From: Echinarachnius parma
Taxonomy: Eukaryota > Echinodermata > Echinoidea > Clypeasteroida > Echinarachniidae
Direction: 5' to 3'
Length of the DNA: 64,000 nucleotides
Assembly (NCBI GenBank): GCA_037951105.1
Contig: JBAMJV010008022.1
Location: forward strand, 1 to 64,000
Shown: positions 1-64,000 of the stretch, piece after piece
Layout: each line of letters opens with the position of its first letter
Position numbering within the stretch: position 1 is the first letter of the stretch
Position numbers and translations under genes: made by a program
Notes under the pieces: model-generated
Told to the model about the DNA's origin: nothing
The model's database searches: none
The model's input: only the letters and a program-made list of their open reading frames with translations

Positions 1-225
1 GACAATCTATGAATCAAAATACGTATTATATTTCACATTATGTATGCAGCCTTTATAATATGATAGCTTTGGCGTGTATATTAAATACATATATTCACAG
101 CCGTAGGGGCACATTTTTTTCTAGGGGCTGAGGTCTTCTGCCCCGAATACCATTCTCCCATTTCACCTGGCAAGCAAAAAAGAAAAAGGGTTATCAAGTT
201 TTAACCATCCGAAAATGATGTAACG

Positions 226-480
226 GTACTTAAAGGGACTTGGTAACATAGTGCAAATCCTCACAATCCAATGGGAATTCTAGCGGTTCCCTCATACCTT
301 GTTGTATTCGCGTTACAATAAAATCATGGGAGAGGGTTCTGTTTTTCAAATATCCCTTTCGTTAAAAGATATTTACGATTGAAGTGTTCAGATTATCCAC
401 AGGACCGACAAAACCGTGTACAAAGCGAGTTGCAATGGGTTAGTGAATATCACTTTGCATTTTTGCTCATAACTTGGCAA
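226..480 (+). repeat. Truncated copy of a TTAA-type MITE
   Basis: This segment matches the left two thirds of the complete element at 62877-63254, including the phrases starting AAAGGGACT and TCTAGCGGTTCCCTC and the block around AGTGAATATCACTTTGCA. The right terminus is missing here. It lies in the 3' flank or an intron of the MACPF gene. Confidence 0.75.
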
Positions 481-547
481 TCTGGCACCCCCCTCCCCTT
501 CCCAGCCTTTGCCGCCTACGCCAGGCCCTATGGATATATTTTATTAC

Positions 548-692
548 CAGTCGTTGTTTCCGCCGAGATTCTCCGTGTCCTGGAATCGTTGGCCCTCTGC
601 CCAGGTGAAGTGAGAGTTGGGCATCCCGTGGTGGGCTTCTGCAGACCGTACGTACCCTTGGGCCACGATGATGGGGATGGCTAGCAGAGGAT
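548..692 (-). CDS. MACPF gene exon 8: start of an ApeC-like region
   Basis: Acceptor ctttttcag at 693-695. The exon is open in the frame left by exon 7. It encodes IPIIVAQGY, then FTWAEG and FQDTEN, similar to the opening of the apextrin C-terminal domain. TGG TAA ends the open frame at 544, and AATAAA overlaps that stop. The same bases also read as a splice donor (CTG|gtaata at 548), and ApeC domains are much longer than this, so I favour continuation to the left of the window. Confidence 0.55.
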
Positions 693-3600
693 CTGAAAAA
701 GAAAATCAGATGTGAGATTAAATGTTGCTTGTACGTATCGGCTTCCATTATGGTGTAGTTAATACGTGTGGTTTGCGGTTTGCACCATGTATACCACGCT
801 ACGCCAATGACCGAGTTTCGTCAAAAGCATGTACCCTTGGAGGGGCGTACATAATGCTCAAGATATGAGATTGTTTGAAATAAACTTGGTACATGTACAT
901 TATAATAACACAGGCCATGCACTCTAAATTACAGGGATTTAAAATCTAAATCGTAGCTTGGATTAAACAAATATAAATACACTTAGATTATTTGTAAATC
1001 TATGGAGACTTAAAAAGTCGCGCGAAAGCAATTGTTAATCGAAGGCCAACGGTGTGATTTTCAATCCATCAAAGGATTGGAAAAATAACGCCAGGTTATC
1101 TGAGATTTGACGAATGAGAACAGAGATATTTCACACGTGACCTACTGCGGTACTCTGAAGCTCAGTTTTCTTAGTTTTATACTCATGAATATTCATAACT
1201 AGGATTACGGTTTTGGTTAGAGTTAAGGAAGATATATATACGATTACAATGAGACCACTCTTTCCATCATCGATTTACGTAGCGTAGTGGTCAGCGCTGT
1301 GGACCTCCACGCTCGAGTGTCACGGGTTCGAATCCTCTCTTTAGTCTTCTATTTTTTCTTTTGCCCATGATAATTGGTGAGTAGCGCTTTATTTAGTAAA
1401 TGTATCATGCACAGTAAACTAAAAAATGAAAATTTGTGGCCTGCATCACTGATTATGAATAATTCATTAGGATGCCATGAACTCGCCTGGGGCCTAATAA
1501 GATTAACATAAACCAATTTAAAAAGGGCTTCATTTTTAATCTATCTGGATTTATATTTTTAAATCCAAAAACAGATTTATTTCAAATCATGATCGGCTGG
1601 TCCCTAACCACAGCCGAAAGAAAGATTTAAAAGTAAATCTAATAGATTTAATTGTAAATCCTTGTAATTTAGAGTGTAGCCAGGATGTGTCAAGGGTGTA
1701 TGTGCGTAATTTACAAAAATGGTGACCGAGACAAGAACGCGGCGAGAACTAGACCACTGTGGTGTAAGCGGGCGCGGGGGGGGGGGGGGGGGGGGGGGGG
1801 CCGTCCGGGACAAGTGGTTTAGATGGTCGAGACCGATAACAAAGTGGAGCCGTACTGAAATTGGGGGGGGGGGGGGGGGGAAGCACCTAACGCACCCCCC
1901 CCCCCCCCCTCCCGGTCTCCCTTGTTTACCTGGACCTGGTCTCTGAATGAATAATGAATATAATTATGATATCTGTCAATTATTTATACAAATTTAAAAA
2001 AAAAGATAATACTATATAGTTAGATATAAAATTACCGGACGATTCTTCAGATCCACGCCACTCTGCGTAGTTGTTGAGGGCGGTCTCCATGTTGACCTGG
2101 ACCTGTGTCCCGGTTGGTCACCCAGTCCATAGTGCACAGTCTGGTCTTGACGTACTCGCCAGAGTTCTGCCAGTAGTCTCGGTCAAAGACCTCGTGCATT
2201 CCAATCAGATAGGTGGGCGATGGGCTCTGTTTGGAAGAGGATCATGGTTATGCATAAACAATGTTTTTATAAAATCATACATTCATATCTATGAATCATA
2301 CATTCATATCTAGGAATTATGATTTGGCAGAAGACAATTTTACACAGAGATTCCCGTAATTATATAGATTTATATATCTCATGCGCTATATGTGATTCAT
2401 AAAAAACAAAGCGAAAAGATTATGGTTAAGCATAAACAATGTTTTAATATAATCATACATAATTTCATAAAGGAATTATGATTTGGCAGGAGGACAATTT
2501 TGTGAAGTGGTTTTCGTAGTTAAAGCTTGTATAACTCATGCACTATAGGCCTCTGTGTGATCATCTTTAGTAAACAGACAATAACAGACAAAAACAAGCA
2601 AGTAAATTCCTATCTTTAATTCAGAAATTAATTTTGGTAATATTATTAGTTGTATCGGTGATTATTGTCATCATTATCATCATGGTCATCAAACATCGTT
2701 ACTAATGGCGTAGCGTGGTCGAATTGATTGAGGGGCGTGCGAATAATTGGGGCCACACGTTTCTGTATTTCTTTAATTTTATACAAATATTCCCCCCTAT
2801 GTTTTAAATATTGCCCCCCCCCTCCCCCCCCCCCTCCCCGTAGGTACGCCAATGTTCGTTAGAGATTACCTGGAAGATCCGGGCCGCCGCTAGTGAAGTT
2901 GTAGAGGTTGCTGCCAAACGACTGGCCCTTGTGGAAGTTGCGCTCGAATGTATCGACGTCGACCTCGAGGGCGCCACGGTAGCCGAAGACCACGTTGGTC
3001 TTGAACTTCACACTGCCATCGACCTACAATTATTATTTGATAATATAAGATGATGACGACGAAATGAAGGGAAATTTAGTATTCATATTGGTTGATTCCT
3101 ATTGGTCGATTCGCTCTCGTGCAATTATAATCATATGCACTCGAGAAATGTAATATGTATCGGTGTTTATTCTGTATACATATTTGAACTCCAAACCATT
3201 TAATATTTGTTTAATATTAAACATATCTATAAAAAAAGTGTTTGTAAAAATTTTAAAAAAGAGAAATCCGAGCCTCAATGAGAAATCACAAAAATCGTGG
3301 ACGGGAAAAGGGACATTATTTCCTCGGCCCTAATAAGGTTAATTGTGAAACAATTATAGCATGGATACCTTCCGTGGTGTAGCTACGGGGTATGGGGGCA
3401 CGTGCCCCCCGCCCCCCCCCTCCCCCCCCCGCACCCCCCCCCCTTCCCACAATAATCTGAAGAAAAAACAATAGAAAAACATAAGGGGACATTTTTGAAA
3501 AACAAATATATATAATAGTGTGCCCCCCCCCCCCCCCGACAAAAAACAAAGAAAATCAGAGTCTGACCATCCTACGCCACTGAATACCCTGAGGGCAGAC

Positions 3601-5779
3601 GTTTGACATGGACGTCTTAAATTCAACGATGATTATAAATTCCCTTTTTAAATCGTTTATTATATTTTAAGTATTTAGTGCTTAACCTTAGACGATGAAG
3701 GGCATTAATTCAATCAATTATAATATATTATAATAATTATAATATAATATAACGAAAAACACGTTTAATAATAATTCCATTAATTCTATTTATGTATTAA
3801 TACGTACGTTTGACCTGGCGTACTGCACGAAGTTCTCTCTCGTCTCAGCATAGCGAGACGTCGACTTCTCACCAAGGTCAACTCGCAAAACAACGTGCTG
3901 GGAAAAAAAGTTAAAGAAAAATATCATTATTATTACTGCGATTATTGATAGTCCGTTGTCATTTGCAAATACAAATGATTAAAAGATGCGATTTCATTAT
4001 TGGCTTATCAATAATCTATCATCTCTATAATTATCTTAATACGATATATAAGCTTATTATGTCTGCCGTGTGATATCATGAATTGAATATGTAATCAAGA
4101 TCCGCTTACGTAACATAATACCCTAATCTCTGTTATGTATCATTCTCCGATTGGCTTGTGATCACATCACGTGGCTTCGAAATATTACACTAATGTGTGG
4201 GTTTGTTCTGGGAGAGTTGGTACATGGGATAGAGAACACGTGTTAACTAAATATAATCTTGATTATAAACGACTTATCGTGCCCCAATAATCGAGAACTG
4301 ATGCCTCTTCATAGACCAGGGCCCCGTTGAAGAAAGAGATACACTAGATTGTAAGTCCGAAAAAACATGATCTGACTTAACTGCTTGTAACTTACAATCG
4401 ATTGTATCTCTTTCTGCAACGGGGCTCAGGGGGGGGGGGGGGGGGGGGGGGTGTTTCACGAAGATCCTAAATTGGACTTACAATTATGGAAAGCCATTAG
4501 ATGCGTTGAAAAAATATGAAAAGGTTAGTTTAAAAGGCATAAAATGTTGATTCAAATTATGATAATATTTTCTATTATCAAGGTGATTCCATGTTCTTGA
4601 TGTACAATAACCCATGAAAATCTAAAGGACTTCGCATTTTTGCTTTTGAATATGTTTTTATTCCAAGGCAACAAAAGCTTTCCATAATAGTTAGGTCCAA
4701 CTTAGAATCTTTGTGAAATACCCCAGGCACAGACAACGACCCCATCCTCAAACGAGGACTTAGGCCAAAGCAAAAAATTGTTGGATTGGAGTAACGGGCA
4801 ACCAAAAATTAGGGTAGGGTAGGTAGGTTTTTTTTTTTTTTTTTTTTTTTTTTAACGCCAATCCAACAATTTATTTTTCATGGCCTTATTGGGAGGGGGG
4901 AGGGGTGTGGCATGGGCACGTGAAGATGGAACTTTACATCTTTAATCTGTACAATTAACTACGTACCGTGCCCCAGTCTTCGAGGAACTGCATGTACGAG
5001 GTCTCGTCATAGACCAGGGGCAGCTTGCAGGCAGACACGACGAAGCCGACCTCCAGTGGGTACTGCTCGTACAGGGCTAGTTCGTTCTGGTACCTGGCCT
5101 GGCCTCGGTTGCATACGGTCTTGTCCTCGTAGTACACGTAGCGGTTGCTCTCTACTCCACGCTGGACCTCCTTGTATTCTAATTCGGTTATAACGAATGA
5201 TATTATATAATTATCATACAGGCCCGTAGCCAATAGCTTTCAAGGGGAGGGGGGGGGGGGGGGGGTGCGTAATTTACAAAAACGGGACCGAGACCACTGG
5301 TTGAGACGTGTACGGGGGGGGGGGGGGGGTCGTTAACAAGACCGATCATTGCCCAAGACCACTGGTTACGATGGCCAAGACCGATAAAAAGCGGACAATT
5401 TTTTTGTTTGGGGAGGGGGGGGGGGGGGCGTACGCAACGCAACCCCTGGCTACGGGCATGTCATAAAATAATCATTATAATCATAGTCAGCAGCATCAGC
5501 ATCACCATACTCATCGCGATATACGTCGTAATAATAATTATATATTCGCCATCGTAACCAGTGTCATAATCATAATAATAAACAGTTCTTATATAGCGCA
5601 TATCACACCTATATTAGGGTCTCTATGCGCATATCATTATCGTCGTCATATATCATCATTATAATCCTTAGCAGCGTCACCATGGTCACCATCATCACAA
5701 TCATCGATATTTTTAAAATCGTCGTCATGTTTATCATTCACTCATCATCGGAACCAATTTCATCATCCTCCTCCTCCTC

Positions 5780-5839
<60 letters not shown>

Positions 5840-8022
5840 GATTACAACCACCTCCATTCTCACCATCACCATTATTGTTATAAAATGTACCAGTATAGTA
5901 TTGATATTGCTATTAATTTACTCTTTCTTTAAAAAAAAAAAATATTATCATGTAAATAACATTCATTATAATGAACGCAACTGCCACAAGGGGCAGCCAT
6001 AATAATAGTTATTCTGAAGGGTATGGAAATTGCAACTCCAAAACATTTATAATGTATTATTATTACTATTATTATGTTCTCTCGTGATGGTAATAATTCG
6101 TGGTATACTTACGTGCACTGGAGGAGAACTTGTATTTGGTGAACAGTACTCTTGCTTTTGCTGCACAAAAAGTACAAAAAACAATAATGATGATTAGTGT
6201 GTGACTTATAAAGCATAGGCCTGTCAAAAATCTCGCCGTTCATACATGTACGTCATTATTATATTAACAATAGTTTAATACAAATCTAAAAAGGGTACGT
6301 ATATCTCATTTCACTTGTTGGTTCCCCATTCGTGTTGGGCCCTAATATGCGTCCATGGTACATGCACACTGTTAAAACGCTGTGTAAAAATGGTTGTTTA
6401 ATCTTTTCATATAACTTTAGGTGTAGCGTAATAAGTTGTACAAAGAAGGGTTGTGTTAAGCAGCCATTGTTCAAGCGCTGTTGAAACGTGTTAAATCACG
6501 TCATAGTTTCGACCGCAAAATCACCGCGTCAAAACCTCTTTTGTCCCTCCGCAAACCAAGCGAACCGAGATAGCGCAGTCGGTAGAGAGTGAGACTTATA
6601 ACCCAAAGACCCCCCGGTTCGAATCCTACCCTTGTCGCTTTACATCTTGTTTTGTATTTGCTATTTCAACAACGGGATTGTTGACATTTATTCTAAACAG
6701 TTGTAGAACAAATTAAAACAACAGTTGTGTAAACTTTAAACAACTGGGGTTGCTGAATGTTTTCAACAACAGTTGGATGGTTCATATGTTAAACAGCGGT
6801 TGTTGAATTTGTTTACACAGCGTTTTAACAGTGCATAATTATGTATGCGTGTACAAACTAGTTTACTCTGGCACTATGAGGGTTGAGCAGTGTTTTAACC
6901 CAGTCATGACTGATTAATGTTTGCATATTTTCAGGACCAAACCCGATTGGGTTAACTGACCTGACTGATCGATGTCCACAGAGATCTTCTCGGTGTATGT
7001 TTCCGTTCCGTAGAAGGTCGTGCGCACCTCAGACTCCGCACAGCTCTCTCGTGGAGTAAACATCACCTAAAATGGAACCAAATCAAATTCAAATCAAAAT
7101 CACATCACCATATTTTGGGTAGGTATGCCGTATGCGCCTCCCCAGGGTGCAAAAGTAGGGGCTCCGGAGTGGATCGCCGCGTTTGCAAGGGGGGTCTCTA
7201 GAACGGATCGGCGCCACGTCTGCAAGGGAGGACTCCGGCGGATGTTCAAATTCACTACCAGCGGACCCAGCGGAACTAATAGAAGGCGGAACGGGCAGAA
7301 CGGCCGATATTTAGGATTTGGGGGGTCTGCGGAACGAAAAATTGAGCTGAAAGGGGGGGGGGGGGGTCTTGATGGGGCACATACCTATAGTACCAGGTAT
7401 AGAAAGTAGTCCCCCCCCCCCCCCCCCGGGTCATATCTCATGCACATCGACATCATCATAATTTCCAAGATCATTATCACCACCGCCAACACGCTAACCC
7501 ATATCCTTTGCGAAGTTAGGAAACGGAAACGGAGAGAAGCCCCATTATAGGGGATATGACATGTATGGGGAATGGGGAATGATTATTACATCAAATTAAA
7601 TTGTTCAAAATAATAAATCATCATTAGCCTAATCATGATTCCAAACAATACTTTCAGTCATACATACAAATTAATATAGTGGAACACCTTATAATTCATA
7701 ATTTCTTAAGCGCCTCTATACCTGCATGGTCGGGCACGATGTAGGCGAGGTCAGGGGTCAAGTTGTTGGTGTCATAGGTCAACTTCAGAATGCGACGGGT
7801 CACCAGGAGACCTGGGTCGACTCCACCAAGGTACGTATCGCCCCCTTCTGGGTTACCCTCAATGATGTTGTAGCCGATGCCCAGGAAGTTAGCGATACCA
7901 GCGGGCGTTGGCAGAGGGTCGCTGAGACCGTCCACCGGGTCGACGTGGAGCTCGATGTCATCGATCACGGCGAGCACGCAGACCGCGAGGCCGAGAATAA
8001 GGAGGAACTGCGATCTGAACAT
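548..8022 (-). CDS. Apextrin-like MACPF (perforin-fold) secreted protein, partial, frame-broken
   Basis: Eight exons read from right to left: 7722-8022, 6961-7066, 6113-6160, 4967-5178, 3808-3897, 2870-3023, 2036-2226 and 548-692, all with GT-AG edges. Exon 1 has a hydrophobic signal peptide and a GIGYNIIEGNP-type motif followed by GGVDPG, as in Mpeg1/apextrin proteins. Exons 4 and 5 join across the MACPF signature (tyrosine, then FLEDWGT, then HVV). Exon 6 has a Gly-Gly pair typical of the end of the MACPF fold. The last exon has FTWAEG and FQDTEN, resembling the start of an ApeC (apextrin C-terminal) domain. Known family members are secreted immune or egg proteins; the role here is inference. 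Oddities: exon 1 ends in phase 1 while exon 2 reads in phase 0, and exon 7 (191 nt) needs three different frames. This suggests a decaying copy, an undetected micro-exon, or sequence errors. The protein either stops at 544 or splices at 548 and continues beyond the window. Confidence 0.75.
1281..1350 (+). repeat. tRNA-derived SINE-like segment
   Basis: It contains an internal RNA polymerase III A-box-like TAGCGTAGTGG and a perfect B box GGTTCGAATCC about 40 bases later, as in tRNA-derived SINE heads. I could not fold a convincing acceptor stem, so it is not a functional tRNA gene. It lies between exons 8 and 7 of the MACPF gene. Confidence 0.5.
1690..1935 (+). repeat. Degenerate G-run-rich MITE, family also at 5218 and 8157
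   Basis: It shares with the other two copies the phrases GTAATTTACAAAAA, GAGACCACTG and AGATGGTCGAGACCGATAA, separated by long G or C homopolymers. This copy has lost its outer ends. Confidence 0.6.
2036..2226 (-). pseudogene. MACPF gene exon 7 with two reading-frame shifts
   Basis: Acceptor (aaacag) and donor (gtaatt) look sound. The exon is 191 nt, although the flanking phases (1 and 1) require a multiple of three. The incoming frame reads a few plausible residues and then meets a stop. A second frame carries the long conserved-looking block around HEVFDRDYW. A third frame (NMETALNNY then EWRGSEESS) is the one that joins exon 8. Two one-base gains would explain the pattern. Either the gene is decaying or the sequence contains indel errors. 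Confidence 0.55.
4316..4429. repeat. Foldback MITE, about 110 bp
   Basis: The two halves are near-perfect inverted repeats. The left arm reads GGCCCCGTTG, AGAAAGAGATACA and GATTGTAAGT; the right arm reads ACTTACAATC, TGTATCTCTTTCT and CAACGGGGC. It is an almost fully palindromic non-autonomous DNA element in an intron of the MACPF gene. Confidence 0.8.
4967..5178 (-). CDS. MACPF gene exon 4: core of the MACPF domain
   Basis: 212-nt exon between acceptor gaattag and donor gtacgt. It encodes a Tyr-rich strand, two cysteines (TVCNRG and SACKLP), and ends in the family signature YMQFLEDWGT. The next exon (3808-3897) supplies the expected histidine, giving W-G-T-H. Phase 1 in and phase 0 out agree with its neighbours on both sides, so the centre of the gene is intact even though exon 7 is not. 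Confidence 0.8.
5218..5458. mobile_element. Non-autonomous DNA element with GCCCGTAGCCA termini
   Basis: The left end GGCCCGTAGCCA and right end TGGCTACGGGC are inverted repeats. The inside carries three long G tracts and the same phrases as the copies near 1690 and 8157. A hAT affiliation is inferred from related ends; no clean target-site duplication was found. It sits just upstream of MACPF exon 4, its right part being in the intron. Confidence 0.65.
5761..5841. repeat. (TCA)n microsatellite
   Basis: Nearly pure TCA/ATC trinucleotide run. The serine-rich open frame over it is a by-product of the repeat. Confidence 0.95.
6567..6640 (+). repeat. tRNA-derived pseudogene or SINE head
   Basis: A box TAGCGCAGTCGG and B box GGTTCGAATCC are correctly spaced for a tRNA. 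The middle contains CTTATAA, which could be an Ile(UAU)-type anticodon loop, but the flanking bases do not pair as a stem and the acceptor stem is absent. It is best read as a degraded tRNA or SINE inside a MACPF intron. Confidence 0.45.
7722..8022 (-). CDS. MACPF gene exon 1: signal peptide and N-terminal MACPF region
   Basis: The ATG is at 8022-8020. It is followed by a basic residue and a leucine-rich hydrophobic stretch of about 16 residues, a good secretory signal peptide. An upstream in-frame ATG exists, but a likely 3' splice site (ctacacag) at 8035/8036 lies between it and this start, so the upstream part is probably intron. The motif GGVDPG and the run of basic and hydrophobic residues after it match the first strand of apextrin/Mpeg1 MACPF domains. 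The donor is CAG|gtatag at 7722. Confidence 0.75.
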
Positions 8023-8156
8023 CGCGTTTAGTCTCTGTGTAGAGAAGGGATTAATGGTAACCATTTGATATATGAACATTTTACTTATTTAGGAAAGGGA
8101 TATAACTGACCATAAATTATCAAATAATTTAGGATGTGTCCGGAAATGTTCGGGAT

Positions 8157-8400
8157 GCAGGCCCGTACGTAGCCAGGATTTTTTCAAGGGGGTTTGGGAG
8201 GGGGGGGGGGGGGGGGGGTGGGGGTGCCGTAATTTACCAAAACGGGTCCGTATTTTACAAAAACGAGTCCGCACGGTGGCCGAGGCTGAGACCACTGGTT
8301 ATGATGTGTGAGCAGGGGGGAGGGGGCGTCCAAGACCACTGGTTTAGATGGTCGAGACCGATAAAAAGTGGATCCGAGATCGATACAAATTGGACCTTTC
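8157..8400. mobile_element. Third copy of the G-run-rich MITE
   Basis: It begins CAGGCCCGTACGTAGCCAGG and carries the shared phrases GAGACCACTGG and AGATGGTCGAGACCGATAAA with long G tracts. It lies just upstream of the MACPF start. Confidence 0.65.
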
Positions 8401-11387
8401 TGAATTTGGAGGGTAATCGTCATTCTCGGGTCCAGTCATTATCAAATAGGACAAGATTGCATGAATTATGGCTCGTATACATGCAACGTCATGGTTAGCC
8501 TTAAAACGCGAAAATGTAATTGTAATTGCCTTATTCGTCGAGGTGAAGTTGATTTTTTTACAAGATTATGTTTTGTTTTATAACAAGTTTTATGTATGTG
8601 AAGACAACGATATAATTATATAGATATGATAATCATTACAATCAGTGCCCAATACCCATGATTATACCTCGATGATGATAGTCATTGCTTTTGCTACAAT
8701 CCAGTTGAAGAAAACAAAAAGAAATGTCATATACGTACCACAAAAAGCAGAAGTTGAGAACCAACAACCCAAGTCCAGCTATTTCACTCAATAACAGACC
8801 ACTGAGACCCGCGACTCCTCTTATATCGTTCTTAAATGTAAACATAATGCTACATACGTCAACGTGATGTGGGAATTGTCGCATCTGCTGATTTGAAAGA
8901 TGTTATAAGAAGTAAATACAGCATGCACGTACGACTTATAGTTGTGACGCAATAAGTATAATAGCTATCGCTACAATCTGTAATAACAAATATTATCGTC
9001 GTCTGGTACACAGATAACCTTTCTAATTTATCATATTTGAACAATGTTTAAACTATGTTTGACAATGTCTTGAAAAGAGTCACACTGATAAGGTCGTTAT
9101 TGCACGCACAAGCACGTCAGCAGCTTCTCAAAAGTGGGAGGGGGACATTGCGAGGGAGCGAAGCGACCGAGCGGGGGGAATTGTGTGGGATCCTACTGTA
9201 GGGAGTCTTTGCACTTTTGGGCTTGAAATTGTGCGATTTGGTACATACCTGAGACAGAAATTTCAGAAATATGTAGTGCAATCTATGTGGAGGGGATTGT
9301 CTCCCTTTCCCCCCTCCCCCCCCCCCCCCCCCCCCACTTTTTCATAAATGTACACATTATGTCATAATGTATGCATTTATGTCCCCCGCCTGTTGACGCC
9401 CATGATTGCATGATCATAATAAAGGCATATGCATTGTATATCAGATGGGATGGAAAGGCTCAAATATATATATATATATTTACTATACCAACAAAATATA
9501 TTTTGATGAATTATATGAATATAATCGTTCTAATATAATTGTTTATTCTGATGAAAGTATGAAATTAAATACTAATATTATTCGTAATATATATAAACAT
9601 GTGATATCTTGTGCATTCTGCAGTGAATATTTATGGCAGGTGATCGAACCCCTGGGCCCCGTACTTTCAGCTAAGACCGTCTTAACTGTCACGTGACCGT
9701 GACCGATCTACGGATGACGTTTGTTCCGACCACAAAGGACAAGGTTGGAAGTAAAGTTCGATGCTTTCATGCAATACGTGTTACCGTAAATGTCAAGGTT
9801 ATACCAAGGTTGTGTACGTGCGGAGATAAGACCCTTTCATGAAACGGGGCCAAAACTGCCTATATATTATTTTAATTCAAACATATATTATTTTCTCAAA
9901 TTTAGTGTGCACTCTCAGATATCCCGGGTCGGGTATAACCGCTATACTGTTTTATAATCATCGAGGCAGAGAGGTGGGAAGACTCCCCTCTCTGATCAAG
10001 GTATATGAAACTATCTTATCCGATGCTAGAGTGATCAAGGCCTCGAACGATATTGATAATAAGGACCGCTGTATAGGGACCGATATAGTCGGCTATTTGT
10101 AGGGACCACTATTCATAAGGTCCGCTATTCATAGGGACCGCTGTTCATAATGTATTTCCCTTTATACGGAAGGACCGCTGACATTCATAAAACTAAAAGG
10201 GGGTCACTAATCATAAAGGCATAGGGATCGCTATTCAAAAAGAAGAGGAAGGATCGTTAGTCATAATTCATATTCCTAGTTTGGCCTATAGCCTGGCCTC
10301 TCGCATTGTTTCTGTCCTTTTTATTTTGTTGTTTCTTCATCCCTTCTTCATAATCTATGTTCCCTTTTTTCATTTTCATTGTCACCAGTTTCTAGCTTAC
10401 GCGAAATCCCCTTCCTCCCATACCACCATGAATATGACTCTTCTTCATTCTCTGACATCTATCCTCTAATTCTTAGCCAACCAATCTTTCAAATATTTAA
10501 ATTTATGTGCATTGGTATATAATGTATAAGAGGATTTATTGTAATGTGCTCTTTTTCTAATCATAATTGTTCATCATGGATACAATGAGGCTTTTTATAT
10601 AATCACTCAATTTCTCATAGAAGTGTTTTTGTATAATTTGTTTATTTGTATCTAAATAAAAAGGAGACATTTCAAGAAGCATTTAAGCAACAGATTAAGT
10701 GAATGAAGTTGTAGAAACCCAAAATTTGAGCAGATTTTGATAATCTAATCAAGAGTTATGATTTGTCAAAGCTTTGATTACAATCTTGTATATTGTGTGT
10801 CTCTGCAAAATATGTGAAGTTACAGAGTTATTAAACAAGTTTTTATAAATTAGCAAATCTACGTTCATTCTGGCAAAGTACTATCTAGAGAGGGCAGCAA
10901 ACAAAAACTTGAATGGAAAAGTAAAATTTGCTCAAATTGTTACTGTTAGGTTTCTGAATGATCTGTCCTTTCATTTAAACCACATCAGTGCTGGGAGAAA
11001 CTACCCCTTTAATAATTTTTGTGTGACTGCATTGGAATAAAATGATTTGTTTCTTTTAATCAATTTATTACATCATGAAAATGGAAAACAATTCGAAATA
11101 GAATGTATTTGAGACAATCATGACGGAAACAGAAAGAGTTTTTGTAAATATGATTTATTCACATCATCTGGCAAGGTGATTTGGTGCATCTTTTTTTATT
11201 GAATACAGTAATTATAAAACTGCAAATATTTGGCCTTTAACATTTCATTTTGAATTACAGTAATACACGTCAGTTCATACATAAACCAAAGAAAATGAAA
11301 ATATTGGCAGTCATTAATCAATCCGAACAAATCAGTATTTTTTTTAAATTGAGGTATCACAGCAATGCAATATATAATTAATATACA
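8401..11387. other. Intergenic DNA without a recognisable gene
   Basis: AT-rich DNA. It contains a transposon fragment near 9130-9380 (GAGGGAGCGAAGCGACC phrase plus a C tract) and a run of degenerate units of about 20 bp built on GGACCGCTATTCATA between 10060 and 10280. No exon with plausible splice sites or family similarity was seen on either strand. Confidence 0.6.
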
Positions 11388-11389
11388 TA

Positions 11390-11579
11390 CAGTCAAACCT
11401 GTGTATAGTGACCACCCAAGGAAAACAAGAAATGTGCATGGCCACTGTAGACAGGTGACCTCTATTATAGTCTAAACAGGTTCCAAAACATTGTTTCTCT
11501 TGGCAAGGGATCACGTTTGGTGACCACTATAGGCAGGTTGGCTGCTATAGACACATGGCCACTAGCACAGGTTTGACTG
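11390..11579. mobile_element. Tc1/mariner-type MITE (CAGTCAAACCTG ends)
   Basis: 190 bp. The terminal inverted repeats are CAGTCAAACCTG and CAGGTTTGACTG, flanked on both sides by TA, the target of Tc1/mariner elements. There is no coding capacity. A fragment of the same family abuts centrobin exon 15 at 15836-15899. Confidence 0.85.
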
Positions 11580-11705
11580 TATTCATGTTGGTTCACTGCA
11601 AAGGGCAAATGTCAGTATTATTTTGTTTTCGGTTGATAAACACAGTTGTAGGGATGGAGTGATTGAACACCTGTGACTGACTCTGGCTACTGAAATCAGG
11701 CTCTT

Positions 11706-12011
11706 CCCTTGTAAAATAAGTACCTTACTGCGAGTACTGCGGTACTACCGCAGTACTCGTAGTACATGTGGTATTACTGCAGTACTACCGCGGTACTGTA
11801 GTAGTACTGCGGTAGTACTGTGGTAGTACCGAAGCCATACAGCAGTATAACTGCCGTAGTACCGCAGTAGTACCGCAGTACTTGTACTGCAGTAGTACAG
11901 GAGTACTTTTACCAACCATTTTACAGGAGTAAATGTACCGCAGTACAAGTACTGCAGTACAAGTACTGCGGTACTACTGCAGTAGTACTGCAGTACTTTT
12001 TTTTTACAGGG
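11706..12011. repeat. GTAC/CTGCAG foldback element
   Basis: About 300 bp composed of shuffled GTAC, CTGCAG, TAGTACC and CGGTACT words, so almost any part is complementary to another. The ends CCTTGTAAAATAAGTAC and GTACTTTTTTTTTACAGGGG are imperfect inverted repeats, which suggests a mobile foldback element rather than a simple microsatellite. Confidence 0.65.
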
Positions 12012-12108
12012 GTTAACCCGTTCAGGACCTATTGATAATGCTATAACATGTATTCTCCATAGACCCCAGCCCAAGTATTTTTGGGACCAGCCCTGAAGGG
12101 GTTAATTG
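12010..12108. repeat. 100-bp MITE with TTAACCCGTTCAGGAC ends
   Basis: Starts TTAACCCGTTCAGGAC and ends CCTGAAGGGGTTAA. A second copy is at 49060-49157. The ends resemble TTAA-targeting (piggyBac-like) elements, which is inference. Confidence 0.7.
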
Positions 12109-12503
12109 TCGGCAACTTATGCTTTTTAGTAAAGAAATTACCTTTTAAAGTGAAAAATAAGTAGACATTTTCACACATTAGCAAAAACTGAAGTGACCAT
12201 AATTATACTGCATGTCATTTTTACATGATTTTTCGATCAAATGAGTTGTTTATTACTATACAAATCTCAATTTTGATATTTGGCTACCAAAGGCTGATTT
12301 TGCCGGAGTCGTTCTCAATTATTCTGTACCGAGTTTCAGATGAAAAATTTGGTCAATTTACCTCACTTTTCAAGATCATTTATTAAATGAAAAATTTGGT
12401 CAATTTACCTCACTTTTCAAGATCATTTATTAAAAGAAAAATTTGGTCACTTTACCTCACTTTTCAAGAGGACTCCAAAATTAGTCACAATATTTCACAT
12501 ATA

Positions 12504-12667
12504 CAGTGAAACCTTGTTATAACGAGTATGTTGGGTCCATTTAATTTACCTCGTTATATCAGATGTATTGTTGTATCAGGGCTTAAAAACAACAAAATAC
12601 ATAGAACCTGGACCATTTAAATCAGGTACCTCGTTATAACAGAGCTCGTTATAAAGAGGCTCCACTG
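12504..12667. mobile_element. Tc1/mariner-type MITE (CAGTGAAACC ends)
   Basis: 164 bp, TA target duplication on both sides, left end CAGTGAAACCTTGTTATAAC and right end TCCACTG. The inside contains the paired phrases CTCGTTATA and CTCGTTATAACAGAG. A second full copy lies at 17140-17308. Confidence 0.8.
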
Positions 12668-14196
12668 TACATGTGTGTAAAAGTATTATCTAATTTGCCT
12701 TTGAGCTTTTTAATATGTTAAGTTGTGCACTTGCAATTAATGAAATGAGGGTACATTCATAAAATGTTTCATGCCTTCAATTGCTGATGGAACTATGAAT
12801 ACATGTACTTGCAAGTAATTTGAGAGCGCTGCATTTACATGCATCGCGTTTTAGCAGCGTTCTCCATTTCCAACCACTAGTTTTATGAAATTTTTTCTCA
12901 TATTTTGATTTTAATTGTAAAATTACAATATTTCTGTTCTATGCGACTGTAAATGTATTATATGTTGGAAATGAAAATAAATAAATTAAATTAAATTAAA
13001 TTAAATTAAAATAAGAACATTGTATCATTTTGTTATTAATTGCGCAACAAATTTCATTTGTAGTTATTTTGTTTTTACAGTTAATTAAATAATAGACACA
13101 TTATTACAAACCAGTAACAAGTTAATTGAAGGGGATTTTTAAAGTTTTGGTTTAGAAGGCGCTTCACCAAATTTGTCTCCGAGGTAGTTGAAAACCAAGT
13201 GCTTAGTCACTTAAATTTTGGTTTGGCATAAGCTTTTCGTTCCAATGGAAAAATATAAAAAAGAGGTAGGGGTTGACATCACATTTCTGTGAAATTACCT
13301 TGTAACTTGTAACTAATAAATAAGAGTTGGAATTCTTTATAACAAAGGTCCACTGAATAGGAAATTCAAGACATAAATAAATATAAATATCTAAATTGTA
13401 TCTACAGATGACCATAAATATACAATGGAATGACAGTGGAATGCAACATAATAGTACTACTCACAACACATCAAATGCACATAGTACTGCAACATTTATA
13501 ACGAGACAGTCTTTTGATTGTCAGGTTGATTGAATATATAAAATAGAAAATTCACAACACCACTTAGTAATTGGAAGAAATCTCTTCAGCACTCACTCGA
13601 GTATGATCAGCTGATTTGGCAACATTAACCTGTTTTTATCATAGATTTTAAAACTCCCAGAGAGTTGATAAATATACGGAACCAGGGCTCGACAATAACA
13701 CTTGCCCGCTTGCCCAGGCAAGTCAAAATTGATGTCGGGCAAGTAAAACTTCATAAAAGGTCTAGTTTGCTTGCCTGATCGGGCAACTTAAATATCTCTT
13801 CAACTGCAAGAGTAGAGCGTAACTCCACACACATGCAAATCTCACCTAGAAGTGGGCAAGTAAATTTTCTCTTTGTCATTATTTTACTATAGCAGTGTTT
13901 TTTCCTTTCATACAAACGATCAAAAAGATTGACTGTATTTTATTGGAAAATTTCACCACATTTTCAAGCATTGTACCAACAAATTTGTAAGTAAATTACC
14001 TTTTCTACATCCTTTGAGAGAAAAAAATAACAAACACTATTCCTTGTTATATTCCCTCGCATTTCAAAAAGATATTTGAGGTAGCGCTTTCAATTTGGCT
14101 TGAGCCTTAGTATTTTAATGTTTAATTTACTATTTCACAAATATTTATTCATGCAAAAAATGCATTCCCGGAGAGCTAATATTCTTTAAATCCTCA

Positions 14197-14202
14197 TTTA
14201 TT
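14197..14202 (-). promoter_or_regulatory. Candidate polyadenylation signal of centrobin
   Basis: AATAAA on the minus strand 80 nt after the centrobin stop codon. Another AATAAA occurs about 55 nt further on. This would give a very short 3' UTR. Confidence 0.5.
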
Positions 14203-14282
14203 TAACTGGTATGTTTACAATAATTGGGTTCATGTTTTAACTACTTCAGTATCAAAAGAAATGGAAGCTTCACACAAATTCC

Positions 14283-14447
14283 TCATCGCCAGGCACCAGA
14301 TTTTGTAGCCGCTTTTCCCACAGTCGTTCGCTGTGTCTTAGCCTGTGATGTACCAGAAACGGACTTTGGCCTGCCCGGTGCCTGATGACCTATGACCTTT
14401 CCTTTGCTCATCTGTGATGCATGCTGGGAAGGCATTGTGGGTTTTGG
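14283..14447 (-). CDS. CNTROB: Centrobin last exon
   Basis: Acceptor aattgcag, then 54 codons rich in Lys, Ser, Thr and Gln, ending in KSGAWR and TGA. The final GxWR motif matches the C-terminus of vertebrate centrobin, which anchors the gene's 3' end. Confidence 0.9.
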   Translation of the reverse strand, partial: PKPTMPSQHASQMSKGKVIGHQAPGRPKSVSGTSQAKTQRTTVGKAATKSGAWR

Positions 14448-17400
14448 CTGCAATTATGAAAATCAAGGAATTTAAAGAATCATTAGTTTATTATTACAAG
14501 TAATACAACAAAACAAGTGTTCACGTTACTATAAGATACTGCATGTATAAGTAAAGAAGTTTGCTTTAGATCATGACATTTGCTATTACGCAAGTTTGGT
14601 AGGTAATACAATTTATAAACCCCTCACAAAAAGTTCCGCAATTCAAGTTTGAGCGCTCATACATGTATCTCTCTTATTACTTTATTACCGTTCATGAATT
14701 TGGTATCATGGGAAAGCTTGTATTCCCCCTTTTACATTGATATGACATTTGCTATGAATATTTTATCATGGAATATGCATGACACCCGAATATGGGGCAA
14801 AGTCAAAAGTGAAATGTTGCAAAATGCATTGATATTGTTAACAGTGTACCGTCCTTTTGTTGCGAGAATAAAGTGTTCTGAATGATGTTAAGTCGGTCAT
14901 GCGTGAATGTCAAATGCGTATTATCATCTTCTTTGGAGGATGAATGTGTCTTTATGATTTTATGGTGGTGCAATAACGTTTGTGCATGTTGTTAGGAAGA
15001 TGTAATGTGTTTTATTGTTCTAAAAAAAAGGGAAGAGTTTTATCCCTAGTATCAAAACAGGCAAGGAAAATAAGACAAAATGGTCATATTTGAATGTTTT
15101 CTAAAATGAAGAGCATCATTTAAGAGAGGAACTGAAAATAGAATACACTTTCATAAAAGAGGCTGTAGTCAGATTTAAATTAGAGAAATAGTTCCAAATC
15201 ATACAAATTTCTGAATTCTTTCGAAATCTAAGCTATATAAGTTAAACAAAATTAATGCATGCGTACTTGTGCCCTGTCTTTCTGACCAGCAGCCCTCTGT
15301 CCGCTGGCCGATTCGTTCAGCCCTGGTCTAGCGGTCCTGACTGTAGAGGTACTGACCAGTCCAGCTTGACCCATTCCATACTCCCTCGGTTCAGTACTAC
15401 TTGATACAGCCGAGCGATGTCTCCCTTGGACGACAGTTTCCCTCTTCACGATGCTCCTTGCTGCAATCAAGTTTGAAATAAACTTTTTTTAAATGGATCA
15501 TGCAATTCGAAATATGATAAACAATCCCATCTTCATGCTTCACAAATAGTCAAGAAAATACCACTGCAAACTGATTAGTTGGGGCCAAGATATCTTTAGG
15601 CATAAGGGTGAATATAGAAAATAAAAAGCACAAGAAATCTTTACTTGTAACATTTCTTTAAAAAATAAAGATATTTTTTGCATAAACTTTTATATAAGCA
15701 GGGGGGTATTTCACAAAGATCCCAAGTCGAACTTAACACTTGGTTGGACTTAGAAATTATGGAAAGCCTTTTGTAGCTTCGGAATTAAACATATTCAAGA
15801 TTTTATCGCATCATTTTCCTCTGCCGGGGAGAGTGTTTGGTGGTCACTATATGCAGGTTGGCTGCTATAGACAGGTAGCCACTAAAACAGGTTTGACTGT
15901 ACCTTGATGTGTCATCATCGCCTGCTGTACCCTGACCGATGCCTTGTGATTCCCGAGGGGCATGGCTTGGGCTTGTTGGGGCGTCCCACCGGGTGATTGC
16001 TCCAGAAGCTGCAATATTTACAAGAATACGAAACACAAAAATGAACAAAAATGTCAAAAAAGTAATTTTTCCAAACACAAAAAAAAAAAAATAACAAAAA
16101 ATAACCTAAAATTAGGTTAGAAAAGAACAACATAATAGATCATCCACAGTCATACCCAGGATTTTTTCCAGGGGGATGTTTTAGCTTCATTCAGTGGTGC
16201 AGTTGGAGTGTGTTTGAATACCTAAAACAGTAATTTCTTTTTGCTAAATGGGGGTGTTTGAACACCAATTGAAATACCAAAACAGATGAACTTTCATACG
16301 ACGGGCGTTGATCTGTAATTGATACCTATTGGTTCAGGGGGGATGATCTATTCATTCATCCCCTGCTGAACAATAGGTATTATGTAAGGATCGACGCCCA
16401 TGTTTCATACTAACAAAGTCACTGACCTTTGCTATATACTTCTGTAGAGCCGTCTCCTTCCAGTCCTCTTGCGATGACATTGGACTAACGGAGAAGACAG
16501 AAAAGGTGAGAAAGAAAATAGTTTAGACAAATTTAAGTGACATTCAGTCCCATTTTTAATTCACCCTACTTTCCGATTTATATAAATATGAATGGCCATA
16601 ATTCTTTATATTTTTTCTACCAAACATGCTGTCTACCCATAAGGCTTCTATGTAAACAAATTGTTTTTGTTTTAGTAATGCACTGTGTAAAATAAAATGT
16701 GATAATAACTTGAACAGAGTAATTCTACTGTCTATTATGAATTCATAACTCTGCAATGTTCATGACACATGTTGACATTTACATTCAAACAGTTCAACAC
16801 AGGCAATCCTTTCAAGGGAACCACCACCCACAAATTATTTCCTAACAAACGAAAGGAAACCGTTTTAGTAGTTCATTCCACTCAAAATTTCAAAAAATGT
16901 AGGTTTCCAAAAAAGTTTTATCATAATTTGTAAACTCATCATCATACTAAATTATGTGCTCATGGGTCTGCAGATGAAGAGTATATTTGTCTAGGAACTA
17001 GTCTTTTCTGCAGACCCATGAATTGTTGTTTGTAGTAGTTATGATCATAAAGTGAACAAAAACAATTTCGGAGGTCTATGCATATTTCCTACAGTTATCG
17101 ATGGAATACTGTAGATTACTAAAAGTTATCACTTTTATACAGTGAAAGCTCATTATAACAAACACTTAGGAAACACCATTGAATTAACCTCGTTATATAA
17201 GATTTCTCATTGTAGCAGGACATAAAAATAATAAAATACATCAAACCTGGACCTGTGAAATTACCTCATTATAACACTAACAGAGCTCATTATAAACAGT
17301 TTCCACTGTATTTCACATGATTGTTGTGGGGCGTTGGTTCCCATTTAAATTGATTTTAAAATAGGACAAAATCTACTATGATTACCTATCCAGCATCTCC

Positions 17401-20400
17401 AGTGGACCAGTGGACAGGTTAAACTCTTCTGGTATGGAGTAAGGCTGGGACGTTGGGACTTGGATCATCAGGCCCTGGCCAGAATGCACATTGAGGTCTG
17501 GTGATGGAGTCTCCTTCGTTGGGGACGAAGTGAGAGTGGCTTCGTGTTGGCTCATCCAACCTACTGCAGGGGGAGGGGAGAAAAGCCATGGGAGGGACAG
17601 ATTATTGGTAAAATATCAAACAAATAAATGTCAACACATGTGTAAGACTGGTTTTACTTTTGTGGTGAAGAGTGCGACAACAATTTTGAGACTTTGATCG
17701 TCATTCCATTGAGCCCTGGTCACAATGTACCCACGACAGGTTCACAACGAATATTTGGGGGATTTTGTGGCTTGTTTTGCATTGCCAGCGTTGGTGTAAG
17801 ATAGTCGCATGACATTCCTACTAATAAATGGGTGTTGTGCGACGAAAAATCTGCGATGTTGGGACTTGGATCATCAGGCCCTGGCCAGGATGCACATTGA
17901 GGACTGGCGATGGAGTCTCCTTCGTTGGGGACGAGGTGAGAGTGGCTTCGTGTTGGCTCATCCAACCTACTGTGGGGCGGGGGGGGGGGGGTGGGGGAGA
18001 GGGGCCATGGGAGGGAAAGATTATTGGAAAAATATAAATGTTTAAAAATTGTCAACACATGTGGAAGACTGGTTAAAACTTTTGTGGTAAAGAATGTGGC
18101 TGCGATGTTGAGACTTTGATCGTCTTTCCTTTATCTGGGACAAAGTGAGAGTTGTTTCGTGCTGGTTGCTGTATAGGCTGAGGTGTAGAGAAATGATAGG
18201 GACAGATTATTGGAGAAATATCACAAATTAAATGCAGAACACTCCCCACTCAATCTCAGTTTCATTCTTGTTCTTAGTGCAAGCAGATTCGGTAGGTTTG
18301 CTAGGTCATGTAACCACTGTAACTGTAACTACTATGGGAGGGGGACAGCGAAAAAATTAATATTTTTTATTTCGGGGGCTCCTTTTCGGGGGCTACTTTT
18401 CCAACTTTCCGGGGCTACTTTTATCATCTCGGGGGCTACAAATGTCCAGGCTCTTTTTGAATTTCAGGGGCTACTATTAAGCTCTAATGCTGTAAGTGAT
18501 CATCTTATAAGCATTTGATCACGATCCAAACAGAAAATCCCCCCCCCCCCAAAAACAAACAAAAAAACAAACAAAATCCAAAAAAAGATTTTTTTTTAAA
18601 ATTTTTTTCGGGGGCTACTTTTTTTTTTGGGGGGGGCTCTTTTGGCCATTTCGGGGGCGAATTCGCCCGCCGCCCCCGTGTATTTTTTTCCCTGGAGGGG
18701 GAGATAAGAGGGACAGACAACTTGTCAGAGATCTTACATCAACTAATGAATCACAAAATGATTTATCACTTAAGGCTTCCACACACAGAGCCGACTCGAC
18801 CCGATCCGACTGGTTTTAAGTCAGGCTAGAGTCATTTTCGCTCAGTTGTAGCCGACTCAACATGTTGAATCGGCCTTGAATGATCTCTGACTGGCTCTTG
18901 ACCGGCAAAACAGGAGTCCTGAGGCAATGCATACTGAGCTGAACCAACTGAAAATCGGATCGGGTCGAGTCGGCTCTGTGTGCGAAGGGCTTTACAATCT
19001 TGTTTCTAAAAACTAGCAGTAGTAGAGAAGTCTTTTTGTTCTTGCCTCAATAAAAATGATCATGTGGGGAAATTTGATAGAAGTGAATAATAACATGGAT
19101 TCATGCATTTAACAAATTATCAAACAACCATTTGTTGTGTGTAAAAAAAAAGGGTAAAGAACAAAATAAAAGCTGTCACAAATGCACAAGGCTTACCAAA
19201 ATCATCCTCGTCGTCCACATGCTGCGAGCAGATAGTAGCATCCTGTGACGGTAGCTCCATAAAACTGCTCCTACCAGGCCGAGACAGGTACGAGTGGTCT
19301 GCACCACCATTCACCAAGCGAGTGCTTCCCGCGCTTAATTGCTCATCGCCATGGTTACCCAAACCACCACCATTGGTCAGCCTTGACCCTGGAAAGGCAC
19401 CCTTTGAGTAACTGTGAGTGTTCGTTGAGGTGTGAGGACCGTTTGACATGTGAGAGCCGCTCGCATGTCTGTAGCTGACATCCTCGACTCTTCCTCTGAT
19501 TTGCGCACTGTTTTCCTGTTGACCTAAATTGTCAAGCTTGTGCTTGTGGGTAGGGTAAGACATGCCCTGACCTTGCGCGTGGGTGGGGTATTCGTAAGAA
19601 GTGCCCGTCCTTTGGTTAGGATGGGTGTGTGAAGCCATGGGTGGTGTCCGGTATTCTTGGTGAGACCTCGAATCTTGGCTTTGAGATGGCGTTTGTGAAT
19701 GCTGGAGACTGCCTGTATAACCTTCAAGCATTGTTCGCTGCTGCTGCTGCTGCTGCAGAAGATGATGTGCATCCGTACGACTCTGCGGAGGAGTTCGGGT
19801 CTGCTGAAGGCTCCCCGTATGACCTTTGGACGGTGTAGGGAGGCTGAAGTAGCCGGACGTGTCTACTATGTCCCCATAGCCGGCACCCCGGGGCATTCCA
19901 CTGACAGGATTAGGGGTGGGGGTTGGGCTAGCAGGGGTGGGATCCAGGGGATAGAACGGGAGCGCGCCCTCGTGCGGTGCGGGTTCGGAGAGGTCGTTGG
20001 AAGCGTTGAGTTGCCTGATGACCTTCCGGGCCTCCTCCTGCAGAAGCCTCTGCATTTCCTGCCTACTCTGTCCATTAAATTCGGACATTGCGTCTCTTGT
20101 CGCAGGGTTTACACTCAAAGATCGTGCCATAGTGTCTGTCGTTGCTTGCTTTGGAGTCAAGGTGTTGGTGTCTGTAGCATACCCTTGTCCAGATTGCCTG
20201 GATGATGTGCTAGTGAGATTCGAGGGGCCAGAAGGCCTAGTCTTGCTGCTCATGTTTGCCGGAGTGGCAGGGTTTGTGTCCAGGGCACTGACCATCATAA
20301 CTGCCTCATTGCACTGCGATTGAAGAAAGTGCTGGAGTTTTCCGACGAGGGAGAATCTGAAAAAGAAACAAAAAGAAAAACTTTCAACTACAAAATTTCT

Positions 20401-23400
20401 TGTGACAGGAGTAGAAGATTTAACACCAGACTGCCTGGTCTTGCTATTTATGTTTGCGGGAGTGGCAGGGTTCGTGTCCAGCGCACTGACCATCATCACT
20501 GCCTCATTGCACTGTGATTGAAGAAAGTGCTGGAGCTTTCCGACGAGGGAGAATCTTCAAAAGAAATGGAAAGAAAAAAACATCCAACTACACAATGTAG
20601 GGTTACTGGTGACATGGATTAAACACCAAACTGCCTGCTCATGTTTGCAGGAGTGGCAAGGTTTATGAGATATCGGAATAATGAACTATTCTAACATACA
20701 TGTACGTAATAAGCCATGTGACCTTTTCACCTCCCAACCTCAAAATCTAACCAATTCATTGGCCTCTCAAAACATACACAGGTACCAAGTTTGATGGTAA
20801 TCCGTCAATCTGTTCTTGAGATAACATGACCATAAGCTATTTTTGCATAGATATAATGAACCATGTGACCTTTGACCCCATGACACCCAAATAATAAGCA
20901 AATATAAGCAATTTTTGGCTCAAGATACATACATGCACCAAGTTTGATGGCAATCCGGCGATCGATTTTTGTGATAACGCGTCCGCAAGAAAGAGACGTA
21001 CAGATGTACGGACGGACAACCCTCTGGCCACACAGAGCTGACTCGATCAAATCCGACTGGTCTTCAGTCAGGCTAGAGTCGGTTTTGCTCAGTCGTAGCC
21101 GATTCAACATGTTGAATCGGCCTCAAATGATCTCCGACTGGCTCTTGACCAGCAAAACGGGAGTCCTGAGGCAACGTTTACTGAGCTGAACCGACTGAAA
21201 ACCAGTCGGATCGGGTCGAGTCGGCTCTGTGTGCGGAGGGCTTTAGTTGCGGAGGCATACAAAATATATATTTGTTTGCTCTTCTTCTGCTCACCTCTGC
21301 TGCTGCACCTTTTCGAGTTTGGTGCTCAGCTTCAGGATCTCCTGCTGGCACTCTGCCAACCTATAAGAAAGTTTTAAAAAGATAAACACGTTCAGTCAAC
21401 CCTTTGACATTGGCCAGCTCTAGCTATATAATGGTGACCACTTTATTTGTATTTCTTGACTTGTGTATTGAGACCACCCTGATAAAGTCACCTTTTTTTT
21501 TTCCATTCTTCCTTGGGTGGTCAATAACAGGTTTGACTGCAAATGATATTAATCAATTTTATTTCAAACGTGAAACATTCAAAACCAGCTAATTTTCCTG
21601 CAACTTTCATAATTTATTTCTGGTCAGTTTCCTTTAAGTTTCAATTATCTTTACAAATAGCTACATCACTGCACATGATCCCTTAGTTTACACATTTCTT
21701 ACAAAAGTCATTTCATATCCTTTGGTTTGTGTCAGCTGTATTAGCTTCTTTCTAGCACGAGCATTAAATAGCGTTTCATGGAAATACAGCCACAATATCA
21801 GCTGTCTCATAATCCGGTCTCAGGTTTGATTCCTTGGCCAAGGTTATTTATCTTCATTCATTTCTTTTAAAAACAACTCCTCTATACAAAATTTAAAACA
21901 TTATCGAGAGATATACGATATAATCAGTTTTTCGCTATGAGATTCTATTACTGATCAGTGTGGTCAGCAGGTCAACAAGCCTACCTGGTTTGATATTGTC
22001 GCTGCATTTCCATCCAGCGTCCTTCCCTCTGTGACGTCTCCCTCTGATGAGCTCCTTTCTGTATCCTCAGCTCGTCTTCGTGCCTGGAGCTCATCTCCGT
22101 CACCTGCTCCCTGTGAGCCTCCCTCATCCTCTCCTCGTTCTCCCTGGCCTCCTGCTCCAGCTGCTCCCGCGTCTCCCTCGTATCGGTCTCCTGCTTTTCC
22201 CGGAGCTCAGCCTCCTGGGAGCGCAATCTTGCCTCCCATCGGGCCTCCTGGAGACTCAACTCAAGACTAGCTTTCTCCTGGAAGAGGGAGAAAAGCAAGG
22301 GAATATTTCATTGAAGTTTAAATAATAAATTCTGTATTCCATCATGTCTCCCTCATCTATGTCTCCTGCTTTTCACGGACCTCCGTCTCCTGAGAATCAG
22401 ATGCTTGCTCCTAAGCGGGCTTCCTGGATACTCAACTCAAGACTAGTTTTCTCCTGGGGGGAAAAGGGGATAGGAGCCATTTCAATCATTTAAGAAAGAA
22501 ACTTCATACTCTCATCTCCACCTCAACACCTGCGAGCAGATGAAGGGCTCCCAGGGGCCTCCTGGAGATTCAGCTCAAGACTTCCTTCTCCCGGAAAAAA
22601 ATAATGAAAATTTAAAAAACATTTCATTGCTCTCATTTTAATCTTCTTGCTGACTCAGATCCTGAAAGTGGAGAAAGGAGTCAAAGACTTAATTCAAGGT
22701 TAATTTTTCTTGGAAATGTGAAAAAAGGATTTGCCTTAGATGAACTTTTCTCTTCTGTTATCTTTTCTTACTCTCACTTATTCCAATCTCCGTTCAATAT
22801 CTTGAAAGCTTGTACATAAGCCTGGGGCCCGGAAGAAAAAAACCCGGCCCGGACCGGCCCGGAAGTTGCTTCAGATTTTTTACCGGGTCCCGGACCGGCC
22901 CGGAACCCGGTAAAAACTCATCAGAATAAACGCTGTTTACATCATCTCTCTGAAGTACAATAGGCTGTATTGGCATCGTTGAAATGGCTTTGATTTGAAG
23001 CTATTGACGCTTCTATTTTGTGATGAATCTGCATGTTTACGATGTTATTTTTTACTAGTTTGAAAAAAGGGAAAAATTCAACTCGCGCTCATGACGGAAA
23101 TTTCAGAATTACGACGAGTTTTTGATGCATGCCAGCCACGTTTTCGCTTCCTTTTGAGGACGCAATCGTTGAAATCACGGCACTTATTTCGACTTATTTA
23201 TCGTCCGTTTGAATTATAAAATTTCAGAATTACGAAGAGTTTTTGATTGACTTATATTCGTAACGTTTTCGCTTCATTTTGAGGACGCAATCGTTAAAAT
23301 CACGGCACTTATTTCGACTTATTTATCGTCCGTTTGAATTATTAAATTACAGAATTACGACGAGTTTTTGATTGACTAATATTCGTAACGTTTTCGCTCA

Positions 23401-26400
23401 ATTGTTTAGGATGCAATCAGTAAAATCACAGCACTTCCTTCGACTGAGTTATCGTCCGTTTGAATCATTGAATTAAAAATTAAAAATGCATTATGCATGC
23501 CACGTTTTCGCTTCATTTTGAGGACGCAATCGTTGAAATCACGGCACTTATTTCGACTTATTTATCGTCTGTTTGAATTATTAAATTTCAGAATTACGAC
23601 GAGTTTTTGATTGACTTATATTCGTAACGTTTTCGCTTCATTTTGAGGACGCAATCGTTGAAATCACGGCACTTATTTCGACCTATATCGTCAGTTTGAA
23701 TTATTAAATTTCAGAATTACGACGAGTTTTTGATTGTCTTATATTCGTAACGTTTTCGCTTCATTTTGAGGACGCAATCGTTGAAATCACGGCACTTATT
23801 TCGACTTATTTATCTTCTGTTTGAATTATTAAATTTCAGAATTACGACGAGTTTTTGATTGACTTATATTCGTAATGTTTTCGCTTCATTTTGAGGACGC
23901 AATCGTTGAAATCACGGCACTTATTTCGACTCATTTATTGTCTGTTTTAATTATTAAATTTCAGAATTACGACGAGTTTTTGATTGACTTATATTCGTAA
24001 CGTTTTCGCTTCATGTTGAGGACGCAATCGTTGAAATCACGGCACTTATTTCGACTTATTTTTCGTCTGTTTGAATTATTAAATTTCAGAGTTACGACGA
24101 GTTTTTGATTGACTTATATTCGTAACGTTTTCGCTTCATTTTGAGGACGCAATCGTTGAAATCACGGCACTTATTTCGACTTATTTATCGTCTGTTTGAA
24201 TTATTAAATTTCAGAATTACGACGAGTTTTTGATTGACTAATATTCGTAACGTTTTCGCTCAATTGTTTAGGATGCAATCAGTAAAATCACAGCACTTCC
24301 TTCGACTGAGTTATCGTCCGTTTGAATCATTGAATTAAAAATTAAAAATGCATCATGCATGCCACGTTTTCGCTTTATTTTGAGGACGCAATCGTTGAAA
24401 TCACGGCACTTATTTCGACTTATTTATCGTCCGTTTGAATTATTAAATTTCAGAATTACGACGAGTTTTTGATTGACTTATATTCGTAACGTTTTCGCTT
24501 CATTTTGAGGACGCAATCGCTGAAATCACGGCACTTATTTCGACTTATTTATCGTCTGTTTGAATTATTAAATTTCAGAATTACGACGAGTTTTTGATTG
24601 ACTAATATTCGTAACGTTTTCGCTCAATTTTTTAGGACGAAATCGGTAAAACCACAGCACTTCCTTCAACTGAGTTATCGTCCGTTTGAATCATATTGAA
24701 TTCAAAATTAAAAATGCATGCCACGTACAATGTTGTATTTCATACTTATTAATCTTTATTTTGTTTGTTTGCAAATTATATGTTTGCTATAATCAATGCT
24801 ATTATGGAACGATGATGGATATGCAAGTTGAATTTTTGAATAAAGATTCTGATTCTGGTGATATGATTTGGTGGAAGAAAAGTAAAGACGATTGTGGCCA
24901 AGAACTAAATGTATGTCGTGTGCGTAGAGTGATGATTATTATTGAATAAATCGATGGCATTCCTCAGGCTACTGTGTGTGCGCGTGTGCATGTGTGAATC
25001 GGGGCATCTGCTTCGAAGCGTGTTAGTTTTTTCTTCCCGCCGACTAGTTATGCGGACGTTAGGGAAAGCCGGTTAAGCCGCCATGTGCGAGTACCCCGTT
25101 TTAATACGAGGTGCGAGTCGCGATGTTTGCGACTATGAGAATAATTGAATAATGCTTCAAAGATCAAGTTGATTGTAATGTGTTTCGAACTTTATATAGC
25201 ATGAAAGGTGATTCATGGACATATTGAAACGAAAATGCAATCACGATTCCTTTTTTAAAAGAAAAATCGCCCTATAGCATTGCCGTATATTTTGTAAAGT
25301 ATACTATTTTTAGTTTGCCCAAGTGACTTGGACTTGAATTCCTCTTTATATAAAGAGTTGAACATTAATATTTGTGATGAACGTTACGGGTTAAACATGA
25401 AGCGAACACCTTACGAATATTAGTTAATCAAATATAATAATTCAAACAGACGTTTAGACATGAGTCGCTACAAGAAAATGGTGCTTAAAATATCTGAAAC
25501 ATCAACATTATCAAATATATGATAATTTCATGTGATAAGTTACTGAGGTCCGAAGAAATACGTTTTCGCGTATTTTGAGAACGCAATGGCTATAATTTTG
25601 GCATTTATTTGGACCCATTTATCGTCTGTCGGACTTATTAAATAAGCATACTTACGATGATATTTTTTATTGACTAATATTCGTAATGTTTTCGCTTCAT
25701 TTTGATAACGTAAACTGTAAAATCACGGCATTTATGTCGACTCATGTATCGTTTTCATCATCGCAAAATAAGAGCAGGCAATATCAAAATGATTGCCTAT
25801 AAATCGATGTCAAACTAATCTGGAATATCGTTATCATCTTCTTGAAATTAGCGAACAAAGTTACGGTAATGCGCTTCGAGAATATGACGCAAAATAAATA
25901 TGAAACATCGTTTTCATCATCGCAAAAAGAAGAGCAGGCAATATCAAAATGATTGCCGATAAAGCGATGTCAAACTAATCTGGAATATCGTTATCATCTT
26001 CTTGTAATTAGTGAACAAAGTTACGATGATGCGCTTCGAGATTATGATGCAAAATAAATCTGAAACATTGATTTCATCATTGCAAAATAAGAGCAGGCAA
26101 TATCAAAATGATTGCCGATACAGCGATGTCAAACTAATCTAGAAAATCGTTATCATCTTCGTGAAATTAGCGAACAAAGTTACGATAATGCGCTTCGAGA
26201 ATATGACGCAAAATAAATCTGAAACTTCGTTTTCATCATCGCAAAACAAGAGTAGGCAATATCAAAATGATTGCCGATAAAGCGATGTCAAACTAATCTG
26301 GAATATCGTTATCATCTTCTTGAAATTAGCGAACAAAGTTACGATAATGCGCTTCGAGAATATGACGCAAAATAAATCTGAAACTTCGTTTTCATCATCG

Positions 26401-27776
26401 CAAAATAAGAGCAGGCAATATCAAAATGATTGCCGATACACCGATGTCAAACTAATCTAGAAAATCGTTATCATCTTCGTGAAATTAGCGAACAAAGTTA
26501 CGATAATGCGCTTCGAGAATATGACGCAAAATAAATCTGAAACTTCGTTTTCATCATCGCAAAACAAGAGTAGGCAATATCAAAATGATTGCCGATAAAG
26601 CGATGTCAAACTAATCTGGAATATCGTTATCATCTTCTTGAAATTAGCGAACAAAGTTACGATAATGCGCTTCGAGAATATGACGCAAAATAAATCTGAA
26701 ACTTCGTTTTCATCATCGCAAAATAAGAGCAGGCAATATCAAAATGATTGCCGATACACCGATGTCAAACTAATCTACAAAATCGTTATCATCTTCGTGA
26801 AATTAGCGAACAAAGTTACGATAATGCGCTTCGAGAATATGACGCAAAATAAATCTGAAACTTCGTTTTCATCATCGCAAAACAAGAGTAGGCAATATCA
26901 AAATGATTGCCGATAAAGCGATGTCAAACTAATCTGGAATATCGTTATCATCTTCTTGAAATTAGCGAACAAGGTTACGATAATGCGCTTCGAGAATATG
27001 ACGCAAAATAAATCTGAAACTTCGTTTTCATCATCGCAAAATAAGAGCAGGCAATATCAAAATGATTGCCGATAAAGCGATGTCAAACTAATCTGGAATA
27101 TCGTTATCATCTTCTTGAAATTAGCGAACAAAGTTACGATAATGCGCTTCAAGAATATGACGCAAAATAAATCTTGAAACTTCGTTTTCATCATCGCAAA
27201 ATAAGAGCAGGCAATATCAAAATGATTGCTGATAAAACGATGTCAAACTTATCTGGAACATCGTTATCTTCTCAAAATTAGCAAACAAAGTTACGATATG
27301 GTATGCTGAAAAAACTTTGATATGCCCAAGAGAAAATGATACCCCAAAAAGCCCCCAAATATCTGAAACGGAACTTCATCGAATTGTCGACAAATCCCGA
27401 TTTAAAAATCAACTTATTTAGCAGATATCGGAAATGTTTTGACGTTGTTTTGGTCCCGTTTTCCACTTACAAAAACTGCGAAAGAAACTGGAATAAGTGT
27501 GTCATTCAAACGGGAATATAACTTTTCCAAAACACATGTTTTTTACCGGGTTTTTTTCCCCGGGTTTTGGCAATCGTCTCTCCAACCCGGAACCCGGCCC
27601 GGCCCGGCCGGGAAGCCAAACCCGGCGGGTTTGGCCCGGCAATCCGGGCCGGGCCCCAGGCTTACTTGTACACATGTGAAAATAGGTTTTACACTGATTA
27701 TTAGTAACATTATCATCACCATCATCATCTATCATCACCATCATCATCATCATCATCAACATCATCATCATCATCC

Positions 27777-27808
<32 letters not shown>

Positions 27809-30800
27809 TTCATCATCACGACCACCACCATCATCATTACCTTGTCTGTGACAGCCTTCTCTTTATCCTCCCCCAACTGATCTGCTTCTTTCCTAGCTCT
27901 CTGCAATTCCTCCCTAGTCTCTTTCAGCATCCTCCTCCCCTCATCCAGTCGTAACTCCATCTCGTCCTGGGATGCGATCTGCTGCGTCTCGGCATGAGAA
28001 GCCTGCGCCTCCAGCTCCACCTCCTTCTTCCTCCACTCCTCCCTCTCCTTTGAAATTAAGCAAATAATTGTGACTGGATATAGCAAAACCCTGCACTTTT
28101 CGGTAACCATCAAAATGGCATATGATGAAGGAATAATCCATTTAAGCTTTGTCTTTACTGTAACTCAATTCTACAGAACTTGTTAATTAGGGGTTTCGTG
28201 AAAAATAGCAAGAAAGCAACATTTACCAAATTCAGAATACAGACATCCAACGATGCATCACTTCATTTCTAACAAAATTGCCATAAGTACTAAATAATTA
28301 AATAAAGGTTTAGCCATATATTACACTTTATATAACTTTGTAACTATGCCCTTCACTTCTAAATTGAAGAACATTAAAACTTTATCACAATGGCAAGCAT
28401 GAAGTAATTAAATAAGCACAAATTAAACAAAAAATAATAGTAGTACGCTCACTAACCTTGGCCAAGATGTCCTGCACGTGTTTAAGCTGCCGTTCTGCCT
28501 TCATGCAATCCTCCCCCAGTGATTCCATCTGCTTGTTGGTCAGCTGTGCCAACTGCTGCGCATCCTCCCACCTCCTGGTGGTCTCTTCTTGGTGCTGATT
28601 CAGCTAGGATCAAAACGCACCAAGAAAAGTTTATATGATAATGTTACCATGAACAAAATCATCTAAAAATGGAATTTTCCAGTACTGTCATTTGGCTTAA
28701 AAAATACATCAGCATAGTTCCATTTAAATCTCTTTTAGATGATAGGGTGATAGCCCTCCGGAGGGAGGAGAAAGAGAAGGCTGTCACAGACAAGGTAATG
28801 ATGATGGTGGACTTAGAAAGAAAAATAAGCTAGCGCAGTTTCATGAATATGGGGCATGGTGGATGTTGCATAAAGAGATTTTCGCTTTAATTGTAACCCT
28901 ACTAGTTATTATCTCTTTGATGTACTAGTATAAGAAACCTTGCAAACTGAGATTAATATCATATTCTCATTGATCACCCGCCAGAGGGGCCCCGTTACTA
29001 TCTTGTCAATGAGACCCAATGCTCTGACACCAGCTATGTATTGGTTGACCCCCAAATCAGCATGTACTGCTTTCATCAACAAATTTGAATCTTTTGTTTC
29101 TTTTAAGTGCTGCTCAAGATGAGCTACTCCGGCACTGTTGTGAAAGATGATGTTAAACCTGTTTCCCCTAAAGGGGGCAAGGGGAACAGACATCACACCT
29201 TTAGAACGTAAATATGTACGAAATTCAATTGGTGTCCCCGATTTCTCGCATGCACGATCTTGGATAGATTTGCATATCGTGCGAACAAGCCGAACTGTTC
29301 CACTCTCGCCCCCTTTATTATTTGCACCAGTTAAAGTCCCCGCTCCAACTTTGCGATCCCCGAAAATCATAGATTCCCATGCAGTCAGAGTACTGCTGGC
29401 ATAGTTGGCCAATCCAACAACAAAATGCAAGCCACAAACAAAATTATTCATACTACTGAAATTGACTCTCTCCTCACAAGACATTTTATCCCAATCCTCT
29501 ATTATGGATGGGAGGATGTCTTGTCTGTATTCTCTTAATATTTTGTTAAATTTCTTTAGGACGATGTGCCTATCACTCATTGTATTTTTAATTTTGGCCA
29601 GTAAATCGTTCACGGACTTGTTTTCACTATCCTTACTACATAATTCTCCTAAAACGTCTATCAATGTGTTCAGAGTAGTGTCGGCAGTTCCCCGTACACA
29701 CTCCTTCATACCGAGCATGAATATATGACGTACGCAGTGTAGTGATGGCCAACATTTGGAAGTACCATCACTAGACAGGGTTAAATCTGACTCGGTTAAG
29801 GAGTGTGCTATCTGGATTTGTGACATTTTCCTGCTTTCGAGCAATATGTCTGCTGCCAATGTTTTTTTAGGCAGGTCGCCGACTTGAATATCAGTCAACC
29901 CCTCTAGAACATCACGAACAACATGCTCACAGTTCACGGTACTAACGCCATACTTCTGCAAATCTTGACCGACGCTTATCTTATTATTGTAGTGTGCGCC
30001 CTTTTTTAGGCTGAGCTTGCCGTCCCCTTTGATGGCGCACAATTCTTGCTGCAATTCACGGATTTGCTTATTCAACTGTCTTTTTTCATTAGCACTTTTC
30101 CTACGTTCAGCGTACACTTGCTTTCTTTTTGACTTTTGCCCTGTAATTCGTGTGACTTCGCGTCTCCGCAATCTTTTTTTTTTAAGTCTCATTTTGCATA
30201 TTACAGTAACTCATCTGCCTGTTTTCAGCTTGCGATTTTATTATCAGGTGACGTCCAGCTGAACCCTGGCCCATCTTCATCCAGTAGTCACCTTGGGGAT
30301 GGAGATCACCCGAACCAACTTCATGTAAACTTCTCATTAACTGCTAACCAGCACGCACATATGAACTATGGTGCATCAACTCTACATCATATCAATGACC
30401 ACGGTCGACGACTACTTTATCAAGATGTATGGAGTAGGATTAGTGAGCTGGGTATTGGACGGCATCAGCGAACTCATCGCGGCCGAAGACCACCCTCATA
30501 TTTTCCTCATCAACCTACCAAGACGATCAGAGATATACCCGTCATCATACAACCTCGGCAGACAAAGCCAGTCTCAGGCAGAATCGTTCATGAAAATCTT
30601 TGTGACATCCCGAGACACGATCCTTCTAAACCAACCAACATCAAGGTGGGATTGTGGACGCACATTCAGTCAGGAACAAATCATTCTTGCTCAGTGATTA
30701 TATCTGTGAGCAGAAATTAGACATTATTTTTCTAACTGAAACATGGCTCCATACTGATGACCCTGTGGTCATCAAAGAGTGTACTCCTCCCGACTACACA

Positions 30801-33800
30801 TTCCTCAGCATTCCGAGACACAACAGTGGCCACGGAGGTATCGGTGTAGTGTTTAAATCGGATCTCAATTTGACAGTGAAGAAAATTGACTCGCTGGTAT
30901 TCAACACATTTGAACTAGCATATGTAGTCAACTTTACAAAAGCCATTAAGTTCCTTGTAGTGTACAGACCGCCACCTTCTTCAGTTAACCGATACCGGAT
31001 AAGTGAATTTTTGACTGAATTTGAAATGCTAGTGAACGAGATAGCACTGTTACCCGTCGTTCTTCTTGGTGACTTTAACATGCATGTCGACTCACCAGCA
31101 AAAACTGATGTTGCACGTTTCCTTTCTATCATCGAAACAGGGAACCTCTCCCAGCATGTCCAAGGTCCAACTCACGTGAAGGGACATACACTGGATCTTG
31201 TTATGACCACGAATACACTGCATCCTTCTCACTCGCTACGTGAGAGCGACGATATTGACAATTCCAATGATTATCAGATACGGGATCTCATCATACACCA
31301 GAACTTACTCTCTGATCATCATTGCATCCAGTTTGGTTTAACTGTTCCATCACAAGTTCCCGCTAATAAGCGAGCAGTACACAGTGTGAGGAAATTTAGA
31401 GCAATGGACGAAGACGGATACTCCAAAGAACTCTCAAACAGGCTTGTAAATATAACTGACAATGGTAATGTTAACGACATGCTTAATGCATACAACACCA
31501 CTGTCACTGACTGCCTTGATACCTATGCCCCAAGAAGGACATTCCAACAATCCACGCGACTACGTAGACCCTGGTTCAACGACGATATCCTCTCTGCTCG
31601 GAGGTCTAGAAGGAAAGCTGAGAGAAGTGGCGTAAACATCCTTCTGATATCAACCGCACTGCATTTGAAGCAGCCAATAAACTTGTGAATGATCAAATTG
31701 CTCTTGCAAAAGAGGCATACCTCCATGAAAAACTGGATGATGCTGATAGCAAAACAATTTTTCAAACAGTAAACAATCTCTTGAATAAAGATTCAAGACC
31801 TCTTCCTGCCCACGATTCTCCAGCTATCTTGGGCAAACGATTCGCAGACTTCTTTGCTACAAAAATCCTCCATTTCAGAAATGAACTCGCATCCAGAATA
31901 CCACCCAACACCGCCAATGAAAGTGTCAACGATAATGCTGAGATGACATTCTCGACGTTCGACGTGATATCAGAGGCAACTCTCAAGGCTATCATGATGA
32001 AGATTGGCCAGATGATACCTAGACAGCGGACAAGGAAAAGAGATTGATTCCCCACATTTATATATTCTCAATATAATTTAATTTTGGTCTTGTTTATATG
32101 AGGAAAAAAATGAAAGTTGAAATAAATAAGACAAAAGAAAGAAGAAAATAAAAAAAGATTGGCGTAAATATTCAAAATGAATGAAGAACGCCAATAAAGT
32201 TAAAAGAACAACAACAACAACAACATCAAGCACTTCATGTTCACTAGATCTTCAACCAACCTGGCTTGTTAAGAACAATTTAGACTGCCATGTTCCTGCT
32301 CTCACGAAACTTGTGAATAATTCTCTTCAATCTGGCGAGTTTCCGTCGGCTGCTCACCATGCCATCATCACACCGATCCTCAAGAAACCGTCTCTCAACA
32401 AGGATGATACATCCAATTATCGTCCAGTCAGCAACATCGCATTTATAGCTAAGGTTATTGAGAAAGCGGTTGCTTCCCAATTTGTTGCATACTTAATTGA
32501 TCGAAATCTGTACGACCCCATGCAATCAGCCTATCGATCATGTCATAGCACAGAAACTGCACTACTGAAACTGCAAAACGACACTCTGGCTTTCTTTCAT
32601 GATTGCAATTTGCAAGGCAGTACTTCTAGTGCTATTGGACTTAAGTGCAGCTTTTGACACTGTCGACCATAACATTCTACTACAGCGACTCAAATTTCAC
32701 TTCTCTGTGACAGGTTCAGCTCTAGAATGGTTTACTTCATATTTGCATGGTTGGACGTCGCGTGTAAGCATCTCTGGGGTATTGTCAGATCCTCAGACCC
32801 AGGGATCTGTACTCGGACCCATCCTGTTTAGCATATACATTACCCCAATATCGAAAATATTTCGAAAAAACACCCTTCAATATATCATTTATGCTGATGA
32901 CATTCAAATTTATGCTCCATTCGACCCTCGATCACCAGAAGATTTTCAAGAGACACTACACTCCATATCAGAGTGTGTAATCGAGATTGAGAAGTGGATG
33001 TCATTAAATTTCTTAAAGGTAAATAGTTCTAAAACAGAATTCATGCTGATGCATTCAGTAAATTGCCAAGTGAATGATTTTCTTCACATTGAATTGAATG
33101 TTTCTGGTCATACAATTAAACTTTCCTCTCAGGTTATGAACTTGGGTATATGCTTAGATTCCAATTTTAAGCTTACGTTACACGTTAGCAATGTGATTAA
33201 GACATGTAATTTTCATTTACGTTATTTATGGCGAATTAGAAGATTTTTGAATATAGCCACCTGCCATCATGTTGTCAGAGCCCTAATTTTGTCTAGGATT
33301 GATTACTGTAACAGTCTGTTCACGCTTCTGTCCTCAAAAGACAAGAAGAGAATTGATAGTGTTGTTAATCGAGCCGCTCGATTAATTTATGCTGTTGGTC
33401 GAGGGGCACATACATCACCTTTGTTAAAAGAATTACACTGGTTACCATTTAGTCAACGCATTCAATTTAAAATTTGTTTGTATATATATAAAATTGTTAA
33501 ATTTGTAAGCGCTATGATATGTTGTGAATAGCGCTATATAAGTAACCTGTATTATTATTATTATTATTCTTACCTGATCTCTAAAAGTCTGTTCGGAACT
33601 CTGTGCTGCTTCACATTGTTGTCTCAATTCAGCCAGTTCCCTCATCTGATCAGAAATCATCTGATAAAAGGACAAAATAAGAAAAATGGCGAAGCATTTA
33701 TTAACACATATATCACGTTTTCACAACTGCCCTACTTATCTTGTCCCACATACATAAAGAAATTAATAATTTGTCCTTAGGGGCTAACCACACTCTTGGT

Positions 33801-36800
33801 TAAAACTCCTATGGAGTATTCAGGAGGATTAAACTATGAAGTACCAAGTATTGTGCGCAGGAGACTGTTCACGAACAAACACAAACACACAAATCCCAAT
33901 ATTAGATACATAATTGATGCATAAACATAGATGCATAATTTGCATAATAATCTTTGTAATAATAAATAGAAAGATGACTGGATGACGGCATTAATTTCAA
34001 AATTTACCTGTTTTTGTTTCTCATTCTCCTGCAGGAGGGCATCATTGGCTGGTTTGAGTTGATCCAGCATAGCCACTTTCTCATCATCGCCACTATCAAT
34101 TATTTCTACAAACATTGGGATACTCTATGCATAATTTGCATAATAATCTTTGTGATAATGAAAAACAAAGATGACTTGATGACGACATTGACTTTAAAAA
34201 AAAAAAAACGGTTTTTGTTTCTCATTCTCATGTTGGAGGGCATCATTGGCCGATTTGAGTTGATCCAGCATAGCCACTTTCTCCGTCCCTTGCTTCTATT
34301 GTTAATACGAACACAACAGGGTATGAGGGAACTGCTAGAATTCCAATTGGATTTTGTGGATTTGGACAATGTCACTAGATCCCTTTAATTTCAAATTACC
34401 TGTTTTTGTTTCTCATTCTCATGTTCGAGGGCATCATTGGCTGATTTGAGTTGATCGAGCATAGCCACTTTCTCCGTCTCTCGTTGCTTGAGGCTGGCTG
34501 AAACCTTGGCCATTGTCTGCATGCATGAAGGGGGATAGTAAAGCCTAAATGTTAGAGTCTAATTTCAGTTATGAGAAAGAGAACATTTGGAAATTGAGAT
34601 AAAACTGGTGTAGAAGCAGGCTTACCAATGAAATGGAATGTATACATTATACTTAACTAAACTATATGGTTGCTCCTTAAATTTGGTACAGAGAATAAAA
34701 TACACTATTTTTATGTGGTGGTTGAAATCATTTATTCTTTCTTTCTTTCTTTCTAACATTTTCTGCATAATACTTATTGAACCATATTTACTAGGCCTGG
34801 GACAAATACCCTTTTTGCTATCGCGAGTATTCGACCGGAAAGGTATTCGGATAAACCGTATATCCGAATCTTCATCCGTTTGGTAAAAAAAGTAATATTC
34901 GAATACCCACAGCTGTTCAGCTATTCAAATATATTTCTGATATTCGGATACTTGTCCCTGGCATAATATTTACCTTATCAAGTTGAGAGATCATGTTGTC
35001 TTTCTTCTTCTTTTTCTTCTGTTCAGCTATTCCAATCATTCAGATATTTGGATATTTGTCCCCAGTATAATATTTACCTTTACAAGCTGAGAGATCATGT
35101 TGTCTTTCTTCTTCTTCTTCTGTTCAGCTATTCCAATCATTCAGATATTTGGATATTTGTCCCCAGTATAATATTTACCTTTACAAGCTGAGAGATCATG
35201 TTGTCTTTCTTCTTCTTTTTCTTCTGTTCAGCTATTCCAATAATTCAGATATTTGGATATTTGTCCCCAGTATAATATTTACCTTTACAAGCTGAGAGAT
35301 CATGTTGTCTTTCTTCTTCTTCTTCTTCTGTTCAGCCATTCCAATCATTCAGATATTTGGATATTTGTCCCCAGTATAATATTTACCTTTACAAGCTGAG
35401 AGATCATGTTGTCTTTCTTCTTCTTCTTCTTCTGTTCAGCTATTCCAATCATTCAGATATTTGGATATTTGTCCCCAGTATAATATTTACCTTTACAAGC
35501 TGAGAGATCATGTTGTCTTTCTTCTTCTTCTTCTGTTCAGCTATTCCAATCATTCAGATATTTGGATATTTGTCCCCAGTATAATATTTACCTTTACAAG
35601 CTGAGAGATCATGTTGTCTTTCTTCTTCTTCTTCTGTTCAGCTATTCCAATCATTCAGATATTTGGATATTTGTCCCCAGTATAATATTTACCTTTACAA
35701 GCTGAGAGATCATGTTGTCTTTCTTCTTCTTCTTCTGTTCAGCTATTCCAATCATTCAGATTTTTGGATATTTGTCCCCAGTATAATATTTACCTTTACA
35801 AGCTGAGAGATCATGTTGTCTTTCTTCTTCTTCTTCTGTTCAGCTATTCCAATCATTCAGATATTTGGATATTTGTCCCCAGTATAATATTTACCTTTAC
35901 AAGCTGAGAGATCATGTTGTCTTTCTTCTTCTTCTTCTGTTCAGCTATTCCAATCATTCAGATATTTGGATATTTGTCCCCAGTATAATATTTACCTTTA
36001 CAAGCTGAGAGATCATGTTGTCTTTCTTCTTCTTCTTCTGTTCAGCTATTCCAATCATTCAGATATTTGGATATTTGTCCCCAGTATAATATTTACCTTT
36101 ACAAGCTGAGAGATCATGTTGTCTTTCTTCTTCTTCTTCTTCTGTTCAGCTATTCCAATCATTCAGATATTTGGATATTTGTCCCCAGTATAATATTTAC
36201 CTTTACAAGCTGAGAGATCATGTTGTCTTTCTTCTTCTTCTTCTGTTCAGCTATTCCAATCATTCAGATATTTGGATATTTGTCCCCAGTATAATATTTA
36301 CCTTTACAAGCTGAGAGATCATGTTGTCTTTCTTCTTCTTCTTCTGTTCAGCTATTCCAATCATTCAGATATTTGGATATTTGTCCCCAGTATAATATTT
36401 ACCTTTACAAGCTGAGAGATCATGTTGTCTTTCTTCTTCTTCTTCTGTTCAGCTATTCCAATCATTCAGATATTTGGATATTTGTCCCCAGTATAATATT
36501 TACCTTTACAAGCTGAGAGATCATGTTGTCTTTCTTCTTCTTCTTCTTCTGTTCAGCTATTCCAATCATTCAGATATTCGGATATTTGTCCCAGGCATTA
36601 TATTTACCTTATCAAGCTGGGCGATCATGTTGTCTTTCTTCTTCTCCGTGGCGTGCGCGACGGCCAGCAGTTGCTGAGACTCTAGGATCCTACCCTGGAG
36701 GGTGGCTATCTGCTCCTCACAGTGCTGATATGAGACGGTGGGGAAAGAAGTTAAAATGTCAATGTTTACAAAAGAGGAGCAAATAAAATGTGTACAGAAA

Positions 36801-39800
36801 TTTACAAGTAGGCTGATAATTCCCTTTATAACTTTCATGCAAATAATGAAAAACAAACCCCCCCCTCCCCCCCAAAAAAAAAAAAAAAAAAAAAAAAAAG
36901 AAGAAGAGATTTTAATGATCAGTTACTAAATAGCTCTACCTTGCACCTTTTACTTGTTAATTAGTAAGATTGCCAAAGGTTTTGACACATTGGCCGGTAT
37001 TCTACTAAATGTATCAACACATTATGTTTATTGTTTGTTGCAAATCTACATTTTAAGAGTGAAAATTGCTGATTTACCCTTCTTCGACACCTCTCCCTGT
37101 CCAAGCTGTCCCGCAGCATCCTGTTCTCAGTCTGCATGCTGCTGTCTGCCCCACTGAACTCAAATGACCTTTGGCCGACCCCTGACCTTTGGTTGACCTC
37201 TGGCTTTTGGCTGGAAGCAAGGTGGGAGGTCTGGTGGGAGGCTAGTCCACTGTCCTCGGCCAGCCTGTCCAGGGATGGAGATATGTCTTGGAATGCCTGT
37301 GCGCTGCAAAAATAACCCATTATAATAAAGGTGATATTGAATCAGTTTGATCTGTTTACTGAAGGGCCCAATCGACCCCTGATGACCTTTGGCCGACCCC
37401 TGACCTTTGGTTGACCTCTGACTTTTGGCTGGAAGCAAGGTGGGAGGTCTGGTGGGAGGCTAGTCCACTGTCCTCGGCCAGTCTGTCCAAGGACGGAGAT
37501 ATGTCTTGGAATGCCTGTGCACTGCAAAAATAACCCATTATGATATTTAATCAGTTTATTGTATCTGTTTATTGAAGTTCCCACTCAACCCCAGATGACC
37601 TTTGGCCAACCTCTGACTTTTGGCTGGATGCAAGATGGGAGGTCTGTTGGGAGGCTAGTCCACTCTCCTCGGCCAGTCTGTCCAAGGACAGAGATACTTC
37701 TTGAAATGCTTGGGCGCTAGACACAGTGATGACAATAACAATAAGGAAATATGGATTTTTAACAAGAAGAATAAGATAACATCAAAAACAATAATAATAA
37801 TAATGAAACAAATAAATAATACAAATACTACTACTAATAATAATTAATGATAATGATAATTATAATTCATTATGCAATGAAGAATTTATTTTATTGCATT
37901 TATCATTGTGAATGTAAATAAAGGTACCGGTAATAAATTTACCAATAATTAATTAATGGTGAATGAAATAAACAATTTGTCAATTAAAACAAATCTTAGT
38001 TACCCAAGAAGAGAGTCGGTCTTTGCACTATCAGTTGACTGCCTCTGGAGATACTTCCCATCGCTGGATCCATGCAGTAGAAGCTCCGACAGAGATTCAT
38101 TGCGCAACACACTCTCTTGTTCTGTTGAGAGAACAAAAAATAAATCTAAATTAGCATTGGTGCCAGCAGGCCTGGTGTCACCACAAGAAAGAAAAAAATG
38201 TGTGCATTAAGATAATACAAACATAAAATATTTACTATTGAAAGAATCTGAGCCATAAATAAATCAATACATTTTTCAAACACCAGCCAATTCTGGCAAG
38301 TAACCATGTAATAAAGCTGGCTGAAGAAAAATTCCACTTACCCATATATAACCTAAATTAACAAATATACTATGCTTGACCAATTTGGGCATCTACTTTT
38401 CCTATTTTCCCTAAAATACTAACCAAGATCTTACTTTGCAATTCATCGCAATTTTGCCAATTGCTTATAATTGACAAAAACTTTTTACTAATTAAAGGTC
38501 ATGTCAGATTTCTCTTGAGTGTTCTGAATGACAGTGACCATTGAATATTCTTTTTTAGTCTTTTTCTTGTTCTAGCAAGTGATGCATGCCTCTTTTTTTT
38601 TCTTTTTTTTTTCTTTTTTATATTTGCTCAACTAAGCCGGTCAGAAAACAATTAACATTTTGTACAGCCCTGAATGTAATCTGACTTCATGGTTCTGGCT
38701 CCCTTACCTGGGGAAGATATCATGTTGCTTAGATTCTGCCTCAGGTGCTCAATCTCAGCAAACTCTGGAGGGAAGTGGGATGGCTAAAAATAACAAGGAA
38801 CAAATACAAAATTAGACATACATTTTAACTTACTTCTGCATTCTATTGATTATCATGGCAGCAGAAAAACAATATTTAGATTAAAAACAAGACATTTGTT
38901 TTTGGTTTTAAAAGGTTTGCAGAGAATGTGTTTGTCCAAAATAATAACTTCAGTCACTATATATACAACACTGAAAAATATGAACAAATTTGGAGCCTTT
39001 ATAATGTTGGTATCAAAATCAGAATTTTTTATCACAATCCTGAGACTGGAAGTTCTATCAAACTTACAGCCTCTAGAGTTAATTTATCTCTTTTAAAAAG
39101 TGTAATGTCCCCATTACCTGATAGCTCGTCACCCGTTTTCTGTTGTGTGGACTGGATGACAGTGGCCGTTGATCAGCAGATGGCGACCAACGTGCTTCGT
39201 GGACAGAAGACGTCAGGCTCTCAGGGACATGATGGTGTGGAGGTGGGCTATCAGCTGAATGGTCATCCTCTGATGACTGTTTTTCAATGTCCATCCGATC
39301 ACTCTGAGCGTTGTAGCTGTACGCTGACCCCTTGGCCTGGCTGTGGCTGTGACTGCTCGCGTTATAATCTGCACCGGCTGATTCCAGGCTAAATTTCACA
39401 GAATCATGGGAATCTATTTGTTGACTATTAGTGTCGATATCGTTCACACCAGATCTTGATGAACTAACGCCTCTCAGAGAATGCATCCCAGCATCTGATG
39501 CAACTGGAATCTTCGATGCGGCAATACCCGCCTTTGTCTGCGAGTGCAAATGCAGACCTGAAGACGAGCTGATGTGGGAATCCTTCTTTACAAAGAGCTC
39601 TCGATTCACCACAATCTCAGAAGCGGTTACATATTGTTGCCTGCTTCTCTGAAGGGAGTCACGGTCGTGGATCTTGTGAGCGCTGTGCTTTGTCTCGCTG
39701 AAACCGCCCCTACGCTGCTCAAAGCTCACGCCCCGCTCCTTCCTAAGGCTGCTCGGCTCAGAAGCTGTAGTGGGAACTCTTCGAAGTCCACGGTCCATCG

Positions 39801-40197
39801 GTTCTGTTTGAAGTCCACGGTCCAGTGGTTCTCTTCCCAGTCCATGGGCATGATCTAGTGATGATAACCCTTCCCTTCTGTGCTGGAAGGAACCGGGAAA
39901 TGCACTTGAAGCATCTCCTATGGGCGAAAACAGTGCACCGACATTAGGTTCCGTGCTGGAATAAGCATTCATTCCCTCCAGGTTGCGAGACATGGCGGAG
40001 GTATGATGAGAAGATACCACACTGCCTCTCGACTTAAGATGATATGATGATGCTGCCTTTGGATTGGGGCTAGCGCTGGGTGTGGTTTCTGCACTACTTC
40101 CCAAAGGTTCAATGCCGCTTAGTGTACCGGTTGTGTTCGTGTTAGAATCAGCACCAATGTCCCCAAAATTATCCAAGTTAAATTTCCTCTGCGCCAT
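14283..40197 (-). CDS. CNTROB: Centrobin orthologue, 17 coding exons, complete
   Basis: Centrobin is a daughter-centriole and microtubule-associated coiled-coil protein needed for centriole duplication. Exons from the start: 39118-40197, 38708-38783, 38004-38121, 37078-37303, 36608-36724, 34400-34516, 33574-33660, 28457-28603, 27841-28047, 21985-22277, 21295-21360, 19197-20356, 17386-17563, 16427-16484, 15903-16008, 15267-15460 and 14283-14447. All junctions are GT-AG and all phases agree; the CDS is 4395 nt. Identification: exon 5 encodes KKKDNMIAQLDK, close to the vertebrate centrobin sequence at the start of its coiled coil. Exon 12 opens like the vertebrate end of the coil (a LVGKLQHFLQ-type segment). 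The protein ends in GAWR (human GVWR). The order is a disordered Ser-rich N-terminus of about 360 residues, a coiled coil of about 400 residues (exons 5-11), a disordered Ser/Gln-rich region with a polyQ tract, and a basic C-terminus. It is longer than the human protein (about 900 aa). Several exons have local partial copies; see other entries. Confidence 0.9.
15836..15899. mobile_element. Tc1/mariner MITE fragment abutting a centrobin donor
   Basis: The right part of the family seen whole at 11390-11579, ending CAGGTTTGACTG, followed by TA at 15900-15901. That TA is part of the GTA at the 5' splice site of centrobin exon 15. Confidence 0.8.
16295..16405. repeat. Palindromic MITE with GGGCGTYGATC ends
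   Basis: The left arm GGGCGTTGATCTGTAATTG pairs with the right arm GGATCGACGCCC; the inner arms ACCTATTG and CAATAGGT also pair. The ends resemble the hAT element at 50612-51482. It lies in the intron just after centrobin exon 14. Confidence 0.7.
17140..17308. mobile_element. Tc1/mariner-type MITE (CAGTGAAA ends)
   Basis: Second copy of the family at 12504-12667, with TA on each side and the same internal CTCATTATA pairs. Intronic in centrobin. Confidence 0.78.
17564..18190 (-). repeat. Partial tandem copies of centrobin exon 13
   Basis: The block starting at 17969 repeats the first two thirds of exon 13 (17386-17563) with few changes and keeps its acceptor (ccccacag), but loses the donor half. 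A third, more degenerate copy lies at about 18085-18180. The intron segment around GAGACTTTGATCGTC is duplicated with it. Confidence 0.85.
18346..18694. mobile_element. Non-autonomous hAT-type element, 349 bp
   Basis: Flanked by a perfect 8-bp duplication GAGGGGGA (18338-18345 and 18695-18702). Ends CAGCG and CCCTG. The inside repeats GGGGGCTACTTTT phrases. Relatives are at 53779-54142, 46955-47133 and 54627-54802. Confidence 0.88.
18771..18993. mobile_element. MITE with long inverted repeats (AGAGCCGACTCGACC)
   Basis: The terminal repeats of about 40 bp contain ACACAGAGCCGACTCGACC and its complement GGTCGAGTCGGCTCTGTGTG, and a central CAACATGTTG palindrome. A possible TTA target duplication suggests a PIF/Harbinger-like origin (inference). 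Other copies: 21024-21244 and 58098-58327 (opposite orientation). Confidence 0.8.
19197..20356 (-). CDS. CNTROB: Centrobin exon 12: end of the coil and disordered region
   Basis: 1160 nt. It opens with a short helix (FSLVGKLQHFLQSQCNEA) that corresponds to the end of the vertebrate coiled coil, then becomes low in complexity with many Ser, Thr, Pro, His and Gly. A polyglutamine tract from CTG/CAG triplets lies at 19740-19760. Acceptor ctttttcag, donor TTG|gtaagc. A copy of its first 130 nt, with its own acceptor, lies 198 nt upstream. Confidence 0.9.
20424..20554 (-). repeat. Copy of the start of centrobin exon 12, with acceptor
   Basis: A near-identical copy of the first 130 nt of exon 12 with a T-rich tract and AG. 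It starts exactly 198 nt before exon 12, and the interval is free of stop codons in the exon 12 frame. A shorter remnant follows at about 20615-20670. Confidence 0.85.
20690..21023 (-). repeat. Reverse copy of the DR1-bearing interspersed repeat
   Basis: Complementary in order to the repeat at 45284-46545: ACCAAGTTTGATGG, TCTTGAGATAAC, and TGTGACCTTTGACCCCATGA. It is followed at once by a copy of the CGACTCGACC MITE. Confidence 0.75.
21024..21244. mobile_element. Second copy of the CGACTCGACC MITE
   Basis: Same orientation as the copy at 18771, with the GTCAGGCTAGAGTC and GACTGGCTCTTGACC phrases. Intronic in centrobin. Confidence 0.8.
21985..22277 (-). CDS. CNTROB: Centrobin exon 10: charged coiled coil
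   Basis: 293 nt, phase 0 in and phase 2 out. It is rich in Glu and Arg, as in the central rod of vertebrate centrobin. Acceptor ctcttccag, donor CAG|gtaggc. Degenerate copies of its first part are found upstream at 22361-22456 and 22540-22592. Confidence 0.9.
22350..22720 (-). repeat. Degenerate partial copies of centrobin exon 10
   Basis: 22361-22456 and 22540-22592 repeat the first part of exon 10 (the phrases CTCAACTCAAGACTAG and TCTCCTGG), with frame-destroying changes. A third remnant is at about 22650-22715. None keeps a usable exon. Confidence 0.75.
23080..24720. repeat. Satellite array A, unit about 125 bp, about 13 copies
   Basis: Each unit contains AGAATTACGACGAGTTTTTG, ATATTCGTAACGTTTTCGCT and GAAATCACGGCACTTATTTC. 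A diverged unit type (TTTAGGATGCAATCAGTAAA and AAAAATTAAAAATGCAT) recurs at about 23400, 24250 and 24620, so the array has a higher-order pattern. Confidence 0.92.
25735..27290. repeat. Satellite array B, unit about 159 bp, about 10 copies
   Basis: Units contain TTTTCATCATCGCAAAA, GGCAATATCAAAATGATTGC and CAAAGTTACGATAATGCGCT. From about 26060 to 26990 two unit types alternate (GATAAAGCG with CTGGAATATCG, and GATACACCG with CTAGAAAATCG), giving a 318-bp dimer. Confidence 0.92.
27715..27840. repeat. (ATC/ATG)n microsatellite at a splice donor
   Basis: Nearly pure trinucleotide run that starts inside the 5' splice site of centrobin exon 9 (gtaatgatgatgg on the minus strand). The Met-rich open frame over it is a by-product. 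Confidence 0.9.
27841..28047 (-). CDS. CNTROB: Centrobin exon 9: charged coiled coil
   Basis: 207 nt, phase 0 at both ends, almost entirely Glu, Lys, Arg, Leu and Gln in heptad-like spacing. The donor AAG|gtaatg runs straight into a long ATG microsatellite. A 47-bp inverted copy of this exon end and donor lies at 28764-28810. Confidence 0.9.
28764..28810 (+). repeat. Inverted 47-bp copy of the centrobin exon 9 end and donor
   Basis: Matches the minus-strand sequence 27871-27825 with one mismatch, and includes AGACAAGgtaatgatgatgg, that is, the exon end, the splice donor and the first bases of the intron. It points the opposite way to the gene. Confidence 0.88.
28909..30192 (-). CDS. DDE-transposase-like protein of unknown superfamily, C-terminally truncated
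   Basis: 427 codons from a true ATG. Residues 1-50 are strongly basic and helical (KKKRLRRRE, then RRKSANEKRQLNKQIRELQQ), a possible DNA-binding coiled coil. Asp142 lies in SSDGTSK and Asp207 in MSDRH. CGLH at 253-256 fits the C-x-x-H signature found between the second acid and the glutamate in several eukaryotic cut-and-paste transposases. The expected third acid is not evident and the C-terminus looks cut off at about residue 410. I recall similar uncharacterised proteins in cnidarians and echinoderms, but cannot name the family. It lies in a centrobin intron in the same strand sense and head to head with a LINE. Confidence 0.6.
   Translation of the reverse strand: MRLKKKRLRRREVTRITGQKSKRKQVYAERRKSANEKRQLNKQIRELQQELCAIKGDGKLSLKKGAHYNNKISVGQDLQKYGVSTVNCEHVVRDVLEGLTDIQVGDLPKKTLAADILLESRKMSQIQIAHSLTESDLTLSSDGTSKCWPSLHCVRHIFMLGMKECVRGTADTTLNTLIDVLGELCSKDSENKSVNDLLAKIKNTMSDRHIVLKKFNKILREYRQDILPSIIEDWDKMSCEERVNFSSMNNFVCGLHFVVGLANYASSTLTAWESMIFGDRKVGAGTLTGANNKGGESGTVRLVRTICKSIQDRACEKSGTPIEFRTYLRSKGVMSVPLAPFRGNRFNIIFHNSAGVAHLEQHLKETKDSNLLMKAVHADLGVNQYIAGVRALGLIDKIVTGPLWRVINENMILISVCKVSYTSTSKR
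30654..31688 (+). pseudogene. LINE endonuclease fragment
   Basis: An open frame of 344 codons covers the apurinic endonuclease domain. TETWL carries the catalytic Glu, GDFN and SDH are the other active-site blocks, so the domain itself looks complete. The frame is lost on both sides relative to the N-terminal 2A segment and the RT. Confidence 0.85.
32181..33531 (+). pseudogene. LINE reverse transcriptase, two overlapping frames
   Basis: The first part (NYRPVSN, QSAYR) and the second (LDLSAAFDTVDHN, GSVLGPILF, YADD) belong to one RT domain split by a frame shift near 32603. The C-terminal segment (LLKELHWLP) is present, but the rest is deleted, so the frame ends in tail sequence. Confidence 0.88.
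33995..34385 (-). repeat. Two partial copies of centrobin exon 6
   Basis: The real exon is 34400-34516. A copy at 34008-34083 keeps the last 25 codons and a good donor (CAG|gtaaat) in the same phase. A copy at about 34208-34290 has lost its donor to an A run. Flanking intron sequence (TGCATAATAATCTTTGT) is duplicated too. Confidence 0.88.
34939..36607 (-). repeat. 16-copy minisatellite derived from centrobin exon 5 and its donor
   Basis: Units of 101 or 104 bp (differing by one CTT). On the minus strand each holds codons for KKKDNMISQLVK followed by the splice donor gtaaat and about 60 bp of intron. The outermost copy (34985) and the real exon share the GAT codon (QLDK), while inner copies have GTA (QLVK), so the inner units spread from one variant. 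Confidence 0.95.
36608..36724 (-). CDS. CNTROB: Centrobin exon 5: start of the coiled coil
   Basis: 117 nt, phase 0 at both ends. It encodes CEEQIATLQGRILESQQLLA followed by KKKDNMIAQLDK, the block most similar to vertebrate centrobin. Its 3' end, with the donor AAG|gtaaat, is the source of the minisatellite that fills the next 1.6 kb of intron. Confidence 0.92.
36867..36899. repeat. Poly(A) tract next to a C run
   Basis: Homopolymer stretch in the intron between centrobin exons 4 and 5. The open frames over it are not genes. Confidence 0.9.
37375..37716 (-). repeat. Two further copies of centrobin exon 4
   Basis: The real exon is 37078-37303. Copy 2 starts at 37521 and copy 3 at 37716. Both keep the acceptor and the correct entry phase, and both encode versions of AFQDISPSLDRLAE and SGLAS-QTSHLASSQK. 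Neither keeps the exon 4 donor; copy 2 runs into a stop. Confidence 0.9.
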
Positions 40198-40211
40198 GGT
40201 TCCAGACAGTT
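39118..40211 (-). CDS. CNTROB: Centrobin first coding exon
   Basis: The start ATG at 40197-40195 lies in a strong context (accATGG). An in-frame TTG upstream is not a start. A 3' splice site (T-rich tract then aactag) ends at 40212, so 14 nt of 5' UTR precede the ATG and an upstream non-coding exon must exist. The 360-codon coding part is serine-, histidine- and glycine-rich, without predicted structure, and carries short charged repeats such as EPMDRGL. The donor is CAG|gtaatg at 39118. Confidence 0.9.
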
Positions 40212-42180
40212 CTAGTTGTTTCAATTAAAAAACAAAAAGATTTTCACTAAAAATAATACAATAGACCCTTGACTTTGAGTTTGAGGAATTAACTTATAAA
40301 ATAAGAAAACAGTTCAGTTGAGTTAGTAATTTACAAACCATTTTGTTAAGGATGAAGCAAATTGAAATATGGCGTACAAAACTGCATCGAGACTCTTGAA
40401 ACATAGTCATAAACAGTGATAATCAGTAGAGGCAGAGCATGCTCGCAAACGGGGATCGTCATAAAAAACAAGGATCCTTGTAAACGAGGGCAAATTGCAT
40501 CAGCAAATGAGGATCGTCCTCTTTTTTTCTGTTATGCCCTACGCCTACGGGATTAGGGTTAAAGTTACGGGACTTGAGATAGCTAAAAATAGATTCCTTG
40601 TTATCTTAAATTACCCCTAGTTCACCGTCTTCTTTTGTGTGTTGCCTGTCTTCTCACAGAAAAAAAATGTGTTATATACAAATATGTGTGTTAAAGTATA
40701 GGACCATCGCGACCTTGCCACTGCGAGCAGCAATGGATGGGAGCTGATTTTGTATTTTTTCTTGTTTCTTGGCTATGCAGACATGTCTTTATAAATGAGG
40801 CCAACCCCCACAATGTAAGACGATCTGCATTTGCGAGTGTGTGCCTCAATACTGATTACTGATAATGATAAACAATTACAAATTATCAAATAAGATACAT
40901 TTTAATTATTTATGGTGGCCCCAATTTGGCCAACTTTTGTTCAATCATGATTTATGCAACGCCAACTCCACACGCGCGTCACGGGTAGCTAGCCGCATAG
41001 TATAGCAAGGGGTTGCAATACCGAACGGGTTGTATTACCGTACATGCAAATTCCAATAGGAAAAACGTTCGAATTTTGAAAGTTGAATTTGAGAGTCGGC
41101 ATTAACGGAGGATAATAAATGGATGTTTAGCAAACATTTTCCACCATTTCCCGAAGAAAATAAGCGCCCTGAGGCATTATACGCGCGTTTTGCCGCGCAC
41201 CAGTGGCAGCGCGCATGTCAATGACATTCCCATGCAAAACATTCACGTTTGGTGCGTCCGGTTAATACAACCCGGTTTGTGCGCTACAAAAAAATCTGCT
41301 TTCTTGAAAGGGTGCCATAAAAGTTCAATTTGCGTAAGTTTGCCGCTTTTTTCTACGAAATAAGTTATCAATTCTTTATCTTGAGAATATATAGATCACT
41401 TATTTGTGTTTTATTCATATCTCTGTTCTTCATGTTGATCGTTTTCATGGCGTAAAGAAATGGTATCCGGTAATAGGACCCGATGGCATACACCTACCAT
41501 ACATCATTACAATCATGTAATAATACTGTGCAAATAGTCTTTAGTAGTAATACTATAGTATTACAATAGTATACACATACGTACATAAATGTGACGGACA
41601 CAAATTTATTACAATTTAATTGAAATCATTAAATGAAACTAAGTGATGACTTGTATATATTTGCAATTATGTTTTGCCATTTGAGAATTGAGGGGCCACC
41701 AAAATAAAAAAATTCAAAAATTGGTGACATTAATTTTAAACTCATTTAATTTAAAGTCAATAAACATTAATAAAAAGGGCCACTAGAAAATAAGTAATGC
41801 GGAGCAATGCGGCGCCGAGCAATGCTGCATTACTTAGTGCCAAAAGACATCATATCAATTCAATATTAATCATAATTTTCAAAATTGTTTAATTAAGTTT
41901 GTTTTGGGGTGCCAGCGGTCTCGGGCTGGATGGCCTGCGCCTGGCCGCGGCCGCGGCCGCGGCCAGTGGGCTGTGTCCCTGTCTGGATCTCGGGGACTTG
42001 CAAAAAAAGACAGCGGCTTTTCTGAACCGGACACGTAAATTCCCCTTTTCTGAGACTGAGGCGGTTCAAATCATTTTGATTTCAAAATTTAGTATTACTT
42101 AGTACAAATTAAAACATTAAAGAACTCAATTATCATGTCAAACTAAATTTAAAGCACAGTAAAAGCAGGAATTTACTCAC
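40212..42180. other. Region upstream of centrobin
   Basis: Probably the first intron of centrobin plus flanking DNA. It contains CpG-bearing stretches at 40960-41250 and a 26-bp perfect palindrome of GGCCGC units at 41941-41966. No family-level coding similarity was found apart from the short GRG-encoding frame. Confidence 0.45.
41893..41996 (-). CDS. Possible short exon encoding a GRGRGRG stretch
   Basis: A T-rich acceptor (tctttttttgcaag) precedes an open frame to TAA at 41893. Joined in phase to an ATG at 42235 via the donor at 42181, it would make a protein of about 51 residues with a GRGRGRGQAQ segment. Codon use looks coding-like, but I recognise no family. The underlying DNA includes a 26-bp perfect palindrome. 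It could also be an alternative 5' exon of centrobin. Confidence 0.25.
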
Positions 42181-42245
42181 AATTTTCGGCCGGAAAATTC
42201 AAACATCGTAGCTCAATAACAATGGCACTGCGCATGCGTGCAATA
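42181..42245 (-). promoter_or_regulatory. CNTROB: Candidate 5' UTR exon and promoter of centrobin
   Basis: A strong donor (AATT|gtgagtaaat) ends this segment at 42181, and a GCATGCGCA word resembling an NRF1 site lies at its start. Centrobin needs an upstream non-coding exon, because a splice acceptor sits 14 nt before its ATG. This is the nearest good donor on the same strand that I noticed. The transcription start is unknown and the link is inference. Confidence 0.4.
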
Positions 42246-43879
42246 AAAACATAATTAGCTGATCCAATATTGCTTGAATCTTACAGGCCATCGGATAATT
42301 CCACTGGGATAGCGAAATGTGTACCCAAGCGTATTATTATAAACAAGCGAAGCATAGAGCCAAATAAGGTGGCGCAGATTTGGCGGTGCCAATTTGTTGA
42401 GGCAGATGCCTCATCGATTTCCCCCATTTTACTTCTTTTTTTGTTACCACAAGTCATCAAATCAGGGGGGTGTTGCATACAATTTAGCAATTTTAATTTG
42501 TGATAAATCACAAGTAAGAAAATATGCGCATTACAGCTAGCCCATCAGAGTTGCGTATTTCATTGGCCGCATTTTGTGACTTTTAAGCGCAACGTACTTT
42601 GCGATTGATCGAGTATGCAACACTCCCAAGGGATAGAATTAAACATAATTGCCAGATGTGAAGTGTTAGAAAATAATAAAGGAAGACAATTAGGAAATGT
42701 AAACACTATTTTCATTGCATACATGACATGGCAGACAAAAAAAGAAAATGGAGAAATGGAGAAAGAAATAGAATATAGAAAGACCGGTGACTGAACAGGG
42801 TTATCATCTGCTCATGCAGTGGTGAATTTAGGGGGCGCCTTTTTATTATTATTAATTTGCAGCCTCAAATACTAAACCCGGCTATATGAGACGAGGCTCT
42901 TCAATGGACACCCCATGCACTGGGACTGATCCGAGCTTCTCTCAGAAAATTATCAAACTGCCCTCTTTGGAGCAGTTCAAGGTGGCTCTTGAAACCATTT
43001 AGTTCCCTTTTCAGGAACGTTACCCTCATCTAGATGCTGAACAGGCATTGATATAGTATAATTTTTGAAGAGAAAGAAACCGGTCGAAAGTAATTGAATA
43101 AAGACTTAACCAAGGAATACTAGCGTGTTTCCGAGTTTATTTTATTGACTTTTTTATATTTATTTCATCGACGAGGACTTTTTAAGTTAAATTTATTTGT
43201 ATAATTACCATATAGCAGTCACTTTTATATTAATTTACACAAAAATACTAAAAGAAAATTCATATGGAAGATCCCAAAAATAGACTGTACCCAGTGCTAG
43301 TGCCCCCTAGTCATGACCCCCGGCACCCCCCACCCCCGCCCCCCCCCCCCCCCCCCCCCCCCCAACCAGGACTGCCACCGCAAGCTCCTTTTACCACCAC
43401 CATCACATCACCATGAATTAGGCTTCAAGTTCAGCTTTTAGTTCAATTACCTGTACTGCACTATGTTTGAATTTTTAAATTGGCAATGCTAAGAGTGCAG
43501 TTTCCCTCTCGATCTGCTCAGCTCAGCTGATCAAGGGATCGGAGTCGAGCTACGGTAGATATATCTATATTAAAAGCCGTATTCGAAATCGTCTACGGTA
43601 CAGAAGTAAAAGTTGTATCAACTTGAACTAATGGGAACATTTGGTATTTTCCGATGTCGACCGAAATTATATTTGAGACGTTATCGTTAGACTTTTCATA
43701 TGCTTTGCATGAAATTGAGCTTGGTATTTGAAATTGATTGTGAAGTTGTTTTTTGTGGGCTTTGAGTTTGGCCTTTGCATTTGGCCGGCTGCAGCTGCTT
43801 TCCTTTGCCAGAATCCCTGCCATTGCCACTCCCAGATTGACTTTGTTCTACACTACGACTACGTCGACTACATTAAATT
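42246..43879. other. Intergenic and promoter region before the KCTD gene
   Basis: Holds a long C tract (43337-43363) and the probable KCTD promoter and 5' UTR in its last few hundred bases. I saw no convincing TATA box. Confidence 0.5.
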
Positions 43880-43894
43880 ATGAAGATGGTGTGA
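43880..43894 (+). promoter_or_regulatory. Four-codon upstream ORF before KCTD
   Basis: ATG AAG ATG GTG TGA ends 18 nt before the KCTD start. If it is in the mRNA it would load ribosomes just ahead of the main ATG and could reduce or condition translation. Confidence 0.4.
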
Positions 43895-43912
43895 AGAATT
43901 GCTGTGCTCACA

Positions 43913-44629
43913 ATGACTGACTTTGTCAGCCTCAATGTCGGAGGTACAATCTACACCACGTCTCGCGCAACTCTCAACCATTTTCCCGACTCCATGCTCG
44001 GTTCCATGTTCAGCGATCGGATGCCTTCTAACCAGGATGCTCAGGGAAATTATCTGATCGACGGAGATGGCCCGCTGTTCCGACACGTGCTGAACTTTCT
44101 GCGGAGGTCTGTTCTCATGCTTCCGGAGGATTTTAAAGAGCTTGACATGCTTGCTCAGGAAGCGGATTATTATCAAATTCAGGAGCTGATCGATGCGGTG
44201 ACGCAGCTCAAGAACGAGGTTACATTAAAGCGGGAGGAGGAGGCGCGAGCACGCAACCGCATCAAGGAACATGAGTTCCTGGAGGTCGAGTTTGAATGCG
44301 CCAACGGCCGCTGGATCATCTTCAGCAGCTCGGACATCCTGCAGAAGATTCCCGTCGTCATGGAGAGCTTCGGAAACCATCAGCGCCTCGTACGCAATCA
44401 GCTCGATCACATCTTTGGCCCCGAGGAAAACGGGCTGATAATCCCCCGCGAGCAGCCGCTGAATCGCGTCAAACTCTTTAGACAGATCACGCAGTTGGGA
44501 TTCAGTCTCGTTTCTGTGTCCTCTAGCGGAGGGGACGAACGGTCGACGGACCGTTGGGTCTTCAAAAGGGAGGTGAAGCCGGGAAGTATAGATTCGCCAT
44601 CGAAGGAAAAGCGTGGAAAATGTAAATGA
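43913..44629 (+). CDS. KCTD6/11/21-like BTB protein, intronless
   Basis: 238 codons in a single exon. Residues 3-100 are a BTB/T1 domain with the family blocks VSLNVGGTIYTTSRATL, DSMLGSMF, IDGDGPLFRHVLNFLR and LAQEADYYQIQEL. The spacing and sequence are closest to KCTD6, KCTD11 and KCTD21 (KCASH proteins), which act as CUL3 adaptors, oligomerise, and in vertebrates lower Hedgehog output through HDAC1; function here is by family. The C-terminal half is charged and then forms a second domain (HIFGPEENG, LGFSLVSV, WVFKREV) that aligns loosely with the KCTD6/21 C-terminus. The ATG at 43913 is chosen because the frame upstream has only a GTG. The body is GC-richer than its surroundings. Confidence 0.85.
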   Translation: MTDFVSLNVGGTIYTTSRATLNHFPDSMLGSMFSDRMPSNQDAQGNYLIDGDGPLFRHVLNFLRRSVLMLPEDFKELDMLAQEADYYQIQELIDAVTQLKNEVTLKREEEARARNRIKEHEFLEVEFECANGRWIIFSSSDILQKIPVVMESFGNHQRLVRNQLDHIFGPEENGLIIPREQPLNRVKLFRQITQLGFSLVSVSSSGGDERSTDRWVFKREVKPGSIDSPSKEKRGKCK

Positions 44630-44640
44630 TGATCGATTCC

Positions 44641-45174
44641 TTAACCCATTGAGCACAAACTGTTTGTTCAAGTACATACATGTATGATTGAGTAACCCCC
44701 GCATCGGCACACTAAAACATTTCCGACAGTTTAAGACTTAAACATTGTAAACATTTCTTGAAATTGTACTCGCACATTGAGAAAATAGTGCAGATTCTGA
44801 TGCGATGATCAGATTTGCGATGTATTAATTATATTTTGAGATAGCGCCTTCGAACGCGCGCGTGGTTTTTTGGCTTCACAAGTTCGAAGTGTTTTTAATA
44901 CCGGCACCCCCTCAACTCTCATTGACAACGCACGCAACTCAAAAATGTTTGTGCGATGTTGGCATTATTTCACAAATTTCACAAAAATATTCGTAGCGGA
45001 CGATAAACGCATTATTTCTCCTCGAAATTTCGACCAGTGCAGTTTCTAAGGGTAGCGCGCATCATCACATGCGCGATTTTTCACAACACGCGCAAAAACA
45101 AATATTACGCGGGGTGCCGATAATAAAAACAGTGCCGATGTGTAGTACACCTACCATACTTCTCAATGGGTTAA
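44641..45174. mobile_element. TTAA-ended element immediately after the KCTD stop
   Basis: The ends TTAACCCATTGAG and CTCAATGGGTTAA are perfect 13-bp inverted repeats. The element starts 12 bases after the stop codon, so the proximal KCTD 3' UTR is transposon sequence. A piggyBac-like TTAA target is inferred. Confidence 0.75.
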
Positions 45175-45283
45175 GTGATTGATGGATAGCACAGGATGAT
45201 GATTTTTAAAAAGGATCAATATAAGGGCAGTGTGCATTTCAAATATTTAGATTAAAAAGTGTAACCTAGAAACTGATGTGTTT

Positions 45284-46545
45284 TTATGCCTCCGCAACGA
45301 AGTAGCCGGAGGCATTATGTTTTCGGGTTGTCCGTCCGTCCGTACGTACGTACGTACGTCCGTACGTACGTCCCGTTCTCGTGATCGCGTTATCTCAAGA
45401 ACCGATTAACGGATTTTCACCAAACTTGGTACATGTATGTATCTTGGGGGGCCAATGATCTGATTAGATTTTGGTGTCATGAGGTCAAAGGTCAAAGGTC
45501 ACAGAGCTCATTATATATGCAAAAATAGCTCGTGATCGCGTTATCTCAAGAACCGATTAATGGATTTTCACCAAACTTGGGTCATGTATGTATCTTGGGA
45601 GGCCAATGATCTGATTAGATTTTGGGGTCATGAGGTCAAAGGTCAAAGGTCACAGAGCTCATTATATATGCAAAAATAGCTCGTGATCGCGTTATCTCAA
45701 GAGCGGATTGATAGATTCTGACCAAACTTGTTACATGTATGTATCTTGGGGGGTCAATGATCTGATTAGATTTTGGGGTCATGAGGTCAAAGGTCAAAGG
45801 TCACAGAGCTCATTATATATGCAAAAATAGCTCGTGATCGCGTTATCTTAAGAAGGGATTGACAGATTCTGACCAAACTTGGTACATGTATGTATCTTGG
45901 GGGGCCGATGATCTGATTAGATTTTGGGGTCATGAGGTCAAAGGTCACAGAGCTCATTATATATGCAAAAATAGCTCGTGATCGCGTTATCTCAAGAAGG
46001 GATCGACAGATTCTGACCAAACTTGGTACATGTATGTATCTTGGGGGGCAGATGATCTGATTAGATTTTGGGGTCATGAGGTCAAAGGTCACAGAGCTCA
46101 TTATATATGCAAAAATAGCTTGTGATCGCGTTATCTCAAGAAGGGATTGACAGATTCTGACCAAACTTGGTACATGTATGTTCCTTGGAGAGCCAATGAA
46201 CTGATTAGATTTTGGGGGTCATGAGGTCAAAGGTCACAGGGCTCATATGTAAAAGTAGCTTGAGATTGGAAATCTCAAGAACTGAATATCAGATTTCAAT
46301 CCAACTTGATACCTGAATGTATATGGAACACTAGTCATTAGATTTTGGGGTCATGAGGGCAAAGGTCAAGGTCACTTATAGCTCATAATTGTGATACGTC
46401 AAGATCTAAAAGACAGAGTACCATCAAAATTGAGTTGACAGAATTAATTCTGTGTACATGTTGATTTGGGCTTGACAAAAATAAATTGCGTAATGGCGGA
46501 GGCATCATTTTCGACTGCGCGCAGTCGAAGATCCATCTAGTTATA
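45284..46545 (+). repeat. Interspersed repeat with six internal units and DR1 motifs
   Basis: Begins GCCTCCGCAACGAAGTAGCC, then a CGTACGTACGT run, then about six units of 140-150 bp (ATCGCGTTATCTCAAGAA, ACTTGGTACATGTATGTATC, ATTTTGGGGTCATGAGGTCA), and ends GGCGGAGGCATC with a GACTGCGCGCAGTC palindrome. A reverse relative is at 20690-21023. The minus-strand open frame inside has no biological meaning. Confidence 0.85.
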
Positions 46546-46954
46546 TATACGTGTAGTCTAAATCAATGGTTATTTTATTGATTTATGGGAAAAGTATTTC
46601 CAAGTATAGTTTTGATCTGTAAATTTTGTGAATCAGATATTTTTGCATAATTGTGATGTGGTGTAGGAACTGTACATTCCAAATAATTAACCAGGATCAA
46701 GTTAAACAAATGTGTGCACAGTATATCCACCATTTAAACAAAATTATTCAAACTTACAAATTCAAGGTTCAAATGTTCATCATTTCCTCTGCATGAAAAA
46801 TTCATGTGACTGTGCAATATCCATTTGTGTGTGATTTTGTTATCACGTATTAAAAGGCACTCGTACTGTAATATCATACTGTTGTGTGCTGTGTCTGTAC
46901 GCAATGCAGATCTAGAGTATTCATAGTTGGTATTTGATCATCCGTCATCGACTG

Positions 46955-47133
46955 CAAGGAAAAAATTAATTTTTTATTTTAGGGGGCTACTTTTTCAATC
47001 TGATGGATATCACAAAATATCACTGTACCAGTGTACATAGATGGTAATTTTAGGGGCTACCTACTGATTTCAGAGGGCTATTTTGAGAATTAGGGGGCAA
47101 AGTCGCCCTCAGCCCCGTGTATTTCCTACCTTG
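46955..47133. mobile_element. Small relative of the GGGGGCTAC hAT-type family
   Basis: Left AAGGAAAAAATTAAT and right GCCCCGTGTATTTCC ends match the element at 18346-18694. No clean 8-bp duplication was found. Confidence 0.6.
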
Positions 47134-49059
47134 AATTCGACTGCCAACACTGCATTGTATTGCTGTTGTAGCCAGGATACAGAGCATAATGCCCATATCA
47201 GTAAATTACACAGTGTTTTAAAACTTTAATTTTAACAAAGCTTTTTACTCAATGTGTTTAGTTCTTAGACATTCCACCTCTAGAGGTAATTCCAGGCTGT
47301 GCAATTAGTCAGTTTCATTTTATTTTTGAAAGGTTGTATATTAGGGATCTGTAGCGAAAAACGCGGTTAAGAGATTAACTATTTTTTGTAATTGTTTTAA
47401 AAACTTGCATGTCTAATTAAATATAAAAGACTGCCAAAAAGGAGTTTTGAGCCATAACTATTTTCTTCTGCCACATTTCACTTGCCCTACTGGGCAACCA
47501 ATTATAAAATTAATTTCTACCATTCATGTATCAAAGCTCAGATAATTATTTGTTTTTACACTAATATATCCATGGATTACATTCTCTATGAAACATTATT
47601 TGCTTGCTTATAATTAAGTTTGTGTGTGACAAAATTTACAAGTGCTTGTAATCTGAGCTACATTTATTGTTTGCTACTTTGCCGTCATCAAAGTAATCTA
47701 CATTCATTAATTAAACCGTGAGGCTTAATTACAAATTTGCAGAGTGAAAGATCTAGAATATAATATTATAAGGTATGTACATCAATGTCTTTATACTCAG
47801 CAGACTCCTTCCTCAAACAATGATTGTATTTTTATTATTAATTATTGTCAAATACAATACATGCATAATATAATTGTTTTGAAATTTACCTTGTTTCTGT
47901 TCCATATTCTACAGCAATCTTTCAACCCACCTGCATTATAGCACGATAGAGAATAGCCTCTAGTCTTCTGAAGTTGAGTCTAGTTTTTAGTGCTATTACA
48001 TATGTTCATTTTTATAAGCGAACAAAACAATTTAAAAACAAATATATTATGCATGTATTTGACGATTTGTAAGAAGAAAAAAAAACATTCAAATGAAAAT
48101 TACACTGAAACTTGTGGAACAATCCATGTTTCTTGTTTTCTTTTATTAAAAACATGTAACTGTATGCAAGTATGCATCTTTTACAACTTGCAGGGCCAGT
48201 ATTCCTTGATGCACTAGTATAGAATATAAGAAATGTACATTGTACATGATGTTTATTTTACAGGGGTTGCATTTTCTGGGGTTAATTGAACCAAGATTAA
48301 TGTGCCTTGTACGTTGTTGTTGTGAATTTTACTGTGTGTGTTTATTGCTATATGTGTGTAATGCGTACATGATGTAAAGCACATGTACAGAGGCAGTGAG
48401 AACATTTGCTGCGCCTGGGTGCTATTATATGGCAGCCATTGGCTAGTATGCTCCCCGGGGAGTTGAGATGGTGCGCAAGATAATTGTGCAGGTTTGAAAC
48501 TTTAGTATCATTATTATTGATGAATTATATTTGTGAGTATGCATGGAAAATTCCATGTGAAATTAATGTCAATATATTGCCAAATAATAAGCGAAAACAC
48601 AAAATGATAAATTTACATTTGCTAACACATTGCCAAACATGTACACAGTTAACAATCCCAGGATTTGTTGTTTTTCAAATTCAATATCAACAAAGAGACC
48701 ATTTTTAATTCCAATCTGTTTGTTTTAAACACACTATGTCACTGTGCTGGTTACCATAAAGCAACTGGGTTCTTATTCAATCTGGCTAATTCATTCTGGC
48801 TATTGCCCTTTTATGAAGGAATTGATTTTCAAGTTGTGATCGCAGTCGTTTTAAAATTAAGTTTTGTGCAATTCTACAATACTGGTCACATACTTTTATA
48901 CAAGCTTGTATAAAACCAACATCGTGTACAGCGCATAATCTTGTATAAAGCAGACATCTGTACAGGGTTTCAATTTGAATGATTAATAATATATTTTACT
49001 ATTTATTATGTACTTTACTTGTACTGTATGTGTTGCTGTTTATTATCGTGCAATGCAAT

Positions 49060-49157
49060 TAACCCGTTCAGGACGGACTGATTTTGGTATACCATGCATT
49101 CTCTCTCCATCTAGATTCCTGCCCGAGTATTTTGGGGAATAGTCCTGAATGGGTTGA
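49060..49157. repeat. Second copy of the TTAACCCGTTCAGGAC MITE
   Basis: Inverted ends TTAACCCGTTCAGGAC and GTCCTGAATGGGTT; same length as the copy at 12010. Confidence 0.7.
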
Positions 49158-49271
49158 ACAATTTTCTATGCATATTATTTTGCTTTTGAGTGTATTCTAA
49201 CTAAATTTACTGTGTATTGTATCAAGCAGAGTTAAAAGCAGTTGGAGTTGAACATATGTTATCAATGTTAT

Positions 49272-49626
49272 TTAAAGGGGACCACCACGTAAAGAATAAC
49301 ACAGGGTTATGTTTTTGTACCGTTGTTTGATATTAAATAGATGTCCAACACTTTGCAAAGGGTGGTGTTATATTCATAAACAATGCAATTAATCACCAAA
49401 ACTCACGGAACCACAATAGAAGCACGGTAGAGTTTAGACGCATACATCCTAGGCAATGGACTATTCTTCGTCTGCAGAATTACTTTATAGTATCGTGACG
49501 GGTTTTTAAATTATATGATTTGTCTGGAAACTTATTTTTCTGAACTTGTTGGTGGAATGCACTACTAAAACTATTACTTCATTTATAAGAATATTTGTTT
49601 GTGTACATGTGGTGATTTCCTTTAAA
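49272..49626. mobile_element. MITE with TTTAAAGGGGACCACCAC ends
   Basis: The left TTTAAAGGGGACCACCAC and right GTGGTGATTTCCTTTAAA are inverted repeats. Relatives are at 60367-60820 and, in part, 16810-17040 and 61330-61530. Confidence 0.75.
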
Positions 49627-50315
49627 TCACACTTTTCACCTTAAATATTACCCTATAGATAATATAGAGTAAAAAACAGTGTCATTGTGAAAAAATCAAT
49701 CTTCAGTGCTGAGTCTAGGATCTAACAATGTCATTTTTATTTTAGGTTCCAAATCTCTTCAAATTTCAAACAAAGTACAATTTTCAGTCATGAAATGTAC
49801 CACAAAATTGATGAAGTAAGAAATGTCATTATGTGTATCTTTGTTTTATTATTTGAAATCAGCGATTTCTATCAAACAGTCCTCAAAATGAAACATAAAA
49901 TGTATGTTACGTTTGTGGCCTATTGAAGGTTGTTATAACATGTAGACCACAGTCATTTTTAGACCCAGTCCTGAGTGATTTGAAACATACAAATTAAGTC
50001 AAGACCGGACCTGGAACTGGAAGATTTTGGATCTATTAATTAATTTATTGAGCTTTTACAAATATTGAATGTGGTACATGTACACAGTACCTGTAACCAT
50101 TCTCCAGTTCTCCTCTTCGCTATGCCACTGCTTTTACCCTTTGAAATTCCTTTATTCAGAAACATTGACGTTTCATATTGCTTTAAAATGTACATTTGAT
50201 CATTATGCAAACATAAGGTACCGTTTATAACTATGTATATCTTGCCCAATTGTACAGTAGATAGATATGTTCTATATTTCTATAGCATTGTATTCATTGT
50301 AATATATATATCCCA

Positions 50316-50430
50316 AATAAAAAAAAGTTCAAGTGAAATTTTAAGTAATTGTACAGTGTTTTATTCAAATTAAGTGTGTTTGTGTGTGTGTCTGTGGGTG
50401 TGTGTGTGTGTGTGTGTGTGTGCATGTGTA
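50316..50430 (+). promoter_or_regulatory. Candidate poly(A) site: AATAAA plus GT-rich stretch
   Basis: AATAAA at 50316-50321 and a (GT)n run at 50376-50430, which would serve as the downstream element of cleavage. The only upstream gene on this strand is KCTD, 5.7 kb away. Confidence 0.35.
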
Positions 50431-50500
50431 AATTGTACTTATGTAGATATTCAGAATGCCTTTTGTTCAGGGTACTAGGTGATTTAATAGATTTACACCC

Positions 50501-50531
<31 letters not shown>

Positions 50532-50611
50532 ACACATAGCCAAACAAAAGTGGTGTGTGATTGTGTTTTGATTGTGAACGTGTGTTTGTGTGAGTGTGCA
50601 TGAGTGGTGAC

Positions 50612-51482
50612 CAAGGGCGTCGATTTCTTCTCGCCATTGGGGAGGATGATACGTCATTTTGTCCATCTCTGGCGAGGGAGCGAAGCGACAACCCAACAGC
50701 GTGCCTTTGGTTTTTATGGCTGAGGGGGGGGGGGGGGGGGGGGTGCAAAGCTTTTGAATTCAGCTGTTTAGAAATTGGAAGATTATTAAGTGCACATTGC
50801 AAGCATCATGTTATGAGCTGGGCTTTGTCCAATATGAACTTTAGCCTGATAGATACATAGATTGCATTGGGGGTCCAGGGGGCGGGGGCCCCGGAAGCTT
50901 TGGGATTTGTAATATCCAGATATAAAGATGTCCATATTTAAATATAGAGTTAACTATTCTTTAGTTTAATTGGCTTTTGAATTGGCTGTTTAGAGATTGG
51001 AAGATTATTAAGTGCACATTGCAAGCATCCTGTTATAATGAGGACACTGTCCAAGTATGGATGAATTTTAGCCTTATAGATAAATACTGTCGATTGCAAT
51101 CATCCTGATGGGACCCTGAATAGAATAAGTCAAGGGATACCCACATTGGAAAGTTTATTTGGAGTCCAGGGGGCGAAGCCCCCGGAAGCTTTGGGATTTG
51201 TAATATCCAGAAATACAATTAACTATTGTTTCAGGGGCGCAGCCCCGGAAGATTTTGGATTCGGGCAGTTTAACATTATCAAAAAGTGGTTTAAAGAAGA
51301 CTATAGTAACAACTTCCATTCATAATAGGGGGCAATGCTTCTTAATCTTAATGTTATTATATATTTTTGAACCCCAAATATTGGGGGGGGGGGGGGGGGG
51401 GGGATGATAATACAGGCCATCCCCCCCACCTGCAATATTGGGGGAGATATTTCTCCCATCCCCCCCGTGATCGACGCCCCTG
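50612..51482. mobile_element. hAT-type element, 871 bp
   Basis: Perfect 8-bp duplication GTGGTGAC (50604-50611 and 51483-51490). Ends CAAGGGCGTCGAT and ATCGACGCCCCTG are inverted repeats of hAT type. The inside holds a duplicated unit of about 230 bp (GATTGGAAGATTATTAAGTG and GGAAGCTTTGGGATTTGTAA) and several G or C tracts. No transposase. Confidence 0.88.
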
Positions 51483-51737
51483 GTGGTGACCCAATTCAGT
51501 GGTGGCCCAATATTTATAGGAAATTAGTGAAATTCGTTTTGTTTTTAATTGACATTATTTTGTAAATTAATTAAGATATTATAAACTAAAGCATAATATG
51601 ACCAATTACAAAATGGGGGCACACCTGCCCTGCATATCAATACATTGAATATATCCCTTTTTGCATTGTAATTTTAATTATACATTAGATTAGGTATATT
51701 ATTTAGAATGATAGCAAAGGGGTAACATTGAAAAATA

Positions 51738-52025
51738 GATAGATAGATAGATAGGAAAATAACTGTTTTCACACAGTGTTTATAATTATAAAGTTTTGTT
51801 GTATTATATATAAAGATAGATAGATGGATAGAAAGATAGATACCGTATAGAGAGATATATAGACAGACAAACAGAATAGAAAGATATACCTTACATACCT
51901 ATATAGATAGACAGATAGATACTATCTATCTATTTATCTATGATAATCTATCTTTCTATCCATCTATAATATCTATTTATCTAGATAGATAGATAGATAT
52001 ATATTAGACAGACAGATAGACAGAC
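51738..52025. repeat. GATA/TATC microsatellite cluster in both orientations
   Basis: Runs of GATAGATAGATA and, between 51930 and 51985, TATCTATC, so the cluster can fold back on itself. Confidence 0.9.
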
Positions 52026-52600
52026 AAAATAGCTCAGTGAGTGTCACAACAAAAGCTTGGGGCCATTTCATAAGAACTCCTAGTTAGCTCGAAATAGCAG
52101 GAAAGGCTGCATATAATGCACATTAAAACAAAAATGATTATCAAAGTTGATTTTTAATGAATATCACTGAGTGAAGGCAAAATGATACACTAGAACAACA
52201 AAAGTAAAAATGACACAATGAGATTTCAGTTCAGTTTTTATTTTACATCTAATAAAAAGTATTAAATAGTAAACAATGTAAAACAATTTATGTCTTTAAA
52301 TATAGACGGATGAAGTGCATTAGATTTTGAAAGGAATATAATTGGTTTCAGATCGCATCTATTACAATGAACAACCACACCCAAACCCAAACCCAAACAA
52401 AATCATTTGTGGCCTTTCTTTTTGAATGAATAGAGCGCCATCTCAAAAGGTGTTGCCGATAAAAAAAAAACTTCGTGGAATTTGACCTTGCGGCATGACC
52501 TCATTTGCATATGTATACAACATCTAATTTTGAGACTGGATGGCAGGAAGCAGCATAGGTGAGCTCCAACATCTGAAATGAGTCACGGTGGATCACCGAT
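52026..52600. other. Non-coding DNA upstream of the kinase gene
   Basis: AT-rich. I saw nothing recognisable beyond a short (CCAAAC)n run at about 52380. Confidence 0.5.
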
Positions 52601-52699
52601 CCCACGCCGTCTTTTTGCCAAAGAAAGAAGATTTTTGAGGAAGTTGTAATAGTCCGAATTACTCCTGAAAAGTCACGGAATATACCAATGCAACCAAAT

Positions 52700-52878
52700 C
52701 CCGTGAATTTACCGTAGGATTTACGTATTTAGGCGCCGAAGTTGAGTCCTCGAGAACGTCGCATCGAGAAATCGCGCTCCTCTGGATTACACACCGCTCC
52801 GGCGCTTCCGCACAGACGTCCGCGCATCCCTCGCAGAGTTTCGGCCGCATTGCAGCGTAGGGTGGCGGCGACAACAAA
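52700..52878 (+). promoter_or_regulatory. CpG-rich promoter and 5' UTR of the MAP4K gene
   Basis: About 180 bp dense in CG dinucleotides (ACGTCGCATCGAGAAATCGC, TCCGGCGCTTCCGC) in an otherwise AT-rich area, ending at the ATG in a good context (aaaATGG). Confidence 0.5.
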
Positions 52879-59631
<6,753 letters not shown>

Positions 59632-60366
59632 GTGAGTGAAACTCTTTGCTTTATTTTCATTTATTTATTTATTTTTCCATGTATTTATTTCTTTGTCTAT
59701 GTACTGATTTTAATTGAACCTTCCTTTACAGTATGCATCAAAATAAACTTTCCACCCTAACGTTTGTAATGCGATACAAATCCATAGGGATTACTGCAGA
59801 TTACTGCAGTAATTTGGAAAGTTTCTTTTGATGCATTCAATTTGTTTTACATATTTTTAAAGTTAATGTTAAATTATTTAAATATAAATTATGTAACATG
59901 TATTTATTTCTACACGTTGGTCTGTGTCAGTGTACATTGTATGTAAAATGTGACAAAGAGGTACGAAAAGTTAAATAAAACACCATTTGAAATCATAGTT
60001 TTCAATTTATTTATATTTTGAAATATTTATTTAATTATTTATGACTTATGTATTATTCGTTTATAAATGTTGTTCTTTTTGAAGGGATGTTCCATCAGTT
60101 ATCTGGCCCCCTTTTCACAAAGGTCTAAAATATATGAGAGGAAAACTTTTTGCAACATAAAATACTACATAAAGAAGTCTAAAATTTGTTGATTCCATCC
60201 AGGTTGGGTCCTAAAAACACCCTGTCTGGGGTCCATGTGGAGAATGCATGTTATAACGTTACCAACATATTCGTGAATGGATTTAATGAGTTTCCCTATT
60301 ATCTTACACAGGCTTGTGAACTGATCATGTACATTTAAGATCAATGTCTTGAATCTATCAATTGAA

Positions 60367-60820
60367 TTTAAAGGGGACCACCAGGCAAAGAACAACGCAT
60401 TATTATATGTTTTGGTACCGTTTTGTGATATCAAATAGATACCCAACATTTTGCAAATTCATAAACAAAGGAATTAATTTCCACCACTTACGGAACCACT
60501 GCTATTTCCTGGTTCCATTCGGGCCAACCATTTGCGAGTGCGCCAATGCAGCTATTCACGCGCACGTTTGTAAACAATAGATTCCCGGGCGATTCGTTCG
60601 CTCTGCATACATTGCAATTCACCGCACACATAGCAGTCTGCGTAATTCAGACCGCATGAACGCATGCTTTAGAATGGTGATGCGTTTCCAATTATTTTTT
60701 TCTTTCTTTCTGGTAACATATTTTTGTGAACTTGTTGATGGAATGGAATACTAAAGATGTTACCTTTCTTTAATACGAATATTATTTTTGGGTGGTGGTA
60801 CCCTTTAAATTATAAAGAAA
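60367..60820. mobile_element. MITE with TTTAAAGGGGACCACCAG ends
   Basis: Longer relative of the copy at 49272-49626: left AAAGGGGACCACCAGG, right GGTGGTGGTACCCTTT. Confidence 0.75.
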
Positions 60821-61329
60821 ATCGTTCGCCGGCCTAGTGAATACATTTTAGGTACATGCATGAATTGCTGAAAGGTCTACTGTATACAGAATATGATATT
60901 TTCTTGTAAAAATGCTTCACAATCACATAATAAATCCATAAAACATACGTACATGTAAATCGTACATGTATGGAGATTGAAAAGTGAAAGTGAAAATCAG
61001 GATGATTGACATTTTGATCTGTTCTCAATAAGTGTCTCAAGACAGCACAGTGAGCACACAAATAGACGTGACACACAATAACTCTGCAATACAGATACCT
61101 CATGTGGTACATGGGTGTTAAAACACACTCACACAATCAAATCAAACAAACAACCACACACACAATCTTCAAAACACATACATGTATGCATGCAGTGTAC
61201 ACAAACAAACAGACTTGCATGCATGTTACATAAAGATTTTTACTCTGTTTCTTAATTTCTTTTGTCCATGATTTAGACTAGATGTATTTTGTAAAACATG
61301 TACTTGTTGTAGACACATTTATAAGTCCT

Positions 61330-62409
61330 AGAGAAGGGTCTAGTCTTCGTCTGCAGACCCATAAACAATACATAGTAAACTAGTATCGTGATGGGTTTTC
61401 AAGTATATAACTCATCTGGAAACCAATTTTCTGAACTTGTTAGTAGAATATAGTTAATTAGTTAATTAGTTAACTAGTTAATTACATTTAATATAAGAAT
61501 ATTACTTTTGGGGCAGTGGTTCCCTTTAATGCAAGTTGCAGTCTTGTTTGTTGACCTTCGAGTCATTGACCTCTAGCTATATATACCTGAGTGTGGGTTT
61601 ATACAGCCTTTGTCTAGATGTGGGGAAATATGACACAGGGCCGTTGAGTGATACCAGATCCTGCATTGTGTACCAGTCTAATTGTAGAGATAAATTAACC
61701 AGGCTGTCAGTATCTTACTCATATAACATGAGAAATCGGCTAGTGAAATTGAAACTTTGAACTAATGTACACCCCTGTACTGTAGTTTGTGTTGTGTGTG
61801 GTTCCTGTTTTCATTTGTGTTGAACCAGTAAAAAAAAAAAAAAAAAAAAAAAGAGAGGAAATTGTAGCATAAGGGGTGTGTTACTGTTGTGTGTGGTTCT
61901 GTTTTTATTTGTGTTTGTTGTAAAAAAAAAACACCGGGATATTATGGCATAAGTACATTTTACATTGTATATAAAGGGGGGGGGGGCGATGGGGAAATGG
62001 GAGATTATCTCACTGTATGCTTCTTTAGACTTTAGTGCCCCCTTTTGTGTACAAAATGAATAAAGAAAACAATTTGGTTTATCCTCCCTCCCCCCCCCCC
62101 CCCCCCCTGTTGAGGGGCAACTGGTTGCTTGGTCTATACTAATCTTGATTATGGTAATTTAGTCTAGTAGAGAAATCAGATTACACCTACCTGCATGGAT
62201 TTGATTTAGGCTTAGGATTATGATCAGGGATTAAGTAGGAGGGATTTGGGTTAGTAAATACATGTAGGTTTACTGTAGAGTTGGAGGTCAAGTTCAGAGT
62301 AAGGGGGAAAGGAAAATCTCTGACATGTACTGAACTAGAAGATTATAAGATGTATACATACAAAATGGGTGTAGACCAAATTACCATATAAACTGTATAT
62401 ATACCCCTT

Positions 62410-62450
<41 letters not shown>

Positions 62451-62452
62451 CA

Positions 62453-62483
<31 letters not shown>

Positions 62484-62600
62484 GTAGTTGTACCCCTCTC
62501 CCTACCTGGGCTGATCCTAGCTTGATAACAAACTCTATTTCATCTTATTTCAGGGCTACATTTTACCCTTAGAAGCACACATTGTACATGTACATTTGTA
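61330..62600. other. Intron sequence of the MAP4K gene
   Basis: Contains the right part of a GGGGACCACC MITE relative (to about 61530), A tracts (61829-61852), and a nearly pure C tract of about 70 bases (62410-62478). No exon seen. Confidence 0.55.
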
Positions 62601-62605
62601 CACTG

Positions 62606-63380
62606 CAGTGAAAAAAATACATAGGGGCCCTCATGCGATTCGCCTCTGAAATGGCCAAAAGAGCCCCAGAAAATCATTAAAGAGCCCCCCATAAAGTTGC
62701 ATCTAGAGTTCAATGCAAAACAAGTTTTAAAGTGTTATTTTTGTATTCAGGCAAGCTTGAAAAGTAGCCCCCAAATTTATTTTAAAATTTAGTCCCTGGT
62801 GTGTCAGGAGAACAAATAAAATGTATTTTTCTAGGGCTACTTTTCAAGCTTGCATTCTTGAAAACAGCACTCTTAAAGGGACTTAGTAACATTGTCCAAA
62901 TCCTCAAAATAAAATTTTAATTCTAGCGGTTCCCTCATACCTTGTTGTATTCGTATAAACAATAAAATCATGGGACCGGTTTCGGTTTTTTCAATTTCCC
63001 TTTCGTTACAAAGATATGTACGATCAAAGTATTCAGATAAGAAAAACTCCCCCGGAGTTTTGAAACCGTGTGCAAAGTGAGTGCAGTGAGTTAGTGAATA
63101 TCACTTTGCATTTTCGCTCATTACTTGGCCATGCAATGTCCATTTGACTTGAAATTTTCACACAATACCCTGTGGACATATGAGATAACAATAAAATACA
63201 TTGCATCAAACATTCATCACTTTTCGCACATGTCAACAAAGTTACTAGATCCCTTTAAGTTTGTTTTGGCTTTTGCATTGAATTTTCCAGGGCTCCTGTA
63301 TGATTTACTGGGGCCCTTTTTCTGGGCATTTCGGGGCTAAATTGCCCTGAGCCCCAGTGTATGTTTTTTTCACTGCCCTG
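62606..63380. mobile_element. hAT-type element with a nested MITE
   Basis: Perfect 8-bp duplication GTACACTG (62598-62605 and 63381-63388). Ends CAGTGAAAAAAATACA and TGTATGTTTTTTTCACTG. The GGGGGCTAC-type family phrases are interrupted by the MITE at 62877-63254. Confidence 0.88.
62877..63254. mobile_element. TTAA-flanked MITE inside the hAT-type element
   Basis: TTAA on both sides (62873-62876 and 63255-63258). The ends AGGGACTTAGTAAC and GTTACTAGATCCCT are inverted repeats, so it is piggyBac-like. A truncated copy lies at 226-480, and a terminal fragment (CACTAGATCCCTTTAA) lies beside centrobin exon 6 at about 34370-34388. Confidence 0.85.
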
Positions 63381-63388
63381 GTACACTG

Positions 63389-64000
63389 TACCACTACCAG
63401 CATTTATCATGCGCTCTGAAATAGTTTCACATTGAACTACATGTACATGTATTACATGGGCCTTACCCATATAACAAGGGCTCTCTGAAAGTCAAGAATA
63501 TTTTCGCCCGATTCCAATCTAGTGGGAGATACCATCAGCTGTCACAACAGTTTACACAAAGGCACTGACCGGGAACTCAACTCTTCCATTTGTCATGCGG
63601 ACTCGACTCCAGCCCATAGCCAATATTTTACGGTCATACATCTATCTATCTACATGACATTATCATTGCTAATGAATCTTTCTTAGAAGTGACATGACGT
63701 GGCCACTCGGCTTTGTAACTTGTATGTGTGTGTACTGTGTACTGCACTGCAAAGTCAGACAACATCGAAACTCAACAGTCAATTATGTCAATACAATGAT
63801 AAGGTCTGCGTTGGAGACGAGCAGATGGGATAATATATATCTCCATGATGCTTTTACAAACATATTGTGCAAACCATAAACTTTGAGAACAATAACCTTG
63901 TATAAATCTCTGCAAGGCAATGAACTGAAGTATTCAACACAATGATAAACTTTTGTTCAAGACAAGAATATGGCATACATGTAAATGCAGGTTTTTTGTA
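63389..64000. other. MAP4K intron to the window edge
   Basis: No exon or clear repeat seen. The next kinase exons must lie beyond the window. Confidence 0.5.

Follow-up and report, generated by a model that had tools for sequence, protein, structure and literature searches.

A seventeen-donor tandem array in an intron of Echinarachnius parma, probably grown from a hAT-like MITE inserted on the exon 5 splice donor

The closest described counterpart of the locus reported here is the VNTR in intron 18 of human ABCA7, which starts at the exon 18 donor and has a 25-bp unit (PMC5954066). When the donor one unit on is used, one 25-bp unit is retained with a frameshift; skipping of exon 19 goes up with VNTR length, and one-unit retention is unchanged with length. 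Other relevant systems are introners with splice sites derived from target-site duplications, in which the duplication made by a DNA element gives the 5' splice site (PMC9860276), the tandem dual-specific splice sites of human UBC, with AGGT at every repeat boundary (PMC10809524), and tandem repeats built from part of a transposable element (PMC9659126, PMC6947457).

The array that follows exon 5 of an Echinarachnius parma gene shares something with each of them. Like the ABCA7 VNTR it is intronic, lies directly 3' of an exon and carries a donor inside its unit; copy number is variable in ABCA7, and here 17 and 3 donors are present on two contigs that are likely to be alleles. Unlike the ABCA7 unit, which is 25 bp long and runs from the GT, the present unit of 101/104 bp takes in the exon end and so repeats positions -3 to -1 and coding sequence, and its origin can be traced to a MITE. 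A DNA element whose duplication gives a 5' splice site is also a feature of these introners, but here the donor was probably pre-existing and became duplicated, the intron is far larger than the element, and the case described is one intron rather than a family. AGGT stands at every repeat boundary as in UBC, and part of a transposable element was built into the repeat as in other transposon-born tandem repeats, although in our case the unit includes an exon end and a splice site too. RNA effects have been shown for ABCA7, and the UBC repeats are coding with sites used in RNA, whereas the exon 5 array has intronic repeats and is known from sequence alone.

The window, that is the whole 64-kb stretch of DNA analyzed, contains the gene on its minus strand. 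The exons, the intron and the array are as follows.

36608 to 36724, minus strand: exon 5, 39 codons, HCEEQIATLQGRILESQQLLAVAHATEKKKDNMIAQLDK, with its 3' end AAG at the true donor
36600 to 36607, minus strand: true 5' splice site of exon 5, GTAAATAT, the same 8 bases as the target-site duplication of the MITE
34517 to 36607, minus strand: intron 5, phase 0, 2091 bp, holding the array and the MITE; splice sites assigned by sequence with splice-site matrices
34400 to 34516, minus strand: exon 6, beginning TMAKVSASLKQRETEKVAML, with acceptor CATGCATGCAG/ACA and donor CAG/GTAATT
34913 to 36645, minus strand: tandem array, 17 units of 101/104 bp, from TRF and a unit table
35077 to 36503, minus strand: interior donors of units 1–15, fifteen in number and near-identical

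We take the gene to be a putative centrobin by its likeness to the human protein; a Pfam scan of the joined exons 5–7 and the large upstream ORF gave no match above cut-offs, so the name is tentative. The COX1 of this genome gives a good reading with ATA as Ile, and with AAA as Asn at a conserved Asn position, in agreement with the echinoderm mitochondrial code, although a hemichordate source may fit as well. Exon 5 is bounded by the acceptor CATATCAG/CAC and the donor AAG/GTAAATAT. An earlier note on this DNA had placed the donor at 36608, which is the last exon base, the intron starting at 36607. Partial copies of two other exons are also present. Three copies of the 5' part of exon 4, each with an acceptor-like AG, lie at 37164–37718, in and before exon 4, at a spacing of about 215 bp and with 85–86% identity, the two upstream copies reaching stops; this triplication mirrors the exon 5 array. 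Intron 6 holds two extra copies of the 3' part of exon 6 (33931–34481, 74–91% identity), one retaining a CAG/GTAAAT donor and the other having lost its donor. Upstream of the gene, on the plus strand, lies a KCTD-like ORF (43895–44629) with a BTB_2 domain (E 3.9e-21).

TRF describes the array as 17.0 copies of period 101 with 96% matches and a score of 3125. The earlier note had read it as an exon end amplified together with its own donor, leaving 16 extra donors beside the true one, and both the TRF array and the unit table bear this out: the gene strand of the array has 17 donors AAG/GTAAATA, the true exon 5 donor and 16 extra. All 17 read AAG/GTAAATAT, and from -3 to +8 no decoy differs from the true donor. 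The first intron bases lie at 36607 (true), 36503, 36402, 36301, 36200, 36096, 35995, 35894, 35793, 35692, 35591, 35490, 35386, 35282, 35178, 35077 and 34973 (unit 16), spaced by 101 bp in 10 and by 104 bp in 6 of the 16 intervals. Across the window AAGGTAAAT is found 18 times on the gene strand, 17 of these being the array donors, and once on the opposite strand, counts that place the array far beyond chance; as a donor it scores at the 99th percentile of the 3351 GTs in the window (matrix score). The exon-derived part is in frame as had been claimed, at phase 0, exon 6 beginning ACA ATG GCC AAG. The note had also remarked that unit length changes only by whole codons. In the 16 extra units the AAG tract is 4 or 5 codons long, and units of 101 and 104 bp differ by one AAG codon of this trinucleotide tract, the usual step of slippage, which accounts for the length changes and makes them uninformative on coding.

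The remainder of the unit is not the ordinary intron that had been supposed, as 51 of 101 bp are the end of a transposable element. A full unit thus comprises the exon 5 end with its AAG tract, the donor, which is also the target-site duplication, and 51 bp of MITE end. The element and its flanks occupy the following positions.

34792 to 34965, minus strand: hAT-like MITE, 174 bp, with ends TAGGCCTGGGAC and GTCCCTGGCATA, recognized from terminal motifs, flanks, family matches and end alignment
34797 to 34808, minus strand: acceptor-like distal MITE end, TATTTGTCCCAG/GCC, score 6.3, 95.5th percentile of window AGs (matrix score)
34784 to 34791, minus strand: outer copy of the target-site duplication, 8 bp, ATATTTAC, on the gene strand GTAAATAT
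34966 to 34973, minus strand: inner copy of the target-site duplication, equal to +1 to +8 of the unit 16 donor

The MITE ends are inverted, and the exon-side end supplies the MITE part of the array units. Its flanks are an exact 8-bp duplication, ATATTTAC, which on the gene strand corresponds to intron bases +1 to +8. The element is dispersed: the left part of the array, used as a query, matched many genomic copies, and the 17-mer end TAGGCCTGGGACRAATA of the element has 91 exact matches in the genome, against 0 for the reversed control. We sampled the family at 30 of these 91 places and at loci from two other searches, keeping pairs with a second end within 60–1200 bp and leaving duplicates out, which gave 27 distinct pairs including the array locus. 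Flank identity at length 8 averaged 0.61, compared with 0.32 in mismatched pairs, and at every other length from 3 to 11 it was near its mismatched control. Perfect 8-bp flanks were present in 6/27 pairs (5/26 without the array locus) and in no mismatched pair; flanks matched at 7 or 8 of 8 bases in 10/27, the array locus included, and agreed at 6 or fewer in 17/27. Perfect flanks were also seen in single pairs at length 4 and at length 10, and at one locus (L057) the 12-base flanks were identical. The ten best pairs, the array locus among them, follow the motif nTnnnnAn, with T2 in 8/10 and A7 in 8/10; this is the target motif of Hermes, a hAT element (PMC2803484). The 8-bp duplication, the motif, and the short length with inverted ends and many copies are those of a hAT-type MITE, and the element forms a strong predicted hairpin (-66.1 kcal/mol, z -5.99). 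One other locus of the family (L015:1033-1684) has three head-to-tail ends followed by the opposite end within about 650 bp, and is another small MITE-derived array.

The junction between units can be read from the bases that follow GAACAG. Among genomic MITE ends holding TAGCTGAACAG, CTG comes next in 12 of 13 distinct ends, and the same is seen in unit 16, which adjoins the MITE body. Behind the other 16 donors, those of the true exon and units 1–15, GAACAG passes into an exon-5-like AAG tract. The true exon (unit 0) and unit 16 have CTTGATAAG, and all 15 interior units have CTTGTAAAG, which traces the interior units to one changed copy. Over 92 nt they differ pairwise by 0.43% on average, with 0 differences in the 33 nt of the exon part and 0.68% in the donor and MITE part; with so few changes, the unvarying exon part speaks neither for nor against constraint. 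Several changes, a 2-base indel among them, separate the MITE parts of units 0 and 16, which points to an old first duplication or to conversion.

Whole exon 5 is present at two places only in the assembly, the window and contig C10559. The latter has the same MITE and 8-bp duplication (locus L012), but 3 donors as opposed to 17; its true donor is GTAAATAA, and its single interior unit is identical to 12 of the 15 interior units of the window. Exon 5 itself shows 4 nucleotide differences between the two copies and encodes the same protein. Divergence is 2.2, 2.7 and 3.0% in three blocks on the MITE side, 9.1% in the block on the exon side and 0.3% at 37018–39018, an unevenness that makes the flanks an uneven yardstick. 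With that proviso, 0.43% among interior units relative to 2.2–3.0% in the flank suggests recent expansion or homogenization. Either the copy number changed after the two versions split, or conversion keeps the units uniform. The two contigs are most likely alleles, though C10559 may be a recent duplicate because its collinearity with the window stops at 46542.

Several other differences between the contigs were observed. The stretch 37018–46542 is 99.45% identical to C10559, and matches to its left are at about 91–97%; the change is sharp near 37015, a point at which C10559 is longer by about 1.1 kb, and suggests a switch of haplotype or recent conversion. Collinearity ends in a region of 151-bp tandem repeats (45281–46543), an inverted copy of which lies near the start of C10559 (1960–3103). 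About 4.9 kb of the window at 28654–33553 corresponds to about 130 bp in C10559, and this stretch contains ORFs that by eye are non-LTR-retrotransposon-like (30630–33531). Similarly, 22769–27664 holds two tandem arrays in the window, with a 125-bp unit at 23098–24691 and a 159-bp unit at 25749–27298, against about 265 bp in C10559.

We consider it probable that the array arose as follows. A non-autonomous hAT-type MITE would have landed exactly where intron 5 begins, on its 5' splice site; under this model the empty exon boundary would have read AAG/GTAAATATGG. As the 8-bp duplication is intron +1 to +8 (GTAAATAT), the insertion would have rebuilt the donor and so been tolerated. In a later tandem duplication, the AAG tract of the exon end would have been fused to the inside of the MITE after GAACAG, giving a unit of exon end, donor and MITE end, and through repeat-length mutation one version of the locus would have come to hold 15 interior units and the other one. 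The MITE, its duplication, the composition and junction of the units, the 17 and 3 donors and the low divergence of the interior units can be read from the sequence; the order of events and the passive nature of the array we infer. The donor presumably existed before the insertion, rather than being gained with the MITE, since the MITE fills only part of the intron. A separate candidate, an introner origin of intron 5 as a whole, was rejected: the MITE makes up 174 of 2091 bp, and the exon 6 acceptor lies about 275 bp past it. The resulting VNTR is most likely a mostly passive one, transcripts using for the most part the exon-proximal true donor with some one-unit retention. The reading frame of exon 5 continues for 13 sense codons in the intron before a stop, so a decoy donor without a decoy acceptor would mean a premature stop and not a longer coil. 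If the first decoys were used now and then, transcripts would retain at least 104 nt with an early stop and would probably be degraded.

The earlier note had proposed that each unit could be spliced in as a phase-0 exon, adding up to a coil of variable length, which we regard as scarcely credible. Its exon size of 39 or 42 nt becomes 42 or 45 nt (14 or 15 codons) when the CAG ahead of the AAG run is taken as acceptor. The frame is indeed open at phase 0, and the AAG tract is like purine-rich splicing enhancers, yet the AG ahead of AAGAAG lacks a pyrimidine tract and scores -1.6, the 46th percentile of the 3382 AGs in the window, when the four acceptors of exons 4–7 score 4.9 to 9.2 (91st–99th percentile; matrix scores throughout). 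Better AGs within the unit reach 3.2 and 3.5, both under all four of these acceptors, and with no usable acceptor ahead of each unit's coding part we rejected a coding micro-exon array. Moreover, within the 33 nt shared with exon 5 the interior units depart from it at two codons, and both alter the residue (A to S and D to V), in contrast with the silent differences between the two exon 5 copies. Stepwise removal of units by recursive splicing, with AAAG/GTAAAT in each serving as acceptor and donor, is very unlikely. AGGT is present in every unit and AAAG/G scores 3.5, the 85th percentile of AGs (matrix score); human UBC tandem AGGT sites behave in this way, and tandem-repeat genes are enriched for introns of this kind (PMC10809524). 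That score is nevertheless below all four exon 4–7 acceptors, position -3 is an A, and by eye several AGs follow a possible branch point before the site is reached. It is also highly improbable that the array length, or its contrast with C10559, is an artefact of collapse or false expansion in assembly. Arrays of near-identical units are difficult to assemble, but four substitutions and mixed 101/104 lengths tag some of the interior units, and the same MITE and the same terminal unit kinds are found on both contigs.

A copy-number splicing switch is an alternative that we think doubtful: decoys would compete for U1, lowering productive splicing or causing exon 6 to be skipped, and the 17-donor version would make less protein than the 3-donor version. 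In its favor are the identity of the decoys with the true donor over -3 to +8, the high rank of AAGGTAAAT noted above and the increase of downstream exon skipping with VNTR length in ABCA7; against it, one-unit retention in ABCA7 is constant across lengths (PMC5954066). Predicted accessibility bears on it in both directions. The true donor of C10559 has a higher predicted accessibility (0.37) than its decoys, which have 0.08 and 0.04 (unrounded, 0.368, 0.078 and 0.035), and that of the window is not set apart, 0.16 against 0.14–0.18, so that a long array might lose the advantage of the true site. This contrast is, however, a prediction on one pair of sequences, and it shrinks with a wider folding window, to 0.13 against 0.07 and 0.04 in C10559 and 0.044 against 0.027–0.060 in the window. 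That local structure generally shields the true donor was rejected as an explanation, as the window values are 0.158 for the true donor and 0.142–0.175 for the 15 interior decoys; the unit 16 donor has a predicted local accessibility of 0.024. In a global fold of the whole of intron 5, 14 of the 15 interior donors are paired over -1 to +8, the partner of one inspected interior donor being the donor region of the neighboring unit. For the exon end with two units, shuffled sequences fold at least as well (z +1.64).

The exon 5 array is an ABCA7 kind of VNTR with a longer, exon-containing unit and a traceable transposon origin. No title among the matches listed in a literature search, mostly without subscription papers, names a MITE-born, donor-bearing exon-end array, which is weak evidence of absence. 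The locus offers a readable origin for a donor-bearing VNTR, in which a transposon would have landed on a splice site, the donor been saved by duplication and the unit grown in tandem. Such VNTRs can matter, the human ABCA7 VNTR being associated with splicing changes and disease risk, and the two versions of the locus form a natural experiment on how identical donors compete at two copy numbers. More speculatively, and we consider this quite unlikely as a whole, the hAT preference for nTnnnnAn would fit 5' splice sites of the form GTnnnnAn, so that hAT MITEs might land on donors and regenerate them; the far end TATTTGTCCCAG/G of this family, a fair acceptor, would pre-adapt it to spliceable, introner-like insertions and to donor arrays, and the present array would act as a splice modifier dependent on copy number (17 versus 3). 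The overlap of hAT target preference with splice donors is in itself a testable idea.
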